Shown here: positions 1 to 64,000 of the stretch, piece after piece
How the letters are laid out: each line of letters opens with the position of its first letter
How positions within the stretch are numbered: the stretch's first letter is position 1
DNA from: a virus
Direction: 5' to 3' (one strand)
Length of the DNA: 64,000 nucleotides
IMG/VR virus record: IMGVR_UViG_3300020477_000014
Span: 1-64,000 of that record
Translations under genes and position numbers: made by a program
The notes under the pieces: generated by a model
What the model was told of the DNA's origin: nothing
Seen by the model: only the letters and a program-made list of their open reading frames with translations
Database searches by the model: none

Positions 1-432
1 CTGGAAGCGGTTAGTTCATGGGTTCAAAACTTCAGTCCTGATATGCGTGACCGTTATGAGGTGTGCTTAGAGTATTACAAGCCCACCCCATACTATAAAC
101 GTGCCGTTGCTGCTTATGAAGCCGATCCGACATTGGTGCCTTCAATTGATCTATATAATAAGATTGTAAAGAACAAGTACGCTCAAAAGGTACTCACCGC
201 GCATTATGCCGATCCGCTTTATCCGGTTGGATCGATGGTGACAATTAGAGGCAATCAATACCGTGGACACCGAAAGGCTCAGAACTACATGGTTATCAAG
301 AATGACCTACCGATCCGTAACGCTTGCAAAGGCGCGAAAATATACCAACTGCTTCCGGTTGGAGCGGCTGAGTTGGTCCACATAGAAGAGAGATATATCA
401 AAAAACACCGAACCCGAAAGGCAAAACGATGA
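1..432 (+). CDS. hypothetical protein, 5' partial
   Basis: The frame is open from the first base, so the gene starts outside the window; 143 residues are visible. I do not recognise a family. The middle holds YPVGSMVTIRGNQYRGH, which resembles the opening strand of the small SH3-like proteins found further on, and the end is strongly basic (KKHRTRKAKR), which could suit nucleic-acid contact. The stop overlaps the next start by four bases (ATGA), so it is probably translationally coupled to the following small genes. Function unknown. Confidence 0.6.
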   Translation: MEAVSSWVQNFSPDMRDRYEVCLEYYKPTPYYKRAVAAYEADPTLVPSIDLYNKIVKNKYAQKVLTAHYADPLYPVGSMVTIRGNQYRGHRKAQNYMVIKNDLPIRNACKGAKIYQLLPVGAAELVHIEERYIKKHRTRKAKR

Positions 433-662
433 ACTATTTATTTGAGAACATGAGCAAAAAGACAAAACTTAAAGATACACGTATCAATCAAGCGATGAAG
501 TTAGGAGGCATGTTAGCCTTTTCCCTTGCGTTAAGTGATAGCTTTAAGTCATTGGAGAAGGCGCGAAAAGAAGGCTTAACGTCTGAAACCGAGTTAAACA
601 TGTTATTTGAAATGATTGTAATGACAATCGAAAACGGACCATTTACACCGGGTGAAGCATGA
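429..662 (+). CDS. small hypothetical protein
   Basis: A 77-residue protein that starts in an ATGA overlap with the gene before and overlaps the next tiny gene by four bases. The first residues MNYLFENMSKK recall the LFENW leaders at 2947 and 4040, but lack the Trp and the following I/L-x-E site. The rest looks helical (LGGMLAFSLALSDSFKSLEKARKEG). No family recognised. Confidence 0.55.
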   Translation: MNYLFENMSKKTKLKDTRINQAMKLGGMLAFSLALSDSFKSLEKARKEGLTSETELNMLFEMIVMTIENGPFTPGEA

Positions 663-739
663 TCGCAGTATACACATTGATGACAATCTCAGCACTGTCT
701 TGTTTGTTGGCAGTTTACGCATGGAATAGACAACGATGA
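659..739 (+). CDS. 26-residue membrane peptide
   Basis: ATG at 659 overlaps the previous stop and its own stop overlaps the next ATG (736). The product MIAVYTLMTISALSCLLAVYAW plus NRQR is a single hydrophobic helix with a basic tail, typical of tiny phage inner-membrane peptides. Supported by the perfect overlap packing rather than by homology. Confidence 0.45.
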   Translation: MIAVYTLMTISALSCLLAVYAWNRQR

Positions 740-948
740 TGAAGATAGGAACACTAATCAAGACAACCCGCGCCCGTATAGGAAGACCCAAAGGTTTGAT
801 CGGGTTGATTACGGGTGTGTATAATCGCGGAAACACTTATCCAATGAAAGAACACATTTATGAGGTCAAAATGATCGGCGGTCGTCGGAACGGTACGACA
901 TTACGCATATTTGAACAAGATTTTAAGGTGCTCAATGAAAATAGGTGA
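736..948 (+). CDS. small SH3-like protein
   Basis: A 70-residue basic protein opening MKIGTLIKTTRARIGRPKGLIGLITGVY. This follows the (V/I)G-(D/T)-L-(V/I) ... G(L/I)(V/I) pattern of the small beta-barrel-like proteins repeated through the window (935, 7277, 7579, 12403, 22052, 38484). It ends with an acidic/hydrophobic strand (EQDFKVLNENR). Such proteins are abundant in marine T4-like phages and have no assigned role. It overlaps genes on both sides. Confidence 0.6.
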   Translation: MMKIGTLIKTTRARIGRPKGLIGLITGVYNRGNTYPMKEHIYEVKMIGGRRNGTTLRIFEQDFKVLNENR

Positions 949-1126
949 CTTAGTGAGAGAACATACAACTACATGTATAAAGCGGTTTAACGCCGTTGGC
1001 ATGGTGATGAAAAAACACGGTGGTCATCCATGGAGCATTGAAAGCATACAAGTATATTGGAACGATACCAACAAATTGGAATGGATGGAAGCGCGAGAAT
1101 TAGAAGTAATAGAAGAGGGTCGTTAA
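935..1126 (+). CDS. small SH3-like protein
   Basis: The start at ATG 935 gives MKIGDLVREHTTTCIKRF and lies inside the end of the previous gene. The 63-residue product contains the GDLV opening, then NAVGMVMKKHGG, and a QVYWND...LEWMEARELEVIEEG ending. That is the same strand order as the other GDLV proteins here (GDLV, G(M/I)V, YW/EW, acidic end). Function unknown; a compact beta barrel is the inference. Confidence 0.65.
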   Translation: MKIGDLVREHTTTCIKRFNAVGMVMKKHGGHPWSIESIQVYWNDTNKLEWMEARELEVIEEGR

Positions 1127-1182
1127 ACTTATGTTTTTCAAAAACCGCCAGCTATCGCCATTCCAAACAGTGTTAGGAGCAC

Positions 1183-1335
1183 ATGATGTATATTGATCCG
1201 ACTTTCGTACCGAGAGAACAACGTAAAAGAATAAAACCTATTGATACAACAAACAACCAAGACAACGAGGATAAGACTAATGAACAGAACAAACAACGCC
1301 AACAGCGTAAACGCATGGATGGAAGATATGTATAG
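1183..1335 (+). CDS. 50-residue hydrophilic protein
   Basis: Starts at ATGATG (1183) behind a good ribosome binding site (AGGAG, 1175-1179). The product begins MMYIDPTFVPREQRKRIKP and is rich in Asn, Gln, Lys and Arg, so it is probably disordered. Its end overlaps the next gene in another frame. No family recognised. Confidence 0.45.
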   Translation: MMYIDPTFVPREQRKRIKPIDTTNNQDNEDKTNEQNKQRQQRKRMDGRYV

Positions 1336-1456
1336 TTTATTGAAAATGAATAACTGGCAAGGACGCACGGCGCGATTACTTTTGTGTGCTGACTTTATTT
1401 TGTGGTCATTGTTAATTTACTTTATCATTGATTACCAGTTGTTCTTTGCCGTGTAG
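1280..1456 (+). CDS. small membrane protein
   Basis: ATG 1280 is preceded by GAGGA at about 1267. The 58-residue product has a polar half (MNRTNNANSVNAWMEDMYSL) and one C-terminal transmembrane helix (FILWSLLIYFIIDYQLFFAV). It overlaps the preceding small gene by 56 bases in a different frame. Function unknown. Confidence 0.5.
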   Translation: MNRTNNANSVNAWMEDMYSLLKMNNWQGRTARLLLCADFILWSLLIYFIIDYQLFFAV

Positions 1457-1471
1457 CATGGTAATTACCAT

Positions 1472-1672
1472 GTGTCGTCTAACTTTCAAATTGGATCGCT
1501 TTGCATCCCCACACCGTTCTTTGTTGACTATTGGTCAGGCTATTGGATTGTGGTCGAGATAAAAAGAGATAATAACTTAAATGATGTTTTTGTTACGTTA
1601 CACAATTTGATTACTCAAAGACAAATAACTGTACCTCAATGTGATATGGACAATTACTTTGTTTGCATATAG
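1472..1672 (+). CDS. small paralogue A (GSLC type)
   Basis: A 66-residue protein with a likely GTG start. It reads FQIGSLCIPTPFFVDYWSGYWIVVEI ... ITVPQCDMDNYFVCI. The next gene encodes a clear paralogue with the same order of motifs (GSLC, W-GYW-V, LHNL/LNNF, R-ITLP/VP, FLCI/FVCI), so the two arose by tandem duplication. Both fit the wider SH3-like small-protein pattern. No function known. Confidence 0.6.
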   Translation: MSSNFQIGSLCIPTPFFVDYWSGYWIVVEIKRDNNLNDVFVTLHNLITQRQITVPQCDMDNYFVCI

Positions 1673-1929
1673 GTGTAGTTACTTATGTGTATATCCATGA
1701 CGAACGCATTGTAAAACTAATCACCGAACACTATTCAGTAGGCTCACTCTGTATCACTGCACCGAAAGCACCACCACATTGGAAAGGATATTGGCTTGTG
1801 ATTCATATCGAAGATTCATTCAGAGCAAATAAGAACATTACCTTAATATCACTTAACAATTTTGATCGTGGATTACGTATAACTTTACCTTATCACAAAG
1901 TGTATGGGTTGTTCTTGTGTATAAGTTAA
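1663..1929 (+). CDS. small paralogue B (GSLC type)
   Basis: Paralogue of the gene before: SVGSLCITAPKAPPHWKGYWLVIHIED ends in RITLPYHKVYGLFLCIS. The start is uncertain. TTG at 1663 overlaps the previous stop and GTG at 1687 is the alternative; neither has a strong ribosome binding site. The product is 80-88 residues. Unknown function. Confidence 0.55.
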   Translation: MHIGVVTYVYIHDERIVKLITEHYSVGSLCITAPKAPPHWKGYWLVIHIEDSFRANKNITLISLNNFDRGLRITLPYHKVYGLFLCIS

Positions 1930-2286
1930 AAGTATTGTTAGGTATGGTTAATTACTTTGGTTCTAATAGGGAAACAATTACGTTATGTTTTATTTATTGT
2001 TTGTGTTAGTTGCGGTTTTTTGTGTTCGGCTTTATACCACCACGCAAAACACATTCCCCCCGAAACTGTCTACATGCTCGCAGCACACCGAACGTAACCG
2101 TTCTGTTTTGTTCTGCCCTGTGGCAGCCGCGGCCAACGCAACAACCACACGCAACCGCAACCAAAACAACATGTGATTTGTTTGTTTTGTTCAAAACTAT
2201 TTATTGTTACGGTACATCCTCGGGAAAATCTAAACGCTTGACTGCGCTATATTTTATTAACCCTTCACTTAAAGAGAGTAAAACAT
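1930..2286 (+). other. gene-poor stretch with a doubtful 63-residue ORF and a hairpin
   Basis: No well-supported gene. A frame from ATG 1985 to 2176 begins with a hydrophobic helix (MFYLLFVLVAVFCVRLY) but continues as low-complexity Thr/Asn/Arg sequence, so it may be spurious. The block 2030-2180 is clearly richer in G and C than its surroundings. CAAAACAA (2162-2169) and TTGTTTTG (2182-2189) can form an 8-bp hairpin with a 12-base loop. CTATTTA at 2197-2203 matches a motif seen before several genes. Confidence 0.4.
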
Positions 2287-2418
2287 ATGAGAGTTAAACT
2301 TAATAAACTTAAACAACTACCAGGACAATTACTAACAATTGCTTTCATGTCTGCTTGCGTTTACTACGCTGTATACAAACACATGCAAAACAATAATGTT
2401 TCAGAGGCTCGCAGCTAG
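2287..2418 (+). CDS. 43-residue membrane peptide
   Basis: ATG 2287 follows a purine-rich AAAGAGAG stretch. The product MRVKLNKLKQLPGQ then LLTIAFMSACVYYAVYKHM has a basic start, one transmembrane helix and a short polar tail. It is the only coding frame between two structured stretches. Function unknown. Confidence 0.45.
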   Translation: MRVKLNKLKQLPGQLLTIAFMSACVYYAVYKHMQNNNVSEARS

Positions 2419-2609
2419 CTTGTTTCGGTGTTTCGCAAAACACATGTTAACGTAAGCGCAACCGGTACCCCCCTCCCCCCTACCGGGAAGTATGTCCCAC
2501 GTAATTGCGCGGTTACGCGAGGCGCGCTAGACCCTTTCACAATACCGCTGAAAAATTCTGAGATTTTTGTGTTCGGAACACCTATTTATACACAACAAAG
2601 GCTTTCACA
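2419..2609 (+). other. structured non-coding stretch with C-tract hairpin
   Basis: No convincing gene. CCGGTA (2462-2467) and TACCGG (2481-2486) form a perfect 6-bp stem around a 13-base loop that is all C except one T. Next, CGTAA (2500-2504)/TTACG (2513-2517) and CGCG (2516-2519)/CGCG (2523-2526) form two overlapping, mutually exclusive small stems. CTATTTA lies at 2582-2588, 28 bases before the next start. The block is GC-rich in an AT-rich genome, so an untranslated leader or small RNA is possible. Confidence 0.35.
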
Positions 2610-2945
2610 ATGAAACTAACTAAAACACAACTTAAACAGATTATCAAAGAAGAGCTTAACAAGGTCCTAACAGAAACGTATGACGAAGACGCGGCAAACC
2701 TAGCGTATGACATACTATATGATTTCTTTGAGGACCAAAAAGGCTCTAACACAGATTTTATATTCGATGAATTAAAAAATGTAGCAAGACGCACCAAACC
2801 AGGAATCGATGATGCTTCTATAAGAGAAGCAATTAAATGGCACACACGCGATCAGGGTTACGGCGCGCGTTTGATTGAAGATGGATTTGTCATGATCGAC
2901 GGCGAGCGTGAACAGAAGTGGAAGCTTGGAAATTGGGGATATTAA
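2610..2945 (+). CDS. leader-bearing protein 1, probable internal head protein
   Basis: A 111-residue protein starting MKLTKTQLKQIIKEELNKVL followed by TE, an amphipathic basic/acidic helix ending in an L-x-E site. The same leader recurs in the genes at 3459, 4737, 5552 and 6430. In T4, internal head proteins carry a short N-terminal capsid-targeting sequence cut by gp21 after (L/I)-x-E; by analogy this protein may be packaged and processed. The body (DEDAANLAYDILYDFFEDQ) is acidic and helical and not recognised. The end overlaps nothing; the next gene begins one base later. Confidence 0.7.
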   Translation: MKLTKTQLKQIIKEELNKVLTETYDEDAANLAYDILYDFFEDQKGSNTDFIFDELKNVARRTKPGIDDASIREAIKWHTRDQGYGARLIEDGFVMIDGEREQKWKLGNWGY

Positions 2946-2946
2946 C

Positions 2947-3327
2947 ATGAAAAAACTATTCGAAAATTGGAACAAGTTTATAAACGAAAACGAGCAAACA
3001 GAAGAAGACACTCTTAAACGAGATATCGACAGAGTTGCAAGCTATATCAATTCTTGGTTTAATCAGAGAGCCATGAAAAATACCTTTGATCGCGAATTCC
3101 CGGGCTATTTGCGCAAGGGGGCGAAGGGCGAAGAATGGAATAAGTATTCCGGAAGAATCAGCTTTAGAAAAGCATTAAGTTATGTTGCGCCCGAGCACGT
3201 CGAAGAATTTAAAAGGCTTTTTCTAAAACTAGCAGACGCTACCGAACAGGATCCTAGTCTCATTGATCCTAAGAAGATTGGTAAAAAAGGCAACCCGGGG
3301 TGGTATGCCCTAGCCAAATCATTATAG
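2947..3327 (+). CDS. leader-bearing protein 2, LFENW type
   Basis: Starts at ATG 2947 with MKKLFENWNKFINENEQ, close in layout to the T4 capsid-targeting consensus (MKTYQEFIxE) and containing I-N-E. The 126-residue body includes INSWFNQRAMKNTFDREFPGYLRKGAKGEEWNKYSGRISFRKALSYV, basic and aromatic, with no recognised domain. An alternative upstream start at 2908 would bury the leader and overlap the previous gene, so I prefer 2947. Inferred to be a packaged head protein. Confidence 0.7.
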   Translation: MKKLFENWNKFINENEQTEEDTLKRDIDRVASYINSWFNQRAMKNTFDREFPGYLRKGAKGEEWNKYSGRISFRKALSYVAPEHVEEFKRLFLKLADATEQDPSLIDPKKIGKKGNPGWYALAKSL

Positions 3328-3340
3328 GAACTACGCATGC

Positions 3341-3457
3341 ATGCACGATATCGTCAGTAACACCGCCGATTTGTTAATCATACTATTTTTCGGATCAATG
3401 ATAGCAATGTGTTTTATGAACGTGTTTTACTACTTATTAGCAGGGAATGGAGAATAA
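3341..3457 (+). CDS. 38-residue membrane peptide
   Basis: ATG 3341, preceded by AGGAA at about 3327. The product MHDIVSNTADLLIILFFG continues SMIAMCFMNVFYYLLAGNGE: one or two hydrophobic helices. It fills the gap between two leader-bearing genes and ends just before the next start (3459). Unknown role. Confidence 0.45.
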   Translation: MHDIVSNTADLLIILFFGSMIAMCFMNVFYYLLAGNGE

Positions 3458-3458
3458 C

Positions 3459-4043
3459 ATGAAACTAACGAAACAACAACTTAAGAACCTCATCAAAGAA
3501 GAGTGCGAAAATAATCCACAAATTACGGAATTATTCGGTTTCGGAAAAAAAGACCGCCAAGATTGGTGGGAAGATGAGAAAGATCCAGAACTTAAGCCAC
3601 AGCCGGGCGAGGATGAAGAAGTTCTAGCCATAATACCTCATTGGAAAACCATAATGGACGGCGAATCATGGCCAGGTTTACCTTGCAAAGAAAGACAAGC
3701 CGCACAGTGGCTAGCGAAAGGCAAAGGGTTTTATGGCGCTTATCAAATGGATAAGGCAGCCGCCGGCACATTGCCGTTTTCACGTAAAAATTGTAACAAA
3801 GTCATTCGAATGGCAAAGCTAGCTGCCCTAAAAAGAGTCCGCGCGGATAAACTCGGGTATGATCAACGCCAACGAGAAAAGCAAAAAGCTGCCGCGGATG
3901 CGCGCTCTAGAGCAGGGGATGCGGCCGCGAAAGCTGCTAAAGAAAAAAGACGAGCAATGCACTCCCCAGAACACGGCGGCACTAAAGGTCTTGAAGAGGC
4001 GATTATGAAAGAAGTCTTAAGGGTTTTAAGTGACGGTCAATGA
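3459..4043 (+). CDS. leader-bearing protein 3
   Basis: ATG 3459 has a good GGAG at 3448. The start MKLTKQQLKNLIKEE is nearly identical to that at 2610, and Q-I-T-E follows at about residue 23 as a possible processing site. Residues about 55-125 form a compact unknown domain (HWKTIMDGESWPGLPCKERQAAQWLAKGK). Residues 125-170 are an Ala/Lys/Arg-rich probable coiled coil. The C-terminus GLEEAIMKEVLRVLSDGQ repeats the leader-like helix at the other end. It overlaps the next ATG by four bases. Inferred virion-internal protein. Confidence 0.7.
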   Translation: MKLTKQQLKNLIKEECENNPQITELFGFGKKDRQDWWEDEKDPELKPQPGEDEEVLAIIPHWKTIMDGESWPGLPCKERQAAQWLAKGKGFYGAYQMDKAAAGTLPFSRKNCNKVIRMAKLAALKRVRADKLGYDQRQREKQKAAADARSRAGDAAAKAAKEKRRAMHSPEHGGTKGLEEAIMKEVLRVLSDGQ

Positions 4044-4609
4044 GGCGCCTGTTTGAAAATTGGAAGAATTATATGGTGGAGAACAAACTCCGCGTATTCG
4101 ATTTTGACGACACTTTAGTGCAAACCGATGGGATGATAGGGGTAACTCGTCCTGGTGAGGAAAAAACGTACATGACGCCCGGGGAATACGCTGTTTATGA
4201 ACCGGATGGAACCGAAGACTTTGACTTTTCCCAATTTGGTGGTGAGTTAATTAATCCGCGAGAGATCCCTCATGTTACTAAAATCTTCAGACGCGTCTTA
4301 GATGCGGGGATGGATGGTAGGAAGGTCGTTATACTTACCGCGCGGGCATCGAACGCCAAACCTGCAATAGAAGGGTTTATTTCTCAGATGGGTTACGACC
4401 CTAGTTCCATTGAAATTGTGACTTTGGGCGACAGCGACCCGTTTGCCAAATCCGCATGGATAGACAACCAAATCCAACAGGGCTTTAAGCGAGTATACTT
4501 TACCGATGACTCTCGGAAGAATGTGGATGCTGTGGCGGCGCTTAAGGATAAGTACGCGCACGACCCTGAGATTAAGATACGCTCACAGCATGTAAAAGAA
4601 ACTGAATAA
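4040..4609 (+). CDS. HAD-superfamily phosphatase with head-targeting-like leader
   Basis: A 189-residue haloacid-dehalogenase fold enzyme. Motif I is FDFDDTLV (D21, D23), motif II is VVILTAR, the motif III Lys is in PFAKSAWI, and motif IV is VYFTDDSRKNV. The domain begins only about 17 residues from the start, directly behind MRRLFENWKNYMVENK, the same leader type as at 2947. HAD enzymes of this size usually act on small phosphorylated metabolites or nucleic-acid ends; the substrate cannot be read here. The leader suggests that an active phosphatase is packaged in the head. It is the last gene before a promoter. Confidence 0.8.
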   Translation: MRRLFENWKNYMVENKLRVFDFDDTLVQTDGMIGVTRPGEEKTYMTPGEYAVYEPDGTEDFDFSQFGGELINPREIPHVTKIFRRVLDAGMDGRKVVILTARASNAKPAIEGFISQMGYDPSSIEIVTLGDSDPFAKSAWIDNQIQQGFKRVYFTDDSRKNVDAVAALKDKYAHDPEIKIRSQHVKETE

Positions 4610-4614
4610 ATTGG

Positions 4615-4643
4615 TTGCATTGTTCTGTGTGTGGTGTTATATT
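4615..4643 (+). promoter_or_regulatory. sigma70-type promoter, extended -10
   Basis: TTGCAT (4615-4620), 17-base spacer ending in TGT, TATATT (4638-4643). It matches the form shared by the promoters at 17917, 29085, 37298 and 47354. It lies in the only real gap of this module, ahead of the leader-bearing gene at 4737. Confidence 0.6.
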
Positions 4644-4736
4644 ATAATATAGAAAAAAAATTTTACCGGTTTAAAAAATACGGCAAAAAAATTCGAAACT
4701 ATTTACTGGTAACGTATTACTTTGGGAGAACATATT

Positions 4737-5555
4737 ATGCGTATCACAAAAGACAAATTAAAGCAAATTATTAAAGAAGAGACGCAATCTCTTGAAGCTC
4801 TACAACAAGCACAAGAAAAGCTTAAAAGCTTGGGTGCAGAGGAAAGAAAATGTTATACCGCCAAGGGGCAATATGATCGGAGAGAGGCTCACCCAGATGA
4901 GTTTGACCTCCGGGCCGCCTATGTTGGCGCCGCCGGTATCGGTTGGGAGGGTGTGAGTATCATAGTATCAAACAAAGAAGCTGATTGGTATGAACAAAAC
5001 ATAGAAGCATGTAATAAAGTTTTCCAACAAGTCGCGGCAGAGCTAGAGGTTACTCAACGCGGCGGAGTTGAGGTGGCAGATCCAACTATGCAAGAAACTG
5101 CACAAAAAAGAGATCCTTATCCCCACACCGAACTTAAAAAAAATCTTACAAAGACTATTAAAGAAGCTAACAGGGGCGATCGAACGTATAATTCCAAAGA
5201 AGCACAAAGAGAGTTTATAGGGGCACTTGCAAAATACGGCATCAGAACTCAAACGGAACAAGACCTAATTCAGAAACAAGTAGAAATTGCAAAAAATTTG
5301 TCCACAAACCCTAAACTTAAAGGTCTAGGGATTGGTACTCCTAAATTTGCTGCCACTTATATACCAACTCGAGGCTTGCCCCCAAAAGCGTGGCTAGACC
5401 CTATGGTCGTCGACGAGTGGGCTCGAGTAAACAATAAAAAGCCCCAAGCGGCAGCTACTTCTGCGCAGAAAAAAGACCCTGGACATGTCAGACTTCGAAA
5501 ATGGATTGGCAAAGCTATCAAAGAAGAATTAAAAAACATGGACAACGAACAATGA
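4737..5555 (+). CDS. leader-bearing protein 4
   Basis: ATG 4737 follows GGGAG (about 4723). The start is MRITKDKLKQIIKEETQSL, then E-A. The 272-residue protein has an acidic/helical first half, a middle KKNLTKTIKEANRGD repeat of the leader theme, and a C-terminal helix HVRLRKWIGKAIKEELKNM that mirrors the N-terminus. No enzymatic motif recognised. It overlaps the next gene by four bases. Probably virion-internal, by the same reasoning as its neighbours. Confidence 0.7.
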   Translation: MRITKDKLKQIIKEETQSLEALQQAQEKLKSLGAEERKCYTAKGQYDRREAHPDEFDLRAAYVGAAGIGWEGVSIIVSNKEADWYEQNIEACNKVFQQVAAELEVTQRGGVEVADPTMQETAQKRDPYPHTELKKNLTKTIKEANRGDRTYNSKEAQREFIGALAKYGIRTQTEQDLIQKQVEIAKNLSTNPKLKGLGIGTPKFAATYIPTRGLPPKAWLDPMVVDEWARVNNKKPQAAATSAQKKDPGHVRLRKWIGKAIKEELKNMDNEQ

Positions 5556-6433
5556 GGATTATAAAAAGTGATCTTCGACAACTTATTCAAGAAGTTATTG
5601 AAGAAGAATCGTTAGTCGAGGGTACCCAAGACAAGCGTTTTGAAGAATTCGAAGATGACGTCATGGAAATCGGAAGCGATGGCGGTGGTCAAGTAGAAAT
5701 AAAAGATCTTATCACTCGATTATCTGATAAATATAATCCGGATGAAATACAAAATATGATAAGCATCCTAGTCGATGGTGGTACTCTTACACAACTTGGA
5801 GATTCTGAGTTTTTCTCTATTCCTGACGATCGAAAAATATACCAAGATGACGAACCCGCGTGGGCTGACACAAGCGCACAAGGTGGCATTTCCCAACAGC
5901 AATACTCAGATGATCTAGCGATGCAAGGCGGTCCCTGGTATTATGAGGGCGATGAGGAAGAAGAATTATCTAAACAGATCAACGAAGAAAAACTTTCGAA
6001 AGAAGATTATAACTACTGGTACCGTCGTGGGGTGAAAGCATATAATGATGCCGATGATTCACCAGATGAGCTTGATGATGATGGTACAACATTGACCCAG
6101 TTAAAATTTGATGCATGGGAAATGGGATATAATGATGCCGAAGAGTGGGCTGAACAAAAATGGCGTGAAGAAAACGAACAATATCATCGATACAGCGAGG
6201 GATTTGATCCAAAAAACCCAAATAGACCAGATGAGTATAATTTGGGTTTGGTAAAGACTCACAGGGGCGCGCTTAATGTAACAGCGAAATTATCCGATGA
6301 AGAAATCGAAGCTGCCGGACCCGAAAAATGGGATAATTGGGCTTTTCAGATTAGGCAAGCTAAAAATATAGTTGCGTTGGGTGAAGATGTTGAACGAATG
6401 ATTAGAGAAGAGTTAACTGAGCTATTAAAATGA
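5552..6433 (+). CDS. leader-bearing protein 5, acidic
   Basis: Starts at ATG 5552 in an ATGA overlap: MRIIKSDLRQLIQEVIEEE, then SLVEG (an L-V-E site). The 293-residue body is very acidic and aromatic. It includes VEIKDLITRLSDKYNPDEIQNMISILVDGGTL, which resembles a small winged-helix-like unit, and two related stretches YWYRRGVKAYNDADDSPDELDDD and AWEMGYNDAEEWAEQKW. The end EDVERMIREELTELLK again copies the leader helix. Inferred packaged protein; function unknown. Confidence 0.7.
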   Translation: MRIIKSDLRQLIQEVIEEESLVEGTQDKRFEEFEDDVMEIGSDGGGQVEIKDLITRLSDKYNPDEIQNMISILVDGGTLTQLGDSEFFSIPDDRKIYQDDEPAWADTSAQGGISQQQYSDDLAMQGGPWYYEGDEEEELSKQINEEKLSKEDYNYWYRRGVKAYNDADDSPDELDDDGTTLTQLKFDAWEMGYNDAEEWAEQKWREENEQYHRYSEGFDPKNPNRPDEYNLGLVKTHRGALNVTAKLSDEEIEAAGPEKWDNWAFQIRQAKNIVALGEDVERMIREELTELLK

Positions 6434-6687
6434 GCCTTTCTAAACAACAAATCATAGAACTCATTAATGAAGAGCTTACCAAAACGGATAAGTCCGAGAT
6501 CAAAACCATGATTAACAAAGCTCTCGACAAAGAAGTTGCGAAAGCTGTTAAAGACGAGCTTGAAAAAGCGATGAAATCAACAGATTTAAAATCAGATATC
6601 GGGGATATAGCTAAAAAAGTTATTAAAAAACTTTATAAAGACTTGTCTTTCCATCATCCATATATAATTGACCGCATCAAGGTATAA
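6430..6687 (+). CDS. leader-bearing protein 6, helical
   Basis: An 85-residue, Lys/Glu-rich, almost wholly helical protein beginning MSLSKQQIIELINEELTK (I-N-E present). The body is a likely coiled coil (KTMINKALDKEVAKAVKDELEKAM). The start overlaps the previous stop (ATGA). This is little more than the leader theme repeated, so it could be a minimal scaffold or core component. Confidence 0.65.
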   Translation: MSLSKQQIIELINEELTKTDKSEIKTMINKALDKEVAKAVKDELEKAMKSTDLKSDIGDIAKKVIKKLYKDLSFHHPYIIDRIKV

Positions 6688-6688
6688 T

Positions 6689-6934
6689 ATGAGTAATTCC
6701 ACAACACTTGGTATAGATGAATCCAAGACAACTCTCTCAGTAGATCCCTTCACTAACATTTATCCTACCGCAAAGAACGGCAATTGGATTAAAGATCTTA
6801 CCCAATCACGCCGCGGGGTAGGTCTTGTAAAATCCATTAACACTCAAACCAAAGGCATGCAAGTGTGGTGGCCAAAAAGTGGCAAAACAAGTTGGATGGT
6901 TGTTGAAAATTATGGGCACTATAAAGTAATTTGA
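6689..6934 (+). CDS. small hypothetical protein, SH3-like
   Basis: ATG 6689 gives 81 residues. The second half, NWIKDLTQSRRGVGLVKSINTQTKGMQVWWPKSGKTSWMV, has the GVGLV ... VWW strand order of the small SH3-like family in this window. No strong ribosome binding site; it starts directly after the previous stop and is probably coupled. Function unknown. Confidence 0.55.
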   Translation: MSNSTTLGIDESKTTLSVDPFTNIYPTAKNGNWIKDLTQSRRGVGLVKSINTQTKGMQVWWPKSGKTSWMVVENYGHYKVI

Positions 6935-6970
6935 ACTATTTATAGGTCTTCATAATAAGGGCGATTTCTT

Positions 6971-7261
6971 ATGAAAATCTTAAAATATTTAGCAATTTTA
7001 GTCTTTTTGGGAATTTTATCAACCAGTATAGCCGGCACATATTTACCAGCTAGTGGAAACATGATAGAAGAACCCTCCATTGCACCAAATTTAATAATGC
7101 CAAGAATTTATATACCGGGCATACCAAAGAGTCCAGATTATTTAGAGCATTATTCTCCTGACAATTATTGCGCACAAATCCCCCTACATTACACAAATCA
7201 AAGAGATTTGGTAGATTGTTTCAAACTCAAAGAAAGATGGCTGCGCCTTAACGACCGATAA
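6971..7261 (+). CDS. small secreted protein
   Basis: A 96-residue protein with a clear signal peptide (MKILKYLAILVFLGILSTSIAG, cut probably after SIA or IAG). The mature part is Pro/Tyr/Ile-rich (PRIYIPGIPKSPDYLEHYSPDNYC) with two Cys (YCAQ, DCFK) that could pair in the periplasm. ATAAGG at about 6955 is the ribosome binding site, and CTATTTA lies 35 bases before the start. Function unknown. Confidence 0.6.
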   Translation: MKILKYLAILVFLGILSTSIAGTYLPASGNMIEEPSIAPNLIMPRIYIPGIPKSPDYLEHYSPDNYCAQIPLHYTNQRDLVDCFKLKERWLRLNDR

Positions 7262-7276
7262 TCGACTATATAAAGT

Positions 7277-7582
7277 ATGCACAAAAGCATATTTAAAGTT
7301 GGCGACATGGTTATCGATCTGCATTCTCGAGAAATAGGATTGTTGATTGAAAGATATGATGTTTTTGAAGGATTTTGGAAATCTCAATCATTAGAGTCCG
7401 GTGATTCAGAAATTGGACCGATTTATGCATGGGAAATTTTATGGAGTGGTGGCGCCAACAAATCTTATGACGGAAGATTAACGAGCCGGCATGGTTCTTA
7501 TACCGAAATGGGACTAATCAGCCTTATTAGAGATGGTCAGTTTGATTTGATCAAAAAAGACGACTCTGGTGCTATTAAGTGA
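7277..7582 (+). CDS. small SH3-like protein
   Basis: 101 residues: FKVGDMVIDLHSREIGLLIERYDVF ... YAWEILWSGG ... GLISLIRDGQFDLI. It is a clear paralogue of the proteins at 7579 and 12403, with which it shares VGD-(M/I)VI-xxx-xxG-(I/L)L-(I/M)E and (W/F)xW-E-(I/V)LW. It overlaps the next gene by four bases (GTGA). Unknown role. Confidence 0.65.
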   Translation: MHKSIFKVGDMVIDLHSREIGLLIERYDVFEGFWKSQSLESGDSEIGPIYAWEILWSGGANKSYDGRLTSRHGSYTEMGLISLIRDGQFDLIKKDDSGAIK

Positions 7583-7899
7583 CAATCCTTGAAGAAGAAC
7601 TAAAAAGAATTCAACTTCATGTGGGCGACATAGTTATCCAAAGATCAACCGGTTATGTCGGTATTCTCATGGAAAAATTTCAGAAATTTCCGCCAGGGTA
7701 TATAGCTGTTGACGTTATGGAAGATATATACTTCTGGCGTATCGAGTGGCTTAAAAATATCACTCGAAACCACTCAACACTACAAAAGATATTTTTAAAT
7801 CCAGTACTGGAAGAAGAAGGTTTAAAAATGTCAATTATGCTTGGCAATATAGAACATTATCCCAACGAATCATTTAAAGAAGATTATGATGAAATATAA
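7579..7899 (+). CDS. small SH3-like protein
   Basis: 106 residues from a GTG overlapping the previous stop: LHVGDIVIQRSTGYVGILMEKFQKF ... YFWRIEWLKN ... MSIMLGNIEHYPNESF. It is a tandem paralogue of 7277. The ending LEEEGLKMSIMLGNIEHY matches LTESGMKDSIFAGTLEHF in the protein at 12403, showing that these three share more than the barrel core. Confidence 0.65.
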   Translation: MTILEEELKRIQLHVGDIVIQRSTGYVGILMEKFQKFPPGYIAVDVMEDIYFWRIEWLKNITRNHSTLQKIFLNPVLEEEGLKMSIMLGNIEHYPNESFKEDYDEI

Positions 7900-7910
7900 A
7901 AAATACATTA

Positions 7911-8228
7911 TTGCATTTCGACGCCAAAAGGCTTATATTAGGAATAAAACCAGTGATCGAAAAAGAGAATTCAGAAACTTTGAACATTGAAGACTTTACT
8001 TTGGGAGATCTTGTGTCCATTGCTTCCCATCGTCCTCTTATAGAAGAAATCTCATTTGGAGAAGAAGGCGAACATACTTATGGAATTGTAGTAAAAGATC
8101 GAAGAAATACTTCTAAAATTAAAAGTTTTATGCCTCAAATTGCGATCTATGTCTTCAAAAGCCAACAAGTGGAATTTCATTGGCCCAGTTATTTAACCAT
8201 TATTTCTTCTACTTATAAAAGAGGGTGA
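7911..8228 (+). CDS. small SH3-like protein, start uncertain
   Basis: Up to 105 residues with EDFTLGDLVSIASHRPL ... YGIVVKDRR ... IYVFKSQQVEFHWPS, the GDLV/GIV/FHW pattern again. The first start is TTG 7911, and GTG 7953 or TTG 7979 is possible. An overlapping basic 33-residue frame (ATG 7888-7989) runs into it and may be a small gene or chance. Confidence 0.5.
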   Translation: MHFDAKRLILGIKPVIEKENSETLNIEDFTLGDLVSIASHRPLIEEISFGEEGEHTYGIVVKDRRNTSKIKSFMPQIAIYVFKSQQVEFHWPSYLTIISSTYKRG

Positions 8229-8235
8229 TAACATA

Positions 8236-8391
8236 ATGATAAAGAAAGTCTTAATTCCTCTTTGTGTTTTTTGTATTTTTTTGAACCTAGCATTGTTGGG
8301 GTTTAGCAATGCAATTGAATCAACACAAACACAATTATTGGCTATATTAAATATCTTACTTTTATCTTGTGTTTTTGTACCTCGAACTTAA
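8236..8391 (+). CDS. 51-residue membrane peptide
   Basis: ATG 8236 follows GAGGGTGATAAC. The product MIKKVLIPLCVFCIFLNLALL continues GFSNAIESTQTQLLAILNILLLSCVFVPRT: two hydrophobic segments with a short polar link. It could be a small inner-membrane or exported peptide placed just before the secreted protease. Function unknown. Confidence 0.5.
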   Translation: MIKKVLIPLCVFCIFLNLALLGFSNAIESTQTQLLAILNILLLSCVFVPRT

Positions 8392-8410
8392 TATAAAAGG
8401 GCTAGTAGAG

Positions 8411-9148
8411 ATGAAATATATATTGTTGGGGTTGATTTTCTTATTTGGTATTGCGGAGGCTAGCGCTAGGGAAAATGATTCTACAATAATCACTGAGCCT
8501 GTCAATTCTTCAATGACGAAAGTAGAGAAGAAGGTGAGAAACGCGTCAGTTAAAATAATGGTTGGGAATGGTCACGGATCTGGATCTTTAATAAAGTATC
8601 GTGGTTCTCAATTTATTCTAACAGCTAATCACGTGATTGATACCAAAAGAGCATATTTTGGCATGCCTATTCACGTAATTGGCATTAATGAAACAAAAGT
8701 AGCTTCACTAATTTATTTTGATAAAGCTCACGATATAGCTGTCTTATTTCTCCCAAAGAGTGAATACTTTACATATACTGCCCCCATTAAGTGGAATCCC
8801 ATGAAAGAATTGCCAAAAGTGGGAACTCCCATTACTTATTCTGGATTTCCCTCCTGGCACAACCTATTAACATTTAGAGGGCGTGTTGCTGGATATGAAA
8901 CTATCCCCAACGGTGGTCCTCAAGTTATTCTAAATGTGTTTGGATGGTTTGGTTCCTCTGGGGCGATTGTGTATACTAATGAAGGGAAAATAGTGGGAAT
9001 ATTGTGGGCTGTTGATATGGAAAGATATCCCACAAAACAAGTAAATGAGAATATTGTGTGGGTTTCTCCAATTGGTCATCTAGATATGGCAGTACCTCTT
9101 AAAATTGTGTGCGACAATTACATTAAAAAAATTAGAAGTTGTGAGTGA
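8411..9148 (+). CDS. secreted trypsin-like serine protease
   Basis: A 245-residue chymotrypsin-fold peptidase. The signal peptide is MKYILLGLIFLFGIAEASA (cut near residue 19). The catalytic triad is readable: H74 in LTANHVID, D108 in AHDIAVL, and S183 in FGWFGSSGA, where the usual GDSGG is changed to GSSGA. GSLI before the His and VVGIL-like IVGILWAVD after the Ser also fit the family. It should act in the periplasm or outside the cell. Secreted proteases are unusual phage cargo; it could trim host envelope proteins or process the lipoproteins encoded near 22-26 kb. ATG 8411 is preferred over a longer upstream frame because it gives the signal peptide. Confidence 0.8.
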   Translation: MKYILLGLIFLFGIAEASARENDSTIITEPVNSSMTKVEKKVRNASVKIMVGNGHGSGSLIKYRGSQFILTANHVIDTKRAYFGMPIHVIGINETKVASLIYFDKAHDIAVLFLPKSEYFTYTAPIKWNPMKELPKVGTPITYSGFPSWHNLLTFRGRVAGYETIPNGGPQVILNVFGWFGSSGAIVYTNEGKIVGILWAVDMERYPTKQVNENIVWVSPIGHLDMAVPLKIVCDNYIKKIRSCE

Positions 9149-9873
9149 AAAATATGTCTTTGAAAAAATGGAATATATTCAAAGAAGAGGCTACCAAAAC
9201 TCTTTATATTGTGGGCATTGTGGCGTGTTTAAATGAAAAACAAGAATTTCTTTTAGTTAAGCGCTCACAGACAGATAAAATAAAGCCAGGATATTGGGAA
9301 TTTCCTGGTGGACATGTAGACAACAAGGATGATTCAATTGAAGAAGCCGCAGCAAGAGAACTCAAAGAGGAAGCTGGTTTATCTTGTGATGTGGAAAATT
9401 TAAAATATTTAGGGTTTCAACAAACCAAAAGATTGTCAGTGGAACAACCACCCAAAAAAATCACTATTAAGCGTTACTTCTTTTTAAGTACACAGTGGTC
9501 TGGTGTGCCTCAGATTGTTGCCAACCCCCAAACGGGTATTGAAGAACACGATGATATTAAATGGGCAACAAAAGAAGAGATTTTAAGCATAGACAATACA
9601 GAAATACCACACTATTTATTAGACAAAGCGCTAGACATGATGAAGACAGATGAAGGAATTTCTTCTAATGACCCTCGAAATAAAGAAAAAGATAAAGCCG
9701 GTCGCAATCGAAGTCGCCCAGATCGAATCCGAGAGACAGAAGACGAGGAATGTGGTCTTCAAGACGAAGGGGTATCATCCAATGACCCTCGAAATAAAGA
9801 AAAAGATAAAGCCGGTCGCAATCGAAGCCACAAAGACCGCATTAGAGAGGAAGAAGAACTAAAAAATGACTAA
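9145..9873 (+). CDS. NUDIX hydrolase with head-leader-like start and duplicated tail
   Basis: A 242-residue protein starting at GTG 9145 (GTGA overlap) or ATG 9154. MSLKKWNIFKEEA resembles the T4 capsid-targeting type, followed directly by the NUDIX fold: GYWEFPGGHVDN with the REL-x-EE-x-G core of the Nudix box (residues about 50-80). The first box Glu is replaced by Asp. Family members hydrolyse nucleoside diphosphates linked to another group (dNTPs, NDP-sugars, caps); the substrate is not readable. Residues about 170-242 hold a charged tail made of two near-identical units (SSNDPRNKEKDKAGRNRS), a recent duplication. It overlaps the next gene. Confidence 0.8.
   Translation: MKNMSLKKWNIFKEEATKTLYIVGIVACLNEKQEFLLVKRSQTDKIKPGYWEFPGGHVDNKDDSIEEAAARELKEEAGLSCDVENLKYLGFQQTKRLSVEQPPKKITIKRYFFLSTQWSGVPQIVANPQTGIEEHDDIKWATKEEILSIDNTEIPHYLLDKALDMMKTDEGISSNDPRNKEKDKAGRNRSRPDRIRETEDEECGLQDEGVSSNDPRNKEKDKAGRNRSHKDRIREEEELKND
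9667..9827 (+). repeat. tandem duplication inside the NUDIX gene
   Basis: Two identical 47-base copies at 9667-9713 and 9781-9827, offset 114 bases (38 codons), so the frame is kept. Flanking bases are similar but no longer identical (TCTTCT against TCATCC), and the 3' parts differ by a few codons (RPD against HKD). It encodes basic/acidic repeats at the C-terminus. Confidence 0.9.
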
Positions 9874-12370
9874 TTTTCATAAAACATGGTATAACTTTGT
9901 TAGAGAAGACAAAGAGGTATCTCCGAAGCCAACATTAACCGAAAACACCGATATTTATGGCAAAATCGATGAAAAGCTCCTTCGCGAGCTTACGGAAGAT
10001 GAAGTCGATCACATTGAGGATGTTTTGTCCAGCATTGATCCCGATGAAATGCCTTTCAATAACCTTTTTCAAGGCAATATGAGGCTTATTTTGCCGTTTA
10101 ATACTCTCGACATGGACACCGATATCGGCAGATTTATCAAATTTTGGGATAACCTTTACCAAGGATACGATGAAGAAAGACAAGAAACTATCGGGTGGAA
10201 ATGGGAACCTGATTTTTCTACTGGAAAAGCCACAAGAAGTCGCCCTCTTTATAAAACCAGCAGAGATTTTAAAAATGCAGATAAAGAATATACTGCAAAA
10301 AAGACAGATGCACTAGCTAGAGATCTTACAGGAGGGGTAATACCGGACGAATGGACGAAGGTTGACACACCTAAAAGATCGCCAGAAACCATGAAAATTG
10401 GCAAAATTTTGAATAAAATCGCTAATTTAATAGCCAAATACCGGGAATATCAAAAACCTCGAGGTGAAAAACTATCGAGCGAAGAACAAACCGCAGCTAA
10501 CCGCCTATATAATGCGTTATATAATCTCACAGGAAACACTACCAAGGTGGATCGGATTATTGCTAACCCCGAGCAAGTACAAAATTTTGCTCGATGGTGG
10601 GAACTTACGGGCGCTGGGTTGTTCAAAGGTGATAAAAACGCCGGAAAAAACAATAATTATTCAATAATTGTCACCAGAAGCCCGATTGATGTCCTTAGAA
10701 TGGCAGATTTTGACAATATTCAGTCATGTCATTCTCCGCCATCGCGCGGTGGACAAGCAGAATATTATAAATGTGCTGTGGCCGAAGCCCAAGGACATGG
10801 TGCCATCGCATATATTGTCAAAACAGAAGACTTATTTAACGAATATGATGGCAAAACCCTGGAAGAGATTCAAAATGACGAAGATTTTCAGACCGAAGAG
10901 GTGTTCTGGGATAAGGAAAGAAGCGAAGGACGTATTACGCCTCTATCACGTGTTAGATTGCGGCAAATGCGATATTGGGACAAAACAGCAAACCCAGAGG
11001 ACAAGCCCCCAGGAATGTCAAAGTGGGAGTGGACGCAGGCTTCAACGCCCGGTACTGATTTAGCTGTGCCGGAGGCTCGTGTATATGGGCAGAAATTTGA
11101 AGACTTTCGAAAGACTATGGTTAGGTGGGCTAGCGAAAACCAAGAAGAACAGCTTAAAAATGCCCCACGAAAAGACGGAAAGGTCAATCTAGATAGGTTT
11201 GTAAAATATGGCGGCTCTTATGAGGACAACACCTCTGGTACTTTGGTGATGGATTTGTTTCCGCCAGATACCGAAGCAGAGGGGCGAATTGAGCAGAACA
11301 CCAAAACCGAAGATGAGCTAGATGCCAACATTCTCGGTGGCATGCGGGATCGATGGATTCAAGAGTGTGACGATATGACCACCAGTTATAATAATCGCAT
11401 GCAAGCATGTGAGGTCGGATATGAGATAGAGGATGACGGCGGTGGATTATATATTGAAGTTAAAGCAACAATGTATATCAAGTGGGATGAAGACGAATGG
11501 GAGAAGTGGCCCAACGCGCAAGACGTATCTTATCTCTTAATGGACGCAAAAGAGTACGGATGGTTTCAATGGATGAACCCAGATTATCCTTCCAGTTTTC
11601 AAAAAATTGGCAAAGTTTGGGTTGGGGCTGATCAGGTTGGTTTTTTCTTTGCAATTGAACCAAATGAAAACACATGGGACCACGGACATGTCGCCAATGA
11701 TCCGACCGTATATGAAGAATGGTGCCAAACCATAGATCGGCTTGACGATGGGTATGACCAAATCAAAGCGATCATATCTAAAGTTGCCAAACAACATGGA
11801 TGGATGAAAGGCGGCAAATTTTTGAACTTCGCCCAAGAGGTACACAACGGAGATATTCAGTCTTACGAATGGGAGATGGAAGCTGACGGGGATTATGACG
11901 AAACCCATGAAATCACAGCCGCAGCCAAAATTCAGATCCCATGGAGTGAAGTTGTTTTTAACTTTGGTGAAAACGTTGATCGCGCACAAATGTTGAAGAT
12001 TTTAGAATCTCGCGAGTTGCGGTTAGCTTTTAGAAAAGATATTTTAACGGACATCATGAAAGAGAATGATGTTCCATATTGGTTACAAGTCGGCGGTAGA
12101 GGATTCATTACCGATGGAGAAGAGGGAGAGTGGGAAATGGAATATTGGCCTTATTTCTTGTTAACCGAAGACGATCCAGAAGAGATGATTGAAGTCTTCA
12201 AAGACCTTGTGGAAGGAGATACAGACGACGAAGATCATCTGCGAGATTCTCTTATTATCAGTATTCAAGAAGTAATGAAAGAAAATCAAATACAAGAAAA
12301 CATAAGTCGTTATAGTTCTAAAGATGACAAATTCTTTGTTAAACGATGGAAAGCGAACTTTAAGCGATAG
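9866..12370 (+). CDS. 834-residue leader-bearing protein, probable large internal head protein
   Basis: Starts MTNFHKTWYNFVREDKE, again the aromatic W-x-x-(F/Y)-(I/V/M)-x-E leader type. The body is hydrophilic, with no transmembrane segment. A notable patch at residues about 285-325 (SPIDVLRMADFDNIQSCHSPP, then GGQAEYYKCAVAEAQGHGAIAYIV) has two Cys and two His and looks like a conserved functional site. The second half is acidic and Trp-rich (WKWEP, WEWTQ, WDEDEWEKWP). I do not recognise the family. Given the leader and length, it may be an ejected virion protein comparable in place, not sequence, to T4 Alt. Its first bases overlap the NUDIX gene. Confidence 0.7.
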   Translation: MTNFHKTWYNFVREDKEVSPKPTLTENTDIYGKIDEKLLRELTEDEVDHIEDVLSSIDPDEMPFNNLFQGNMRLILPFNTLDMDTDIGRFIKFWDNLYQGYDEERQETIGWKWEPDFSTGKATRSRPLYKTSRDFKNADKEYTAKKTDALARDLTGGVIPDEWTKVDTPKRSPETMKIGKILNKIANLIAKYREYQKPRGEKLSSEEQTAANRLYNALYNLTGNTTKVDRIIANPEQVQNFARWWELTGAGLFKGDKNAGKNNNYSIIVTRSPIDVLRMADFDNIQSCHSPPSRGGQAEYYKCAVAEAQGHGAIAYIVKTEDLFNEYDGKTLEEIQNDEDFQTEEVFWDKERSEGRITPLSRVRLRQMRYWDKTANPEDKPPGMSKWEWTQASTPGTDLAVPEARVYGQKFEDFRKTMVRWASENQEEQLKNAPRKDGKVNLDRFVKYGGSYEDNTSGTLVMDLFPPDTEAEGRIEQNTKTEDELDANILGGMRDRWIQECDDMTTSYNNRMQACEVGYEIEDDGGGLYIEVKATMYIKWDEDEWEKWPNAQDVSYLLMDAKEYGWFQWMNPDYPSSFQKIGKVWVGADQVGFFFAIEPNENTWDHGHVANDPTVYEEWCQTIDRLDDGYDQIKAIISKVAKQHGWMKGGKFLNFAQEVHNGDIQSYEWEMEADGDYDETHEITAAAKIQIPWSEVVFNFGENVDRAQMLKILESRELRLAFRKDILTDIMKENDVPYWLQVGGRGFITDGEEGEWEMEYWPYFLLTEDDPEEMIEVFKDLVEGDTDDEDHLRDSLIISIQEVMKENQIQENISRYSSKDDKFFVKRWKANFKR

Positions 12371-12402
12371 CCCTCTACTTACTTTAGAAGGGGCGCTTAT
12401 GC

Positions 12403-12741
12403 ATGGACAATGCGTATGATTATATTGAGTTTTCAAAAGGCGATTTAATAGTTGATCGAGCTTATAAAGAAATCGGAATTTTAGTAAAAAGATCTCGTGT
12501 TATAAACCCAGTTACAGAATTCAAACATGGAGATAATTGGGTAGAAAAAACGTTTTCCTGGGGATGGGAAGTTTTATGGATAAAGAAAAAAGAAAATTCG
12601 GGAAACATTGGGCCCTTCAAAAATCTAGATCGAGTTTTAACAGAAAGCGGCATGAAGGATTCTATTTTTGCTGGTACTCTCGAACACTTTCGAGCCGGAA
12701 GTACGCATGGAATTGATCTCGACACATATATGCAAAGGTAA
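12403..12741 (+). CDS. small SH3-like protein
   Basis: 112 residues: FSKGDLIVDRAYKEIGILVKRSRV ... FSWGWEVLWIKKK ... LTESGMKDSIFAGTLEHF. It is a close paralogue of 7277 and 7579. ATG 12403 follows AGAAGGGGCG. Its 3' end overlaps the start of the thioesterase gene. Unknown role. Confidence 0.65.
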   Translation: MDNAYDYIEFSKGDLIVDRAYKEIGILVKRSRVINPVTEFKHGDNWVEKTFSWGWEVLWIKKKENSGNIGPFKNLDRVLTESGMKDSIFAGTLEHFRAGSTHGIDLDTYMQR

Positions 12742-13138
12742 AGACGTAGGGGTTCACGGGAACCTCTTCGGAGGTGTTATGCTTTCATGGCTTGATGAGG
12801 CTGGCGGTGCATATGCCGGACAGTGTTGCGACACCCCTCGCATGGTGACAGTAAGAATGGGAGAAACCTGCTTTAAAAAACCTATTCGCGTCGGGCATGT
12901 GATTAAGATATATGGCGAAGTGGTGAGAATAGGCACCACATCTATTACCTTAAGCCTGGAAGCTCGAAGGCATTCGGTCTATAATGGCACTCAAGTGGTG
13001 GCTTGCACTACTAAAATTGTCTTTGTGCGAGTTGATGGTGACGGCGAAGCTATTCCTCTTGGTGATAAAGCAAGAAGAAAGTATGCTAAACAACTTAATG
13101 GAGAAAAAACATGCCAGATACAGGACATCGCGGACTAA
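12707..13138 (+). CDS. acyl-CoA thioesterase, hotdog fold (YciA-like)
   Basis: A 143-residue single hotdog domain. HGNLFGGVMLSWLDEAGGAYAGQ is the family signature (G-D/N-x-FGG plus a catalytic Asp on the long helix), followed by MVTVRMGETCFKKPIRVGHVIKIYGEV and a C-terminal strand VFVRVDGDGEAIPL. YciA-type enzymes cleave acyl-CoAs in the cytosol. The start at 12707 overlaps the previous gene by 35 bases; an earlier non-ATG start is possible. In a phage it would change the acyl-CoA or lipid pool, and a lipid hydroxylase-like gene lies at 28671. Confident in the fold, not in the substrate. Confidence 0.82.
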   Translation: MELISTHICKGKDVGVHGNLFGGVMLSWLDEAGGAYAGQCCDTPRMVTVRMGETCFKKPIRVGHVIKIYGEVVRIGTTSITLSLEARRHSVYNGTQVVACTTKIVFVRVDGDGEAIPLGDKARRKYAKQLNGEKTCQIQDIAD

Positions 13139-13169
13139 TTACAGGTGTCTAATTTAAGGAGATGCAAAA

Positions 13170-13499
13170 ATGCCTCATAATGAAACCGGATGGGAAAATT
13201 ACTCCCGAATAGTCCTACAACAACTTGAGGGGCTAGCCAAGAGTATTGAAGGGCTCCGGGATGAATTTCAAGCTATCAAAGATCAATTGACCGAATTGAA
13301 AGCAAAAGAAGATCGAGTACAAGAACTCAAAGCCTGGAAAGAGCGCGTGGATGAGGTAGCCTCTCCTACTCAATTTAAATCTGCGTTGAGAGATTTGGAA
13401 GATCTAAAAACATTTAAGACGAAAGCAATTACTGTCTTTATGGTGGTGCAATTTTTTATGGCTTTCTCTGTATGGATAACTAAATTTATTGAATTTTAA
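13170..13499 (+). CDS. coiled-coil protein with C-terminal membrane anchor
   Basis: 109 residues. Residues about 10-75 are heptad-rich (LQQLEGLAKSIEGLRDEFQ, then IKDQLTELKAKEDRVQELKAW). One transmembrane helix lies at about 88-105 (AITVFMVVQFFMAFSVWI). The start has a good AAGGAG at about 13156. The topology would suit a membrane-tethered adaptor, holin accessory or spanin-like protein, but nothing in the sequence decides this. Confidence 0.6.
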   Translation: MPHNETGWENYSRIVLQQLEGLAKSIEGLRDEFQAIKDQLTELKAKEDRVQELKAWKERVDEVASPTQFKSALRDLEDLKTFKTKAITVFMVVQFFMAFSVWITKFIEF

Positions 13500-13507
13500 G
13501 AGGAAAT

Positions 13508-13660
13508 ATGTTATTTAGTTTTGATAAATTCTGGAAAACAATAATATTACTAATCATTACATGGATTTGTTACGGAATTTGGGGTTATGAGTTCTGTGTT
13601 ATAACACTTTTAGCTATTTTAATAACAACTCAATTCGAAAAAACGGTTTCTTTTTTCTAG
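13508..13660 (+). CDS. 50-residue membrane protein
   Basis: ATG 13508 sits directly behind AGGAAAT, eight bases after the previous stop. The product MLFSFDKFWKTIILLIITWI continues CYGIWGYEFCVITLLAILITTQFEKTVSFF: two transmembrane helices. Together with the membrane-anchored coiled-coil gene before it, this could be a holin-like pair, which is an inference from topology only. Confidence 0.55.
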   Translation: MLFSFDKFWKTIILLIITWICYGIWGYEFCVITLLAILITTQFEKTVSFF

Positions 13661-13715
13661 ACATGTCAATAAGGCACTAATTATTAATAATTTAAGTGTT
13701 TTGGGTATATATATT

Positions 13716-13982
13716 ATGGAAAAAAAGGACAATTTTGGCGAAATGCTAGCAAAATCCTTAAATATCGGTGATTTAGTACAATGGTCTAAGTGGAATAGCC
13801 AAAATGATAAATGGGAAGAGCATTATGGCATCATTTCTTCTATTACAAATGAAATTAAAGCCAACAGAATGGTCTCTATTTCTCGAGTTATACCCATTCA
13901 GGACCAAGCCACAGAATTAGAATTTTTTACTGTTAGTTTAAGACTAGTTTCGCCCATCAAAGACAAGCAAATTAGCCAATGA
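13716..13982 (+). CDS. small SH3-like protein
   Basis: 88 residues from ATG 13716: LNIGDLVQWSKWNSQNDKWEEHYGIISSIT ... MVSISRVIPI ... FFTVSLRLVSPI. It fits the GDLV/YGI pattern. A weak promoter-like TAGACA-N17-TTATTA lies at about 13657-13685. It overlaps the next gene by four bases. Confidence 0.6.
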   Translation: MEKKDNFGEMLAKSLNIGDLVQWSKWNSQNDKWEEHYGIISSITNEIKANRMVSISRVIPIQDQATELEFFTVSLRLVSPIKDKQISQ

Positions 13983-14311
13983 AAACACAAATTGACCATA
14001 TAGCGCTCCTTGTAGACGATTTAGAGATCGCCGAACGTTGGTATTTGGACAAATTATCAGCAAAAACCCAATATAAAGACCACAAATACATCAGATTAGA
14101 GTTAAATAACACTATTTTGGCTCTAATTTCTCGAAAACACTACAATTATGCCCATTTTGGGATTTTGGTGGAAAAATATGAAGATTTACCGTTGGATCAA
14201 GGACAAATTTCAAAACATCGCGATGGAAGTGTGGGAGTTTACGCAAAAGACCCATTTGGGAACTATTTAGAGTATATTTGGTATCCTTCCGAAGAAAAAG
14301 AGGAATTTTAG
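13979..14311 (+). CDS. VOC-superfamily (glyoxalase/dioxygenase fold) protein
   Basis: 110 residues, one complete vicinal-oxygen-chelate module pair. It begins with IDHIALLVDDLEIAERWYLDKL (the metal-binding His near the start), holds HFGILVEKYEDL in the middle and ends with VYAKDPFGNYLEYIWYP (the typical D-P-x-G-N-x-x-E with the metal Glu). VOC proteins bind a divalent metal and include lyases, dioxygenases and antibiotic-binding proteins; the reaction cannot be assigned. It overlaps its upstream neighbour by four bases. Confidence 0.8.
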   Translation: MKTQIDHIALLVDDLEIAERWYLDKLSAKTQYKDHKYIRLELNNTILALISRKHYNYAHFGILVEKYEDLPLDQGQISKHRDGSVGVYAKDPFGNYLEYIWYPSEEKEEF

Positions 14312-14313
14312 TC

Positions 14314-15225
14314 ATGATCGACGCAATTTCGCCCTTAATTAAGCAATTTTTGCCTTTTGCGCAAGAAAAAATGGGTTTTAAGCATCCGCCGCGGCTTTTT
14401 TTAAGGGGAGATGCTCAAAATGCCGAAAATCCGCTTGGAAAGACGGCGTTTTACGACCCAAACAACGTTTCGGTGACTTTATACACCACTGGCCGTCATG
14501 TTAAGGACGTTATGCGCTCTTTGGCGCACGAATTGGTCCACCATACACAATATGAACGCGGAGAATTCGAAAATTGCGGTGAAATGGGGGAAGGATACGC
14601 TCAAAATGACGAACATTTAAGAGAAATGGAAAGAGAAGCCTATGAAATGGGCAATATGTGCTTCCGAGATTGGGAAGATGGCATAAAAAATACTATTTAT
14701 TTTGAACATTTACAAAAAGGAGAATTAAAGAAAATGTCAACAAAAGATTGGAAAAACAACGAAATTAAGTCCCTGCTTTCAGAAGCATGGGGATTTAAGA
14801 TGGATTTAAACAAATTAAACGAAGTTTCCACAGAAGACCCGAAAGCACCCGATGATGAAACAAAAGGCGATGCTACTACTGAGACGGAAAAAGAAGATCT
14901 TAAAGTAAACGAAGAAGAAAATGACGAAGCGCTTCAAGAAGATTCTGAGGCAGCCGAAACTCGCCATTATAGAGACAACGCGATGAACGATGATGATCAC
15001 ATTAAGGCGATTAAGCACCATTTAGATGCTCTAGAGAAAGATCGCAATTATGACGAAGAGCATATCGACGAAGAAAAGGTTAATGAAAAGTCAGGCCGCG
15101 GGAGAATCGGACCTCACACTCGAGGTAAACCGGACAAACGTGCACGGCAAGAAAACAAAGTACGCACAATGATTCGCAAAGCTTTAAGTGAAGTAACCAA
15201 GGCACAAAAAGCCAAAAAAGGATAA
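14314..15225 (+). CDS. zinc metallopeptidase-like domain joined to a leader-type acidic protein
   Basis: ATG 14314 follows AGGAATTTTAG. Residues 1-135 are a compact metallopeptidase-like domain with VMRSLAHELVHHTQYERGEF (HExxH plus a further His). From ATG 14734 the sequence restarts as MSTKDWKNNEIKSLLSEAW, a start typical of free-standing marine phage proteins, preceded by AAGGAG (14717-14722) and by CTATTTA (14693-14699). The second part is very acidic and ends with NKVRTMIRKALSEVTKAQ, the terminal-helix theme. So one 303-residue fusion, one nested 163-residue product, or both, may be made. The head-assembly context suggests a role in capsid maturation or cargo. Confidence 0.7.
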   Translation: MIDAISPLIKQFLPFAQEKMGFKHPPRLFLRGDAQNAENPLGKTAFYDPNNVSVTLYTTGRHVKDVMRSLAHELVHHTQYERGEFENCGEMGEGYAQNDEHLREMEREAYEMGNMCFRDWEDGIKNTIYFEHLQKGELKKMSTKDWKNNEIKSLLSEAWGFKMDLNKLNEVSTEDPKAPDDETKGDATTETEKEDLKVNEEENDEALQEDSEAAETRHYRDNAMNDDDHIKAIKHHLDALEKDRNYDEEHIDEEKVNEKSGRGRIGPHTRGKPDKRARQENKVRTMIRKALSEVTKAQKAKKG

Positions 15226-15231
15226 ATAATT

Positions 15232-17145
15232 ATGGGCGGTGCAGCCGGACACATGAATCATCCCTTTGATTTGGGATGGGTAAATACGGGCTCTGACCTT
15301 ATTGACTTCTTTGATAAGGCTAAGACCTTTGTGGAGAAGAAAGGTGGCTCGAGCGTCAAAATTGACGGTGTAAATGTATCATTTAAGGTGGTCTCCGGAC
15401 CAAACGGTCATGAATTCGCTGTTGATCGCGGATCAATGAAAGAAATCGACATTGGTGGAATCACCATGGATCGAGTTGATCAGCGATTTCCGGAAGGACA
15501 TGGGATGCGGCCGGCAATTAAGACGCTTCTTACCATCCTTAATGATTCGATACAAGACACAAAGCCAGAATTAGAAGAATTAGGCATGTGGAACGATCCA
15601 TCTCTGTTCTTAAATACAGAATATGTTGCCGGTACCACTAATGTAACTTCTTATGATGAAAATTTTCTGGCTATACACGGACTAAATCAATTTTATCAAA
15701 GAGTGGCAAAGTCTGGTGCGAGCAAAGGAAATATTCGAGGCGGTGCCGAGCGACCTGTGGGGGATAACGGAAAACCTATTAAGGATCCCTCACGTGAAGT
15801 ATCGTATGATCCGTCTATAATGGAAAGTTTTATCAAAAAACTACAACCCTATGCCGAAAAATATGGATTTCAAGTATATGGGGATGTTCCTACAGACCCT
15901 ATGGGAGAAATTGATTATTCTTCTACTTTATCTCAACCCTTTACTGTCCAAATCTCACCAGAACGTGAAATCACCAAGACTCTTGGGGAATGGCTTAAGG
16001 ATGCCGTAAACCCTCGATATCAAACAATAAAATTAAAAAATGGAAAAAGAACACACCCTCTACATAAGGATCTCTATAAAACCATTCTAAATCAATCCCT
16101 TCCTGTTGTGGATTTTGTAGAAGAGGAACATGCAGAGGCAGCTATTAATGGCGCTATTATTATGCATGCAACTCGGGTATTGGGGAATGATGTATTAAAT
16201 TCGCTCACTAGTCCCATGGGTGACGTTATGAATCACGAAGGGGTTGTAATTCGAGATGAAGAAGCGTTCGGACCAAAGCCGGTAAAAATCACCGGGGAAT
16301 TCATCGTAGGTGGCATGGGGTCAGCCTTTCAGCAAGACACTTCTTTGACTGAAGAAGACTTCAACAACGACGGAGACGAACTGGATGCACGAATAACACA
16401 CCATGACACTATTGCAATTGTTCCAGGCGCCTTCAAGCCGCCCCACAAGGGGCATGCTGCGATGGTTAAAGCTTATGCTCAAATAGCTGATAAAGTTATC
16501 GTGTTGATATCTCGCCCTACCAAATTTGGACGGCGATTACCTAACGGAAGAGAAATAACTGCACAAGATTCCTTAAAGATTTGGGACTTGATGGTTGGGG
16601 ACATTCCAAATGTTGAAGTAGATATATCTTCACATGCTTCGCCAATTAATGCGGCTTATGAATATGTAGGAAAAGATGGACCACTACAGCCGGGCACTAA
16701 AGTAATTTTAGGCGCTAGCAACAAAGGAGATGATGCTTCGCGTTGGGCAGGCGCACAAAAATATGTAAAAGATGAAGTAATTCTTCTGGATCCAATACGA
16801 ACTGCGGTTGAACCCATTTCTCGAACAAACGGCGAACCATTTAGTGCGACAGACATGCGCGCGCTTATAGGGGAAGTTGAAAATGATCCAAGCGCGGTGG
16901 ATAAGTTAGAAGAGTTTATTGGGAAAGATAATGTCGCAGACCTATTGAATATCCTCGGACTCGATGCTTTCGTAGATATCGAGGAAACATCAGCCAGTGG
17001 TGGTGGAGGACTACAAGGAACTCCGGGCGCAATTGACACGAGAGACGAAAAAGACGACATTGTTACAAGAAAACTGCAAACTGAAAATAATGTAACCGTA
17101 GATGAAGTTATGAGACTAATTATGGAGAAAGGCATACTATTATGA
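15232..17145 (+). CDS. ligase-like nucleotidyltransferase fused to an NMN adenylyltransferase-like domain
   Basis: 637 residues with two domains. The N-terminal part (about 1-365) shows covalent nucleotidyltransferase motifs of the ATP/NAD ligase superfamily: motif I SSVKIDGVNVSFK (K43), a motif III-like LNTEYV (about 128), motif IV HEGVVIRDE (about 335) and motif V PVKITGEF. Residues about 390-560 form a HxGH nucleotidyltransferase: IVPGAFKPPHKGH, KFGRR, and a C-terminal FSATDMRALI like ISATxxR of NMN/phosphopantetheine adenylyltransferases. The tail NVTVDEVMRLIMEKGILL is another terminal helix. It may make NAD or seal RNA/DNA; the pairing suggests linked adenylyl transfer. It overlaps the next gene by four bases. 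Confidence 0.75.
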   Translation: MGGAAGHMNHPFDLGWVNTGSDLIDFFDKAKTFVEKKGGSSVKIDGVNVSFKVVSGPNGHEFAVDRGSMKEIDIGGITMDRVDQRFPEGHGMRPAIKTLLTILNDSIQDTKPELEELGMWNDPSLFLNTEYVAGTTNVTSYDENFLAIHGLNQFYQRVAKSGASKGNIRGGAERPVGDNGKPIKDPSREVSYDPSIMESFIKKLQPYAEKYGFQVYGDVPTDPMGEIDYSSTLSQPFTVQISPEREITKTLGEWLKDAVNPRYQTIKLKNGKRTHPLHKDLYKTILNQSLPVVDFVEEEHAEAAINGAIIMHATRVLGNDVLNSLTSPMGDVMNHEGVVIRDEEAFGPKPVKITGEFIVGGMGSAFQQDTSLTEEDFNNDGDELDARITHHDTIAIVPGAFKPPHKGHAAMVKAYAQIADKVIVLISRPTKFGRRLPNGREITAQDSLKIWDLMVGDIPNVEVDISSHASPINAAYEYVGKDGPLQPGTKVILGASNKGDDASRWAGAQKYVKDEVILLDPIRTAVEPISRTNGEPFSATDMRALIGEVENDPSAVDKLEEFIGKDNVADLLNILGLDAFVDIEETSASGGGGLQGTPGAIDTRDEKDDIVTRKLQTENNVTVDEVMRLIMEKGILL

Positions 17146-17900
17146 ATCCCAAAGAAAGAGAATTGCTTAAAGATAATATAAGACGTTTAGTGCGTTTTGT
17201 CAAGCAAAAAAAACTAAATGAACAAGAAAAGATGAAAGAAGCGTTAAAAAAATTAATGATTCTTGAATTACAAAGCATGTTGTCAGAAAAACAAACACCT
17301 GACGTGAACCCTACTCCCAATAAGTCGACTGGAATTAATGTTTTGGAAGATTTATTAAAGAAGATTGTACCTGTATTAGAGATGGACTATAAACAACTTA
17401 CTACCGACATTGAACAGCGAACATCTTTTCGATCTCACATCATTAACGCCGTAATTACCACTCTAACTCCCGCAGAAATCAACAATGAAGCAGGGCCTGA
17501 AGATTTAGAAGAACAAGACATTGAAGTTCAAGTAGGTGATGAAGAAGGCGACAAATTCATTGATATCCGCACTGATGCAGAAAAAGCTGATGAAGAAGAA
17601 CCTGTGGATCCCAAAGACGAATTCGGATCTGGGATCGAAGGTGATGAGACTGGTAGGAACATGGCTTATTCATCTTTTAAAAAAATAGAAACCTCTGTGA
17701 TTGATAGTTATGAACTTCTCTCTAATCCAGAGGATCAAGAATTGTTTTATGATTATTTGATCGCCAATCTTAAACTTTATTTTGATAAATTCGAGGACGA
17801 ATTGGACCCCTCTGTGTCTGAACCAACAAATCAAGCATATGATATGGCTGCGGAAGATCCGATGGGCGGAGAAGATGAACTCGATATTGATCTGGGATAA
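17142..17900 (+). CDS. acidic structural-type protein, unknown
   Basis: 252 residues. The first 50 are a basic amphipathic helix (KERELLKDNIRRLVRFVKQK, then ALKKLMILELQSMLSEK). The rest is acidic (EEQDIEVQVGDEEGDKF, DEEEPVDPKDEFGSGIEGDE) with a helical unit near 185-225 (ELLSNPEDQELFYDYLIANLK). It overlaps the ligase-like gene and closes the module before a strong promoter. The mix of basic helix and acidic body resembles prohead core or scaffold proteins in character, but I see no direct match. Confidence 0.6.
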   Translation: MNPKERELLKDNIRRLVRFVKQKKLNEQEKMKEALKKLMILELQSMLSEKQTPDVNPTPNKSTGINVLEDLLKKIVPVLEMDYKQLTTDIEQRTSFRSHIINAVITTLTPAEINNEAGPEDLEEQDIEVQVGDEEGDKFIDIRTDAEKADEEEPVDPKDEFGSGIEGDETGRNMAYSSFKKIETSVIDSYELLSNPEDQELFYDYLIANLKLYFDKFEDELDPSVSEPTNQAYDMAAEDPMGGEDELDIDLG

Positions 17901-17916
17901 AAAATAAACTTTTTTC

Positions 17917-17945
17917 TTGACAGACTGAATGAACCCTGTTATATT
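17917..17945 (+). promoter_or_regulatory. sigma70-type promoter, extended -10
   Basis: TTGACA (17917-17922), 17-base spacer ending in TGT, TATATT (17940-17945): perfect -35, five of six at -10. It sits in a 101-base gap and would drive the HTH-like gene, the DTG mini-protein, the tmRNA and the synthetase-like gene. Confidence 0.75.
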
Positions 17946-18001
17946 GTTAGTATGTTCTGCAACCGGTCTTCTTAATCATTAAATTAATTATATAATATTA
18001 T

Positions 18002-18358
18002 ATGACTTATATAAATAAAAGATATAAAACTACCACATCTAAAAGTGTAATAATAAAATTAAGAGATGCTGGAAAAGTTAATGATGAGTTATTATCTTTG
18101 ATCTCAGGTCTTTCTTTGGAGGATCTTATTGCAGTCAAGCTTGAACTAGCATGCAATCATGTCAACAACCGATTGTATGGTTTCAGTATATGGAGTCAGT
18201 CTGCCAGGATCACCAAAGAAGCAATCCTAAAATTTGCTGTTTCTACAACAAAATCCAAAAAAGATGCAGCAAGATTTTTAGGAATCACTTATTTAGATTT
18301 GAAGAAGATTTTAAAAAAATTTGAAATTGACGACTACTTTAACAAGGAGAATCCTTAA
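18002..18358 (+). CDS. small HTH-containing protein
   Basis: 118 residues. The C-terminal part, FAVSTTKSKKDAARFLGITYLDLKKILKKFEIDDYF, has the shape of a Fis-type helix-turn-helix (K-x-A-A-x-x-L-G-I-x-x-x-x-L-x-x-x-L-K). Residues 1-70 are helical (VIIKLRDAGKVNDELLSLIS). It is the first gene behind the strong promoter at 17917, so it may be a transcription factor or DNA-bound structural protein. The fold call rests on the HTH pattern alone. Confidence 0.6.
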   Translation: MTYINKRYKTTTSKSVIIKLRDAGKVNDELLSLISGLSLEDLIAVKLELACNHVNNRLYGFSIWSQSARITKEAILKFAVSTTKSKKDAARFLGITYLDLKKILKKFEIDDYFNKENP

Positions 18359-18494
18359 GGCTAATTTATCTGAGACCGGAAAGGCTCCACGTCCATCAAT
18401 GAGCCTTTGAGCGAAAGCAAAGGGTATAAAAATAAACTGGGAATAGCAAGTGGTGAGCAAAAGATCCACGGCCATCATTTTTTAAGGAACTATT
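18359..18494 (+). other. leader region with two mutually exclusive hairpins
   Basis: No gene. AAAGGCTC (18380-18387) pairs with GAGCCTTT (18401-18408), an 8-bp perfect stem with a 13-base loop. The 3' arm can instead form CCTTT (18404-18408)/AAAGG (18419-18423) stacked on GC-GAAA-GC (18411-18418), a GNRA tetraloop hairpin. Such competing stems are typical of RNA switches or processing sites. AAGGA at about 18483 is the ribosome binding site of the next gene. Confidence 0.4.
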
Positions 18495-18704
18495 ATGGAT
18501 ACAGCCGATACAGGAAACGAAGACACAGGATTTCAGCATTACTGGGATGACGAACATGGTCACCAGAGTGCTGCTGAAATTGCTAATGAATCTGGTGGGA
18601 TAAGCTGCAACTCTTTGGGGCTTAAACCATTCTTCAGTCTTGTAATTGTGGTATTATTTTTTCTATTTTTACGTCAGTTCGATAAACGTACTGACTATTA
18701 CTAA
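18495..18704 (+). CDS. mini-protein with DTG linker and sorting-signal-like C-terminus
   Basis: 69 residues starting MDTADTGNEDTGFQHYWDDE and ending GGISCNSLGLKPFF, then SLVIVVLFFLFLRQFDKR. The DTG-type linker, single Cys, hydrophobic helix and basic end resemble the C-terminal sorting region (MYXO-CTERM-like) of myxobacterial surface proteins, here with almost nothing in front. No N-terminal signal is seen, so it should sit in the inner membrane by its tail. It lies six bases before the tmRNA. Role unknown; it may be a decoy or competitor for host sorting. Confidence 0.6.
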   Translation: MDTADTGNEDTGFQHYWDDEHGHQSAAEIANESGGISCNSLGLKPFFSLVIVVLFFLFLRQFDKRTDYY

Positions 18705-18709
18705 TTAAC

Positions 18710-19047
18710 GGGGGCGCAATGGTTTCGACAGGGTAGAACTCGGAGGACGAGTGCAGGTAGGTAAGATACAACCTTAAAAGTTCAAACTGCTATAAACGCA
18801 AATAATAATAATCATTACGACGAAGTTCGCTTAGCGGCTTAATCGGGTGGCCGTCCGAGCCATCTAACCAAGAAGGACACAACAACAGATCAGTTGCAAA
18901 AATCAAACAACTCGATGCAACAGGGCAGTAAGCATCGTTTTAAAGCTGCCTATCTTTGTTAGCTTGTGATAGTAAACTAACTATGCCTGTGAATGACTCT
19001 ATTCTAAGCTGCTGTGGACGCGGGTTCGACTCCCGCCGCCTCCACCA
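18710..19047 (+). ncRNA. ssrA: tmRNA (transfer-messenger RNA), complete
   Basis: The 5' end GGGGGCG (18710-18716) pairs with CGCCTCC before an encoded ACCA end (CCA 19045-19047); the third pair is G-U, the alanine identity element. GGTTTCGACAGGG and the T-arm GCGGGTTCGACTCCCGC are the canonical tRNA-like parts. The tag frame runs from GCA 18798 to TAA 18840-18842 and encodes ANNNNHYDEVRLAA, ending in the LAA degron read by ClpXP-type proteases. Length is 338 bases, normal for one-piece tmRNA. tmRNA with SmpB frees stalled ribosomes and tags the product. It is flanked by phage genes on both sides and not by an integrase, so it is a phage gene rather than an att site. Confidence 0.96.
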
Positions 19048-19068
19048 TTAACATCATAAGGAGATATT

Positions 19069-19896
19069 ATGAACATATTTGAATACAGCGAAGCAATTAG
19101 GAAAATGAGAGATTTTTTCCAAGGAGAAAAAGGATTTATAGAGATCCCTTCTCAATCTCGAAGGTCAATATTGGCTGCCTGCGAAGATCCTCAAACAATT
19201 AGTCAATATATTTTCAGCGGGGTAAACTGGCCGCTTCCTCAAACAGGACAAATGTGGCTTGAAAAAGAGTTACTAGACCACCCGAACGTTCCGGGTGTTT
19301 TTTGTATCTCGACGTCCTATCGCAATGAGCCGGATCCGATCCCCGGACGTCATGATAAAATTTTTCCAATGTTTGAGTTTGAGTCGCACGGAAGCGTCTC
19401 CGATATGATGACTATGGAGCGCGAGCTTTTAGAGCATCTAGGTTTTGGGACCGAACGCGCCGGCATTGAATACGATGCAGCTTGTGCACAACTTGGAACA
19501 GAGCACTTAGAAGCTGAGCATGAAGGTCAGCTACAAGATATGTTGGGAGATGTTATCTATTTGTATAATTTTCCTTTACGATCCGATCCGTTTTGGAACA
19601 TGAAACAGAAAGAAGGCGGATCTCATTTTAATAAAGTAGATGTTCTGCTATATGGGATGGAAACAATCGGAAGCGCCGAACGCTCTTGTGATGTGGACGA
19701 AATGAGGAACTTGTTTTATACAATTTCTGACGGACAGTATGCAAAACTTCTCTTTAATCACTTTGGTAAATTGAGAGTAGAAAGAGAACTAGAAAGCTAT
19801 TTTTCATTAAATATGTTCCAAAGGTTTGGGGGCGGAATAGGACTGACGCGCATGTGTCGTGCGCTTAGATTGTTAGAAGAATCGAAGCAGAAATAA
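19069..19896 (+). CDS. class II aminoacyl-tRNA synthetase-like catalytic core (Asx/Lys subclass)
   Basis: 275 residues, AAGGAG-led, starting 21 bases after the tmRNA. Motif 2 is ISTSYRNEPDPIPGRHDKIFPMFEFE (R85, E87, R94-H95, F-x-F-E), and motif 3 is FGGGIGLTRMCRAL near residue 253. The whole length is the adenylating core. The N-terminal OB anticodon-binding domain of AspRS/AsnRS/LysRS (normally 430-500 residues) is missing, as in AsnA-like and AsnRS-paralogue enzymes. It should bind ATP and an amino acid; the acceptor could be a tRNA, the adjacent tmRNA, a protein, or ammonia (asparagine synthesis). It overlaps the next start (TAATG). Confidence 0.8.
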   Translation: MNIFEYSEAIRKMRDFFQGEKGFIEIPSQSRRSILAACEDPQTISQYIFSGVNWPLPQTGQMWLEKELLDHPNVPGVFCISTSYRNEPDPIPGRHDKIFPMFEFESHGSVSDMMTMERELLEHLGFGTERAGIEYDAACAQLGTEHLEAEHEGQLQDMLGDVIYLYNFPLRSDPFWNMKQKEGGSHFNKVDVLLYGMETIGSAERSCDVDEMRNLFYTISDGQYAKLLFNHFGKLRVERELESYFSLNMFQRFGGGIGLTRMCRALRLLEESKQK

Positions 19897-20000
19897 TGAC
19901 CTTTTTTAGATTTACAGAGCTATTTAAAAGCAACAATAAAAATAAAGAAACGTGTTCAACATGCGGATGTAACCCCTGCGATTGTGATTGGGGGAATTAA
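19896..20000 (+). CDS. 34-residue Cys-rich peptide
   Basis: ATG 19896 overlaps the synthetase stop. The product MTFFRFTELFKSNNKNKE continues TCSTCGCNPCDCDWGN, with five Cys in ten residues (CxxCxCxxCxC), a metal-binding knot by appearance. Not recognised; the tight coupling to the synthetase-like gene suggests co-production. Confidence 0.45.
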   Translation: MTFFRFTELFKSNNKNKETCSTCGCNPCDCDWGN

Positions 20001-20014
20001 CAAGGGATTTTTAA

Positions 20015-20311
20015 ATGTTTTTATTATTAATTGGTGCTTTGGCACATGCTATGGTGTCGGTTGTGATAGTGAACAATACTCGGTTTGAGTTTGATGTAGG
20101 TAAACAAGTAAAACCCTATATATCGAATGAAGTAGCTTTAAATCCTCACCATTTGTCCCATGTTTTGGACAAGAATAAATTTCGGGTCGGAATCAGACAC
20201 AAAGCAAACGATCATGTGAAGTTGGATCCTCACATTTTTATCCAACATCAACGTAAGAATGATTGGATTCTAGAGTATGGACCCACTCTTCGTTTAGATG
20301 TTAATTTCTAA
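20015..20311 (+). CDS. small exported protein
   Basis: 98 residues. A short hydrophobic start MFLLLIGALAHAM looks like a signal peptide. The mature part is rich in His and charged residues and looks like beta strands (FRVGIRHKANDHVKLDPHIFIQHQRKNDWILEYGPTLRLDVNF), as in small outer-membrane or periplasmic barrels. It sits 13 bases before the phosphate permease gene, so it may act with it. Unknown family. Confidence 0.55.
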   Translation: MFLLLIGALAHAMVSVVIVNNTRFEFDVGKQVKPYISNEVALNPHHLSHVLDKNKFRVGIRHKANDHVKLDPHIFIQHQRKNDWILEYGPTLRLDVNF

Positions 20312-20324
20312 GGAAAGGTGAGAG

Positions 20325-21278
20325 ATGACTTTATCAATGATCTTTGGTGGCGTTGGGTTCCTTTTGGCAGCTTATGCTGTCATTGGGAACGATAGCGCCC
20401 AAACGTTGGGAACTTTTATTAGTTCCAACAAGAAAAAAACTGACTGGAGAATAATGTGGGCGTTTGCTTCTGTTATTCTTGCCGCCACCTTGTTATATGG
20501 ATGGGGCCAGGGAGATATTGCCTTCGGGAGACTAAACAAGATTCCACTCCCAGAGCAATTCCAATGGTATCATGCTTTGGCTCCAATGTTGTTGTTAGGG
20601 CTCACTCGTTTTGGTGTGCCTGTTTCGACGACACTTTTAACTCTTAGTGCATTTTCAAGTGGATTAGTATTAGAGAAAATTATTATAAAGTCGGCTCTAG
20701 GATATGGCGTTGCCGCAGTCGCTGCATATGCTATTTGGATGACTCTTACTCGATTTTTCAATGAGAAGAATCCAGTAAAACAAGAACATAAGCGATACTG
20801 GAAGATAGCCCAATGGTGTTCTACAGGTTTCCTTTGGCACATGTGGCTTTCTCATGATATAGCCAATATTTTTGTTTATTTGCCCAGGGAGGGTGTATCT
20901 CTTCTAACAATGCTTGGAATTATTGGGATCCTTGTAGCCGGCTTAGGTCATTTGTTCTATACTCATGGCGGCAAGATCCAAGAACTTGTTCTTTCTAAAA
21001 GTGGAACTCGCTTTGTACGTTCTGCTTGTTTGATCGACTTGTTTTATGCCATGGTATTATGGTATTTTAAGATATATAACGACATACCGATGAGTACGAC
21101 GTGGGTGTTTGTTGGTCTTTTAGCTGGACGAGAATTGGCTGTATATCGCACTTTTAATAAAGATAAAGAAATTAACGTTATTTTCCCGTTGCTCGTTAGT
21201 GATTTTCTAAAAATCATGTTAGGGCTTGCGCTGTCTGTGGCGGTGGTCTCTGGTGTTATTTATTTTGATTCAATGTAA
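20325..21278 (+). CDS. PiT-family inorganic phosphate transporter-like permease
   Basis: 317 residues with about eight hydrophobic helices. The duplicated PiT signature is visible: VIGNDSAQTLGTFISS in the first half (family G-x-N-D-x-A-N-x-x-G-T) and LSHDIANIFVYLPR in the second, each followed by a P-(V/M)-STT motif (GVPVSTTLLTL, DIPMSTTWVFVG). PiT proteins import phosphate with a proton or sodium at the inner membrane. The size is small for the family (usually 400-500), and the canonical N-D-x-A-N is altered to NDSAQ in the first copy. Phosphate supply would limit DNA synthesis in marine hosts; PhoH is encoded nearby. Confidence 0.72.
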   Translation: MTLSMIFGGVGFLLAAYAVIGNDSAQTLGTFISSNKKKTDWRIMWAFASVILAATLLYGWGQGDIAFGRLNKIPLPEQFQWYHALAPMLLLGLTRFGVPVSTTLLTLSAFSSGLVLEKIIIKSALGYGVAAVAAYAIWMTLTRFFNEKNPVKQEHKRYWKIAQWCSTGFLWHMWLSHDIANIFVYLPREGVSLLTMLGIIGILVAGLGHLFYTHGGKIQELVLSKSGTRFVRSACLIDLFYAMVLWYFKIYNDIPMSTTWVFVGLLAGRELAVYRTFNKDKEINVIFPLLVSDFLKIMLGLALSVAVVSGVIYFDSM

Positions 21279-21308
21279 AGAAAAATCAATTTCTTTTACA
21301 TATTTTAC

Positions 21309-21336
21309 TTGACATATAAAAAAATGTGCTTATATT
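21309..21336 (+). promoter_or_regulatory. sigma70-type promoter for hsp20
   Basis: TTGACA (21309-21314), 16-base spacer, TATATT (21331-21336), 65 bases before the Hsp20 start. Just upstream, GTAAAGAAA and TTTCTTTTAC (21276-21300) can form an AT-only hairpin after the permease stop, possibly a weak terminator. Confidence 0.65.
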
Positions 21337-21400
21337 TATCATATGGTGCCGAAAGGACCATATTTCAAGTCATACTTGCTTAAAATAAGGAGAAGACAAA

Positions 21401-21826
21401 ATGACACAACTTATACGAAGAACCCCTGCTGTATTGGGTAGAACAGCCTTTGATCACCTCTTTCATCAATTCTTTGATGATCCTCGTCCGATGATCAAGC
21501 GATCAACTGACGGGTATCCTTTGACAGATATTTATAAGGATGCTGAGGATAATCAAATCATTGAAGTGGCACTTGCTGGATTTGCCAAAGAAGATTTGTG
21601 CATCGAGATCAAAGAAAATACGATCACTATTTGCTCAGATTCCAAGAGCGAAGACGACACCGGCATAATGCGCCGAATTGCTCGCCGATCGTTTAATAAG
21701 ACCTTTGTAGACTACAATAATACGCTAGATTTAGCCAAGTCTAGTGCTACTTTTGAGAATGGTTTGTTGAAAATTACCATCCCCCAAGTTGCAGAAAAGC
21801 AGGCTATTTTGATCGATATTGCATAG
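21401..21826 (+). CDS. Hsp20 small heat-shock protein
   Basis: 141 residues, normal for the family. The alpha-crystallin domain spans about residues 43-130: PLTDIYKDAEDNQIIEVALAGFAKEDLCIEIKENTITI, then the conserved A-x-x-x-(N/G)-G-x-L-x-I motif in SSATFENGLLKITIP. The N-terminal arm is LGRTAFDHLFHQFFDD. It holds unfolded proteins in the cytosol; T4-like cyanophages carry similar genes and it may assist late protein folding. AAGGAGAAG precedes the start and a good promoter lies upstream. Confidence 0.92.
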   Translation: MTQLIRRTPAVLGRTAFDHLFHQFFDDPRPMIKRSTDGYPLTDIYKDAEDNQIIEVALAGFAKEDLCIEIKENTITICSDSKSEDDTGIMRRIARRSFNKTFVDYNNTLDLAKSSATFENGLLKITIPQVAEKQAILIDIA

Positions 21827-21846
21827 TAGCGCCCTAGTTACTACTG

Positions 21847-22050
21847 ATGAAGAATGAGCTAGCCGTAGTACAAGAAAATACCTACTATAGAATAAAGGAA
21901 GATTTCGGTATTCTTAAGAAAGGCATGCGGTGCTATTGCTACGCTCATGATTCTGACAGTATTATTTTATTTTTCGAAAAACCACCCATTGGCGACACTC
22001 AAGAGATTAAATTGTCGAAAAAAAGAGCCGATATTTTAGAAAGATTGTAA
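21847..22050 (+). CDS. small hypothetical protein
   Basis: 67 residues: VVQENTYYRIKEDFGILKKGMRCYCYAHDSDSIILFFEKPP. The GILKKGM and IILFF strands suit a small beta barrel of the same sort as the GDLV proteins, but GDLV itself is missing. Twenty bases after hsp20 and one base before the next gene, so co-transcribed. Unknown. Confidence 0.55.
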   Translation: MKNELAVVQENTYYRIKEDFGILKKGMRCYCYAHDSDSIILFFEKPPIGDTQEIKLSKKRADILERL

Positions 22051-22051
22051 A

Positions 22052-22336
22052 ATGGACAGTTATAAACTCCAGATCATTTTGGATCCCGATCGTTTGAATT
22101 TAAAATCCAGATTTAAAGTGGGAGATCTTGTAGCTTTGTCCGGAGATGTAACTGTAGATATGATCATTCGAGATATTAATAAATGCCGCGCTGGCATTGT
22201 TACTAAAGTTCGCTTTTTCACTAAAGAATCTTTTAATTATATCGCCGACATCAAAACTATATGCGAACTTGAGGTGCTTTGGACACCGAGCCAGTTGGTA
22301 ACATTTGAAATGGAAAATCGTTTAGTTAAATTATAA
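22052..22336 (+). CDS. small SH3-like protein
   Basis: 94 residues: FKVGDLVALSGDVTVDMIIRDINKCRAGIVTKVRFF ... CELEVLWTPSQLVTFEMENRLVKL. It has a clear GDLV, AGIVTKV and ELEVLW order, linking it to 7277, 12403 and 935. Unknown role. Confidence 0.65.
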   Translation: MDSYKLQIILDPDRLNLKSRFKVGDLVALSGDVTVDMIIRDINKCRAGIVTKVRFFTKESFNYIADIKTICELEVLWTPSQLVTFEMENRLVKL

Positions 22337-22346
22337 TGGAGTAATC

Positions 22347-23207
22347 ATGTTTTTGTTTTTGTGGCTTTCGTGCACCACCGATGTGCAGATAGCGAAAGTA
22401 AATGAACCTTCCCACGACACTAGCGAGATAGTCATAGTTGACAGCGCAGAGCCCTCTTCTGAGCCAAACACACCGCCAGCAGGCATATCTGGCTATACTT
22501 ACCTCCACTTGAAACAGGTAGCGTGTCCAGCATGCGTTGGAGAGACTCAAGAGATTACAATTACATTTAGTGGCGAGTTTCATGAACCTATTTCAGACAA
22601 TCATACTGAATGGCTGCCGGCAGCGGGTGAATGTACTACTAATTTGACCGGAATAGATCCATCAACTGTTCCTTTAAATGTAGGTCAATCTATTGCAATT
22701 GCGGGGACCGGTCATAACTTTAACGCTCCTATGTTGAGTCACGGATATTATGAAACCACAAATATTTGGGAATCTCAACTTCAACGCGACGCCAACTATA
22801 ACGTTACGACTGACGAAGGAGATTATTCATTTGTGTCTTCTCATGGTTTCGATTATATAGAGCCATGGGAAATGTTGTGGGTTGATCCTTCTTACGCTTT
22901 TGCCGCCGTAATTAGCCGTAGCGGCACTTCTTTCTTTTGGGGACCCTCTGGTACCGATTCTTCTTTCATGGTGCTTGTAGCGGTCTACAGCTATGATGGA
23001 AGCCAAATGCTGGGATATGTTGCATGTGGTGGGGAAGATAATGGCTCGATGGCAATTCCTTCACAATATTTACAATACCCTGTTGGTTCTTTGGTAGCAA
23101 TTCATCTTTCGCGTCATAAAATTAAATTAGTAGAGACAGATATCAACAATTCCTATATTGAAACTCACATGGAATGGGAAGTGATCGGAACAGGACATAT
23201 AGAGTGA
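22347..23207 (+). CDS. secreted lipoprotein, Myxococcota-like linker
   Basis: 286 residues. A very short signal peptide MFLFLWLSC has Cys9 as the likely lipidation site and no basic residue before the hydrophobic stretch. Then follows a disordered acidic/Ser/Pro linker (HDTSEIVIVDSAEPSSEP) and a beta-rich domain with many Tyr/Trp/Gly (EITITFSGEFHEPI, YDGSQMLGYVACGGEDNG). CPAC at about 56-59 may form a disulfide. The layout is common in myxobacterial and other former deltaproteobacterial surface lipoproteins. Domain not recognised. It would sit in the host envelope or on the surface. Confidence 0.65.
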   Translation: MFLFLWLSCTTDVQIAKVNEPSHDTSEIVIVDSAEPSSEPNTPPAGISGYTYLHLKQVACPACVGETQEITITFSGEFHEPISDNHTEWLPAAGECTTNLTGIDPSTVPLNVGQSIAIAGTGHNFNAPMLSHGYYETTNIWESQLQRDANYNVTTDEGDYSFVSSHGFDYIEPWEMLWVDPSYAFAAVISRSGTSFFWGPSGTDSSFMVLVAVYSYDGSQMLGYVACGGEDNGSMAIPSQYLQYPVGSLVAIHLSRHKIKLVETDINNSYIETHMEWEVIGTGHIE

Positions 23208-23419
23208 CAGAAACCGGTTTTAAATTTCATGTGGATGAGTGGATTCTATACGCCCCCTTCCCTGACGCTAAAGATGAAAATTTGAGGAAAACTCGACAAA
23301 AAGCGGTTATTTTGTATGTTTATTATGACGATCGGGACCGCTGTAATCGTTATAGGATCTTCATTAACATGCATGGAAAGACAATAAATACCACGGAAGA
23401 CAAACTTTTTCCTTTGTAG
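23204..23419 (+). CDS. small hypothetical protein, SH3-like
   Basis: 71 residues from GTG 23204, which overlaps the previous stop (GTGA). An ATG at 23174 would give ten more residues but a longer overlap. It reads FKFHVDEWILYAPFPDAKDENLRKTRQKAVILYVYYDD ... YRIFINMHGKTINTTEDKLFPL, strand-rich and of the barrel-like small class. Unknown. Confidence 0.5.
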   Translation: MTETGFKFHVDEWILYAPFPDAKDENLRKTRQKAVILYVYYDDRDRCNRYRIFINMHGKTINTTEDKLFPL

Positions 23420-23449
23420 ATTCCTAACTACTATAGGGGGGTTTCATGA

Positions 23450-24511
23450 ATGATATTTTATTTATTGTCCGCCTTGTTTGTGATTTCTGGCTGTAGTCCC
23501 GACTATGGGATGTATTATAACAAGGTGTTTGTCGAAGAGAACACAGAACCAGAAGTTATTGTAGTAACTGAAACTGAGTATGTTCCTATAGTAGTGCCGG
23601 AGTATATTGAAGTAGAAGTAATTGTAGAAGTAGAAGTTGAGGCAGAATATGGAGAAATTTGGGTAGACTCGTTTACTCAACTAAGAAGTGTCGACGGCGT
23701 AGATATTGTCTGGGTAATAGACACTTCCGGTTCGATGACTTCATATAGTTCACAACTACTTTTAGGAATCGAAACAATGCTTAACGCCCTACCAACCAAT
23801 CAATGGCGCCTAGCTATGGTAGCCGCAGATCCTTATTATGCTTACCAAGAAGCTCAGTTTCCATTGCTGCCGGGCGATACCATAACGGATGCCCAAAATA
23901 TGTACAACAATATGTTACGAGGGCACCACGAGAGAGGTTTTGACGCGCTTTATGAGTTTCTCGTCAACAACCAATACGCACAATCTTGGCTGAGACCAGA
24001 TGCCGCATTGTTGGTTGTTTTTGTTTCAGATGAAGAAGAGCAAAGTAGTCAACATTTCTCCAATTATACACAATTTTATAACTGGTATAGCATCCAACGA
24101 GGTGGTTCTGTGTTTGCTGCGAGTATTAATAATTATCCGGATTCTGTTAGTTTGTGTTCTCATTATGTTAATCCGACGTATGTGGGGTATGAATATATGG
24201 ATTTGGTAAGTTTGATGGGGGGTCAAAGTGTAGATATTTGTGATTCAGATTGGTCAGCCGGCGTAATCGATGCATCAAATCAAGTTCAACCATATGAAAG
24301 CTGGCCACTCACACACACTCCACACATCGAAGATTCAATTAGAGTGTTCATTGACGGACAACTTAATTGGGATTGGTATTATAATTCTTCAGATAATACT
24401 ATTTATTTTACAACGATTCCCGATGGAGATGCGTTGGTAGAGATTGGTTATCTTTATCTTCCAGCCCCTGTTGATACTGGTGATACGGGCTTGGCAGATA
24501 CCGGAAATTAA
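23450..24511 (+). CDS. VWA-domain lipoprotein
   Basis: 353 residues. Signal MIFYLLSALFVISGC (lipidated Cys15). A low-complexity Val/Glu/Ile linker (residues about 30-68) leads to a von Willebrand factor A domain: VDIVWVIDTSGSMTSY (MIDAS D91-x-S-x-S), LAMVAADP, and VVFVSDEEE as the third metal-site strand. The C-terminal part is a beta domain (RVFIDGQLNWDWYYN). The end PVDTGDTGLADTGN has the DTG repeats seen in the 18495 mini-protein. VWA proteins bind partners through a metal ion. An adhesive surface lipoprotein made during infection is unusual; a role in superinfection exclusion or host-surface change is conceivable. Confidence 0.78.
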   Translation: MIFYLLSALFVISGCSPDYGMYYNKVFVEENTEPEVIVVTETEYVPIVVPEYIEVEVIVEVEVEAEYGEIWVDSFTQLRSVDGVDIVWVIDTSGSMTSYSSQLLLGIETMLNALPTNQWRLAMVAADPYYAYQEAQFPLLPGDTITDAQNMYNNMLRGHHERGFDALYEFLVNNQYAQSWLRPDAALLVVFVSDEEEQSSQHFSNYTQFYNWYSIQRGGSVFAASINNYPDSVSLCSHYVNPTYVGYEYMDLVSLMGGQSVDICDSDWSAGVIDASNQVQPYESWPLTHTPHIEDSIRVFIDGQLNWDWYYNSSDNTIYFTTIPDGDALVEIGYLYLPAPVDTGDTGLADTGN

Positions 24512-24763
24512 ATGAATTTAATATTTACATTTATAAGTGGGGTGTTATTTTGTTGGTGTATATACGATCTGCGGCGCATGAGGGCGGATATCAAAGCTTT
24601 AACAGAAAGAGTTTTAAAATTAGAAGATAAAAAATTTGACAACTCGATGCTAACGAGTTATAATAAAGAAAGAGAAGATTCTATTGATAGAATGATAAAA
24701 ATGAAACTAGTCTACAATCCCGATACCTTTGAGTGGGATAAACTAAAAGAATTAGAGGAATAA
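24512..24763 (+). CDS. membrane-anchored coiled-coil protein
   Basis: 83 residues. An N-terminal transmembrane helix MNLIFTFISGVLFCWCIYDL is followed by a coiled coil (MRADIKALTERVLKLEDKKF) and a charged tail ending EWDKLKELEE. The start follows the VWA stop directly and the stop directly precedes the next ATG. It probably faces the cytosol. Unknown function. Confidence 0.6.
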   Translation: MNLIFTFISGVLFCWCIYDLRRMRADIKALTERVLKLEDKKFDNSMLTSYNKEREDSIDRMIKMKLVYNPDTFEWDKLKELEE

Positions 24764-25594
24764 ATGAGTCGCAAAGAACAATTGGTGTTATTTGATGTCG
24801 ACGGGACTCTAAGCCAGCCACGACAACCTATTCAAAAAAGAATTTTATTAGCATTGCACCATTTGGCAAAAGAAGCCGAAATTGGGTTTGTTACTGGTTC
24901 TGGAATGGAATATATCAAAGAACAACTCTGGCCGGCATTGAACGATCCGGTGATTCGTGATAATTGCCATTTGCTGCCTTGTAACGGAACGGAATATATT
25001 GTTCCCTTCGGGGAGACTTTTGATGATTTAGGATACAAAATGATCTCGCGAGAGATAATGCGCAAAAAGATTGGCGACGAATCATTTTATAAAGTTATGC
25101 ATAAAATATGTTTTTTACAAAATGAGCTTTTACAACAAAATCCTTATTTACCAGCAACAGGTCATTTTGTTCAGAACCGACAATCAATGTTGAACTGGTG
25201 CCCAATTGGTCGCAATGCTGACATTGAACAGCGCGCTGTTTTTCAAACCTTAGACAAGACATTTAAGATTAGAGAAAAATATCTTGAAGAATTGAAATCA
25301 TTTGCCTCTACAATGAATATTGACATTACCATTAAATTAGGGGGAGACACCTCTTTCGATATTTATCCAACCGGTTGGGACAAAACCTATGCGCTGACTC
25401 ATTTTGATGAAAAAAAATGGGATTTCTGGTTTATAGGAGATCGCTGTGAAGAGTCGGGCAATGATTACGAACTTTATGAGTTTTTAAAACCCTACCGTCG
25501 CGCCTTCAAGACAACCGGACCAGAAGAGACTGTGGATTTAATTGATTGGTATATCTTACAAGATCTTAGAAAGAGGAAAGAAACAGATGAGTGA
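24764..25594 (+). CDS. eukaryotic-type phosphomannomutase (HAD fold)
   Basis: 276 residues, close to human PMM2 in layout and length. VLFDVDGTLSQPRQPI (nucleophile D11, acid D13), GFVTGSGMEYIKEQL, LLPCNGTEYIV, the substrate loop MLNWCPIGR, GGDTSFDIYPTGWDKTYAL and a C-terminal WFIGDRCEESGNDYELYE metal site are all present. It interconverts mannose-6-P and mannose-1-P, the entry to GDP-mannose; the GDP-mannose dehydratase lies at 37531. Bacteria normally use the unrelated ManB/AlgC fold. It overlaps the next gene by eight bases. Confidence 0.88.
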   Translation: MSRKEQLVLFDVDGTLSQPRQPIQKRILLALHHLAKEAEIGFVTGSGMEYIKEQLWPALNDPVIRDNCHLLPCNGTEYIVPFGETFDDLGYKMISREIMRKKIGDESFYKVMHKICFLQNELLQQNPYLPATGHFVQNRQSMLNWCPIGRNADIEQRAVFQTLDKTFKIREKYLEELKSFASTMNIDITIKLGGDTSFDIYPTGWDKTYALTHFDEKKWDFWFIGDRCEESGNDYELYEFLKPYRRAFKTTGPEETVDLIDWYILQDLRKRKETDE

Positions 25595-26048
25595 AGAAAA
25601 AAGACCGACAGTAATGGTGTCGGGAGGATTCGATCCTGTCCACGCCGGACATATTCGAATGATAAGAGAGGCATCTCGTTATGGAGATGTAATTGTAATT
25701 GCGAATTCGGATACGTGGCTTTTTCGCAAAAAAGGTTTTGTTTTTATGGACTTCCCAAAGCGAGTAGAAATCCTTAATGCAATAAAGGGTGTCGTGCTTG
25801 TGGATTCTGTGGATGACACAGATGATACTGTGTGTGAAGCAATATTGCGCCATAAGCCTACATATTTTGCTAACGGCGGCGATCGTGGAAAAAGCAACAC
25901 CCCCGAACAAACTGTGTGCGAACAAATAGGGACAGTACTGTTGTGGTCGATCGGCGGAGATGAAAAAGTGGACAGTAGTTCCGACTTGGTAAAGAAATTT
26001 TATGACATGCCACCGGTGCGCGGAGGCACTAAACATTCGGAAAAATAA
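25587..26048 (+). CDS. cytidylyltransferase-like protein (RfaE2/TagD type)
   Basis: 153 residues from ATG 25587 (AGAGGAAAG upstream). VMVSGGFDPVHAGHIRMIREA is the HxGH nucleotide-binding signature; DFPKRVEIL, and NGGDRGKSNTPEQTVCEQIGT near the end, match glycerol-3-P cytidylyltransferase and ADP-heptose synthase C-terminal domains. It transfers a nucleotide to a phosphorylated sugar or polyol. Coupled to phosphomannomutase, it might activate mannose-1-P or a heptose-like product (a SIS isomerase lies at 47537). The exact substrate is undetermined. Confidence 0.82.
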   Translation: MSEEKRPTVMVSGGFDPVHAGHIRMIREASRYGDVIVIANSDTWLFRKKGFVFMDFPKRVEILNAIKGVVLVDSVDDTDDTVCEAILRHKPTYFANGGDRGKSNTPEQTVCEQIGTVLLWSIGGDEKVDSSSDLVKKFYDMPPVRGGTKHSEK

Positions 26049-26089
26049 TTTTTAATGCATAGTTACTTATTGAAGGGGGAACTTACAAT

Positions 26090-26719
26090 ATGTATGCATT
26101 ATTTTTTAGTTTTTTGTGGGGATGTGGAGAATCACTGAATAAAAACCCAACAGACCTACCGGTAGAGATAGAAGTAATTGAAGAAGAGGAAGAAGAGCCA
26201 TTTGAATTTGAAGTATTACCACATGATGTGTTGCCAATGTATCCAGGCATTCAGGCATCTGCTGATTGTGGACAGTTTGTTGGTCAGAAGCCGTGCAATA
26301 TTATTTTGGAAGATCAAAATGGAGAATGGTTCCAGCTTTATGATCATGTCGGAAAAGTAATTTTACTTGATTTTTCTACCGGCTGGTGTGGTCCTTGTAT
26401 TCGTGCTGCCGGCACCGTTCAAGAAATTCAAGATCTTTATGAAGACGAGGGATTCATTTATGTGACCATTATGATTGAGGACAATCAACAAAATGAAACA
26501 ACTACAGAATTTATTCAACAATGGGCGACCACATATGGAATTGTAACGGCTCCTATTTTAATTGGATCACGTGATTTGATAGATTATAACAGCATAGAGG
26601 GATGGAATTTGATTAGTTGGCCAACTTTTTACATTATTGATCGTGATATGAAGATCCATAGTGGTATTAGAGGCTATAGCGAAGAACTTATTCACCAAGA
26701 AGTTCAAGAAGTTATATAA
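26090..26719 (+). CDS. TlpA-like thioredoxin-fold lipoprotein
   Basis: 209 residues. A short signal MYALFFSFLWGC (Cys12 lipidated by inference) and an acidic spacer (EVIEEEEEEPFEFE) lead to a thioredoxin/TlpA domain: VGKVILLDFSTGWCGPCIRAA (active site W99-C-G-P-C103), VTIMIEDNQQ, and WPTFYIIDRDMKIH with the cis-Pro. An extra Cys pair (ADCGQFVGQKPCN) precedes the domain. It should act as a disulfide oxidoreductase at the outer face of a membrane, perhaps maturing the Cys-containing lipoproteins encoded just upstream. GGGGGAAC precedes the start. Confidence 0.82.
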   Translation: MYALFFSFLWGCGESLNKNPTDLPVEIEVIEEEEEEPFEFEVLPHDVLPMYPGIQASADCGQFVGQKPCNIILEDQNGEWFQLYDHVGKVILLDFSTGWCGPCIRAAGTVQEIQDLYEDEGFIYVTIMIEDNQQNETTTEFIQQWATTYGIVTAPILIGSRDLIDYNSIEGWNLISWPTFYIIDRDMKIHSGIRGYSEELIHQEVQEVI

Positions 26720-26829
26720 TACGCTGCCACCGTCGTATTTAAAATCCAGAACGGGGCGTGGCTGCCGAACGTCACGTAGGCAGGGGTTCCGCCGGTTTCC
26801 TAGGACGCTAAAAACCGGCTTTCTCCTAG
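26718..26829 (+). ncRNA. candidate structured RNA (three hairpins, possible pseudoknot)
   Basis: A GC-rich block between AT-rich genes. Hairpin 1 is AATACG (26718-26723)/CGTATT (26734-26739). Hairpin 2 is CTGCC (26762-26766)/GGCAG (26779-26783), capped by ACG/CGT and perhaps extended by GGCG/CGCC. Hairpin 3 is GCCGGTTT (26791-26798)/AAACCGGC (26812-26819) with a 13-base loop, whose CTAGGA (26800-26805) is complementary to TCCTAG (26824-26829). Hairpin 1's loop CTGCC also matches GGCAG. Hairpin 3 followed by TTTCT could instead be a weak terminator. No known family matched by eye. Confidence 0.45.
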
Positions 26830-26836
26830 TTATTAT

Positions 26837-26995
26837 ATGAGAGAAGAAATAATTGAGTACTTTTTTGCTTATATTATTTGGACGATAGCTTCATTATTGT
26901 GTTGTATCTGGTTTTTTAAAGTTGTTGTCTATGGTGGAGATTTGGCTAATTTGGAATTGCCGGAAGACCACTGGTACCAGGAAATAAATAAATAA
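26837..26995 (+). CDS. 52-residue membrane protein
   Basis: ATG 26837 begins eight bases after the structured block and has no clear ribosome binding site. MREEIIEYFFAYIIWTIASL continues LCCIWFFKVVVYGGDLANLELPEDHWYQEINK: one transmembrane helix and an acidic tail. If the RNA upstream is a regulator, this is its first target. Unknown role. Confidence 0.5.
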   Translation: MREEIIEYFFAYIIWTIASLLCCIWFFKVVVYGGDLANLELPEDHWYQEINK

Positions 26996-27003
26996 ATTAA
27001 ACG

Positions 27004-27276
27004 ATGTATGAGAAAGGCGATATCGTATTAGTGCGGTGTCGAAATATTGATGCCCGACCAATACAGGTCAAATTGTTGGAAAAAGAAACCTTCAAAGGAC
27101 ACAAGGGAAAATATGTCAATTTCCCTCCTTATGTTGGGTGGTCTGCTATTATCACTAACAAGAAGGATTGCGATATGCTAAGAAAAGATTGGTGTATTCC
27201 TTTTAAGTTTCCAGATGAAAGAACGACCTTTGTTTTTGAAGAAGAAATCATTCGAAAAGTCAACAAAAAGAAATAA
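27004..27276 (+). CDS. small SH3-like protein
   Basis: 90 residues: MYEKGDIVLVRCRNIDARPIQVKLLEKE ... YVGWSAIITNKKDCDML ... FVFEEEIIRKVNKKK. It opens with GDIV and has an acidic-to-basic end strand as in the other small barrels, and could bind nucleic acid. ATAAATTAAACG precedes the start with no strong ribosome binding site. Confidence 0.55.
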   Translation: MYEKGDIVLVRCRNIDARPIQVKLLEKETFKGHKGKYVNFPPYVGWSAIITNKKDCDMLRKDWCIPFKFPDERTTFVFEEEIIRKVNKKK

Positions 27277-27305
27277 AACTATTTATTAAGGAACCGTAGG
27301 TGCCT

Positions 27306-28643
27306 ATGGCCAAAAAAAATTATATTTTAGACACAAGTGTCTTCCTTACAGATGCTGAGTCTATTTTCAAATTTGAGAACAACGATATTTTTATCCCTCT
27401 CAAGGTTTTAGAAGAAATCGATAGACACAAAAAACGCCAGGATTTGGTTGGTGCAAACTCCCGCCGCATTATTCGTATCTTAGACGATCTGAGACGAAAG
27501 GGAAACCTCCAAAAAGGAGTGAGAATTCAAAAAGGCAAAGGGATTGTTAAGGTTATGTCTTATGAATCGCTAAAAGAGACAGTGTTTCCTCCCGATTTAG
27601 ATATACGTATACCTGATCATACTATTATTGCCACAGCGCTAGCGGTTCAATTGGCAATTCCTAATCGAAAAACAGCGGTTGTGTCTCGCGATATTAATAT
27701 GCGTGTAATTTGTGATTCGATCGGCATGTTATCAGAAGACTATAGTAACGAACGTGTTGTGACTTCTTCTGATGAATTGTATCAAGGTTTCGTTGAATAT
27801 TTAGTAGATGACGCAGTTATCGATAGGTTTTATGACAACGAAACTATTATGATAGATGAAGATGATATATCTACTAGGTGGTATCCTAATCAATACCTCA
27901 TGATGATATCTAATTCGAATCCCAAAAAAACAGCGTTAGCGCGCTTTCAAGGACACCACAGAACGTTGCGAAAGATAGGAAGAGATAAAATTCCAGATTG
28001 GAAAATTAATGCGCGCAATAAAGAACAATCATTTGCAATTGATTTATTGTTGGATCCTAGTGTTAAATTGGTTTCTTTGGTCGGACGCGCCGGCTCTGGC
28101 AAGACATTGCTGGCTATAGCGTCCGGACTCGAGCAAACCATCGGGTTAAATCCAGCCGGCACAGTTTATGATAGATTGATTGTTTCGCGCCCGGTCCAAC
28201 CATTAGGAAAAGATATAGGCTTCTTGCCGGGAACCTTATACGACAAAATGATGCCATGGCTGATGCCAATTCAAGATAACCTTCAGTTTCTCATGGGAAA
28301 CAACAAGAGTACTTTACAGATGTATGTGGAGAAAGGAAAGATCGAGATTGAGGCGCTAACTTATATTAGAGGGAGATCTATTTCTAATGCGTTCGTTATT
28401 ATTGACGAAGCTCAAAACCTTACGATGCACGAAATCAAAACGATCATTACTCGGATCGGCGAAGGAACCAAAATTGTTTTAACTGGAGACATCGAACAAA
28501 TAGACAACGCATACGTAAATGAGACCTCAAATGGTCTTGCGCATGCTGTTGAAAAATTCAAACATTTTCCAATTTCTGGTCATGTGACTTTTAAAAAAGG
28601 AGAAAGATCAGAAATAGCTTCTCTAGCTGCCAAAGTTTTATAA
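27306..28643 (+). CDS. phoH: PIN-PhoH fusion protein (PhoH2-type)
   Basis: 445 residues from ATG 27306 (AAGGAACC upstream; GTG 27300 possible). The N-terminal PIN RNase domain reads NYILDTSVFLTDAESIFKF, IPLKVLEEIDRHK, PDHTIIATA and VVSRDINMRV (acidic metal residues). The C-terminal PhoH ATPase has Walker A VGRAGSGKTLLAIASG near residue 260, RPVQPLGKDIGFLPG, Walker B AFVIIDEAQNLT and LTGDIEQID. Bacterial PhoH2 proteins are sequence-specific RNA helicase/nucleases. It probably acts on host or phage RNA. CTATTTA lies 27 bases upstream. Confidence 0.92.
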   Translation: MAKKNYILDTSVFLTDAESIFKFENNDIFIPLKVLEEIDRHKKRQDLVGANSRRIIRILDDLRRKGNLQKGVRIQKGKGIVKVMSYESLKETVFPPDLDIRIPDHTIIATALAVQLAIPNRKTAVVSRDINMRVICDSIGMLSEDYSNERVVTSSDELYQGFVEYLVDDAVIDRFYDNETIMIDEDDISTRWYPNQYLMMISNSNPKKTALARFQGHHRTLRKIGRDKIPDWKINARNKEQSFAIDLLLDPSVKLVSLVGRAGSGKTLLAIASGLEQTIGLNPAGTVYDRLIVSRPVQPLGKDIGFLPGTLYDKMMPWLMPIQDNLQFLMGNNKSTLQMYVEKGKIEIEALTYIRGRSISNAFVIIDEAQNLTMHEIKTIITRIGEGTKIVLTGDIEQIDNAYVNETSNGLAHAVEKFKHFPISGHVTFKKGERSEIASLAAKVL

Positions 28644-28670
28644 AAAATGCATAGTTATATATGAAAGATT

Positions 28671-29099
28671 ATGTTTTTATTAGGTTTTGTATTTGCTAAT
28701 TTTATAGAATGGGCTGTTCACAAATATTTATTTCACGGCTGGGGTAAAAGAAAGGACAGCATGTTTGCTTTTCATTTACGAGAGCATCACAAAAATTGTT
28801 TACACAACAACAATGAAGATGGAAAATACACCTCTAGAGAACTTTTGGGGATTGTGTTTTTATTGTTTATAACTTTCCCCCTATTTTTTGTTTCTGCTCC
28901 TTTTTATTATGGGATGGCATTATATGGAGCATTGTTTCTTATTGTGCATAATTTTGTTCACAAACAGGTAAAATGGGGTAGAATATTGTTCCCTTGGCAC
29001 TGGGAGCATCATATGAAATTTCCCCATCACAATATGAACGTTGTGATTCCAATCGCCGATTATATATTAAAAACCAGAAAAAAGTTGACATCTGATTAA
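28671..29099 (+). CDS. fatty acid hydroxylase / sterol desaturase superfamily membrane protein
   Basis: 142 residues with about three membrane helices and the di-iron His clusters of the family: EWAVHKYLFHG (HxxxxH-like), FHLREHHKN (HxxxHH), HNFVHK and WHWEHHMKFPHHNMNVV (HxxHH). Such enzymes hydroxylate or desaturate lipids using oxygen. The short length fits beta-carotene hydroxylase-like and small bacterial members. Substrate unknown; it would alter the host membrane or a lipid-linked glycan. Confidence 0.75.
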   Translation: MFLLGFVFANFIEWAVHKYLFHGWGKRKDSMFAFHLREHHKNCLHNNNEDGKYTSRELLGIVFLLFITFPLFFVSAPFYYGMALYGALFLIVHNFVHKQVKWGRILFPWHWEHHMKFPHHNMNVVIPIADYILKTRKKLTSD

Positions 29100-29113
29100 T
29101 TAAGTGTTATATT
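29085..29113 (+). promoter_or_regulatory. sigma70-type promoter, extended -10
   Basis: TTGACA (29085-29090), 17-base spacer ending in TGT, TATATT (29108-29113). It overlaps the end of the hydroxylase gene and precedes AAGGAG and the gene at 29133. Confidence 0.75.
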
Positions 29114-29132
29114 ACATATACAAGGAGATAAT

Positions 29133-29429
29133 ATGACTAATCCACTTTTGGCCGTTGCAACTCAGGACGGAGAATCTGAGTTAAAAAACTACATTATTGA
29201 ATATGTGGGCACCAAATTAGACAAGGAAGAGGTTACTGTTGAGATGATATCAGAAATTCTCGCTGTGGAGTTTCCTGACTTTTTATATGCATACGCCGAA
29301 GAGAATTTTATCCGAGGCTATGAACACGGCATCAATGACGGAACGAGAATGCTTCAATCGCACTCTGAAGACGATGACACTGATACTATCCCTATTCCTG
29401 GAACCGATGATGATGGCAGCACAGAGTGA
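29133..29429 (+). CDS. small acidic hypothetical protein
   Basis: 98 residues, AAGGAG-led and directly behind a strong promoter. It is helical and acidic (LKNYIIEYVGTKLDKEEVT, FLYAYAEENFIRGYEHGIND) with a disordered tail EDDDTDTIPIPGTDDDGSTE. Its 3' end overlaps the next gene. Unknown. Confidence 0.65.
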   Translation: MTNPLLAVATQDGESELKNYIIEYVGTKLDKEEVTVEMISEILAVEFPDFLYAYAEENFIRGYEHGINDGTRMLQSHSEDDDTDTIPIPGTDDDGSTE

Positions 29430-30057
29430 TTTTTACACCCCGACAGGGATCCATGTTTATTTTAAAGATAAAATTGTGGATGATGGTGTTGATGTAGAGT
29501 CGATCGTATCTAAAGTAGAGAGCTTGTTACCTCCGCACCTCTTGCAAGAATTAGAAATGATTATTGTTGGATGGTTTGAGGAATTTGAACGACGTTCTAT
29601 AAATGCATTTTACGATGGGGGCACTGTATATGTTTCCAATGTGCAAAATAATCAAGAAGATATGTTGGATGATCTCATACACGAAATTGCACACTCGGTG
29701 GAACAACCCTACGGTTTTAAAATTTATGCCGATGGGAAATTAAAAAAAGAATTTTTAAGAAAAAGAGTGCGCCTTCATGATATTTTATGGAAAGAGGGGT
29801 ATAAAATACCCAAGGCAGTGTTCCTGGATACTGAATATAATAAAGAGCTTGATATGTTTTTTTACGAAGATATAGGATACGATAAACTATCTCAATTTGT
29901 ACAGGGGCTTTTTATTAGTGCGTACGCTGCTACATCTTTAAGAGAGTATTTTGCTACTGGATTTACTTCTTTTTATATTGATACAGATCATAATTTTCTT
30001 AAATTAAATGGTCCAGTGTTGTATAATAAAATTTTAAATTTAAAAGAAAATAATTAA
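29407..30057 (+). CDS. zinc metallopeptidase-like protein
   Basis: 216 residues from ATG 29407 (three ATGs in a row) inside the end of the previous gene. DDLIHEIAHSVEQPYGF is an HExxH zinc site at about residue 95, and the distal TSLREYFATGFTSFYID could supply a third ligand Glu, as in gluzincin-like families. A tidy alpha/beta N-domain precedes it (GIHVYFKDKIVDDGVD). No signal peptide, so cytosolic or virion-associated. Target unknown. Confidence 0.7.
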   Translation: MMMAAQSDFYTPTGIHVYFKDKIVDDGVDVESIVSKVESLLPPHLLQELEMIIVGWFEEFERRSINAFYDGGTVYVSNVQNNQEDMLDDLIHEIAHSVEQPYGFKIYADGKLKKEFLRKRVRLHDILWKEGYKIPKAVFLDTEYNKELDMFFYEDIGYDKLSQFVQGLFISAYAATSLREYFATGFTSFYIDTDHNFLKLNGPVLYNKILNLKENN

Positions 30058-30071
30058 AATTAAAAAAATAT

Positions 30072-30100
30072 TTGACATATGGTGATTTATATGTTAAACT
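30072..30100 (+). promoter_or_regulatory. sigma70-type promoter, extended -10
   Basis: TTGACA (30072-30077), 17-base spacer ending in TGT, TAAACT (30095-30100). The -10 is weaker (four of six) but keeps the TGT extension. It lies in the only gap before the nuclease and glutamine synthetase genes. Confidence 0.55.
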
Positions 30101-30118
30101 ATAGTTATTGGAGAAATT

Positions 30119-30889
30119 TTGGCTCATATATCCTATTCTGAACTAAAAGACTGGGTGTTTTGTGCATTTTATCACAAGTTGACTCGTATCGACAAACTCA
30201 AAGGGTTTGTAGGCAACGAGTATACTGCTTTTGGTTCGGCCATGCACTCTGTGTGTGAAAAGAAACTGCTTAACGAAGAGGTTGACGAAGGTTTCTTCGT
30301 TGAAGAATTCCGTAAGAATATCGCTTCGATTGCAGATTTCGATCTTCCTGTTGATAAGGCACTTGAGTTCATAGAACAAGGAAAGAAGATAATCCCAGAA
30401 ATTCAAACGGCGTTAGATGATTACTTTGATGAATATGAAGTGCTAGAAGTCGAAATGCCTCTATATGAGCCGATCGAGGGAGAACAAGATTATAAGTTTA
30501 AAGGATTCATTGATGCAGTGGTAGCCACTCCCGATGGAAAGGTACACATTTTTGATTGGAAAACATGTTCGTGGGGATGGGATTCTAGGAAGAAAAGTGA
30601 CAAAATGACTACTTATCAACTGACTCTTTATAAGCACTTTTTTGTTACTAAAATGGGAATTGATCCTAAAGATGTGGAAACTCATTTTGCCCTTTTAAAG
30701 AGAACAGCAAAAAGCAAGAGAGTTGAGTTTTTTAGAGTTACAAGTGGTCCCACCAAAACAAACAATGCACTAAAAACTTTGAGTGCAGCACTATACAACA
30801 TTAAAAAGAAAAGATATATTAAAAATCGATTATCTTGTACAGCCGGATATGGATGCAAGTTTTTTAATACAGAACACTGTACCAGATAA
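30119..30889 (+). CDS. PD-(D/E)XK nuclease, Cas4/AddB-like with probable Fe-S cluster
   Basis: 256 residues from a TTG start (GGAGA upstream). The nuclease core is FKGFIDAVVATPDGKVHIFDWKTCSWG (G-x-x-D ... D-W-K-T, residues about 128-150) followed by MTTYQLTLYKHFF (the Q-x-x-x-Y motif). AFGSAMHSVCE is the leading H-containing helix. Four Cys are placed as in Cas4/AddB/Dna2-type Fe-S nucleases: C15 near the start and C240, C246, C254 at the end. No helicase domain or cas genes are nearby. Likely acts in phage recombination or DNA-end processing. Confidence 0.85.
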   Translation: MAHISYSELKDWVFCAFYHKLTRIDKLKGFVGNEYTAFGSAMHSVCEKKLLNEEVDEGFFVEEFRKNIASIADFDLPVDKALEFIEQGKKIIPEIQTALDDYFDEYEVLEVEMPLYEPIEGEQDYKFKGFIDAVVATPDGKVHIFDWKTCSWGWDSRKKSDKMTTYQLTLYKHFFVTKMGIDPKDVETHFALLKRTAKSKRVEFFRVTSGPTKTNNALKTLSAALYNIKKKRYIKNRLSCTAGYGCKFFNTEHCTR

Positions 30890-30908
30890 TTTTTATAAGG
30901 AAAAGAAA

Positions 30909-31904
30909 ATGAAACGTTTAGCAGAGTATATTTGGATTGATGGAGTATCGCCGACTCCATCTTTGAGAAGTAAAACCAAAACCTTGGGAGAATACCAGAA
31001 GTCTCCCATATGGGGGTTTGATGGCTCTAGTACTAATCAAGCCCCCGGACACAGTTCGGATTGTGTTCTTCGACCAGTATTCGAATGCGCAGACCCCATC
31101 CGCGGCTGGCCTAATATTATAGTGATGTGTGAGGTGCTGGATACAGATATGAACCCTCACCCTACGAACAACCGAGCTACATGCTCCGCTCTTTCTGCTA
31201 AGTTTAAAGAATTAGATCCATGGTTTGGGATTGAGCAAGAGTATACGTTGACAAAAAATGGCAAACCCCTTGGTTGGCCAAATAATGGTTTGGATCCGGC
31301 TCCCCAAGGTCCGTATTATTGTTCGGTCGGTGCGAAAAACACCTTTGGAAGAGAAATTGCCAACGAACACGCCAAGGCATGTGTGACTGCTGGATTGGAT
31401 ATTAGCGGAATTAATGCAGAAGTATGTCCCGGTCAATGGGAATTTCAAATTGGACCATGCGGCGGCACTGATGTTTCTGATCAACTTTGGATCGCGCGTT
31501 GGTTACTTGAAAGAATTGCCGAAGAGTATGGGGTCACAGTTAGTTATGAGCCGAAACCCGTCGCCGGCGATTGGAATGGAGCCGGCTGTCATACAAATTT
31601 TAGCACCAACACAATGCGAGAAAATTATGCCGCCGTCATTGCCGCATGTGAAGCGTTAGCCGCCAATCCACAAGAGCATATTAAAAACTATGGACACAAC
31701 ATTGAAGAGAGATTAACCGGTGATCACGAAACTTGTTCTTATACGGAATTTAGATATGGGGTTTCCGATCGGGGAGCCTCTATACGTATTCCGTGGCAAG
31801 TTGAGAAAGATCAGAAAGGCTATATAGAAGATCGCCGCCCTAATGCAAATTGTGATCCATATTTGGTGACGTCAATGCTAATGAATACAGTTTGTAACAA
31901 TTGA
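30909..31904 (+). CDS. glnII: type II glutamine synthetase (GSII)
   Basis: 331 residues from ATG 30909 with AAGGA upstream; an in-frame start inside the nuclease gene is rejected. Complete GSII features: WGFDGSSTNQAPGHSSDCVLRP, WFGIEQEYTL, the Glu of GINAEVCPGQWEFQIGP, NGAGCHTNFSTNTMR (ATP/ammonia site) and ERLTGDHETCSYTEFRYGVSDRGASIRIP. It makes glutamine from glutamate, ammonia and ATP. GSII is the eukaryotic/rhizobial type. It sits nine bases before the glycan genes, so it may feed an amidotransferase or aminotransferase step or simply nucleotide synthesis. Confidence 0.95.
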   Translation: MKRLAEYIWIDGVSPTPSLRSKTKTLGEYQKSPIWGFDGSSTNQAPGHSSDCVLRPVFECADPIRGWPNIIVMCEVLDTDMNPHPTNNRATCSALSAKFKELDPWFGIEQEYTLTKNGKPLGWPNNGLDPAPQGPYYCSVGAKNTFGREIANEHAKACVTAGLDISGINAEVCPGQWEFQIGPCGGTDVSDQLWIARWLLERIAEEYGVTVSYEPKPVAGDWNGAGCHTNFSTNTMRENYAAVIAACEALAANPQEHIKNYGHNIEERLTGDHETCSYTEFRYGVSDRGASIRIPWQVEKDQKGYIEDRRPNANCDPYLVTSMLMNTVCNN

Positions 31905-31912
31905 GGTAATAT

Positions 31913-33208
31913 ATGAAAAAATACAAAATTTTAACATTGTCTGACCACCCCCTATCTCCATCTGGGGTAGGTAGTCAGACGAAATATGTTATTGAGTCTC
32001 TCCTAAAAACAGGAAGATATAAATTTGTTTCTTTAGGGGGAGCAATCAAACATCCAGACTACCGCCCGATCATGGTGGAGGGTTATGGAGAAGATTGGGT
32101 GATTCACCCCATCGATGGATATGGCAACGAAGAGCAGATCCGTTCTGTGATTCAGCACGAGAGACCAGATGTTCTGTGGTTCATGACAGATCCTCGTTTC
32201 TATACTTGGTTGTGGGAAGTGGAAAATGAAGTGCGCCCCAATGTTCCAATGATGTATTATCATGTGTGGGATAATTTTCCCGCTCCACATTATAATGCTC
32301 GCTTTTACCGCTCCACCGATTCGGTGGTGTGTATCTCTAAGGTAACTCATGAAATTCTTAAAGAGGTCGCTCCCACCGTGGACTCTTGTTATTTGCCGCA
32401 TGCTGTAAACAACAATATATTTAGAAAATTTAAGAAAGTTGATGATAATTATGAAAAAATTGCTGGACTAAAGAACACTATCTTACACGAAGTGGCGCCA
32501 GACAAGACGCTGCACAACAAAGATAAGAAAATCTTTTTTTGGAATAATCGAAACGCAAGGCGCAAACAGTCTGGTACACTTATTTGGTGGTTTAAAGAGT
32601 GGCTTGACAAAGTGGGACACGACAAAGCTTGTTTAGTGATGCATACTGATGCTCGGGATCCTCATGGGCAAGATTTACCACACATCATCGAACAACTTGG
32701 TCTACAAAAGGGACAAGTAATACTTTCCACAGGCAAAGTTTCACCAGAGGAATTGGCAAATTTATATAATATGGCAGACTTTACTATTAATATTTCTGAT
32801 GCAGAAGGCTTCGGGCTAGCCACTTTAGAGTCTTTATCTTGTGGTACACCCATTATTGTTAACATGACTGGTGGCTTACAGGAACAAGTTACAGATGGAA
32901 AAAATTGGTTTGGGTTCGGAATCGAACCTTCATCGAAAGCCGTTATTGGTTCTCTAGACGTCCCTTATATTTATGAAGATAGGTTATCACAAAAGGATTT
33001 TGAAGTTACTTTAACTAAAGCTCTTAATCTGTCAACCAAAGCATATAATAAAATGTCGATCCAAGGGCGCGAACATGTAAGAAAAAATTATAATTTTGAT
33101 AATTTTGAGAAACAATGGGTCAGTCTCATCGATGAGTTTATAGAAAAGCATGGCTCTTGGGACAACAGAAAAAATTATCAACGATGGCACTTAATGGAGG
33201 TTGCGTGA
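31913..33208 (+). CDS. glycosyltransferase, GT4-like (GT-B fold)
   Basis: 431 residues, no signal or membrane segment. The C-terminal half carries the GT4 donor-site pattern: FFWNNRNARRKQSGTLIWWF, then YNMADFTINISDAEGFGLATLESLSCGTPIIV (E-x7-E, residues about 295-318). The N-terminal half (LSPSGVGSQTKYVIESLLK) is the usual acceptor domain with the Gly-rich loop. It transfers a sugar from a nucleotide donor to a glycan. First of three consecutive transferase genes; it overlaps the next by four bases. Confidence 0.87.
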   Translation: MKKYKILTLSDHPLSPSGVGSQTKYVIESLLKTGRYKFVSLGGAIKHPDYRPIMVEGYGEDWVIHPIDGYGNEEQIRSVIQHERPDVLWFMTDPRFYTWLWEVENEVRPNVPMMYYHVWDNFPAPHYNARFYRSTDSVVCISKVTHEILKEVAPTVDSCYLPHAVNNNIFRKFKKVDDNYEKIAGLKNTILHEVAPDKTLHNKDKKIFFWNNRNARRKQSGTLIWWFKEWLDKVGHDKACLVMHTDARDPHGQDLPHIIEQLGLQKGQVILSTGKVSPEELANLYNMADFTINISDAEGFGLATLESLSCGTPIIVNMTGGLQEQVTDGKNWFGFGIEPSSKAVIGSLDVPYIYEDRLSQKDFEVTLTKALNLSTKAYNKMSIQGREHVRKNYNFDNFEKQWVSLIDEFIEKHGSWDNRKNYQRWHLMEVA

Positions 33209-34458
33209 GAAAAAAAATACTAGTTAAGGGACCGGTCTTAACGCGTTCTGGATATGGAGAGCAATCAAGATTTTTATTGCGATCGTTGCGATCGCGAGAG
33301 GATCTCTTTGATATATACATACAACCAATCGATTGGGGCAAGACGTCTTGGTTGCCGGAATATGATGAAGAGCGCAATTGGATTGATTTTCGGATTAAGG
33401 AGACGATTGCCTATATTCAGTCTCAAAACCCTTTCGACATATCGGTTCAAGTCACCATCCCTAATGAATTTCAAGTTTTGGCTCCCATCAATATAGGATA
33501 TACGGCTGGAATAGAGACTAATAAGATTTCCCATGAATGGATTCAACATACTAATCAAATGGACAAGGTTATTGTTGTTTCTAATCATTCTAAAAAGATT
33601 TTCGAAACAACCACCTACGAGGCTACTCACAACCAAACCAATCAGCCTCTTGTTCTTAAGACTGAGAAACCAGTCGTGGCAGTTAATTATCCAGTAAAAC
33701 AGTATCAGTCTTTACCAGAGATAGAGTTGGATCTCAAGAATGATTTCAATTTTTTGTGTGTTGCTCAAATGGGCCCTCGAAAAAATATTTTCAATACTAT
33801 TCAGTGGTTTGTTCAAGAGTTTCATGATGACGAAGTAGGACTAGTTTTGAAGACAAATAAGGCACGAAATTGTCTTATAGATAGAGAATATATTTTCCAA
33901 GATCTCGTAGGGTTTTTAAATACAAAATTTCCCGATAGAAAATGTTCAGTTTATTTGTTGCATGGAGATATGACTGATGAGGAAATGCATTCTTTGTATA
34001 ATCATTCTAATATATCGGCTTTTGTATGCTTAAGTCATGGTGAGGGCTTCGGTCTCCCGTTTTTTGAAGCTGCTTATACAGGCATTCCTGTTGTTGCGCC
34101 GGGATATTCCGGACAAAATGATTTCTTGTTTGGTGAAACTGGAAAAGAAAATTTCTATAATGTTTCTTTTGATATGGCTCCAATTCCGGAAGAGGTGGTG
34201 TGGGATAAAATCTTAATTAAGGATTCTATGTGGGCAGTGCCCCGCGAACAAAGTGCAAAAGAAATGATGCGCCAATGTTATGAGGACGTCCAAAACAACA
34301 CTGGTATAGCTGCCAATAGCATACAATATTCAACAGAACTGCGTGAGCGATTTAATGCTGAGAAAATGTACGCTCAGATGGTTGATGCAATTGTGGATAA
34401 AGAGTCTGTAGAAAAAATGCAAGCTGACATTGATCAATTGTTGGAAGATTTATTATAA
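33205..34458 (+). CDS. glycosyltransferase, GT4-like
   Basis: 417 residues from GTG 33205 (GGAGG at 33196, GTGA overlap). N-terminal GPVLTRSGYGEQSRFLLRSL is the acceptor-domain Gly loop, also found in the preceding protein. The C-terminal ISAFVCLSHGEGFGLPFFEAAYTGIPVVAPGYSG has the E-x7-E donor motif. The two genes look like distant paralogues. The sugar is unknown. Confidence 0.87.
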   Translation: MRKKILVKGPVLTRSGYGEQSRFLLRSLRSREDLFDIYIQPIDWGKTSWLPEYDEERNWIDFRIKETIAYIQSQNPFDISVQVTIPNEFQVLAPINIGYTAGIETNKISHEWIQHTNQMDKVIVVSNHSKKIFETTTYEATHNQTNQPLVLKTEKPVVAVNYPVKQYQSLPEIELDLKNDFNFLCVAQMGPRKNIFNTIQWFVQEFHDDEVGLVLKTNKARNCLIDREYIFQDLVGFLNTKFPDRKCSVYLLHGDMTDEEMHSLYNHSNISAFVCLSHGEGFGLPFFEAAYTGIPVVAPGYSGQNDFLFGETGKENFYNVSFDMAPIPEEVVWDKILIKDSMWAVPREQSAKEMMRQCYEDVQNNTGIAANSIQYSTELRERFNAEKMYAQMVDAIVDKESVEKMQADIDQLLEDLL

Positions 34459-35316
34459 ATGTCTCAAGTTATATTTTTGTCCGATATGTTTGTGGAACAA
34501 TACGCCGGCGGAGCAGAGCTTACTAGTGAATCTATCATTAAGGCTGCTCCCGAAGGCATTATTATTAAGAAAATTCTTACTTCTACTTTGACGCAGAGGA
34601 TGATCGATCATCATAAAGAGTATTTGTGGGTAATTTGCAATTTTGCTGGCTTATCGGATGAGTTTAAAATATATTTTTGTAAGAATAAGATATCTTATAC
34701 TATTATTGAATATGATTATAAATTTTGTAAATATCGCTCCATGGAGAAACATGAGTATGCAGAGGGAAAAGCATGCGATTGTAATGAACTCCCGTTTGGT
34801 AAAATTAATAAAATATTTTATGGATATGCAAAACAGATTTGGTTTATGAGTGCCAAACAACAAAATATTTTTCACGATAAAGTACAGACTATTAAAGAAG
34901 AAAATACCAGCGTGTTGTCTTCTATTTTTGCCGATGGCGATTTGAGGTTTATTGACAACATTCGTCATAATGAAAAGAATTCTAAATATATTATTTTGCA
35001 ATCTCCTTCTTGGATCAAGGGAACAGGAGAGTGTGTAGAATATGCTAAATCTCATAATTTGGATTTTGATTTGGTCCATAATCTACCGTATCCCGAGTTG
35101 TTGATAAAACTCTCTCAATCCCGCGGACTTATATTTAGACCTTTAGGGGGAGACACATGCCCTCGAATTGTGATTGAGGCAAAGTTGCTGGGTTGCGAAT
35201 TGGTTTTAAATGGAAACGTGCAACACAAAGACGAAAAATGGTTCAATGCCAGCTATGAAGAGATGGTTGCCTATCTTAAAGGTCGTGCTAGTGTTTTTTG
35301 GAAGCATTATGAATAA
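34459..35316 (+). CDS. putative glycosyltransferase
   Basis: 285 residues. VIFLSDMFVEQYAGGAELTSESIIKA resembles the GT-B N-terminal GG(A/S)E loop, and SPSWIKGTGECVEYAKSHNLDF plus FRPLGGDTCPRIVIEAKLLGCELVLN resemble the donor half with a changed E-x7-E. A Cys-containing stretch (EGKACDCNELPFG) is unusual. It is shorter than its two neighbours, so part of the acceptor domain is reduced. It overlaps the next gene by eight bases. Confidence 0.65.
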   Translation: MSQVIFLSDMFVEQYAGGAELTSESIIKAAPEGIIIKKILTSTLTQRMIDHHKEYLWVICNFAGLSDEFKIYFCKNKISYTIIEYDYKFCKYRSMEKHEYAEGKACDCNELPFGKINKIFYGYAKQIWFMSAKQQNIFHDKVQTIKEENTSVLSSIFADGDLRFIDNIRHNEKNSKYIILQSPSWIKGTGECVEYAKSHNLDFDLVHNLPYPELLIKLSQSRGLIFRPLGGDTCPRIVIEAKLLGCELVLNGNVQHKDEKWFNASYEEMVAYLKGRASVFWKHYE

Positions 35317-35998
35317 GAAAACTATAATTTTAATGGGGAACGGTCCATCCCTGAAGGACGTAGACTTTTCGTTGTTAGATGGTTACGATACTTTTGGTCT
35401 CAATTCGGCATATCGCGCATATGAAAGAATGGACTGGTGGCCTACTTATCACGGCTGTTTTGATTATAGAGTTACAGATAATCATAGGAGCAAATTCGAG
35501 GACTTGATAACCAACAGTCCTATTAAGAAATGTTTCTATATTCGTGATTTTGGAACAAATGATGGGTTTCAATATGTAAACTTGCAACAATATGGTACAA
35601 CGCAAAAGTTCAATAATTCGCTAGCTGATTTTGATTCATTTCATGATAATGGAAATTCAGGCGCCAATGCTAGTTCAGCGGCTGTTTGCATGGGTTACAA
35701 TAGGATCATACTTTTGGGCGTAGATTGCAATTATGTAGAATTCGTCGACGGCTCCCAACGAGATGGTCCGGGGCTGAAAATGGAGAAAACGCCCGAACAT
35801 AATCCTAATTATTGGTTTGATGATTACCAGCAAAAGGGCGATGAATACAATATTCCTCGAGGGATGGATTTTCATATGCCTACCTGGAATGCGTTTGCTT
35901 ACAATGCTGCTCATAATAATATAGAAGTCATTAATTGCAGCCCCATTACCACCTTAAGGTGCTTTAAGAGAATGAACATAGAGGAAGCGCTAAGGTGA
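35309..35998 (+). CDS. NGPSLK-type transferase (DUF115/GT42-like)
   Basis: 229 residues from ATG 35309. The start KKTIILMGNGPSLKDVDFSLLDGYDTFGLN matches the nucleotide-binding loop of DUF115 proteins and of GT42 sialyltransferases (AGNGPSL). GNSGANASSAAVCMGYNRIILLGVDCNY is the second conserved block and HNPNYWFDDYQ the third. The same blocks form the C-terminal half of the protein at 38707, so the two are paralogues. It may transfer a CMP-activated sugar; a CMP-sugar synthetase lies at 41502. Confidence 0.7.
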   Translation: MNKKTIILMGNGPSLKDVDFSLLDGYDTFGLNSAYRAYERMDWWPTYHGCFDYRVTDNHRSKFEDLITNSPIKKCFYIRDFGTNDGFQYVNLQQYGTTQKFNNSLADFDSFHDNGNSGANASSAAVCMGYNRIILLGVDCNYVEFVDGSQRDGPGLKMEKTPEHNPNYWFDDYQQKGDEYNIPRGMDFHMPTWNAFAYNAAHNNIEVINCSPITTLRCFKRMNIEEALR

Positions 35999-36405
35999 TA
36001 AGGATTTATTCAAAAATAGAACCAGATTTATTATTACATGTGATCAATAGATTCTCTGAGATTGACGGTCGAACTGAAGTTATTCCGGCAGATAATTTTT
36101 TACAATGCGCTACACTGAAGATGGAGAAGGGTAAAACTTTTGCCCCTCATTATCATATAAAAAAGGAAAGAACCTATACCGAACAAATTGCACAAGAATC
36201 GTGGATTGTAGTAAGGGGTGCTGTCAAATGTATATTGTATGACATAGATCACACTATTGTAGCCACTCCGATATTGTATGCTGGAGATGCAAGCTACACA
36301 TTGCATGGAGGGCACACTTATGAGATTCTGGAACACGATACAATAGTTTATGAATATAAGACGGGACCCTATGAAGGGCAAAAGTTCGATAAGGTGTTGA
36401 TATGA
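35995..36405 (+). CDS. cupin-fold protein
   Basis: 136 residues from a GTG in the overlap with the previous gene. KMEKGKTFAPHYHIKKERTYTEQ and SWIVVRGAVKCILYD, then YTLHGGHTYEILEHDTIVYEYKTGPY, are the two cupin motifs with His ligands. Small cupins in glycan loci are often sugar epimerases/isomerases or sensors (WxcM-like). Reaction unassigned. Confidence 0.7.
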   Translation: MIRIYSKIEPDLLLHVINRFSEIDGRTEVIPADNFLQCATLKMEKGKTFAPHYHIKKERTYTEQIAQESWIVVRGAVKCILYDIDHTIVATPILYAGDASYTLHGGHTYEILEHDTIVYEYKTGPYEGQKFDKVLI

Positions 36406-36944
36406 TTAAAATAAATATGGGCTGTGGGTGGAGAAATTTTGGCAATGATTGGACCCATATCGATGCCGGCAACTATGATCATTTGAATTATAAAAGTATA
36501 ATAAACTTAAGTCAATTTCAAGACAATTCTGTTGGTTTAATTTACTCTTCTCATGTTATTGAATATTTTGATCGTACAGAAGTGATCCCTTTATTACAAG
36601 AGTGGAAAAGAATTTTGAACAAGGGTGGCACTCTAAGAATAGCAGTCCCTAATTTTGAAGCTATCGCTACTTTATATTCAAAAGGAAAAATTCCCCTTGA
36701 TAGAGTCTTGGGTCCACTTTACGGAAGAATGCAGATGTCTGATTGCACGATTTATCACAAAACAGTTTATGATTTCGTTTCTTTGAAAGAATTATTAGTG
36801 GAGCTTGGTTTTTCAAAAGTAAAAAAATATAATTGGCGGAAAACGGATCATGCCATATTTGACGATTATTCCCAAGCATATCTTCCCCACATGGATAAAG
36901 AAAATGGAACTTTAATAAGTTTAAATGTTGAGTGTGTTAAATGA
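36402..36944 (+). CDS. SAM-dependent methyltransferase
   Basis: 180 residues. KINMGCGWRNFGNDWTHIDAG is the SAM-binding motif I (G-C-G, then acidic D). IYSSHVIEYFDRTEVIPLLQEWKRILNKGGTLRIAVPNF is the typical post-motif helix and strand of class I methyltransferases acting on sugars or small molecules. It overlaps neighbours by four bases on both sides. Confidence 0.8.
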   Translation: MIKINMGCGWRNFGNDWTHIDAGNYDHLNYKSIINLSQFQDNSVGLIYSSHVIEYFDRTEVIPLLQEWKRILNKGGTLRIAVPNFEAIATLYSKGKIPLDRVLGPLYGRMQMSDCTIYHKTVYDFVSLKELLVELGFSKVKKYNWRKTDHAIFDDYSQAYLPHMDKENGTLISLNVECVK

Positions 36945-37534
36945 GTTTTGAGATAATTCAAAAATTTGAAAAAGAGATTGCTCGTTTTTATGGAGCCCCA
37001 TATGCTGTAGCTGTCGATTGTTGCACTCATGCAATCGAACTTTGCCTAAGACAGCAAAGCATAAAGCACTACACAGTTCCCAAAAGAACTTATATATCTG
37101 TTCCGTTTTTGGCTGATAAATTAGGCATAAACTTTGATTGGCGAAATGAGGAATGGCAAGATTATTATTACCTCGGAGGGACAAATATTATCGATGCTGC
37201 GGTTCTTTGGAGAGAGAATTCTTATATACCAAACACCTTTATGTGTGTTAGTTTTCAATATAGAAAACATTTATCTTTAGGAAGGGGAGGAATTATCTTG
37301 ACAGATAACAAAAAAGATGTTATATTATTAAAAAAGATGTCTTATGATGGTCGCTTGCCTGATGTTCCCTGGCGGGAACAGGACATTGACACAATGGGGT
37401 ATCACTATTACATGACACCGGAAACAGCAAATCTTGGTTTGCAAAAATTACCAAATGCCATAAAAACAAAACCAAAACAATGGATAGTGACAGATTGGCC
37501 AGATTTAACAAAAATGGAGATTTTTAAAAAATGA
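36941..37534 (+). CDS. short DegT/DnrJ-type PLP aminotransferase
   Basis: 197 residues, about half the usual 370. The N-terminal PLP domain is recognisable: PYAVAVDCCTHAIELCLR, YTVPKRTYISVPFLADKLG, and the Schiff-base region SFQYRKHLSLGRGGIILTD with K109 in place. The C-terminal small domain is mostly missing. It could still bind PLP and act as a sugar aminotransferase with a partner, or be a degraded copy. A full promoter lies inside its 3' part (37298). It overlaps both neighbours. Confidence 0.65.
   Translation: MSFEIIQKFEKEIARFYGAPYAVAVDCCTHAIELCLRQQSIKHYTVPKRTYISVPFLADKLGINFDWRNEEWQDYYYLGGTNIIDAAVLWRENSYIPNTFMCVSFQYRKHLSLGRGGIILTDNKKDVILLKKMSYDGRLPDVPWREQDIDTMGYHYYMTPETANLGLQKLPNAIKTKPKQWIVTDWPDLTKMEIFKK
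37298..37326 (+). promoter_or_regulatory. intragenic sigma70-type promoter
   Basis: TTGACA (37298-37303), 17-base spacer ending in TGT, TATATT (37321-37326), identical in form to the best intergenic promoters. It lies inside the short aminotransferase gene, 205 bases before the GDP-mannose dehydratase start, which it could drive separately. Confidence 0.55.
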
Positions 37535-38502
37535 AAAAAGCTTTAATTACCGGTATTGCCGGTCAAGACGGAAGCTATCTAACAGAACACTTGCTTTCCA
37601 TGGGATATGAAGTTCATGGTATAGTTCGACGGCATTCGGTGGCAGAGAATCAAAATTTTCGCTTACACCGATTAGGATCCGAACCTAATGTGTACACTTA
37701 TTATGGTGATTTGCTGGATTACCCTTCACTAGTTAGAATAATTTCGATAGTGAAGCCAGACGAGATTTATAATCTTGGTGCCATGAGTCACGTAAGGGTT
37801 AGTTTCGATATGCCTTCTTTTACAATTCAAACAAACGCCTTGGGTGTTTTAAACATGCTTGAAGTTTACAGAACTCTTTCCCCGGAAGCGAAATTCTATC
37901 AAGCTAGTTCTTCTGAGATGTTCGGAAACTCAGTTGATTCTGACGGTGTTCAGAGGCTTACTACTCCTATGAACCCAGTCAGCCCCTATGGGTGCGCTAA
38001 AGTTATGGGGTATAATTTAGTTAGACACTATCGACATGCTTACAAATTACATGCATGCAATGGAATTCTATTTAATCACGAATCCCCCCGACGAGGCTCT
38101 AACTTTGTGACCAATAAGGTTGTCAAAGGAGCCGTCTCTATCAAGAAGGGACTTCAAGACAAACTTGAGCTTGGCAATATGGACTCATCCCGGGATTGGG
38201 GTCATTCAAAAGATTATGTTAAGGCTATGCACATGATAATAAACCATGACACCCCCGAAGAATTTATTGTTGCAACCGGAGAAACACACTCAGTGAGAGA
38301 TTTGTGCGATGTGGTATTTTCTAAATTGGGAATGAACTATGCAGATTATATTGTTCAAAATCCGAAATATATGAGACCAGAAGAATTGAGATATCTAAAG
38401 GGAGACCCCTCGAAGGCTCATACAGTCTTGGGGTGGAAGCCAGAATATACTTTTGAAACAATGATAGAGGAAATGATCGAAAGATGGGAAAAAGAACTAT
38501 AA
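37531..38502 (+). CDS. gmd: GDP-mannose 4,6-dehydratase
   Basis: 323 residues, normal length. KALITGIAGQDGSYLTEHLLSMGYEVHGIVRRHS is the family's NADP-binding start (G-x-x-G-Q-D-G-S-Y). QASSSEMFGN, the catalytic Y-x-x-x-K in SPYGCAKVMGYN, LFNHESPRRG and SRDWGHSKDYV are all diagnostic. It turns GDP-mannose into GDP-4-keto-6-deoxymannose, the precursor of fucose, rhamnose, perosamine and related sugars. With phosphomannomutase at 24764 it gives the core of a 6-deoxyhexose route. Confidence 0.95.
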   Translation: MKKALITGIAGQDGSYLTEHLLSMGYEVHGIVRRHSVAENQNFRLHRLGSEPNVYTYYGDLLDYPSLVRIISIVKPDEIYNLGAMSHVRVSFDMPSFTIQTNALGVLNMLEVYRTLSPEAKFYQASSSEMFGNSVDSDGVQRLTTPMNPVSPYGCAKVMGYNLVRHYRHAYKLHACNGILFNHESPRRGSNFVTNKVVKGAVSIKKGLQDKLELGNMDSSRDWGHSKDYVKAMHMIINHDTPEEFIVATGETHSVRDLCDVVFSKLGMNYADYIVQNPKYMRPEELRYLKGDPSKAHTVLGWKPEYTFETMIEEMIERWEKEL

Positions 38503-38714
38503 AGAAATTCAACCGCGGCGACTTGGTGAAATGGTATGAGGTATACAATGATGTCTACATTACCAAAGATTATGGAACCGGAATCGTGATGGAGAGAATG
38601 GAACAAAATTACGGCTTCATCGATGGACCGGTTACTACCTACAGGGTATATAGATTAAAATATAGTGATATTGTTTTGTATGGGTCGGACTTAATAGAGG
38701 AAATAAATGAATAA
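38484..38714 (+). CDS. small SH3-like protein
   Basis: 76 residues: KKFNRGDLVKWYEVYNDVYITKDYGTGIVMERMEQN ... TYRVYRLKYSDIVLYGSDLIEEINE. A full GDLV/GIV/YRVYRL member of the small-barrel family, set inside the glycan operon with overlaps on both sides. This suggests that the family serves a general rather than a glycan-specific role. Confidence 0.65.
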   Translation: MGKRTIKKFNRGDLVKWYEVYNDVYITKDYGTGIVMERMEQNYGFIDGPVTTYRVYRLKYSDIVLYGSDLIEEINE

Positions 38715-40371
38715 AAGATTATGCGTGTTGCAGGTCACTCCTACCGAACCTAATAGGGATCATATCGAATTATTTCACAATAAAAAAGATTGTGATTTTT
38801 ATTTTGTAACACATGATAGCCAACATGCTGATGCATTAAAATTTTGTCCCAACACTACGTGGACAGATACAAGAAATATATTAGCTGAAATGGTTCCTAA
38901 AAAATATGATTATTATGCTTTTGTGGATTATGATTATCGTTTTCATCCCCAAGGCGATCTTGGGGTACTTGAGCAGATATTGTCTGATTTAGAACATTTC
39001 AATCCAGCAGTTTTGACTTGTTATCCGGGTTCTGGGCTTATAACTCCCTTTGCTTCCGATATGGATTATAAAAACAAACATACCCACTCTGTAATACCTT
39101 TTACGCATTGTGGAATGAAGGTGGTCCACCATAGCCTTATGAATTGGTTTTTCCCAATGGTTACGAAATTTGGTGGTGGAGTGGAAGCATGTCATCTTTT
39201 TAACATAATGGAGCTTCCTTTTTTGCAAAATATTGTTTGCACTCATCAAATTGTATATGATAATGGAGTTACTGACATGAATGCGCCACACAATCGCGAT
39301 GGTGCACAATCTAAATTGAACATGGACAAGATGTGGTCATGGTTGTATCCTTATTTTAACAAAAGAAAAACCCTAAGAGATAAAGAAGTAAAACTCAGGT
39401 GGGGCGACAGTATCCCAACACGTATCGAGGAATACACTTCATATACTAATTCACTAACAATTAAAGAGACGTACGTCGGCTTATTGACTGGAAAAGTGAT
39501 TCCCAGTCCGGCAGAAAAAGAGGTAGATTATTACAGTTTAAAATATAAAGATAAAATTAAGAAGTTTTTCGATATAAATCATGAACATTTTGCTCCCAAA
39601 TTTGGAAATCTAAAATCTAGAAATGATACAATTGTTATTGTAGGAAATGGACCTTCTTTAAAAGAGGAATATTTCGAGATTTTACGACGCGATGATATTG
39701 ATACTTTCGGATTGAACGTTGCATATCGTTTTTTTGAGAAGATGAATTGGTATCCTAAGTTTTATGGATGTTTTGATTACGCTGCCACGAACACCCACAG
39801 ATCCAGTATTGCCTCTTTTATACGAGATAAGGATTGTCCTATAGAAAAGTTTTTCTTATTGGAAAGACCTAGTATCGAGGCAAGACTAAGCAACACTAAG
39901 TTGTATTTCGATGAGGACGTCCGCGGCGATCGTAAATATGTAGAAAGACCCCATAATCAAGACGGAATCGGATGGCCCACGTGGGGCACCAGGAATAATA
40001 AGATATCTTGCACGGGCGCAAATGCAATTCGCACCGCAATGGAATTAGGATACAAAAAGATTATTTTAATTGGTCATGATGCCAGCTACACTCCTTCGAA
40101 AAAAATCGAGGGACATTCTCAAGTATCGTCGGACAGATATGAGGTGACGGAAAAATCTCAAAATCCTAATTATTTTTGGCAAGATTATTACGAGAAGGGA
40201 GATATTTATAATAAGCCGGGGGATGCATTACCTGCATGGAAAAATATGGCTGATTGTGTAAGCCAAACTTATCCACATGTGGATGTAGTTAATTGCTCGA
40301 AGAACTCTAGAGTAACTTTTTTTCGGTTTGGTGAGTTTTTTAAAGAGATTGGGGTAAAAAATGAAGACTAA
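38707..40371 (+). CDS. two-domain transferase: N-terminal GT-like plus NGPSLK-type domain
   Basis: 554 residues. Residues 1-225 form an unassigned GT-A-like domain: RLCVLQVTPTEPNRDH, YYAFVDYDYRFHP (a possible D-x-D-type metal site), and GVEACHLFNIMELPFL. Residues about 305-550 repeat the protein at 35309: IVIVGNGPSLKEEYFEILRRDDIDTFGLN, FYGCFDYAATNTHRSS, CTGANAIRTAMELGYKKIILIGHDASY, QNPNYFWQDYYEKGD and VVNCSKNSRVTFF. A bifunctional polymerising transferase is possible. ATG 38707 overlaps the previous gene. Confidence 0.75.
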   Translation: MNKRLCVLQVTPTEPNRDHIELFHNKKDCDFYFVTHDSQHADALKFCPNTTWTDTRNILAEMVPKKYDYYAFVDYDYRFHPQGDLGVLEQILSDLEHFNPAVLTCYPGSGLITPFASDMDYKNKHTHSVIPFTHCGMKVVHHSLMNWFFPMVTKFGGGVEACHLFNIMELPFLQNIVCTHQIVYDNGVTDMNAPHNRDGAQSKLNMDKMWSWLYPYFNKRKTLRDKEVKLRWGDSIPTRIEEYTSYTNSLTIKETYVGLLTGKVIPSPAEKEVDYYSLKYKDKIKKFFDINHEHFAPKFGNLKSRNDTIVIVGNGPSLKEEYFEILRRDDIDTFGLNVAYRFFEKMNWYPKFYGCFDYAATNTHRSSIASFIRDKDCPIEKFFLLERPSIEARLSNTKLYFDEDVRGDRKYVERPHNQDGIGWPTWGTRNNKISCTGANAIRTAMELGYKKIILIGHDASYTPSKKIEGHSQVSSDRYEVTEKSQNPNYFWQDYYEKGDIYNKPGDALPAWKNMADCVSQTYPHVDVVNCSKNSRVTFFRFGEFFKEIGVKNED

Positions 40372-40795
40372 AAACGATAGTGATCTAAAGAGAGTGCTGG
40401 AAAAGGACGGCGTTCATTGTTTGGAATTAAAGAAATATGAAAATTGTTCTACTATAAATTTAGCTGAATTGAGAGAAGATTTGGGCATGGGGTCTTGGGC
40501 AGTGAGAATTGCTTACAACGATCTTTTTGGTGGAGTAGTCATTCAGCAACAGCCCGGCGAGGGAAATCGAAAACACTTCCATCATGATGCAGACGAGAAT
40601 TGGGTAATTTTAGATGGAGAGTGGGAATGGTGGATTGATGGCATTGGAAAACGCCGAGTGAAACAACATGATATAATAGTAGTGCCCCGAGGCGTTTGGC
40701 ACCAAATAACGTGCATAGGAGATTCGCCAGGAGTACGGTATGCAATTACACGACCGGATGTAGACCATGTATACGAAGACAACAACGATAAATAA
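40361..40795 (+). CDS. cupin-fold protein
   Basis: 144 residues. QQQPGEGNRKHFHHDADENWVILDGEWEWWIDG is cupin motif 1 (H-x-H with Glu) and QHDIIVVPRGVWHQITCIGDSPGVRYAITRP is motif 2 (P-x-G-x-x-H). Complete metal site, single domain. Probably a sugar-modifying enzyme or binding protein of the locus. It overlaps the gene before by 11 bases and the SDR after by up to 29. Confidence 0.78.
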   Translation: MKTKNDSDLKRVLEKDGVHCLELKKYENCSTINLAELREDLGMGSWAVRIAYNDLFGGVVIQQQPGEGNRKHFHHDADENWVILDGEWEWWIDGIGKRRVKQHDIIVVPRGVWHQITCIGDSPGVRYAITRPDVDHVYEDNNDK

Positions 40796-41501
40796 TATTA
40801 CTTTTAATTATTCTAACAAGATTGTGGTAGTAGTAGGGGGATCCCGTGGCATTGGCAAGGAAATCTGCAAGCAATTTGTTTTGGCTGGCGCTACGGTCTA
40901 TTGTTTATCACGAACGCCGCTTAATACAAAAGGAGTGACACACATTGTGTGTGATATATCTATCGAGAAAGATATTGACAAAGCTATCGCACAATTGGAG
41001 TCTATTGATTTTTTGATTAATGTAGCCGGCACCAACTTATGTGAGCCGATTGAAAATATAACAACCACAGAATGGGACCGGCTGATGAACACGAATTTGA
41101 AATCGTTTTTTTTGATTTCTAAAAAGGTGATTCCTTTGATGAAGGAGAAGAATTCCGGTCGCATTGTTAATGTCTCTTCTATTGCCGGCAGACATAAGAG
41201 CGTGGTTAGCGGCGTACATTATACATCTAGCAAATATGGTATTGTGGGATTAACTAAGCAGTTGGCACATGAGGTATCTCGATATAATATTTTGGTAAAC
41301 TGCGTGTGCCCAAGCCAAACAAGAACTGAAATGTTGGAAGCTTCCATGACTGAGGAACAGTTGCATAATTTAGAAAAACAAATTCCTGTACGTCGAATTG
41401 CTACCACTGTTGAGCAATCGTTACCTGTGTTGTTTCTTTGTTCTGATGGTGCTTCTTACATTAGTGGCGCTACAATCGATATTAACGGGGGTCAATTCTA
41501 A
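40767..41501 (+). CDS. short-chain dehydrogenase/reductase (SDR)
   Basis: 244 residues, classical SDR: VVVVGGSRGIGKEICKQF (TGxxxGxG type), LINVAGTN (NNAG variant), VNVSSIAGRHKSV with Ser, then YTSSKYGIVGLTKQLAHE (Y-x-x-x-K), and SGATIDINGGQF. It reduces a keto group or oxidises an alcohol with NAD(P)H, in this locus most likely on a sugar or acyl group. The first 15 residues overlap the cupin gene, so the start may be later. Confidence 0.9.
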   Translation: MYTKTTTINNITFNYSNKIVVVVGGSRGIGKEICKQFVLAGATVYCLSRTPLNTKGVTHIVCDISIEKDIDKAIAQLESIDFLINVAGTNLCEPIENITTTEWDRLMNTNLKSFFLISKKVIPLMKEKNSGRIVNVSSIAGRHKSVVSGVHYTSSKYGIVGLTKQLAHEVSRYNILVNCVCPSQTRTEMLEASMTEEQLHNLEKQIPVRRIATTVEQSLPVLFLCSDGASYISGATIDINGGQF

Positions 41502-42179
41502 ATGCATAGGGATATAGATATAAACGTTTTGATTGCTGTTAGAGGCGGTTCTAAGCGCATTCCTGGAAAGAATACGAGACCTTTCGGGGGAGCCTCGATG
41601 CTTGAATTGAAAATTCAACAAGCTCTTCGATTAAAAGAAGTATCTGCGGTGGTGGTGACGTCAGAAGATGACTCCATGTTGCAGATAGCAGAAGATCTGG
41701 GAGCAGTTGCTATGAAGAGGGATTCTTATTATGCTAGCGATACGGTTCCAATGGGAGAAGTATATGTTCATCTTGCGTCATCTCTTAGTTGTAAGGATGT
41801 TTTGTGGACGCCGGTCACAAGTCCATTGGTGACCGATAAAACCATACAAGAGTGTATAACTTTTTATAAAACCAGGCCAGAGTTTGATTCTGTAGTAACC
41901 ACCAATCTGGTCAAGGAATATATGTGGTTGGGCGATAAAGCCATCAACTATGATCCACTGAATCATCCCAGATCCCAGGATTTGCCGGATGTTTATGCTT
42001 TGAATTTCGCAGCCAACATTCTTTCCCGCGAGATGATGATCAAAAACAGGAACATTATAGGAGATAAATTTTATCCTTATATGATAGACGATGTTGAATC
42101 TGTGGACGTGGATACTGAATTTGATTTTGTGATAGCAGAGTTTTTATATAATAACAGAGGAAAAGATTGTGACATATAA
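41502..42179 (+). CDS. CMP-sugar synthetase (acylneuraminate cytidylyltransferase type)
   Basis: 225 residues. NVLIAVRGGSKRIPGKNTRPFGGASMLELKIQQAL is the CTP-binding signature (R-x-G-S-K-x-(I/L)-P-x-K-N); VVVTSEDDSMLQIAEDLGA and RDSYYASDTVP continue it, and DVESVDVDTEFDFVIAE is the metal-binding end. It activates a 2-keto acid sugar such as a sialic, legionaminic or Kdo-like acid as CMP-sugar. No NeuB-type synthase is seen; the aldolase at 46864 is one possible alternative source of a keto-acid. Confidence 0.9.
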   Translation: MHRDIDINVLIAVRGGSKRIPGKNTRPFGGASMLELKIQQALRLKEVSAVVVTSEDDSMLQIAEDLGAVAMKRDSYYASDTVPMGEVYVHLASSLSCKDVLWTPVTSPLVTDKTIQECITFYKTRPEFDSVVTTNLVKEYMWLGDKAINYDPLNHPRSQDLPDVYALNFAANILSREMMIKNRNIIGDKFYPYMIDDVESVDVDTEFDFVIAEFLYNNRGKDCDI

Positions 42180-42843
42180 GATAGAGGTACCCCCAATGTG
42201 CGAACCGGAAATCTTGCCAAAAGTAATACCATATTTTAAAAACCGATCTAAATTTGTGGATGTTGGGGCATCTGATGGCTGGTATACATATGTTGCCGCC
42301 AAGGAAATGCCATCAGGTTCGACAATAATTGGTTTCGAACCGGTACCATGGATTTTTGACAAATACAAGAATCATTATGTTGCATCTTGGGCGCCAGAGG
42401 ATTGGTTTAAAAACAAAACAATACACTGTTATAACCAAGTGGTTTCGGATCAATCCGGAATAGATACAAAGTTTTATAAAACAAAAAACCATTCAGGAGT
42501 TATGGATCCTCTTTTATTACTAAAAAAACCAGAAGCTTTTGAGGAAAGTTGGGATATTCCAACGACTAAGTTGGATGATTTTTTGGATCCTTCTGAAAAG
42601 GGAGTATTAATAAAAATTGACGTGGAAGGCGGTGAAGATAAGGTTATCAAGGGCGGTAACTATTATTTTTCCAATTGTGTAGAGTGTTATGTGTTTTTAG
42701 AATTGCACAATTCTTATCTCTTAAATAAAGGAGTGCCGCCACAAACCGTTGTGAAATATTTCACAGATCGAGGTTATGAAAAAATTAAATTAGGTGGCCA
42801 CGGGCGAATCGAATGGTATATTTTTAGGAAAGAAATCAAATGA
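42169..42843 (+). CDS. FkbM-family methyltransferase
   Basis: 224 residues, GTG start overlapping the previous stop. KFVDVGASDGWYTYVAAKEMPSGSTIIGFEPVPW is SAM motif I of the FkbM type (FEP after the acidic strand). TTKLDDFLDPSEKGVLIKIDVEGGEDKVIKGG is the diagnostic D-V-E-G-x-E block. FkbM enzymes O-methylate sugars and polyketides. It fits late decoration of the glycan. Confidence 0.9.
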   Translation: MTYKIEVPPMCEPEILPKVIPYFKNRSKFVDVGASDGWYTYVAAKEMPSGSTIIGFEPVPWIFDKYKNHYVASWAPEDWFKNKTIHCYNQVVSDQSGIDTKFYKTKNHSGVMDPLLLLKKPEAFEESWDIPTTKLDDFLDPSEKGVLIKIDVEGGEDKVIKGGNYYFSNCVECYVFLELHNSYLLNKGVPPQTVVKYFTDRGYEKIKLGGHGRIEWYIFRKEIK

Positions 42844-43778
42844 GAAATATCAAGATCTTTATTGTTACATATAAGAGGGGAGATGTCCTAAATAATACTT
42901 TGCAAAAGTTATTCAAAGAAACCGATTTCTCCTTAATACCGAATACCGAAGTTAATATTATTAATAATCATTCAGATTTTTGGATTGATGATGAATTTCG
43001 GGACCAAGTGAATGTTATACACAATTCTACGCGCCCCGATTGGGATGTTGGTAATCTCGCACGTAATTGGAACGAAGCACTTTTGCACGGCTTTAAAGAT
43101 TTAAAAAACCCAGACTCTAAGGTGGTGGTAACGATGCAGAACGACATTGTTTTGCACCCCAATTGGGCCACCAATTTGCTTAAAATGCATAAAAAATATA
43201 ATTTCATAACTGGTTGCGCAGGTGATAATATTATTAGTTATACGGCGGAGGCAGTGAAGAAGATCGGATTATGGGACGAAAGGTTTTGTTCCATATCTCA
43301 CAAAGAAGCCGATTATTATATTAGAGCGCTTATTTATAACAAAGAATATTCCATTATAAATGATCAGTTTCATAAGCGTTATCTAAATGCAGACGCATGG
43401 CTTCCTTTGGATACTGGTGATTACTTAGGCAATGAAAAAGAATGGATGAAGATAAAAGCCACCAACTTGTCTACAGAAGCAATGAACCATAGCACTCAGA
43501 TATTTTACTGGAAATGGAAAAACACATGGAAGACTCAACCTTCTTATAATGGATGGTTCGTTAATTGGTCGTCGGATTTTATAACCGATCCGCCATCTCC
43601 CCCGACCGTTCCGAATTTCATAAAATATTATTATTTTGAAAAAGATCTTGACAATTTGCAAAAAAAGAATTATATTGGTTGGAGAAGTGGCGATCTTTGG
43701 TTGAGATCTACGGGGAACCTGGACATTGATGAACTTCCACCTCCCAGAGAATCAACTACAGGAGAAATTTCGAAATGA
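42840..43778 (+). CDS. glycosyltransferase, GT2-like (GT-A fold)
   Basis: 312 residues. KIFIVTYKRGDVLNNTLQKLF is the GT2 start, VNIINNHSDFW the next strand, NLARNWNEALLHGF the conserved helix, and VVTMQNDIVLHPNW holds an N-D-I in the D-x-D metal position. ETD-like HKEADYYIRALIYN follows. The C-terminal 100 residues are Trp/Tyr-rich and specific to this protein. Overlaps of four bases on both sides. Confidence 0.82.
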   Translation: MRNIKIFIVTYKRGDVLNNTLQKLFKETDFSLIPNTEVNIINNHSDFWIDDEFRDQVNVIHNSTRPDWDVGNLARNWNEALLHGFKDLKNPDSKVVVTMQNDIVLHPNWATNLLKMHKKYNFITGCAGDNIISYTAEAVKKIGLWDERFCSISHKEADYYIRALIYNKEYSIINDQFHKRYLNADAWLPLDTGDYLGNEKEWMKIKATNLSTEAMNHSTQIFYWKWKNTWKTQPSYNGWFVNWSSDFITDPPSPPTVPNFIKYYYFEKDLDNLQKKNYIGWRSGDLWLRSTGNLDIDELPPPRESTTGEISK

Positions 43779-44470
43779 TAACTACTAAAAATTTACAAAT
43801 AATAGACACTGCGCAAACTCTTTATGATGCTTTTAACGATTTTATTTTGAGCGACGATACCAAAGTGTTCGGAAAATTACTCGCAAGAGCCATTTTGCTC
43901 GATCGAGTAAAAGATGTTCCTGGTGATATAATAGAGTGTGGTGTTTTTAAAGGGACCGGTGTTGTTTCTTTTCTAAAAATAAAAAAATATTTATGCCCCA
44001 ATTCTCATAAAAAAGTTATTGGTTTTGATTTTTTTGATACTGACGGATTGTTAAAAAGCCTATCAAACCAAGACCAAGAGGCTATGAGTGCATTATTCAA
44101 AGATAGAGGATTCGAACATGAGCAGGGATTTGTTTCTTATTTAAAGCAGTCAATTGAATCCTTTGGGTTTCAAGAGCACGAATTTGAACTTGTACAAGGA
44201 GATATTTCAAAAACTATAAAAGAATATATATCCGATAAGCCTGGATTGAAAATTTCTCTTTTATATATTGATTTAGATATTGAAAAGCCAACTTATGATG
44301 TTTTGTGCGCCACTTGGGATAGAATGTCGAAGGGGGGCATGATAGTGTTTGATGAATATGCATATCATTGCTGGTCGGAGTCGATTGGTGTGGATAGGTT
44401 TTTCAAAGATAAGAATGTAGTAGTGAGGTCTCTAAATTTCATGGGACCCACAGCATATGTAATAAAATAA
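43775..44470 (+). CDS. TylF/macrocin-type O-methyltransferase
   Basis: 231 residues. RAILLDRVKDVPGDIIECGVFKGTGVVSFLKI is the TylF SAM-binding block (E-C-G-V-x-x-G). VIGFDFFDTDG, LKISLLYIDLDIEKPTYDVLCATWDRMSKGGMIVFDEYAYHCW gives the metal-binding D-x-D and D-E-Y. Family members methylate sugar hydroxyls. Third methyltransferase of the locus. Confidence 0.87.
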   Translation: MITTKNLQIIDTAQTLYDAFNDFILSDDTKVFGKLLARAILLDRVKDVPGDIIECGVFKGTGVVSFLKIKKYLCPNSHKKVIGFDFFDTDGLLKSLSNQDQEAMSALFKDRGFEHEQGFVSYLKQSIESFGFQEHEFELVQGDISKTIKEYISDKPGLKISLLYIDLDIEKPTYDVLCATWDRMSKGGMIVFDEYAYHCWSESIGVDRFFKDKNVVVRSLNFMGPTAYVIK

Positions 44471-44483
44471 AAAGAGAACAAAC

Positions 44484-45215
44484 ATGAATATATTGATACC
44501 AATGGCTGGCGAAGGCAGTCGATTTAAAAAAGAAGGCTTTAAAAAACCAAAACCACTAATAGACGTTAACGGAAAACCTATGATTAAGTGGGTTGTGGAT
44601 AATGTCGGAATTGACGGAAAATATATTTTTATCGTACAAAAGGCACATACAATAAAGTACCCATATTTAGTTGATGAGCTTACAACTATGGCAAAGGACG
44701 TAGAGGTGTTGACGGTAGATGGATTAACAGAAGGCGCCGCATGTACAGCATTGATAGCCAAACACTTGATAGACAATGACGAGCCATTACTAATTTGCAA
44801 TTCAGATCAGTGGGTGGATTGGGTCCCAGAACATTTTTTAAAATTTATAAAGAGAAAAGATTGTGATGGGGCATTATTAACTTTTTTCTCTGATAGTCCA
44901 AAGCATTCTTATTCTCGATACAATTATAATACCAGAGTGGTAACAGAAGTTGCCGAAAAACAAGTTATAAGCAATTTTGCCACTGTGGGAATATATTATT
45001 GGAGAAAGGGTAGCGAATTCGTGGAATGTGTTAATAAAATGATAGACAAGAATCTAAGAGTTAATAATGAATTTTATTTATGCCCAGCCTATAATGAGTT
45101 GATTTTCCACAAAGACGGGAAGGTGGAATTGTATCCTATTTGTGAGATGAGGGGAATGGGTACTCCTATGGAATTAGAAAGGTTTTTACTCTTATTAGAG
45201 AAAGAAGGCGTTTAA
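44484..45215 (+). CDS. sugar-1-phosphate nucleotidyltransferase
   Basis: 243 residues. MNILIPMAGEGSRFKKEGFKK then PKPLIDVNGKPMIKWVVDN is the G-x-G-x-R-F...K-P-K binding start of the RmlA/GalU-like family. LICNSDQWVDW replaces the usual L-x-G-D metal site. Unlike RmlA it is short and lacks a C-terminal beta-helix. It charges a sugar-1-P with NTP; mannose-1-P to GDP-mannose is one candidate since no other guanylyltransferase is seen. It overlaps the RuBisCO-like gene by one base. Confidence 0.85.
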   Translation: MNILIPMAGEGSRFKKEGFKKPKPLIDVNGKPMIKWVVDNVGIDGKYIFIVQKAHTIKYPYLVDELTTMAKDVEVLTVDGLTEGAACTALIAKHLIDNDEPLLICNSDQWVDWVPEHFLKFIKRKDCDGALLTFFSDSPKHSYSRYNYNTRVVTEVAEKQVISNFATVGIYYWRKGSEFVECVNKMIDKNLRVNNEFYLCPAYNELIFHKDGKVELYPICEMRGMGTPMELERFLLLLEKEGV

Positions 45216-46399
45216 TGAAGTTTTTTCGTCAAAGTGTAGAAAAAGAGAAATACATCATAGTGGAGTATTTTTTAAAAAGCAAGACCACATTGAGAGATGC
45301 TGCATGGTCTTTGGCAATAGGTCAAAGTGTAGGAAACCCCAATGTCAGAAATCATTGGGAAACCGATGAGCTTTTTGAGAACCATTCTTGTTTGATTATG
45401 GGTGATGAAGAGAAGTTAAAACAAATAAGCGAAGGTAAAGTTAAAATAGCCTTTCCAATAGCAAATACAGACTTTAAGACAGATGGAGTGTCTCATTTGC
45501 TTTGTCAATTTATGGGCGGACAAATGGATATAGATATTGTTCAAAAATGCCACATGTTGAATGTAGTACTACCTCAGCATGTTGAAGATAAATATTTTTT
45601 AGGACCAAAATACGGCATTGAAGGTATCAGAGATTTTACTAATAGTCACGATAAGCCTCTTTTTGGAGGGATTGTTAAGCCCAAGATTGGCGTTACAAGT
45701 AGCGTGTTGCTTGAAATGGTACGAGAGATGGTAGAGGGGGGCATCAATTTCATCAAAGAAGATGAGATCATGTCAAACCCTGCTTGTTGCCCAATAGAAG
45801 AAAGAGTACCTTTAATTATGGATTATCTCAAAGGCAAGGATGTGATTTATGCTGTTTGTATTAATTGTGATCCGCTGCATGTTATTGATAGAGTTAAAAG
45901 AGTTCATGAATTAGGAGCCAACGCTGTCCATATCAATTTTTGGAGCGGACTTGGAGTTTATAAATCAATTAGAGAATTGGATTTGCCAATGTTTATTCAC
46001 TTTCAAAAAAGTGGCGACAAAGTATTAACAAACAAGAATCATGATTATCATATTTCTTGGGACGTTGTGTGTGATCTGGCAGGTCTTATGGGTGTGGATT
46101 TTATACACGCTGGAATGTGGGGTGGCTACATGTCAGATAATGAACAGGAATTAAAGAACACTTTATCTGTTTTGCACAACAGGAGTGTAATGCCGGCTCT
46201 AAGTTGCGGAATGCATGCAGGTCTAATTCAAGCAATAAACAAAAGATTTGGAACAAATTATATGGCTAATGTCGGCGGCGCTATACATGGACACCCTAAC
46301 GGCTCTAAAAGTGGCACCATGGCGATAAGACAGAGTGTAGATGGCGAACATGGACAAGAATATGAAATTGCGATAAAAAAATGGGGGATCGTAAAGTGA
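45215..46399 (+). CDS. RuBisCO-like protein (form IV type)
   Basis: 394 residues, the RuBisCO large-subunit fold. FGGIVKPKIGVTSSVLLEMVREMVEGGINFIKEDE gives the K-P-K loop (K155, K157) and the carbamylatable Lys with metal ligands (K181, D183, E184). NPACCPIEERV, FIHF (H262), VDFIHAGMWGG (H298 region), ALSCGMHAG and NVGGAIHGHPNGSKSGTMA follow in family order. The Arg after H262 and the loop-6 Lys needed for carboxylation are absent, so it should not fix CO2. Known RuBisCO-like proteins do enolase, isomerase or decarboxylase/transcarboxylase chemistry on sugar-phosphate-like substrates. It starts one base inside the nucleotidyltransferase gene. Confidence 0.88.
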   Translation: MKFFRQSVEKEKYIIVEYFLKSKTTLRDAAWSLAIGQSVGNPNVRNHWETDELFENHSCLIMGDEEKLKQISEGKVKIAFPIANTDFKTDGVSHLLCQFMGGQMDIDIVQKCHMLNVVLPQHVEDKYFLGPKYGIEGIRDFTNSHDKPLFGGIVKPKIGVTSSVLLEMVREMVEGGINFIKEDEIMSNPACCPIEERVPLIMDYLKGKDVIYAVCINCDPLHVIDRVKRVHELGANAVHINFWSGLGVYKSIRELDLPMFIHFQKSGDKVLTNKNHDYHISWDVVCDLAGLMGVDFIHAGMWGGYMSDNEQELKNTLSVLHNRSVMPALSCGMHAGLIQAINKRFGTNYMANVGGAIHGHPNGSKSGTMAIRQSVDGEHGQEYEIAIKKWGIVK

Positions 46400-46429
46400 C
46401 TGACATTTTTTGGAGAACCATTAGTGAAA

Positions 46430-46867
46430 ATGATTGCACATAGAGGAAATCTCAGAGGGCCGAACCCGGACCAAGAGAATAAACCAGAGTATATAGAGGC
46501 GGCATTGGCGGAACACTACGATGTGGAAGTGGACGTATGGCGATCTGAAAACAAGTGGTATCTAGGTCACGACGAACCACAATATGAGATAGATTCAGAA
46601 TTTCTCGTAAATGAGAGAATATGGTGTCATGCAAAGAATTTACATGCATTTCAAGATTTGTTGGTATTAGATGCGCATTGTTTTTGGCACCAAAAGGATG
46701 ATTATACCTTGACAAGTAGTAATTTTATTTGGGCGTATCCTGGCCAACCATTGTCGCCGATGTCCATTTGTGTAATGCCTGAATTAACAGCTTATACCAC
46801 AACAGATGTCTTAAGGTGTGCCGGGATCTGTTCCGATTGGATAGAGAAATTTGGGGAAATTTTATGA
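46430..46867 (+). CDS. GDPD-like (glycerophosphodiester phosphodiesterase fold) protein
   Basis: 145 residues (GTG 46424 possible). MIAHRGNLRGPNPDQENKPEYIEAAL has the family H-R-G and E-N metal start; YDVEVDVWRSENKWYLGHDEPQYEI gives E-x-D and the second catalytic His. The rest (NERIWCHAKNLHAFQDLL, FWHQKDDYTL) is a shortened TIM barrel; full GDPDs have about 240-300 residues. It would cleave or bind a phosphodiester, perhaps a glycerol-P linked glycan. It overlaps the aldolase by four bases. Confidence 0.75.
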   Translation: MIAHRGNLRGPNPDQENKPEYIEAALAEHYDVEVDVWRSENKWYLGHDEPQYEIDSEFLVNERIWCHAKNLHAFQDLLVLDAHCFWHQKDDYTLTSSNFIWAYPGQPLSPMSICVMPELTAYTTTDVLRCAGICSDWIEKFGEIL

Positions 46868-47544
46868 TATTGGCTTGGCAGCAAATTCCTTCTCCAATGG
46901 TTTCAGAGATCTTGTGTTGTAATTCTGCTGGCATAGTGTTGGATTTGGAACATGGGTGTTTTAATAATGAGACTCTTTACACTTGTATTCAAATTATTAA
47001 ATCTAAAAATAAAAAATGCATAGTTAGGCTGACAGAAGTTTCCAAAACAATAATTCGCTATTGTTTGGATGCCGGCGCTGATGGATTAATTTTTTCTACA
47101 ATTGAAACAACAGAACAATGTGAAAAAATAATGGAATATAGCTACTATGCTCCCAAGGGCAAGCGAGGCTTGGGGTTGGTCCGCCAAAATCTATGGGGTG
47201 AGAAAAACCTTTTGTCACCAGATCCTATTATTATACCCCAAATCGAAACAAAGGATGCTGTGGATAATTTGGAAAACATCTTAAAATTTAATTTCGATTA
47301 TTATTTAATAGGCCCTTATGATCTGTCTTTAAGTTTAAAAATCCCGGGAAAATTTGACAATCCTCAATTTATATGTTATATTAATAAAGTGAATGAATTG
47401 ATAGAAAGGTCCAGGCTGGCAGTTCATATTCCCAATGACGTTCCTAATCAAATTAGCAAATATAGGGATTATGGAATAAAATGCCTGGGCATGGACACGA
47501 TAGGGCTATTAGAATATATGAAGGAGAACAACAAGCATGCTTAA
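46864..47544 (+). CDS. HpcH/HpaI-family aldolase
   Basis: 226 residues from ATG 46864 (GGGGAAA upstream). SAGIVLDLEHGCFNNETLYTCIQI holds the catalytic His and acidic residue; KKCIVRLTEV the Arg strand; LDAGADGLIFSTIETTEQCEKIM the phosphate/metal region; RGLGLVRQN; PIIIPQIETKDAVDNLENIL the Q-x-E-T metal site; and YYLIGPYDLSLSL the G-x-x-D-L-(S/A). These enzymes join or split pyruvate (or similar) and an aldehyde, giving 2-keto-3-deoxy acids. The RuBisCO-like and SIS-HAD neighbours suggest one pathway. A promoter lies in the 3' part. Confidence 0.87.
   Translation: MILAWQQIPSPMVSEILCCNSAGIVLDLEHGCFNNETLYTCIQIIKSKNKKCIVRLTEVSKTIIRYCLDAGADGLIFSTIETTEQCEKIMEYSYYAPKGKRGLGLVRQNLWGEKNLLSPDPIIIPQIETKDAVDNLENILKFNFDYYLIGPYDLSLSLKIPGKFDNPQFICYINKVNELIERSRLAVHIPNDVPNQISKYRDYGIKCLGMDTIGLLEYMKENNKHA
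47354..47382 (+). promoter_or_regulatory. intragenic sigma70-type promoter
   Basis: TTGACA (47354-47359), 17-base spacer ending in TGT, TATATT (47377-47382). Inside the aldolase gene, 155 bases before the SIS-HAD start. Same consensus as the promoters at 17917, 29085 and 37298. Confidence 0.55.
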
Positions 47545-48514
47545 TTTCGAAAATTTAGGAGAAAGATTTGTTCAAGTAGTTAACGGATCGGATTGGCTAG
47601 AATTACAAGAAAAATTTAACAAATGTGATGACATATACGTGTTGGGTCATGGAGGAAATTTAGCCGTGGCTGATCATGCTGCTGTAGATATTACTCGCTT
47701 ATCTAACGGACAAAAGAATGCTATTTGCCCCAGTAGTGGTGTTGTAGCCACCTCTTTTATCAATGACACCAATTTTGAGCAGTGGATGGTAAATTGGTTA
47801 TCTTGTCGTACCAATACGAGAACTGAAGCACAAATGAAGAAATCGTTAGTACTGGGAATATCGTCTTCTGGCGCCTCTATCGATGTTTTAAAAGCACTAC
47901 AGTGGGCGAATGACAACGGGATGGAAATAGGGATGATTAGCTCCAAGGATCTTACTTATGATATTTCTAATTTGACTAAAGTTATATTGGGCGCCGAATA
48001 TTACCACACCGCAGAGGTTCTAACACTTCTTTTAACCTACCAACTAACTCATGGATCAGGGAAAGAGTGCCCCCCTATAGGACAAAATACTCCTGATGCA
48101 TTGCGCGCACTAAACTGGAAAGGGGGTCACATCCGGGAACACAGCTATCCGGATGAAAAAATTAATTTAGGAATCGATTTTGATAAAGTGATTCATGGTT
48201 GTTCGCGAGGATATTATGATGGCACTATTTATGATCCCCCTATTCATGGAGCCGCCGAGGCACTTGAAAAATTATCTCAAAGTTATACTTTAATTATTTA
48301 TACCTGTAAAGCCAAGCCAGATCGTGGACTTGTGAATGGAAAAACAGGAACAGCTTTAGTTTGGGAATGGCTAGAAAAAAATAATCTTTCTCAATTTGTA
48401 AGTAAAGTTACAGCAGAAAAGCCACGAGCAGTGTGCTATATTGACGACAAGGCTGTACGATTTATCGATTGGGAATCTTGCATGAAAGAGTTGGAGGAAA
48501 TAGGCATTCTATGA
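47537..48514 (+). CDS. SIS isomerase - HAD fusion protein
   Basis: 325 residues. Residues 1-190 form a SIS domain like GmhA: YVLGHGGNLAVADHAAVDITRLS, SGVVATSFINDTNFEQW, SLVLGISSSGASIDVLKALQWA, ILGAEYYHTAEVLTLLLTYQ. Residues about 210-325 form a reduced HAD unit: INLGIDFDKVIHG (one Asp changed), YTLIIYTCKAKPD, KPRAVCYIDDKAVRFIDW. GmhA isomerises sedoheptulose-7-P and GmhB is a HAD phosphatase, so the fusion may link isomerisation and dephosphorylation of a ketose phosphate. It overlaps the neighbours by 8 and 4 bases. Confidence 0.8.
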   Translation: MLNFENLGERFVQVVNGSDWLELQEKFNKCDDIYVLGHGGNLAVADHAAVDITRLSNGQKNAICPSSGVVATSFINDTNFEQWMVNWLSCRTNTRTEAQMKKSLVLGISSSGASIDVLKALQWANDNGMEIGMISSKDLTYDISNLTKVILGAEYYHTAEVLTLLLTYQLTHGSGKECPPIGQNTPDALRALNWKGGHIREHSYPDEKINLGIDFDKVIHGCSRGYYDGTIYDPPIHGAAEALEKLSQSYTLIIYTCKAKPDRGLVNGKTGTALVWEWLEKNNLSQFVSKVTAEKPRAVCYIDDKAVRFIDWESCMKELEEIGIL

Positions 48515-49323
48515 TCTTGATAACAGGACATAAAGGCTATATCGGAAGTCATCTCTATAAGGCTTTAAAATCATTTGACATGGAAGTGTATGGGATTGAT
48601 TTAAAAGACGGTCACGATATCGCTTATTGTTTGCCTGATCGAGATTTCGATTATGTATTCCATCTAGCAGCACTACCACAAGTCGAATATTGCAACAAGC
48701 ACCCTAGTTATGCACTTAAGCAAAATGTGGGTGCAACTTCGATACTTCTCGAGTGGGCTTATGGACACAATGTCAAGAAGGTCATTTTTTCATCTTCAGC
48801 AGCAGTGTATGGCGATGGAGGTGGTCCTAAATCTCCTTATGGTTTACATAAGTTGATGGCAGAAATGGAGTGTAAACTATATTCAGATTTTTATAATATA
48901 GATACGGTTTGTTTGCGATATTTTAATGTATATTCAGAAGATCAACCGTACGGCGGCTCTTATTCTACGGTTATTGCAGCTTGGATGGAGATGATGAGGA
49001 ATGGTCATCCTTTGCGTTTGGATGGCACAGGCAAACAAACGAGAGACTTTGTTCATGTAGAAGATATAGTGGCTGCTAATATATTTTGCATGAAGAGTAA
49101 ATTAAAATTTAATGGAGAGTGTTATGATGTGGGCTCTGGTCAGTCGACTGCGCTTAACACTATAAAATATTATATCGATCATCGATATTCTAATGTGAGT
49201 TGGTTATGGACCCCTGAAAGAGAGGGAGACATCTTTAATTCGGTTGCTGACATATCTAAGTTGGCAGAAATAGGATGGACACCACAAATTGACATAAAGA
49301 CTGGCTTATCTAGATGTTTTTAG
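48511..49323 (+). CDS. NAD-dependent sugar epimerase/dehydratase
   Basis: 270 residues from ATG 48511 (GGAGG at 48493). MILITGHKGYIGSHLYKALKS is the extended-SDR NAD loop; FHLAALPQVEYCNKHPSYAL, IFSSSAAVYGDGG, SPYGLHKLMAEMEC (Y-x-x-x-K), CLRYFNVYSEDQPYGG and TRDFVHVEDIVAANI complete a GalE/WcaG-like enzyme. Slightly short. It epimerises or dehydrates an NDP-sugar. Last gene of the glycan locus. Confidence 0.9.
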   Translation: MILITGHKGYIGSHLYKALKSFDMEVYGIDLKDGHDIAYCLPDRDFDYVFHLAALPQVEYCNKHPSYALKQNVGATSILLEWAYGHNVKKVIFSSSAAVYGDGGGPKSPYGLHKLMAEMECKLYSDFYNIDTVCLRYFNVYSEDQPYGGSYSTVIAAWMEMMRNGHPLRLDGTGKQTRDFVHVEDIVAANIFCMKSKLKFNGECYDVGSGQSTALNTIKYYIDHRYSNVSWLWTPEREGDIFNSVADISKLAEIGWTPQIDIKTGLSRCF

Positions 49324-49343
49324 TACTATAAAGGAGAAATATA

Positions 49344-49571
49344 ATGAACACAATCGATACAGATGAATTTAAGCTTTCTAATCAAGCGCTCGGCGCAATT
49401 ATGATGGCCCTTCAAGAGTCGCTCTTGAATGAGTTAGATATTGTTCCTATTTTGCAAGGCTTTGTTTTGAAAGAGGGTGATGACGGCTTAATTGTAATGA
49501 ACCCTCCTACGGTTCGCGTGAGCAACAATGACACCATAACTACGCAAGATTTAGAAAACATGGTAACCTGA
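49344..49571 (+). CDS. small hypothetical protein
   Basis: 75 residues, AAGGAG-led. Helical first half (FKLSNQALGAIMMALQESLL), then strand-rich (IVPILQGFVLKEGDDGLIVMNPPTVRVSN). The stop overlaps the next ATG by one base. It begins the run of phage core genes after the glycan locus. Not recognised. Confidence 0.65.
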   Translation: MNTIDTDEFKLSNQALGAIMMALQESLLNELDIVPILQGFVLKEGDDGLIVMNPPTVRVSNNDTITTQDLENMVT

Positions 49572-49840
49572 TGCCTAGGTATCGCTATCGCTGCGAAATA
49601 TGCGCAAACGAGGTGATGGTTTTTCATTTAATGTCTGAAAGCTACAACAACTGTCAGGTGTGTGATGGTGTTAATAGTATGGAAAAGATGTTAACCACCC
49701 CACTAAAGAAAATAGAAGAACAGGATCTCACTAATGATAGAAACTTAGGAGATCTGACGCACCAATATATTAAGGAAAATAGAGAAATTTTAGAAGAAGA
49801 ACGAAAAAAAGCAAAAAGAGAAACATATGAGCCGTCTTGA
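49571..49840 (+). CDS. FmdB-type zinc-ribbon protein
   Basis: 89 residues. MPRYRYRCEICANEVMVFHLM then NCQVCDGVNSMEKML forms one zinc ribbon (CxxC...CxxC) of the FmdB regulatory-protein type, followed by a charged helix (HQYIKENREILEEERKKAKRE). Placed just before the late sigma factor, it may take part in late transcription or be a small structural protein. It overlaps the next gene by 14 bases. Confidence 0.72.
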   Translation: MPRYRYRCEICANEVMVFHLMSESYNNCQVCDGVNSMEKMLTTPLKKIEEQDLTNDRNLGDLTHQYIKENREILEEERKKAKRETYEPS

Positions 49841-50186
49841 GATTATTTTATCGGCTATTGTATTTGTGTCTATGTTGTTTAACGTGGGTATCTTTATATA
49901 CGCACGGAATGTTGTGTCAAAATTGCTTTTTGTTGCAGATGAATTAGGTGATTTAAATGAAATGATTAGTTCTTTTGCTCAGCATTTAAAGGATGTTTAT
50001 GAATTAGATATGTTTTATGGCGATGAAACGTTGAGTAATCTGCTTAATCATGCCATATCATTTAATGAACAAATGTCTACTTTTGAAGAAATATACTCTT
50101 TAACTGAGGAAGAAAAAATTGACAACAAAGACCCCACCCCCCAAGAAGCCCAAAGCCAAGAGAATGACGAGGCGCCGGTCTCGTAA
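49827..50186 (+). CDS. membrane-anchored helical protein next to the sigma factor
   Basis: 119 residues. N-terminal transmembrane helix (LEIILSAIVFVSMLFNVGIFIY), then a helical cytosolic part with LLFVADELGDLNEMISSFAQHLKDVYELDMFYGDETLSNLL, and a disordered acidic/Gln tail. It overlaps the late sigma factor gene by 23 bases. A membrane protein coupled to a sigma factor is notable, but no function is readable. Confidence 0.65.
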   Translation: MSRLEIILSAIVFVSMLFNVGIFIYARNVVSKLLFVADELGDLNEMISSFAQHLKDVYELDMFYGDETLSNLLNHAISFNEQMSTFEEIYSLTEEEKIDNKDPTPQEAQSQENDEAPVS

Positions 50187-50853
50187 AAAAAATCATTATT
50201 TTACACAAGTTCATGAAGATGCCATTATACGATATGCGCGCATCACATGCTCTAAAGAGCGTACTGAGCTTTATATAAAATATATTGGTCCGGCGTTTAA
50301 TGAAATGGTAGACAAAATTGTTTTTACCTATAAATTTACTACGTTACCTAACATTGATCATTTGCGCGATGAGTGTAAAATATGGCTGATGACTATCTTG
50401 GATAAATATGATCCGAGTAAGGGCTCCAAGGCATTTTCCTATTTTAGTGTTATAACTAAAAATTGGTTTATACACAAGGTAAAGCGTCAACAAAAACGTA
50501 ATCTGCGGGAAGTTGATTATGAAAACATATCTAAAACTTACGAAGAAGAATATTTATCCACAACAGACTCTTATGTGAGTGATAGGATTGAACAAGAATT
50601 CTGGGAAAGTTTTTATAAAGAACTGAATTCTTGGGATGTAGAGAGCATGAAAGATAACGACGTTAAAGTTTACGAAGCTATTAAAGTACTTTTTGAGTCC
50701 AAGGAAGATATTGAAATTTTTAATAAAAAAGCTATTTATTTGTATCTAAGAGAAATCACTGGTTTAAACACCAAGCAAATAGTAAATTCTCTTAAGAAAT
50801 TTAGAAAAAAATATTCAATATTTAAAGAAGATTGGGAGAAAACAGGGCTATGA
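50164..50853 (+). CDS. gp55-like late-transcription sigma factor
   Basis: 229 residues from ATG 50164 (TTG 50119 possible). DHLRDECKIWLMTILDKYDPSKGSKAFSYFSVITKNWFIHKVK is the sigma region 2-like block (core binding and -10 melting) found in gp55 of T4-like phages. The later HTH-like part is LNTKQIVNSLKKFRKKYSIF. T4 gp55 binds host RNA polymerase and directs it to TATAAATA late promoters with gp33/gp45. The basic start (RRRSRKKNH) may touch DNA. It overlaps the next gene by four bases. Confidence 0.87.
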   Translation: MTRRRSRKKNHYFTQVHEDAIIRYARITCSKERTELYIKYIGPAFNEMVDKIVFTYKFTTLPNIDHLRDECKIWLMTILDKYDPSKGSKAFSYFSVITKNWFIHKVKRQQKRNLREVDYENISKTYEEEYLSTTDSYVSDRIEQEFWESFYKELNSWDVESMKDNDVKVYEAIKVLFESKEDIEIFNKKAIYLYLREITGLNTKQIVNSLKKFRKKYSIFKEDWEKTGL

Positions 50854-51152
50854 AGAAAAAAGATTTAGATACCTTAATGGATGAAGCCCTTCAAAATATT
50901 CGAGATGATCGTAAGATTGCCCGTGAATTTTTAAATGAAATCGCAAATCAAATAGCGCACGATCCTGACAAAAACAGATCACTCTCCCCAGTAGCTGCTA
51001 AACACGTAGAGACAATGCAACGCTCGAACGAGCAATTAGTTAAGTTAATATCTCTACGACAAAAAGATAAATCTAAGAATATAGAATTGAGCGACGAAGA
51101 TAAAAGCAACATTTTTGATATGATTCAACATGGAGCCTCTATTAATGGCTAA
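50850..51152 (+). CDS. small helical hypothetical protein
   Basis: 100 residues from ATG 50850 (ATGA overlap). Entirely helical and charged: KKDLDTLMDEALQNIRDDRKIAREFLNEIANQI, PVAAKHVETMQRSNEQLVKLISLRQ. The position between late sigma factor and tail genes suggests a regulatory or assembly role. It overlaps the next gene by eight bases. Confidence 0.65.
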   Translation: MKKKDLDTLMDEALQNIRDDRKIAREFLNEIANQIAHDPDKNRSLSPVAAKHVETMQRSNEQLVKLISLRQKDKSKNIELSDEDKSNIFDMIQHGASING

Positions 51153-52326
51153 CAACCGCCCTAAGACATCAGCAGAACAGATTCTGGCGGTACCGCCTGA
51201 CGAATTAGGGTTTCAGGGTACCCGCACCGCATTTAATTATGATACTTTCGGTGTGGATTCTAATTTTTTCGTAAGAGTTTTGACAATCCCCCTTCCAATT
51301 AATAATTTTAGTATTAATTCATGGCGCGCCGGTACGGCTCAAGCGTCGACCGCTGGAAATTCATCGCAAGATCAATTGGGGCGAGAAAGACTGCGCACTC
51401 CTTCCTACCAATTCATGGGAAGAATAGTCGGATCTGATGATAGGCCGTCTCCCCATCAAATGATCCCCGATCCCAACAATAGTAGTCTTTTTAAGTGCGA
51501 CAAAGCTATCGCTCAAGCTATTATGCAACACACTCTTTTTGTTTCTCAAAATGGACACCAGGGGAAGATTCCCAAGGTGGGAGATATTTGCAAGGTAAAG
51601 CTGTTGCCTGGAGATTTTAAATTTAATCTTCAAAATGCTTTTTTTGATGAGTTGACTGTGGTCAATGATGGCACCAACACGTACAACACATACGCTAGAA
51701 CTAATTCCAAGTCTGTGTTTAATAATCATCAAAAAAAGGCTCAACAATTAGGCGCGCCACAAACCGCCACTTATCATGGCGAAATGAATGAACATGGAGT
51801 ATCCCAAGATCTAGAAATAATAAACGGCAAACTTCCTCAGAGTATTTTACGTACTGTTGGTCATCGTCCATCGGCAGATCCCAAAGATCAGATTTATTCT
51901 AAACCCGCGACAATATTGGTGGACATGATGGGGGATTATAAGAAGCTTACGGATGCATTCTATAATGATTCCGCAGAAATCTACGGTCAGCCAACTCTAT
52001 TTCCTGTAAAACGAGTTTATCGGTCTTATGAGAGACAAGTTCAGGTGAAAGCACTGGAATTGTCTGGCGAAGGAGCCCATGCGGCTACTCCGGGAACGTC
52101 TATTCATGGTTGGGGATTTGCTATCGATATGCATACAACAGACGGAGATGGAGTAAGTAGTTTCCGCGGAAAGGTATACCTTTGGATGGATAAAAATGCT
52201 GGAAGGTATAATTTTGTTAACCCATCTTGGGCGCGCGAGGGCAAAAAGAAAGCAGAAGCATGGCACTGGGAATGGACTAAAGGCTGCGAAATACTAAAAT
52301 CTGATCAGATTAAGTGCGAAAAATAA
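51145..52326 (+). CDS. tail/baseplate protein with M15-type peptidase domain
   Basis: 393 residues. Residues 1-280 are a structural domain of unknown type (PPDELGFQGTRTAFNYDTFGVDSNFF; PKVGDICKVKLLPG, an OB-like strand). Residues about 295-385 are a D-Ala-D-Ala carboxypeptidase-like (M15/VanY) domain: RSYERQVQVKAL, then GTSIHGWGFAIDMH (S-x-H-x6-D zinc motif) and AWHWEW (second His). It probably cuts peptidoglycan cross-links during entry from the tail tip, in the place of T4 gp5 lysozyme. Start chosen at ATG 51145 with GGAG upstream. Confidence 0.82.
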   Translation: MANNRPKTSAEQILAVPPDELGFQGTRTAFNYDTFGVDSNFFVRVLTIPLPINNFSINSWRAGTAQASTAGNSSQDQLGRERLRTPSYQFMGRIVGSDDRPSPHQMIPDPNNSSLFKCDKAIAQAIMQHTLFVSQNGHQGKIPKVGDICKVKLLPGDFKFNLQNAFFDELTVVNDGTNTYNTYARTNSKSVFNNHQKKAQQLGAPQTATYHGEMNEHGVSQDLEIINGKLPQSILRTVGHRPSADPKDQIYSKPATILVDMMGDYKKLTDAFYNDSAEIYGQPTLFPVKRVYRSYERQVQVKALELSGEGAHAATPGTSIHGWGFAIDMHTTDGDGVSSFRGKVYLWMDKNAGRYNFVNPSWAREGKKKAEAWHWEWTKGCEILKSDQIKCEK

Positions 52327-52345
52327 GAATAGAGGATGAAATTAA

Positions 52346-53296
52346 ATGAGTGGTCCTAAAAAACCAATTTATACTACTGAAGCTTTCGGGGAATCAACCC
52401 GCGACGAGATCCCCCCCACACTTGGCGAGAGACTTAAGACGAGCGAGCCTGTAGATGGCGTAGGCGACAATGATGGTATAATGAATACCAATGTTTGTGA
52501 GCCTATTTATAATTACATACCGGCTCAAAACGATGCCTTGGTAGGAAAGCACGATGGAAGTTGCCAGATTGTTTTCGGTAGGGATAGACCGGCTTCGTTG
52601 GCGTCTGGTTATGGAGGAAAAGGCGCCCAAGGCGCTGGCGCCATCGATATTGTTGTCGGAAGAGCGTCATCTCAAGCTTTGCCTGACGGAAGTCAAGTAC
52701 ACCCTAATTTTGCTGCGGATGCCGGCAGAATCTATATTAGCCAGATGACAGATATAGATACAAATTTTGGTATTATCGAAGGCAAAGGGGGCAGCGTCAT
52801 CGGAAAATCTGGGATTGGCATTAAAGCAGACACAGTTCGTGTTATTGGTCGTCGTGGTGTAAAGATTGTGAGCGGCAAGACTTCTGCCTTTAAAGGCGTA
52901 GGCATGGAGGGCGAAAAGGATGCATTTAGTTCAAATATATCCCAACCAGCACCTCCCATTGAGTTGATTGCTGGAAATAATGAAAAAAATCTACAAGGTG
53001 TTGCAATGGGAAAGAATACCAGAGATACTTTGATGGAACTTGCGATGATTGTGAGCGATCTGACATCTGCGGTCCAAAATATTGCACTATTGCAAACAAC
53101 TTATAATTCTATCAATGCTCTGGATCCTGGTCGACCTTGGATGGTGGCAGTTGGGTGTTATACCGCACAAGCTTACGTTGAGTATATTCTTTCATCAGTA
53201 TGGCAAATAAGAGCCAATCAATGGGTGTGGGAAAGAACCTATATGGATCCATATTCGCCTCACGGACCTGAAAGCCGGAATGTCTTCACAACATAA
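52346..53296 (+). CDS. tail/baseplate structural protein
   Basis: 316 residues, Gly-rich and strand-rich: DGSCQIVFGRDRPASLASGYGGKG, GAIDIVVGR, GKSGIGIKADTVRVIGRRGVKIVSGK. Repeated short hydrophobic strands with Gly turns resemble a spike-like beta-helix. The last 90 residues are helical (LMELAMIVSDLTSAVQNIALLQ). Placed between the peptidase protein and the giant tail protein, it could be the spike or hub partner. Family not recognised with certainty. Confidence 0.65.
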   Translation: MSGPKKPIYTTEAFGESTRDEIPPTLGERLKTSEPVDGVGDNDGIMNTNVCEPIYNYIPAQNDALVGKHDGSCQIVFGRDRPASLASGYGGKGAQGAGAIDIVVGRASSQALPDGSQVHPNFAADAGRIYISQMTDIDTNFGIIEGKGGSVIGKSGIGIKADTVRVIGRRGVKIVSGKTSAFKGVGMEGEKDAFSSNISQPAPPIELIAGNNEKNLQGVAMGKNTRDTLMELAMIVSDLTSAVQNIALLQTTYNSINALDPGRPWMVAVGCYTAQAYVEYILSSVWQIRANQWVWERTYMDPYSPHGPESRNVFTT

Positions 53297-53326
53297 GATG
53301 AAGAATGAAGAGAAAGAGGAATAATC

Positions 53327-56300
53327 ATGGCGGAATCTAAATTTTTAAAATGGCAAGATCAGAACGGCGACGGCTTGATAGATGTCTGTAAAGTAGATGT
53401 TCCTTCTAAAGAACTTCCAGATTGCCCAGAATGCAAGCCGGATCCGGCTTACGTAGCTCCGGATTGGAAAGAGCGCAACCAAAATCAGCCTTGGTATGAT
53501 GCGAAGCGCTTAGAATATCATATTACGGTGGTGTGCGAAGAGACGTCTATTACTCCTTTTGAAAATGCCAGCGACGAAGAGGCAGCGGATTATGTCAAGT
53601 CGCTATTTAGAAAGTATCAAGAAGAAGCAATTGAAAATTTATTGTTACATTTCAATAAGTTAGATTCTGAACTGATTCGCAATATGGTTCGAGAACACTT
53701 GAATTATCATCGGCATTACTTGGACGCACGTCCAGGATCGAAAGTTCGATTATTATACGGAATAGCTTGCGAGAATTTCATCAATCTTCCGGAAAGAATA
53801 GAAGACGAGGGTGACGAACCAGAAGAAACCGGCCCAACTGTGGTTTTATACCGCGGCGATGATATATTTCCAAAATTAATGAAATTTAGAAAAGCAATGA
53901 ATTTGTATGCGAGGTATTATCGAGTATACCAAGCTTTAAACAGGGGCACTCTTGTTGAAGTAGAGAGTGGTAAAATATTTTCTCCTAAACAATTGCAAGA
54001 ATTCGGAGACAATGGCTTCCATAAAAGTATCATGCGAGATATGATTTATGGTTTGGATGGGTGGCTTAATCAGAAAGGATTAAATTTGCCCGGCTTCGGG
54101 GGCTTGGGTGGGCTTTTTGACGACAAGGTTACCAAAATTGAATTCACTTTTAGTAAAACTTATATTCTTAAAAAAATCCGAGCATGGTCGGTCAAGTGTG
54201 GTGATGTCCCGGCGGTATTCTCCCGGAAGCAATTGAGATTGTTGAAATCTCAAAGAGGCTGGAATTCCCCCCGAGCATGTGCTTATTTTGCCAAACTCGA
54301 TGAAATAGAACAAGATCTTACAGCTAGAGAGCCGGCACCATGGCTGGAGTTCATTGAGAAATATACATATCCGGCAGTAGTGGGTAATGAAAATTATGGG
54401 ATCGATGGAACATCTTGTATCGGCGATATGTTACGCCAAGAAGCTAAAGCTTTAGGGCAAGATATTTTAGATGATGTCTTCAGTCTCGGGGACGCAATCG
54501 CCTATGCTTTTAATAAAAGTATGTGTGAACCAGATTTGCACGACATTGAAGTGATGAGAGAGAAGTTGGGGCTTGTGCCGGAACCCGGTGAACCAAAGGG
54601 GCTTAAAGCTATTAATGCTCATAATGTTTTTGGTGTGGCAATGGAGCAGGCTTTCAAGCAAATGGAGGCGCGAGACACTGTTTTTGTTGAATTTTGTCAA
54701 CTTATTGCTAGCGGATTTGGAACATCAAGTGCCGCGGCAGGTCAGGCGGAAGGCGGAGGCGGAAGTGTTGACGATGCCACCGGCGTGAGTGATGTGAAGG
54801 AAGTAGCTAGTTCGGCTATTTCCGGAAATATGACTAATGTGTTGTGGAGCGCCTTGGATCGTATTAAGATTTGTGGGCTAAAGAGTATAGCTTTAGATGT
54901 GTTGCGTTGTTTGTTAAATGGCGTGAGCCTCGAGCAAGCGTTGGGGAGGATTGTCAAGAGCGCCCTCAAGGCACTCTCGATAGACAATTTTGGTAAATTG
55001 TTTATTGGTTTGCCTCCGGAGAAACAACAAGAGCTTGATGCGCTCGTAAGAAAGAAGATAGAAGAAGGAAATATAGCCAAGGACGGCGCACCATTATCGA
55101 GGGTGTCGATCGAAATTAACAGGCCGTGGGATAATCAAGCCACACAAATGAATCCAGATGCCACAGTGGGAGATATGGTGTCTCCTGGCGACGTTAGTGC
55201 GCTAAATAATGAAAAATCACAACCTACGGATCGCACTCTAGCTCAGCGGTTCGACCCGCAGGCTAATACTGAAGGGCTGGATCCGAACATTGTTTTAGAA
55301 GCATATGTTATTGCTCTCATTGAAGTGTATAGTGATGACTTGTTGTCATTAGTTGATAAATTAAATGATTTTCCAGGATATCCGCTGCTTGCACGAACAA
55401 TTGCCAATTGGGACTGCCCTGTGCCTCCTATGTTTGATCCTAATTTTTTAGACTTTATTAGGAGCGTGGATACTCCGTTTTGTACTGGCGTTGATGATAT
55501 TGTGCTTCCGAAGCTAATTAATCCTTTTGCGTGGATTCCCAAGTATAATGATTTATATGCGGCTGGGTTTGAAATGCTCAGAGTGGCAGTACAAAGAATT
55601 ATTGTGGCTATTATCATTAAATTGATAGTTAAGATTTGTGAGACTTTAGGAAAACTTTTGTGCAAAGGTCTGGGAGCCATTGGACAAATAGGTAAGGGAA
55701 ATATTTTAGATATTTTGAAAGAAGGCTTGTGTGGGCCAGGCATGTCTCAGCAACAAGTAGAAGATACACTAGCCGAAATGTTTGCTAAATTTGGTGTCGG
55801 CGGTGCTGCATTTGCCAACCAAGAAGCTACACTTTCTTATTTTGCAGACCTTTCCCAAGCAGTAACGCGCGCAGAATTATTGAGCGCCTTCCAGGGGGAG
55901 ATGTCTCCCCAAATGGCGATGATTGCCGATAATTTAATTGAATTTGAATATGGAGAATTTCGAGAGGGGCTGCCAACACCCGAGTCGATTGCTACCATGT
56001 TTGCAGACGCAGGCACTTTATTCCCCGCAGACGTCCGTAACGCGATGCAAAACTTCTTAAATGATCTTCCTCCGGATGATTTTGCTCCGGCGAATCCTAC
56101 ATTATGTGCCACTCCCGAACAGCTTGAGCAATTTTGTCAAATTCGTGAAGAAATGTTGATGGGAAGAGCGACGTCCAACCAGTCTCGAGAAATGTGCGAA
56201 GAATTACAAGAAGATTTGCTAGACGAACTCGAAGCTATTGCAGACATCCTTCAAGAACCCAGAGGGCCCTTGGCGAACGCACTACCCCCACTTATGACCG

Positions 56301-59300
56301 GTCCGGGCGCCAGTGGCGATGACTGTGTTCCCTCTTTGCTCCCATTTGAACCAGATGCCAACAAGAAAGCGGCAGCAACAGTTCAGAAAGGGAATTTAAG
56401 CCAATTGGAATTAGCATTTACTAAAGATATGCTAGGTAATGGTCCCGGAGAAAAGAACTGGGGAATGTTGAACATGGTATTGTCAGATACGATGGGGCAG
56501 CCATTAACTGCTCATTGGCGCAAAGCTAACAATCGCACAGCTTATGTTGATTTTATTACAGATAGCGAAAACGATCCGGACGCCGGTGACGACAAGAAGT
56601 GGCTGTTTTTTACAGATCCGGCGCCCACACCTAGACAATATGGGGCTCATCCTGAAAAAGTAGCCGACTGGCTTCAAAGTCAGTTATTGGAGTTGAACAC
56701 CTCATTTAATTTAAACAACTCTTGGTCACCCGCATATTTAGGATATCCTAAGACTTTCGAAGAATTAGGAATAGATAGAGGCAACACCAAAGATCCGGAT
56801 ACGACCGGTTTGGGCGACCTGGGCTATGGCGTAGACTTTAGGGTTGATGGAGAGAACCGAACTGTACGCTTTACTGTTAATGGTCGGAAGGATCTTCCAG
56901 ATTGCACATACCGATTTCGCGATAACAATAAGGGGAGAAAAGAACATCTGGGTACCGAGTATTTGTACGGATTCGACGTCGAGTTATATGTGGCAGACTT
57001 ACACAAGAACAACGGAGAAGTATCCAACGTTGGTGATGCTTTTAAGCGCGGGAATTCACGACGTACTCCAGGAGATGTGTCGCGCATAAAGGTCATGGAA
57101 TACTTTAATTTCGGAGAAGCAGACGACTCACATCTTACTGATATGATGACAGAGGACCAGAAAAAAGAATATGAAAAGAGCAAGGAAAAGACCCCTCAAA
57201 TAATTACCTCCCCGCTTTATGAATTTAGATGTAGCGATGATACGTTTTCTACTATCAACGAAAGAGACTCCATTACTTTGAGGTCCTACACTGACTTTAA
57301 TGAATGTTTTTCATCTTTAAAACCATATTCCCCAGGAGTATATCTTTTATATGATATCATTAAGCGTAATCAGAGTGTCTCCACTTTATCACTTCCAACT
57401 ATCGAATCTCACATTGACAGCGTGATGAATGAGATAAACATTGAGATGGCGTCAGTAATTAGTTCCAATCCCACACCTTTTCAATATGGTGCGAAATATG
57501 ATAATATTGGTACCAAAATGTACGATTATGTTATTGGACCTAACACTTTAGGATATCCCGAAGACACTCTTTATAGCGATGTTGAAATAGACGGAGAGCC
57601 GATCAAGGAAGCAGATGCGGTCATGGGGATTAGTTATGATCAGTATGAAAATGGAAACGAGGCTCGCGTTTTTTATTTGAACCCTGCCACTTATGGCGGA
57701 AAATATACGCGCCCGGCGGCTTACGTAAAACCAGTTAAGCTTGAAGGGTGGATGGGAATGGTTACAGTTATGTTTCCTGACTTTACGCCATGCAAGCCCC
57801 GAACTACTGATATTATAGATTTTCAAGGGATCCAAGAAGAAGTCCAAGAAATATATTATAAAATCCCAGACGACCAGCGGCTTCGATCAGATCCGGATTG
57901 TATAGTAGAAAAGCCATATAATCGTATTTTGCAGCGAGCTAGTAAAGCGGGGCTTTTGGGTCTGATCAAAGCATCTTGCCGGATATATGCCACAACACAT
58001 TTCTTAAAATCATTTGCGGCTTTTGCAACTTTTTCTCCCAAATTCCCACAGAACTATAGCGATATTTATGCGGCTTATATTGTAGAGGACATGGAAAAAT
58101 CTTTTAAAGATGCTCAAGGGGCTGGATGGGAATTTTTTAATCCTTTTAAAGATGGCGAGTTTTGGTATGGTTTTTTAGAACAATCAGTTCAGGCTTATAA
58201 TTTATTATTAGATTCTGGTGAAATTACTGATCCTCCCAAGCAAGTATTAGAAGCCATGTTTGCACTGAATGATATTCAGGCTGCTTTTGAATATCCGTTT
58301 CGTAGGGATTTACGAAAAGCAAAGAAATTACGAGAAGTGAGACTGATTAAGACTCTCAAAAATTACAGAATGGAGAAAAATCTCGAAGCCGTTCAGGCTT
58401 CCGAAGAAGCAGCAAAAGTAATTTTAAAGGAATTTGTGAAGATGGAACTTAATATAATGGGTGAGAAATTTCTTTCTAATTTGGAAGAAAGTTTAGCTCC
58501 CGTTTCAGGTCCATATGCCACCGGTACCGTTGGGAAATTTAGACCCACATACACAGAGATCGATTACTATTTTTTGCAAAACCATGTATATGGCGCCGGC
58601 AATCTGGATTTAGATAAAGAAATCAAAGAAACAGTTGATACTCACCATTTAGAGGAATCTGGAAGCGATCATTATACTGCTGGCGGCGCGTTGGCTAAGC
58701 CGGATGGTACCGAGTATTCTGGTTTTTATCACGTACACACAACAGCAGATAATGAAGATGTTTACATGGCTGGCGCGTACCATAGTGAAGACACTCATGA
58801 TGTTTTGACTATCCTAGCAAATGTAATAAAAGTCCCCATCGGTGACGTCCAAAATTTTGGAGACTCTATTGATTTAAATAGCAAGTTTGTATTGGAAAAA
58901 TATACTTCTATAAATGGAATCAAATATTCCCCAAGCGATGCCTATTCGGAGATTATGAGTGCTGCCAATCCACCAGAAAAAAACCTTTCAGATATTTATC
59001 CGGGCACCCTTCAAGAGGTCACGAATCTTGAAACCGGCGCTGTCACAGGAATCACTGGCGAACTAGGCGTACGCCACGGATTAAGATTTTCTACTATAAT
59101 AAATGGAGTTGTGTATGAACTGACAACGGTTGAAGTCGATGCTTTAGATGTCAAGATAGCCAATTACTCCCCACTGACAGGCGATAGCAAGTTGTTGTTA
59201 TGTCTCCTTAATCATTTGCGAGATGACTTTATTTTTAAAATGTGTGTTCAATATATCTTTCCAATGAAAAAGATCTTATCAACGTTGGCCATTTACACTG

Positions 59301-59779
59301 ATTTGGGGTTTTTAAATTCTATTGGCGAAGTTACCGTAGAAGATGGAATGACACAGCCTAATTTTGAGAATCCCAAACCAAGCTTTGACGAAAAGCCTGG
59401 AATGAAAGTGAAATTTCACAATTGGGAACAAACACCACCAGATTTTACTCCAAGCTACGAATCCACTGCTGGCTGGTCAAGCTATAGCGACAGAAATCAG
59501 CCGTTTACTCCATTTGTGTTAGATTGGGATGATTGGGATAGAGAGATTTTACGAAACTCTAAAAGCAAAATTAAGCGTCTTTTTCGTGTGTATTATACTT
59601 CACGAAAATTTGAACCCTTTGATGACGATAAGGGCGCCGGCACCGTAAAATCTGCCACTCGCAATTTACGAGAGGCTTTTCGAAGACCATCGTCAGCACG
59701 GATGCCTTGGTTTTGGCGTCGTCGATTGCGTCCTAATGTTTTTGATCGGAATGGAAAATTGTGCGATAAAAATGAATAA
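53327..59779 (+). CDS. giant 2150-residue virion protein
   Basis: The largest gene in the window. The first residues KWQDQNGDGLIDVCK form an EF-hand/dockerin-like calcium loop (D-x-N-x-D-G-x-I-D). The protein is mostly hydrophilic. Residues about 755-785 (VAVQRIIVAIIIKLIVKICETL, then LLCKGLGAIG) form a strongly hydrophobic/amphipathic segment. Ten or more Cys are spread through it, and the end is very basic and Trp/Arg-rich (RMPWFWRRRLRPN). It lies directly before gp25/gp6-type genes, so a tail or baseplate part is likely. Tape-measure-like features are not clear. Family not recognised. Confidence 0.75.
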   Translation: MAESKFLKWQDQNGDGLIDVCKVDVPSKELPDCPECKPDPAYVAPDWKERNQNQPWYDAKRLEYHITVVCEETSITPFENASDEEAADYVKSLFRKYQEEAIENLLLHFNKLDSELIRNMVREHLNYHRHYLDARPGSKVRLLYGIACENFINLPERIEDEGDEPEETGPTVVLYRGDDIFPKLMKFRKAMNLYARYYRVYQALNRGTLVEVESGKIFSPKQLQEFGDNGFHKSIMRDMIYGLDGWLNQKGLNLPGFGGLGGLFDDKVTKIEFTFSKTYILKKIRAWSVKCGDVPAVFSRKQLRLLKSQRGWNSPRACAYFAKLDEIEQDLTAREPAPWLEFIEKYTYPAVVGNENYGIDGTSCIGDMLRQEAKALGQDILDDVFSLGDAIAYAFNKSMCEPDLHDIEVMREKLGLVPEPGEPKGLKAINAHNVFGVAMEQAFKQMEARDTVFVEFCQLIASGFGTSSAAAGQAEGGGGSVDDATGVSDVKEVASSAISGNMTNVLWSALDRIKICGLKSIALDVLRCLLNGVSLEQALGRIVKSALKALSIDNFGKLFIGLPPEKQQELDALVRKKIEEGNIAKDGAPLSRVSIEINRPWDNQATQMNPDATVGDMVSPGDVSALNNEKSQPTDRTLAQRFDPQANTEGLDPNIVLEAYVIALIEVYSDDLLSLVDKLNDFPGYPLLARTIANWDCPVPPMFDPNFLDFIRSVDTPFCTGVDDIVLPKLINPFAWIPKYNDLYAAGFEMLRVAVQRIIVAIIIKLIVKICETLGKLLCKGLGAIGQIGKGNILDILKEGLCGPGMSQQQVEDTLAEMFAKFGVGGAAFANQEATLSYFADLSQAVTRAELLSAFQGEMSPQMAMIADNLIEFEYGEFREGLPTPESIATMFADAGTLFPADVRNAMQNFLNDLPPDDFAPANPTLCATPEQLEQFCQIREEMLMGRATSNQSREMCEELQEDLLDELEAIADILQEPRGPLANALPPLMTGPGASGDDCVPSLLPFEPDANKKAAATVQKGNLSQLELAFTKDMLGNGPGEKNWGMLNMVLSDTMGQPLTAHWRKANNRTAYVDFITDSENDPDAGDDKKWLFFTDPAPTPRQYGAHPEKVADWLQSQLLELNTSFNLNNSWSPAYLGYPKTFEELGIDRGNTKDPDTTGLGDLGYGVDFRVDGENRTVRFTVNGRKDLPDCTYRFRDNNKGRKEHLGTEYLYGFDVELYVADLHKNNGEVSNVGDAFKRGNSRRTPGDVSRIKVMEYFNFGEADDSHLTDMMTEDQKKEYEKSKEKTPQIITSPLYEFRCSDDTFSTINERDSITLRSYTDFNECFSSLKPYSPGVYLLYDIIKRNQSVSTLSLPTIESHIDSVMNEINIEMASVISSNPTPFQYGAKYDNIGTKMYDYVIGPNTLGYPEDTLYSDVEIDGEPIKEADAVMGISYDQYENGNEARVFYLNPATYGGKYTRPAAYVKPVKLEGWMGMVTVMFPDFTPCKPRTTDIIDFQGIQEEVQEIYYKIPDDQRLRSDPDCIVEKPYNRILQRASKAGLLGLIKASCRIYATTHFLKSFAAFATFSPKFPQNYSDIYAAYIVEDMEKSFKDAQGAGWEFFNPFKDGEFWYGFLEQSVQAYNLLLDSGEITDPPKQVLEAMFALNDIQAAFEYPFRRDLRKAKKLREVRLIKTLKNYRMEKNLEAVQASEEAAKVILKEFVKMELNIMGEKFLSNLEESLAPVSGPYATGTVGKFRPTYTEIDYYFLQNHVYGAGNLDLDKEIKETVDTHHLEESGSDHYTAGGALAKPDGTEYSGFYHVHTTADNEDVYMAGAYHSEDTHDVLTILANVIKVPIGDVQNFGDSIDLNSKFVLEKYTSINGIKYSPSDAYSEIMSAANPPEKNLSDIYPGTLQEVTNLETGAVTGITGELGVRHGLRFSTIINGVVYELTTVEVDALDVKIANYSPLTGDSKLLLCLLNHLRDDFIFKMCVQYIFPMKKILSTLAIYTDLGFLNSIGEVTVEDGMTQPNFENPKPSFDEKPGMKVKFHNWEQTPPDFTPSYESTAGWSSYSDRNQPFTPFVLDWDDWDREILRNSKSKIKRLFRVYYTSRKFEPFDDDKGAGTVKSATRNLREAFRRPSSARMPWFWRRRLRPNVFDRNGKLCDKNE

Positions 59780-59807
59780 CTAGGATAATTATGGAGAGGT
59801 TTATTAT

Positions 59808-60176
59808 ATGACATCATTCGGAATAAAACTGCCCATCACCAGAGATGATATAAGTGGCTTTACGACATTGACTTCTTTTAAACAAACGATCAAGCAGAAT
59901 TTTAAAATGTTGTTGTTGACAAATCCCGGTGAAAGAGTCATGATCCCAGATTATGGAGTGGGGGTGAAGAGATATATTTTTGAAAATTATGGTTCAGGTA
60001 TAGAAGGAGAACTTAAGGCTAAAATAATGGAACAAGCGTCGTTTTTTATGCCTGTGATTCAAATTATGGACATCGACATTAACGCGTCAAGAATGGATGT
60101 GAATGAGTTGTCAATGAATATTTCTTATATTATCCCAGACACAGGGATACGGGATTTGCTAAAATTTACTATTTAA
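59808..60176 (+). CDS. gp25-like baseplate wedge protein
   Basis: 122 residues, close to T4 gp25 (132). FTTLTSFKQTIKQNFKMLLLTNPGERVMIPDYGVGVKRYIFEN is the diagnostic block (N-x-x-x-L-L-x-T-x-P-G-E-R, then P-x-(Y/F)-G-x-G), followed by the C-terminal strand pair MDVNELSMNISYIIPDTG. gp25 is the sheath-initiating wedge part also found in type VI secretion (TssE). GGAGAGG precedes the start. Confidence 0.93.
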   Translation: MTSFGIKLPITRDDISGFTTLTSFKQTIKQNFKMLLLTNPGERVMIPDYGVGVKRYIFENYGSGIEGELKAKIMEQASFFMPVIQIMDIDINASRMDVNELSMNISYIIPDTGIRDLLKFTI

Positions 60177-60191
60177 AAATGAGGATTTATT

Positions 60192-61994
60192 ATGGCAAAT
60201 GATCAAAATCAAAAGAAACTTGTACCTATTAACTACACTAGCCGCGAATTCGAAAGTATTCGGGAAGACCTGATCGATCTGGCAGAAAGATTTTATCCTG
60301 ACACTTTTCAAGATTTTAGTGAGGGATCTTTTGGCGCCATGATGATAGATTCGGTGGCATATGTGGGTGATCAGTTGTCTCTTTATTTAGATTACAATGT
60401 TAACGAATCTTTTTTAGATACAGCCTATCAATATTCCAATATATTACGTCATGGTCGCGTGTTGGGATATAAAGATTTGGGCCGGCCATCTACTTTTGGA
60501 ACGGTGGCACTTTATATAATGATTCCCGCATATTCAGTAGCGATGGGTCCTGATAGTAAATATTTGCCTATTTTAAAAAGAGGTGCTCAGTTTGTTTCTC
60601 AGGCTGGTTTAAATTTTATTTTGACTGAGAACGTAGATTTTTCCAATCCCAAGAATTCGGTGGTAGTTGCGAGAGTTGATGAATCAACTGGTGCCCCAAC
60701 TCATTATGCAATTAAAGCCTACGGCAATGTTGTTTCGGGGCAGATGGGAAGCGAAAAAAGAAATATAGGATCCTTTGAGAGATTTTTAAAAGTTACTTTA
60801 ACTGATCCTAATATATCGGAGATTATTTCTGTTTTCGATTCAGAAGGGAACGAGTATTATGAAGTAGATTATCTTTCTCAGGATATGATTTTTAAAGAGG
60901 TTACTAATAATAATTTTAAACAAGATAATGTACCGTCTATTTTAAAGCCCATGTTGGTTTCGAGAAAGTTTGTGGTAGAGAGGGAGGGCGGCTCAGTTTC
61001 TTTACAGTTTGGAAGTGGCGAGTTGGGTGCGACAAATGTGGTTGCGATTCCTCAAGCGGTGGCATTGTCTACTTTTGGGAAACGATATGTTACTAGCACC
61101 GCTTTTGACCCCACAAGGTTGTCGCAAGAAAAGAGCATGGGAATTTGCCCCGCCAATACTACATTGTATATTTCGTATCGTTCGATTAGTCCTACAAATT
61201 CTAACTCTGCGGTGGGATCCGTTAACCAAACTAAAACATTTGAATTGGAATATTCTGATCGAGAATCATTAGCTGAAGCTTCCTTGCGGCAAATAGCGGC
61301 TTCATTAGAAGTTTCGAATGAGACTCCTATCGTAGGAGATGTAAGTAACCCGGGCTCTTCTGAATTGAAGCGTCGAATATATGATACTTTTCCTACTCAA
61401 AACAGAGCAGTCACACAGGCAGATTATGAAAATGTTGCCTATAGAATGCCTTCAAAGTTTGGATCCATAAAGCGTGTATCCACACAAAAAGATCAAGATT
61501 CACTGAAGAGAAATCTTAATATGTATGTCATTTCTGAAGACGAACAGGGACATTTAGTCAACTCTAATCAAACTATTAAAAATAATTTAAAGACATGGCT
61601 TAATAATTATCGCATGATCAACGACACTATTGACTTGTTGGATCCTTATATTATTAATGTCGGGCTTGAATTTGTTATTAGAGCCTCGGTGGGAGAAAAC
61701 AAAACTAGTCTTTTGGGAAAATGCGTTAGTGTTTTGGGTGATAAGTTTTCTGAGAAATTCTTTATTGGAGAGCCCATTTTTGTGAGCGATATCTATTCGG
61801 AATTAAAGAATATAACTGGCGTATTGGATGTAGTAAAAGTTAAGATTATCAACAAAACAGGGAGCACTTATTCCGGGATTATTTTTGATATTAATAGAAA
61901 CATGTCTCCCGATGGGACATATGTTGTAGCGCCTGCGAACGCTATTTTTGAATTGAAATATCCCGCAGTCGACATTAAAGGAAAAATTAGATAA
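60192..61994 (+). CDS. gp6-like baseplate wedge protein
   Basis: 600 residues (T4 gp6: 660). The start INYTSREFESIREDLIDLAERFYPDTFQDFSEGSFGAMMIDSVAYVGDQLSLYLDYNVNESFL is characteristic of gp6/J-type wedge proteins. LKRRIYDTFPTQNRAVTQADYENVAYRMPSKFGSIKRV is the baseplate-J domain block. It follows gp25 as in T4-like genomes and overlaps the next gene by one base. Confidence 0.93.
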   Translation: MANDQNQKKLVPINYTSREFESIREDLIDLAERFYPDTFQDFSEGSFGAMMIDSVAYVGDQLSLYLDYNVNESFLDTAYQYSNILRHGRVLGYKDLGRPSTFGTVALYIMIPAYSVAMGPDSKYLPILKRGAQFVSQAGLNFILTENVDFSNPKNSVVVARVDESTGAPTHYAIKAYGNVVSGQMGSEKRNIGSFERFLKVTLTDPNISEIISVFDSEGNEYYEVDYLSQDMIFKEVTNNNFKQDNVPSILKPMLVSRKFVVEREGGSVSLQFGSGELGATNVVAIPQAVALSTFGKRYVTSTAFDPTRLSQEKSMGICPANTTLYISYRSISPTNSNSAVGSVNQTKTFELEYSDRESLAEASLRQIAASLEVSNETPIVGDVSNPGSSELKRRIYDTFPTQNRAVTQADYENVAYRMPSKFGSIKRVSTQKDQDSLKRNLNMYVISEDEQGHLVNSNQTIKNNLKTWLNNYRMINDTIDLLDPYIINVGLEFVIRASVGENKTSLLGKCVSVLGDKFSEKFFIGEPIFVSDIYSELKNITGVLDVVKVKIINKTGSTYSGIIFDINRNMSPDGTYVVAPANAIFELKYPAVDIKGKIR

Positions 61995-63532
61995 TGTTAT
62001 TGAGATTCACCGCTAGCGCTGACAACACGATTGTCAATGCTTATCAACAAAATCTGAGAATCCGCGGAACCGGTTCAAATGCGGGAATGGCAGATGTAGT
62101 AGAGGTGTTTTCTATATATGGTAGACAAACCCCGCAAACCCCTACCCAGAGTGGCTCACAGGAGCTATCGAGATATTTGGTTAAGTTTCCTATTAGTGAG
62201 ATTTCTGCATCTCGTATGTCGGGGATGCTTCCGGAAGCCGGTAAGGTTAGTTTTTATTTGCGTATGTTTAATGCTCAAACATCTAAGACGGTACCGATAG
62301 ACTACAAGCTCGGAATTCATAAAATTACTCAAGAATGGCAAGAGGGAATCGGTTTAGATTTGGAAGGATACAAGGATCTTGTTAAGGGAAACATCGGATC
62401 AGACTGGATCCAAAGGAAAAAGGGCGCCAATTGGACAACTGTTGGCGGTGCTTATGCTAGTGTTCCTGGAGTCGATTATTTTGAACAATACTTTGAGAAC
62501 GGGCTAGAAGATATGGAGGTGGACGTAACTCCACTAGTGGAACAATGGCTAGATCCAGATCCCACTTCTTCTTATCCAAACTTTGGTCTTCTTGTAAAAT
62601 TAACATCTAGTCAAGAAGCTTATTTCTCTAGCTCAACTGGCTTGAATTCAGGCAGCGTTATTCACAACCCTGATGGGGCAACGACTTCTTATTACACGAA
62701 ACGATTTTTTGCTAGAGGAAGTCAGTATTATTTTAAGCGTCCAACGTTGGAGGCGCGCTGGGATAGCGCGCTAAGAGACGATAGGGGTAGTTTTTATTTT
62801 AGTAGTTCTAGAGCCCCAGCAGCAGATAATTTGAACACTCTTTATTTTTATAATATAGTAAGAGGAAGACTTGTTAATTTGCCGGCTGTTGGTACCGGCT
62901 CAATTTTGGTTAGTTTTTATTCTGGATCTGTGACAAACGAATATCCATCAGGCTCTAAACTTATTGTTAACTCCACCCAGTGGAATGTGACGGGCGGATA
63001 CGTGTCTCCGGGTATTTATTCTTGTTCGGTGGCTATAGCCTCTTCTTCAATTAAGACTCTTTATGATGTTTGGCACAGCGGCTCGGTTCAATATTACACT
63101 GGCAGCATTGTTCCACAATCTATTGATACGGGAGATTCACAAGCTACAGACGTTTATTATATGAATATAACGAATTTACAAGAACAATATTCTCACAAAG
63201 ACACAGTTCGTTTGAACTTATACGTAAGAAATAAAGATTGGCAGCCAACTATTTATACAGTGGCTAACAACACTCCCATGGCGGTGCCGATTGTTAGCGC
63301 ATCTTATCGAGTGTATAGGTTGTTGGATGGATATAGTGCAATTCCCTATGGTACTGGCTCAGACAAGCACACCGTGTTATCATATGATACTAATGGAAAC
63401 TACTTTAAATGTGATATGCGCTTATTGGAGCCCGGTTACGATTATGGGTTTAAGTTTGCATTTTATGATGAGGTCCTTAAATCCTGGGTTGAACAAGCGC
63501 CGGTTTTTAAATTTAAAGTAGTAGAGTTATAG
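61994..63532 (+). CDS. tail/baseplate structural protein
   Basis: 512 residues, mostly beta. LLRFTASADNTIVNAYQQNLRIRGTGSNAGMADVVEVFSIYGRQ opens it; SRYLVKFPISEISASRM, KVSFYLRMFNAQ and VDVTPLVEQWLDPDPTSSYPNFGLLVKL have the layout of DNRLRE-like jelly-roll modules (fiber/adhesion type). The C-terminal 250 residues repeat Gly/Ser/Tyr-rich strands. In position it takes the place of gp7/gp8 wedge genes, but similarity to those is not visible. Confidence 0.7.
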   Translation: MLLRFTASADNTIVNAYQQNLRIRGTGSNAGMADVVEVFSIYGRQTPQTPTQSGSQELSRYLVKFPISEISASRMSGMLPEAGKVSFYLRMFNAQTSKTVPIDYKLGIHKITQEWQEGIGLDLEGYKDLVKGNIGSDWIQRKKGANWTTVGGAYASVPGVDYFEQYFENGLEDMEVDVTPLVEQWLDPDPTSSYPNFGLLVKLTSSQEAYFSSSTGLNSGSVIHNPDGATTSYYTKRFFARGSQYYFKRPTLEARWDSALRDDRGSFYFSSSRAPAADNLNTLYFYNIVRGRLVNLPAVGTGSILVSFYSGSVTNEYPSGSKLIVNSTQWNVTGGYVSPGIYSCSVAIASSSIKTLYDVWHSGSVQYYTGSIVPQSIDTGDSQATDVYYMNITNLQEQYSHKDTVRLNLYVRNKDWQPTIYTVANNTPMAVPIVSASYRVYRLLDGYSAIPYGTGSDKHTVLSYDTNGNYFKCDMRLLEPGYDYGFKFAFYDEVLKSWVEQAPVFKFKVVEL

Positions 63533-63533
63533 C

Positions 63534-64000
63534 ATGAGCATCAAAGATCTATTCAATAGTTCGGGAAAAAGTGTAATTTACAGCGATTATAAGACTCAAA
63601 AAGAAGCTTTTGAGCCCATTGAGTCTGTACGTAATGCTGAACAAATCGAAATTAAGGACAAAGCCTTTGTTCCCTCAGTTGATTATTCCAATCCTGTTGA
63701 GTTTGCGCGCTATGGATCCGCCGAGTTATACTATAAAGGTGCTCTAGAAAAGATTATTGGCTATTATCCTTATGATGGCTCTAAAGCTGAACAGAATAAA
63801 TTTTATAACGGTCTTCTGGAGATTGAAAAATATGTTTTTGATGATTTGTATCCTACTTCATTGGGATATGTCACGATATCTGAAAACGCATATGATTCAT
63901 CTGGAACGACTCTTACTGGTTATGGACAATTTACGGCACCTAACGAAGAATATATTACCTTTTATGGCGGGCCAGGAACAGGCTCGTTGGCAGAAGGATC
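63534..64000 (+). CDS. virion structural protein, 3' partial
   Basis: Starts at ATG 63534, one base after the previous stop, and is open to the window end (155 residues visible). MSIKDLFNSSGKSVIYSDYK is followed by KEAFEPIESVRNAEQIEIKDK and an Ala/Tyr/Gly-rich region (NPVEFARYGSAELYYKGALEKIIGYYPYDGSK). This kind of start is seen in tail proteins of large marine phages. Continues the tail block. Confidence 0.7.
   Translation, partial: MSIKDLFNSSGKSVIYSDYKTQKEAFEPIESVRNAEQIEIKDKAFVPSVDYSNPVEFARYGSAELYYKGALEKIIGYYPYDGSKAEQNKFYNGLLEIEKYVFDDLYPTSLGYVTISENAYDSSGTTLTGYGQFTAPNEEYITFYGGPGTGSLAEG

Follow-up and report, generated by a model that had tools for sequence, protein, structure and literature searches.

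Metagenomic studies have described rbcL or 'RbcL-like' genes in viruses and interpreted them as a means of CO2 fixation (PMC12607003, PMC12615777, PMC8506154). A landfill study reported a sequence that grouped with 'RbcL-like' proteins and also detected rbcL among IMG/VR entries sampled at random (PMC12607003), and a soil viral rbcL expressed together with rbcS was reported to carboxylate RuBP (PMC12615777). A 2007 GOS study had collected 65 marine RuBisCO homologues that fall outside every known form (PMC1821046). Other RuBisCO-like proteins (RLPs) enolise or isomerise ketose phosphates (PMC6302742).

The window analysed here, a stretch of 64,000 nucleotides (positions 1 to 64,000 of IMG/VR record IMGVR_UViG_3300020477_000014), encodes an RLP within a phage glycan locus (Table 1). 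The protein matches Pfam RuBisCO_large with an E-value of 1.4e-34 (120 bits; cut-off 30.1), and the NCBIfam RuBisCO-superfamily models score 86-161 bits against it, every one far under its cut-off. Its AlphaFold model (pLDDT 89.7, pTM 0.89) has form III RuBisCO 3a12 as best Foldseek match in the PDB (TMq 0.85, E 1e-28), with MtnW 2oem next (TMq 0.84). Fold and family score both place the protein in the RuBisCO superfamily; judged from its residues, the protein counts as a form IV RLP in the broad sense, a superfamily member lacking those of a carboxylase. The first-pass annotation had called a 394-residue RuBisCO-like product here, with which the reading frame, the Pfam match and the predicted fold agree; structure prediction, one of the checks it had proposed, returned a RuBisCO fold.

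Table 1. Features of the RLP locus in the window.
Feature	Coordinates	Strand	Basis
Sugar-1-phosphate nucleotidyltransferase, 243 aa	44484..45215	+	Pfam NTP_transferase 1.1e-7
RLP gene, 394 aa, ATG start	45215..46399	+	Pfam, AlphaFold model, Foldseek, tree, residue alignment
'HRG' protein, 147 aa, GDPD-like, HRGN/EN/ExD/GHD motifs	46424..46867	+	Alignment, profile match, model
HpcH/HpaI-type aldolase, likely start ATG 46864	46864..47544	+	Pfam HpcH_HpaI 7.3e-15
Surrounding glycan locus	33157..49323	+	Pfam, NCBIfam, PHROGs matches

The annotation had also been aware of no described phage case, and this stands in part: viral rbcL has been published, as cited above, but no RLP homologue was found in 50,697 GenBank phage records, no family for it in PHROGs, and, with the RLP model as query, no viral protein of RuBisCO fold in BFVD (best TM about 0.4). 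The published genes resemble ours in being RuBisCO-superfamily genes on viral contigs; they were reported as CO2-fixing, whereas the clade, residues and glycan context presented below are undescribed there, a comparison made with their descriptions only. No account of these features was found in the searchable literature, which leaves aside most subscription papers and every bioRxiv preprint.

In the reference RuBisCO/RLP alignment, K155-P156-K157 of the RLP align with spinach K175-x-K177, and K181, D183 and E184 occupy the positions of the carbamate lysine K201 and the metal ligands D203 and E204. Phosphate-loop positions S379, G381, G403 and G404 are filled by S330, G332, G354 and G355. At other active-site positions the residues have been replaced: the loop-6 lysine K334 by Tyr305, H294 by Gln264, R295 by Lys265, E60 by Gly36, N123 by Gly102, and the T65-W66 loop by Asn41-Pro42 plus one extra residue. 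H262 corresponds to spinach H292, the first histidine of the HxHR motif. The retention of the K-P-K loop, the carbamylatable lysine with its metal ligands and the late Gly-rich phosphate loops, as well as the loss of the loop-6 lysine, had been read correctly from the sequence at first pass. The arginine reported missing after H262 is indeed absent, but the register was two residues off, the R295 position being Lys265 and not the residue next to H262.

Conservation follows the same pattern. Among 139 distinct viral RLPs, K155, K157, K181, E182, D183, E184, Q264, S266, M301 and Y305 are invariant, whereas position 265 varies (97 Lys, 28 Ser, 14 Arg); Lys also predominates at this position across the RLP clade. 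Tyr305 and Gly102 are each found in 39/39 clade members in the tree described below. From the established roles of these residues, retention of the metal site and the enolising lysines together with loss of the CO2 side would imply proton-transfer chemistry without carboxylation.

In an IQ-TREE phylogeny of 76 proteins, 17 viral and 22 cellular sequences group together as an RLP clade (support 100/100) that is distinct from forms I, II and III and from the OiaX-type, 3nwr-type, IV-photo and MtnW groups; a second, smaller tree agrees with this placement. The RLP thus falls outside the true carboxylases, as the earlier tree proposal had anticipated, and without an intact loop 6. Members of the clade score at least 309 bits and the next best sequences found at most 211 bits. 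Patescibacterial matches of 167-211 bits were considered as intermediates and rejected, the two that were checked being form III proteins with loop 6 intact. MtnW is the closest sampled group, a kinship that is unsure because MtnW is represented by a single long branch.

Comparison with the described groups sharpens these differences. Form III RuBisCO provides the closest fold match (TM 0.85) and shares K175, K177, the metal site and the Gly-rich phosphate loops, but the RLP lies outside the form III clade, scores 161 bits with the form III model against a cut-off of 497, and lacks K334, E60, T65, W66, N123, H294 and usually R295. MtnW (form IV) resembles it in fold (TM 0.84), metal site and K175, and neither has the loop-6 lysine or E60; identity is about 25%, however, and the RLP keeps K177. 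The N-terminal lysine of MtnW at the N123 position, present in 2oej, serves as base and is absent from the RLP clade. The OiaX-type and related sugar-acid RLPs act on sugar phosphates, as is proposed for the phage protein, and share the metal site and K175; unlike the phage protein, the OiaX-type RLPs retain the loop-6 lysine and the HR motif, and their context is catabolic, with a VOC protein and a four-carbon acid sugar kinase.

The clade is real, widespread and distinct, and it occurs in phage glycan loci. At least 337 IMG/VR stretches encode relatives of the RLP, and all 118 loci newly fetched with the clade motif G-x-[DN]-F-I-K-E-D-E-I carry a family member. IMG/VR was scanned for exact motif matches, form III and MtnW motifs being outside the scope of these scans: the clade motif retrieved at least 120 stretches, the canonical motif G-x-D-F-[IMT]-K-D-D-E five, none of them with a RuBisCO match, and the form II motif none. 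A single-sequence form I query of viral contigs likewise gave no match, its query patterns having fallen in variable stretches, so that the motif scans are the fairer comparison. With at least 120 RLP-motif stretches against zero RuBisCO by the canonical motifs tested, an 'rbcL' call in a virus need not indicate carbon fixation. Because at least 337 viral stretches carry what is predicted to be a non-carboxylating RLP, a viral 'rbcL' should not be presumed to fix carbon.

In cells the family is sporadic. A genome scan recovered 23 cellular loci, in SAR11, Patescibacteria, Bacteroidota, Verrucomicrobia, Elusimicrobia, Azospirillum, Legionella and DPANN archaea; the gene is present in 2/247 SAR11-order and 4/140 Legionella-order genomes, in 1/380 Patescibacteria (>300 bits) and in 1/199 Elusimicrobiota. 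Judged by its genes, one of these loci (L104) seems to be a phage contig that was assigned to a Bacteroidota MAG in binning. The clade is possibly linked to the 65 ungrouped GOS homologues.

The glycan locus of the window contains glycosyltransferases, FkbM and TylF methyltransferases, epimerases of the GDP-mannose dehydratase type and other NAD epimerases, a PseF-like CMP-transferase, an SDR and an MptE-like protein, a setting that bears out the first-pass description of a phage glycan locus. The stop codon of the nucleotidyltransferase gene overlaps the start of the RLP gene (TAATG), and that of HRG overlaps the likely aldolase start (ATGA). By profile searches, 80/81 viral and 21/23 cellular RLP loci contain the nucleotidyltransferase, 69/81 and 14/23 contain HRG (a putative mini-GDPD), and 53/81 and 7/23 a 107-aa cupin; these counts are not independent, as the loci are related by descent and include near-duplicates and truncated ones. 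Overlapping start and stop codons are frequent between the RLP and nucleotidyltransferase genes, in keeping with the coupling suggested at first pass, and the deep cellular branches from Elusimicrobia (L097) and Azospirillum (L099) hold the RLP, nucleotidyltransferase, cupin and HRG together. Gene order and strand differ among the loci. The neighbours that recur are glycan genes, not mtn or Calvin-cycle genes, and no sugar-acid-making dehydrogenase was found as a conserved partner across the loci. The aldolase is specific to the window locus, where any tie to the RLP would be putative. The conserved cupin is absent from the window, where the Cupin_2 gene at 40361-40795 is of another type.

HRG itself has no Pfam match; it gives a profile match to GDPD 3i10 (E 7e-4), and its model (pLDDT 94) a weak Foldseek match to 1o1z (TMq 0.58, E 0.15). 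Its homologues form a very short GDPD-like family of about 150 aa, below Pfam detection, in which HRGN, EN, ExD, GHD and CxD are invariant. In the Legionella loci of three species (L100, L102, L103) a divergently oriented LicD-family gene stands on the opposite strand beside the RLP and nucleotidyltransferase genes; LicD was rejected as a general partner, being confined to these three. Elsewhere in the glycan locus, positions 38707-40371 and 41502-42179 cover the MptE-like protein (PF01973), which also has a sialyltransferase-type PHROG match, and the nearby PseF-like CMP-transferase, and the two may point to a nonulosonic-acid-like sugar. A 197-aa DegT-type aminotransferase ORF at 36941-37534 matches part of its family and is possibly a fragment.

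A related gene set without the RLP occurs in cyanophages. Bellamy (L140) and SynMITS9220M01 (L141) have a phage glycan locus with members of these nucleotidyltransferase, cupin and HRG families, but in place of the RLP it holds a nucleotidyltransferase-RpiB fusion (L140:4489-5646, L141) downstream of HAD and PfkB-like genes. In 72 related IMG/VR loci (L146-L217), RpiB is present in 61, where it is again fused to the nucleotidyltransferase in the company of the HAD, PfkB-like, cupin and HRG genes, and the RLP is present in none; the remaining 11 have neither the RLP nor detectable RpiB. Conversely, no RpiB was found among the RLP loci or on the phage record of the window, and no locus has both. 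HAD-nucleotidyltransferase fusions are present in several phages. In Synechococcus phage S-SKS1 (L145:4067-5494) the same nucleotidyltransferase family is fused to RibB (E 5.4e-65), a 3,4-dihydroxy-2-butanone-4-phosphate synthase, and a transaldolase gene lies nearby. Separate RibB and transaldolase genes also lie near the RLP in one locus (L080), so exchange between RLP and RibB is not exclusive. RpiB, a pentose-phosphate isomerase, and RibB, which removes formate from its substrate, both act on ribulose-5-phosphate. This shared substrate would make a pentulose phosphate the leading candidate for the RLP, by an indirect analogy through gene exchange, and RpiB in the cyanophage set thereby suggests which class of substrates could be assayed.

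We favour, somewhat above even likelihood, a metal-dependent, non-carboxylating RLP that performs proton transfer on a ketose phosphate and supplies its product to the nucleotidyltransferase for glycan synthesis. In this reading Mg2+ would be bound by carbamylated Lys181, D183 and E184, and a phosphorylated ketose would be enolised by lysines 155, 157 and 181. Having lost the CO2 side, the enzyme would be confined to proton transfer, as an isomerase or epimerase. The substrate would most likely be a pentulose phosphate or bisphosphate, and the product would pass to the coupled nucleotidyltransferase, which would turn it into a nucleotide-activated sugar or polyol phosphate that the glycan locus could use; the cupin and HRG would act in shared steps of this pathway. 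The order of steps, the substrate and the product we infer from what is observed of the fold, the residues, the clade, the conserved partners and the occurrence of RpiB where cyanophages lack the RLP. The parts of the proposal differ in strength. From its residues, the RLP is almost certainly a non-carboxylase, and a place in a nucleotide-sugar pathway is highly probable. The narrower assignment, proton transfer of the RpiB kind with a pentulose phosphate as substrate, is plausible but tentative; the PfkB and HAD genes of the cyanophage set, lacking in most RLP loci, count against it, as do the 11 cyanophage-type loci with neither gene. The cupin is missing from about a third of viral RLP loci, the window included, a further point against the favoured reading. 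It is a possibility of slightly less than even weight that most IMG/VR genes callable as rbcL belong to a mainly viral RLP clade with its own catalytic role in nucleotide-sugar biosynthesis, in which a RuBisCO-fold enzyme replaces a pentose-phosphate isomerase. For the RuBisCO superfamily, the clade adds a distinct branch with a conserved, testable pathway context.

Four other readings were weighed. That the RLP acts as an OiaX-kind decarboxylase or C-C cleaver, turning a 3-oxo sugar-acid phosphate into a shorter ketose phosphate for the nucleotidyltransferase, is unlikely, though less so than the other three, and has in its favour the fusion of formate-losing RibB to the same nucleotidyltransferase family in S-SKS1, the retained metal site and enolate-forming lysines, and the precedent of D-apiose-breakdown RLPs that decarboxylate or transcarboxylate 3-oxo-isoapionate-4-phosphate (PMC6302742). 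Against it stand the separate clade, the 121.6 bits obtained with the OiaX model where the cut-off is 700, and the lack of a conserved partner dehydrogenase that would produce a sugar acid. A little less probable still is mere neighbourhood, in which the RLP and the nucleotidyltransferase belong to separate pathways travelling in one glycan island. Such islands are mosaic, and the variation of gene order and strand would fit; yet the nucleotidyltransferase accompanies the RLP in nearly every locus, deep branches included, the genes often overlap, and most other neighbours show no such recurrence.

It is very improbable that the RLP is an MtnW-kind enolase for viral methionine salvage. No sampled group lies closer in the tree than MtnW, and MtnW ranks with the best PDB matches, but its branch is single and long, the MtnW models score 125.8 bits against a cut-off of 513.6 and 158.6 against 409, the position of its N-terminal lysine is glycine throughout the clade, and no mtn genes accompany the RLP as the glycan genes do. 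Least probable of all is the usual reading of viral rbcL, a CO2-fixing RuBisCO that boosts host carbon fixation. The RuBisCO fold, the carbamate site and K177 are intact, and activity has been reported for a soil viral rbcL in combination with rbcS (PMC12615777), a gene that may belong to another clade; the invariant tyrosine at the loop-6 position, the replacement of E60, T65, W66, N123 and H294, a position outside forms I-III and recurring partners from glycan rather than Calvin-cycle pathways all speak against it, and on predicted active-site residues and tree we reject CO2 fixation by the RLP.

The proton-transfer RLP favoured here is carried by a large, T4-like phage, whose record of 189,712 bp includes a gp23-type capsid protein and T4-type baseplate genes. 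Host contamination was rejected as the source of the gene, given the capsid and baseplate genes on the record and the presence of the family on hundreds of viral contigs, and cyanophage identity found no support, psbA not being found on the record. The nearest match to a baseplate gene is from Microcystis phage Mel-JY01, at 33% identity. Just before the baseplate genes, positions 53327-59779 hold an ORF of 2150 aa with no Pfam or PHROGs match. At 18710-19047, ARAGORN called a tmRNA gene with the tag ANNNNHYDEVRLAA.

Follow-up and report, generated by a model that had tools for sequence, protein, structure and literature searches.

Two putative sugar cassettes side by side in a phage glycan island, one with a RuBisCO-like protein

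Six tightly packed phage genes raise the question of whether they form one biosynthetic route, and of what a RuBisCO-like protein (RLP) does among genes for surface sugars. The window, the whole stretch of 64,000 nucleotides that was analysed, belongs to a 190-kb phage record in which a tmRNA, a PhoH-like protein and baseplate wedge proteins are present, and it holds a phage glycan island. The genes encode a nucleotidyltransferase (NT), the RLP, a miniature GDPD-like barrel (mini-GDPD), an HpcH/HpaI aldolase (HpcH), a SIS-HAD protein and an epimerase. An earlier note had read them as a single undescribed pathway. The reading favoured here is that two sugar-making cassettes, A and B, are spliced side by side in the island. 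A probability of about one half is given to this explanation as a whole, which jointly covers the splicing, an isomerase role for the RLP and an ulosonate route for cassette B. The observations beneath it are gene content, conservation, active-site letters and exclusions.

The locus and its genes

The six genes at 44484-49323 are real: the ORFs are confirmed, all on the + strand where the earlier note had placed them, and the families it had assigned by eye are upheld (Table 1). Its description of tight packing holds for four of the five junctions, with overlaps of 1 base (TAATG) between NT and RLP, and of 4, 8 and 4 bases at GDPD/HpcH, HpcH/SIS-HAD and SIS-HAD/epimerase. The RLP and the mini-GDPD are separated by a 24-base gap.

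Table 1. Features of the window, with positions counted from its first letter.
Feature	Position	Strand	Length	Evidence
Protein with MptE-like domain	35210..35998	+		PF01973 1.7e-7, below cut-off
Protein with C-terminal MptE-like domain	38707..40371	+		PF01973 1.1e-8, just above cut-off
Cupin, cassette B upstream part	40361..40795	+		PF07883 1.2e-11
Short-chain dehydrogenase (SDR), cassette B upstream part	40767..41501	+		PF00106 2.6e-47
CMP-sugar cytidylyltransferase (acylneuraminate/KDO type), cassette B upstream part	41502..42179	+		PF02348 5.4e-14
Family 2-type glycosyltransferase, common to module-B loci	42840..43778	+		PF00535 1.3e-4, sub-threshold
TylF-type methyltransferase, common to module-B loci	43775..44470	+		PF05711 2.1e-11
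NT, sugar-phosphate nucleotidyltransferase, cassette A	44484..45215	+	243 aa	PF00483 1.1e-7, above Pfam cut-off
RLP, RuBisCO-like protein, cassette A	45215..46399	+	394 aa	PF00016 1.4e-34, above Pfam cut-off
Miniature GDPD-like barrel	46424..46867	+	147 aa	Conserved residues and predicted fold
HpcH/HpaI class II pyruvate aldolase, cassette B	46864..47544	+	226 aa	PF03328 6e-15, above cut-off
SIS (phosphoheptose-isomerase-like) and small HAD phosphatase-type domain, cassette B	47537..48514	+	325 aa	
NAD-dependent nucleotide-sugar epimerase/dehydratase	48511..49323	+	270 aa	PF01370 1.8e-45, above cut-off

Neither the GDPD-like protein nor the full-length SIS-HAD protein has a Pfam match at E 0.001. 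Upstream, the first MptE-like protein also shows a weak match to alpha-2,3-sialyltransferase CST-I (PF06002 0.0012, below cut-off), and both MptE-like proteins are possible users of a CMP-sugar.

The RuBisCO-like protein and cassette A

The RLP fits the definition of type IV RuBisCO-like proteins, in which the RuBisCO fold is kept and one or more carboxylation residues are lost. It scores 120 bits for PF00016 (cut-off 30), it lies below every NCBIfam cut-off, and its AF2 model (pLDDT 91.4) reaches a VIA Z of 41.4 to 2cwx/2oem. Carboxylation by RuBisCO needs K334, E60, N123 and H294 (RuBisCO numbering). These are Y, G, G and Q in the RLP, which most likely cannot fix CO2. The metal ligands of RuBisCO forms I-III, K201, D203 and E204, are kept together with K175/K177. 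A census of 103 sequences (80 viral, 22 bacterial and that of the window; truncated L100 and L104, at 24% identity, left out) found K175, K177, K201, D203, E204 and S379 retained, and E60G, T65N, N123G, H294Q, K334Y and G380C present, in every one. The P2 site varies, with 34 of the 80 viral RLPs differing (S/A/Q vs K/D/H or K/D/Q), so that substrates may differ. RLP subtypes defined at R295/H298/H327 showed no link with gene content at p<0.001 for any of the 45 largest neighbour clusters.

Viral RLP loci (n=80) contain NT in 78 cases, GDPD in 68 and a small cupin of 107 aa, C3, in 53. C3 stands directly upstream of the RLP in 41 and is not shown by 27; a search run without a positive control did not find it in the window. 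The best Pfam cupin model for C3 is Cupin_7 (24.9 bits, cut-off 27), and H50, H52 and E57 are invariant across 29 sequences. NT matches phrog_3980 (2.8e-64), and its best PDB profile match is 4evw, of unknown function (5e-34).

The mini-GDPD has no Pfam family at E 0.05, its profile match to the GDPD 7e0v (1.6e-4) covers the first third only, and Foldseek alone gave nothing below E 0.001. GDPD enzymes carry the catalytic letters HR, ExD and H on a TIM-type barrel. The mini-GDPD has these on its barrel as H6 R7, E35, D37 and H49; H6 R7, E35-x-D37, H49 and K71 are invariant in 44 sequences. Its AF2 model (pLDDT 97.5) aligns with GDPD 1o1z at a VIA Z of 10.6 (140 aligned, rmsd 3.3), and GDPD-type rows score well above other barrels, so the assignment is confirmed by the predicted fold. 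The gene accompanies cassette A and also occurs in module-B loci.

The RLP is proposed to act as a sugar-phosphate isomerase that supplies NT, because RLP-free phages carry NT fused to RpiB, followed by C3 and GDPD. Its probable task is to rearrange a small sugar phosphate, which is then activated for a surface sugar chain. In such a Mg-dependent enolase/isomerase, a ketose with a single phosphate would lose the proton beside its carbonyl to K155 (RuBisCO K175). The resulting enediolate would sit on the metal, held by carbamylated K181 together with D183/E184, and be reprotonated elsewhere, giving an isomer for nucleotide coupling by NT. No CO2 would be fixed, and the role of the fused RpiB domain in related phages would be filled. 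Cassette A would thus yield the phosphate of a small sugar or polyol in activated form, with the mini-GDPD acting on a phosphodiester of this product. Every reaction and substrate named here and for cassette B, and the order of the steps, is inferred.

The RpiB version is exemplified by gp206 of the cultured Synechococcus phage Bellamy, an NT with an RpiB domain (PF02502 3.9e-32; TIGR00689 105.4 bits, cut-off 88.3). In 33 RpiB loci, which form 14 clusters from one cyanophage query and are 80-100% identical to it, NT and RpiB are fused in 31, C3 is directly next in 27 and GDPD is present in 29. The RLP occurs in none of the 33 NT-RpiB loci, and PF02502 in none of 50 records (49 RLP records and that of the window). 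The relation between RLP and RpiB is claimed to be one of displacement, not homology. Whether a locus has the fused form or the RLP tracks the phylogeny of NT, with three changes and one independent pair on starred branches; the pattern is therefore not a repeated-event test. In GDPD-seeded loci NT is most often partnered by HAD rather than by an isomerase, which makes RLP/RpiB equivalence one reading among others. HAD-NT fusions occur in 45 of 67 such loci vs 3 of 80 RLP loci, NT standing alone beside the RLP. HAD is a possible equivalent of the RLP, although the RpiB fusions fit the chemistry better.

The RLP might instead be a decarboxylase/transcarboxylase of the OiaX type or an MtnW-like DK-MTP-1-P enolase, its product being activated by NT with no standing in for RpiB. 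This is rather unlikely. Fold and metal ligands are shared, and NCBIfam matches to OiaX (3.5e-35), mtnW (1.6e-36) and PRK09549 (1.7e-46) are obtained, but all fall below cut-off: 121.6 vs 700 bits for OiaX NF042437, and 125.8 and 158.6 vs 513.6 and 409 bits for MtnW TIGR03332 and NF007095. The RLP clade is well supported (100/99) and separate from RuBisCO, MtnW and OiaX-like references, the RLP itself lying outside MtnW. The OiaX-like reference keeps H294 and K334, K177 is V in the MtnW references, and no methionine-salvage or apiose-type family is found in the 25 commonest Pfam families (125 neighbours). The earlier note had offered enolisation or decarboxylation for the RLP; the residues agree with the first and leave room for the second.

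A comparably doubtful alternative, compatible with an isomerase RLP, concerns the product. NT would be a LicC-like cytidylyltransferase making a CDP-activated polyol or choline-like phosphate, a LicD-type transferase would move this onto the glycan, and the GDPD would trim the phosphodiester. Phosphodiesters are substrates of GDPD enzymes, and Legionella loci have a divergent LicD beside RLP-NT (PF04991 6.3e-44 in L099, 1e-42 in L102). However, this LicD lies on the opposite strand, and LicD is outside the 25 commonest Pfam families among viral RLP neighbours.

Cassette B and its relation to cassette A

HpcH scores 55.6 bits for PF03328 (cut-off 25), and its best PDB match is YfaU, a 2-keto-3-deoxy sugar acid aldolase (3e-18). 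The catalytic residues of HpcH/HpaI enzymes are H, R, E and D, and these letters align with YfaU. The SIS half alone has a sub-threshold PF01380 match; SIS-HAD matches TIGR00441 gmhA (1.4e-6, below cut-off) and the phosphoheptose isomerase 1tk9 (E 0.0043), and its C-terminal part matches phrog_1238 (4.9e-13). The epimerase follows SIS-HAD in many module-B loci, in which the glycosyltransferase is 42-70% and the methyltransferase 59-68% identical. The upstream cupin is 79-83% identical in L131, L134, L137, L139 and L157, the SDR is in the same order in these five loci and in L153 and L161, and the cytidylyltransferase has PseF as its best NCBIfam match (9.2e-24, below cut-off).

The product of cassette B, judged from its gene families, is probably an aldolase-made, CMP-activated ulosonate. 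In this scheme, in which the upstream cupin, SDR and CMP-transferase (40361-42179) are part of the cassette, SIS would supply the sugar phosphate, HpcH would add pyruvate, so replacing NeuB/KdsA, the synthases that depend on PEP, and HAD would strip the phosphate. NeuB (PF03102) and the KdsA/DAHP synthase family (PF00793) are absent from the 190-kb record and are found in 3 and 1 of 38 records, respectively. The earlier note was right about the lack of a standard route. Against a replacement of NeuB by HpcH, the HpcH-less SIS-HAD records L148, L153 and L161 also lack NeuB, and L159 carries both.

Gene content, counted by profile HMMs and dereplicated at 95% identity, separates the two halves. 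NT-RLP-GDPD, often with the small cupin, is conserved in viral and some bacterial loci. HpcH is present in 27 of 33 SIS-HAD-seeded loci, and several HpcH-SIS-HAD loci also carry the upstream cupin-SDR-cytidylyltransferase set, which lies beyond the genes covered by the earlier note. Relatives of RLP, HpcH, SIS-HAD and GDPD occur in similar surroundings in many other viral contigs, beyond chance. RLP-free phages carry counterparts of the module-B genes with identities of up to 83%, and the NT of the window clusters with NTs of the RLP loci L003, L001 and L018 (SH-aLRT 93, 4 rows); for these reasons NT-RLP looks like an inserted pair within the island.

That the six genes make one unusual sugar or keto-acid, as the earlier note held, is improbable. 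The overlaps and tight packing speak for it, as does the presence of the step classes that de novo sugar assembly requires. However, PF03328 is in none of 50 other RLP records, the RLP is in none of 57 loci seeded with HpcH or SIS-HAD, and the island relatives L131, L134 and L157 hold the other five genes with HAD-NT replacing NT-RLP. The neighbourhood search, named beforehand in that note as a check able to refute it, found the RLP/HpcH pair nowhere else and each half conserved separately. As a conserved unit the six genes are rejected, since RLP and HpcH are apart in all other loci examined; the enzyme classes and the phage sugar-biosynthesis setting had been recognised correctly.

Significance and known systems

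Beyond the splicing of two cassettes, a broader claim is held tentatively, at somewhat less than even odds: that a mainly viral, widespread RuBisCO-fold clade has turned sugar-phosphate isomerase in place of RpiB, that its phage cassette, with NT, cupin and mini-GDPD beside the isomerase, makes an activated phospho-sugar not known before, destined for surface glycans, and that HpcH replaces NeuB/KdsA next to it. The proposal gives the clade a specific role, with Bellamy NT-RpiB as a natural control in a cultured cyanophage. No assigned function was found for this clade, nor, in a search with most subscription journals outside its coverage, any paper tying RLPs to capsular polysaccharide in phages, to O-antigen, to viral genomes and AMGs, or to polysaccharide biosynthesis together with nucleotidyltransferases or SAR11. 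Among RLP clades, PMC10173188 names IV-GOS, a clade of ocean sampling sequences. A genuine viral RuBisCO aiding host CO2 fixation is highly improbable, for although the PF00016 score is high and PMC12615777 reports a viral rbcL with carboxylase activity elsewhere, E60, N123, H294 and K334 are replaced in all 103 sequences and the neighbourhood consists of glycan genes. As that score is four times the cut-off, automated pipelines can label such RLPs RuBisCO, and published inferences of viral carbon-fixation genes may include this clade. If the proposal is true, a share of viral 'rbcL' genes are misread carbon-fixation genes, a RuBisCO-fold isomerase joins sugar-nucleotide biosynthesis, and phages exchange unrelated enzymes of equal function within glycan islands.

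The KDO route runs KdsD-KdsA-KdsC-KdsB and the nonulosonate route NeuB-NeuA. Cassette B shares their isomerase, phosphatase and CMP-transferase classes, but has no enzyme of the NeuB/DAHP-synthase families, for which the HpcH aldolase may substitute. The Bellamy cassette (gp206, gp207, gp213), also seen in relatives, resembles cassette A in NT (40% identical), GDPD (34%) and C3 (E 1.1e-38), but RpiB replaces the RLP and other genes stand between C3 and GDPD. The HAD-NT/GDPD cassette of cyanophages S-CAM9 and DSL-LC03 shares NT (47-48% identical) and GDPD (46%), but HAD is fused to NT, and neither RLP nor C3 was found in the stretches examined.

MtnW (2oem, 2oek, 2zvi) shares with the RLP its fold (VIA Z 40.8-41.4), K175, K201, D203, E204 and S379, and the loss of E60. 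The RLP differs in its retained K177, in K334Y, H294Q and T65N, in its separate clade and in its scores below the NCBIfam cut-offs. The Rhodospirillum-type DeepYkr RLP is described as a 5-methylthioribulose-1-P 1,3-isomerase with a cupin (PMC5893883). The window-type RLP is likened to it in its cupin partner and in the phosphorylated-ketose isomerisation proposed here, and differs in its glycan-synthesis setting with NT and GDPD. An RLP that is a 1,3-isomerase beside a cupin is a precedent for reading the RLP of the window as an isomerase.

The six genes and their island

The virus record is 189,712 bases long, and the window, its initial 64 kb, encodes a PhoH-like protein and baseplate wedge proteins. 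The six genes listed in the earlier note are plus-strand ORFs for a sugar-phosphate nucleotidyltransferase (NT), a RuBisCO-like protein (RLP), a GDPD-like protein, an HpcH/HpaI aldolase (HpcH), a phosphoheptose-isomerase-like SIS domain fused to a small HAD phosphatase-type domain (SIS-HAD) and an epimerase; the ORF positions and family matches confirm both the location and the enzyme classes. NT and RLP overlap by one base (TAATG), a 24-base gap separates RLP from the GTG of the GDPD-like gene, and the remaining three junctions (GDPD/HpcH, HpcH/SIS-HAD and SIS-HAD/epimerase) overlap by 4, 8 and 4 bases, respectively.

The surrounding island contains glycosyltransferases, methyltransferases and a glutamine-synthetase-like gene. 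The product of the last (PF00120 1.9e-21, PF03951 5.8e-13) may amidate a sugar or link an amine to one. A DegT-type aminotransferase match lies in an ORF of 197 aa, below the 360 residues of the family model and possibly split or decayed.

Coordinates of features in the window
Feature	Position	Remark
tmRNA gene	18710-19047	tag ANNNNHYDEVRLAA; in phage
PF07737 match	29287-30057	weak, below cut-off; probably a metallopeptidase-like fold
Glutamine-synthetase-like ligase	30783-31904	glycan island
DegT-type ORF	36941-37534	
GDP-mannose 4,6-dehydratase	37531-38502	glycan island
Cupin-SDR-CMP-transferase	40361-42179	cassette B
Six ORFs, NT to epimerase	44484-49323	plus strand
Mini-GDPD	46424-46867	GTG at 46424
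HpcH-SIS-HAD	46864-48514	cassette B

Gene neighbourhoods of the RLP and the aldolase

The proposal that the six genes form one undescribed pathway to an unusual sugar or keto-acid was not borne out by the neighbourhood search. Two cassettes were found instead: NT-(C3)-RLP-GDPD (cassette A), in which C3 is a 107-aa cupin, and cupin-SDR-CMP-transferase with HpcH-SIS-HAD (cassette B). Scanning IMG/VR with the RLP returned 172 relatives, and analysis covered the best 80 of them (55-82% identity); a profile scan of GTDB genomes added 24, and none was found among 50,697 phage records. Profile HMMs detected NT in 78, a short GDPD in 68, C3 in 53 and HpcH in none of these best 80 of 172 viral loci. 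Grouping the RLPs at 95% identity gave NT in 56/57, GDPD in 48/57, C3 in 42/57 and HpcH in 0/57. The nearest NT, GDPD and C3 lay on the same strand as RLP in 198 of 199 cases, and PF03328 was absent from all 50 whole records searched (from 50 of the 80 loci).

RLP was likewise found in none of the loci seeded with HpcH (n=24) or SIS-HAD (n=33), two sets that share some contigs; HpcH was present in 27 of the 33. Several of these loci have a gene order near that of the window (cupin-SDR-CMP-transferase-glycosyltransferase-NT-TylF-GDPD-HpcH-SIS-HAD-epimerase), and the cupin, CMP-transferase and SIS-HAD of one, L131, are 76-80% identical to those of the window. Where HpcH, SIS-HAD, NT and GDPD occur together (25 loci, near-identical contigs included), RLP is absent from all and the NT is HAD-fused in 17, accompanied by a separate HAD in five and without a detected HAD in three. 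The window NT clusters with NTs from the RLP loci L003, L001 and L018 (SH-aLRT 93). Because cassette B relatives without RLP have nearly the window order and the window NT groups with those of RLP loci, the likely reading is that NT and RLP entered a cassette B-type island together, as an inserted pair.

Within cassette B, the closest PDB match of HpcH is YfaU, a 2-keto-3-deoxy sugar acid aldolase, the SIS domain weakly resembles phosphoheptose isomerase and the CMP-transferase belongs to the KDO/sialate type. Two MptE-like/CST-I-like proteins of the window could be users of a CMP-sugar. NeuB was not found in the window's record. Of 38 records, three contain it; L005 and L162, two of these three, lack HpcH and carry NeuB within ~4 kb of CMP-transferase and SIS-HAD genes. 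KdsA-family enzymes occur in 1 of 38. Counter to a pattern of HpcH in place of NeuB, L148, L153 and L161 have neither and L159 has both.

RLP clade, active site and mini-GDPD

The window RLP scores 120 bits against PF00016 (cut-off 30), with no NCBIfam equivalog over cut-off. A tree of 68 rows places 51 family members in a single clade (100/99) outside the RuBisCO, MtnW (two, over NCBIfam cut-offs), MtnW-like and OiaX-like references; L097, L103 and L181, which are long rows, are uncertain. A mostly viral crown group of 38 rows (100/100) lies within the clade, with members beyond it from Legionella, Azospirillum, Elusimicrobia, Verrucomicrobia, Nanoarchaeia, Pacearchaeota and SAR11. Bacterial RLP is rare in the groups examined (2/297 genomes of a SAR11 order, 4/22 of a Legionella genus). 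The AF2 model (pLDDT 91.4) matches RuBisCO 2cwx and MtnW 2oem equally (Z 41.4).

In RuBisCO numbering, K175, K177, K201, D203, E204 and S379 are retained, and H294Q, K334Y, G380C, E60G, T65N and N123G present, in all 103 RLPs compared (80 viral, 22 bacterial and the window; L100, truncated, and L104, 24% identity, were excluded). From these residues, the active site is predicted to be capable of enolising a phosphorylated substrate on a metal, with the lysine serving carboxylation gone. The P2-phosphate letters of the 80 viral RLPs, read at the R295/H298/H327 positions, are K/D/H in 37, S/A/Q in 34 and K/D/Q in nine, subtypes which perhaps have different substrates.

This clade possibly corresponds to ‘IV-GOS’, a group named in PMC10173188. 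A landfill virus RbcL is reported to group with ‘RbcL-like’ proteins (PMC12607003), and a soil viral rbcL1 is reported to be active and to share low identity, 25-36%, with microbial genes (PMC12615777); the consulted portion of the Lac Pavin paper (PMC9875498) holds nothing on the subject.

All six SAR11 loci (L087-L092) have NT-family genes on either side of RLP; those upstream sit on a very long branch of the NT tree and possibly differ in function. In Legionella, a divergent LicD gene (PF04991) adjoins RLP-NT, suggesting that a phospho-X group is transferred. LicD is absent from the 25 families found most often beside viral RLPs (125 of 377 neighbour proteins scanned, similar ones removed and the list shortened).

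The 147-aa mini-GDPD contains the GDPD catalytic letters. Its model (pLDDT 97.5) aligns with GDPD 1o1z over 140 residues (Z 10.6, rmsd 3.3), and most of the top 31 structural matches are GDPD-type, with a multidomain glucanase in rows 2 and 3. Phospholipases D come next, at ~Z 7-8, and unrelated barrels score no higher than 6.6. The model looks like a GDPD barrel in which several of the connecting helices have been cut back. The protein is unusually small, its 140 aligned residues facing GDPDs of 218-250, and as modelled it is a natural minimal TIM-type barrel.

NT partners and a candidate role for the RLP

NT homologues are encoded in 19 records of cultured Synechococcus phages (18 named Synechococcus) and GDPD homologues in 16. 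The NT of phages S-CAM9 and DSL-LC03 carries a fused HAD domain, as do 45/67 GDPD-seeded loci, the commonest form there; the NT thus appears to tolerate several partners. By eye, the NTs of loci L007 and L218 have a small C-terminal HAD-type domain. The partner pattern tracks the NT tree with few switches.

In phage Bellamy, gp206 is a fusion of NT with an RpiB/LacAB isomerase domain (PF02502 3.9e-32; TIGR00689 over cut-off), and the adjoining gp207 is C3 (E 1.1e-38). Elsewhere in Bellamy (L276, 6106-9248), genes for an Aldolase_II protein, a small HAD and an HddA-like heptose kinase adjoin GDPD and apparently make up a further sugar route of this cultured cyanophage. With gp206 as query, 30 viral loci were retrieved; L275-L277 bring the set to 33 (14 clusters at 95%). 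The NT-RpiB fusion is present in 31/33, GDPD in 29/33 and RLP in 0/33. C3 directly follows NT-RpiB in 27/33; the fusions without this call comprise two near a contig edge and two Bellamy copies in which a longer antisense ORF was picked. In locus L107, NT-RpiB, C3, GDPD and HpcH are consecutive. PF02502 is absent from 50 searched records (49 RLP loci and the window's), and C3 lies immediately upstream of RLP in 41 of the best 80 of 172 viral loci. No C3 was found in the window, in a search run without a positive control.

The simplest reading, one of DISPLACEMENT by RpiB, is that RLP and RpiB would be isomerases able to stand in for each other, both supplying one kind of NT and both accompanied by the same C3 and GDPD. 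An isomerase role is a specific proposal for a candidate function of this RLP and is absent from the papers searched. In Rhodospirillum and Rhodopseudomonas, an RLP is known to work together with a cupin as a 1,3-isomerase (PMC5893883).
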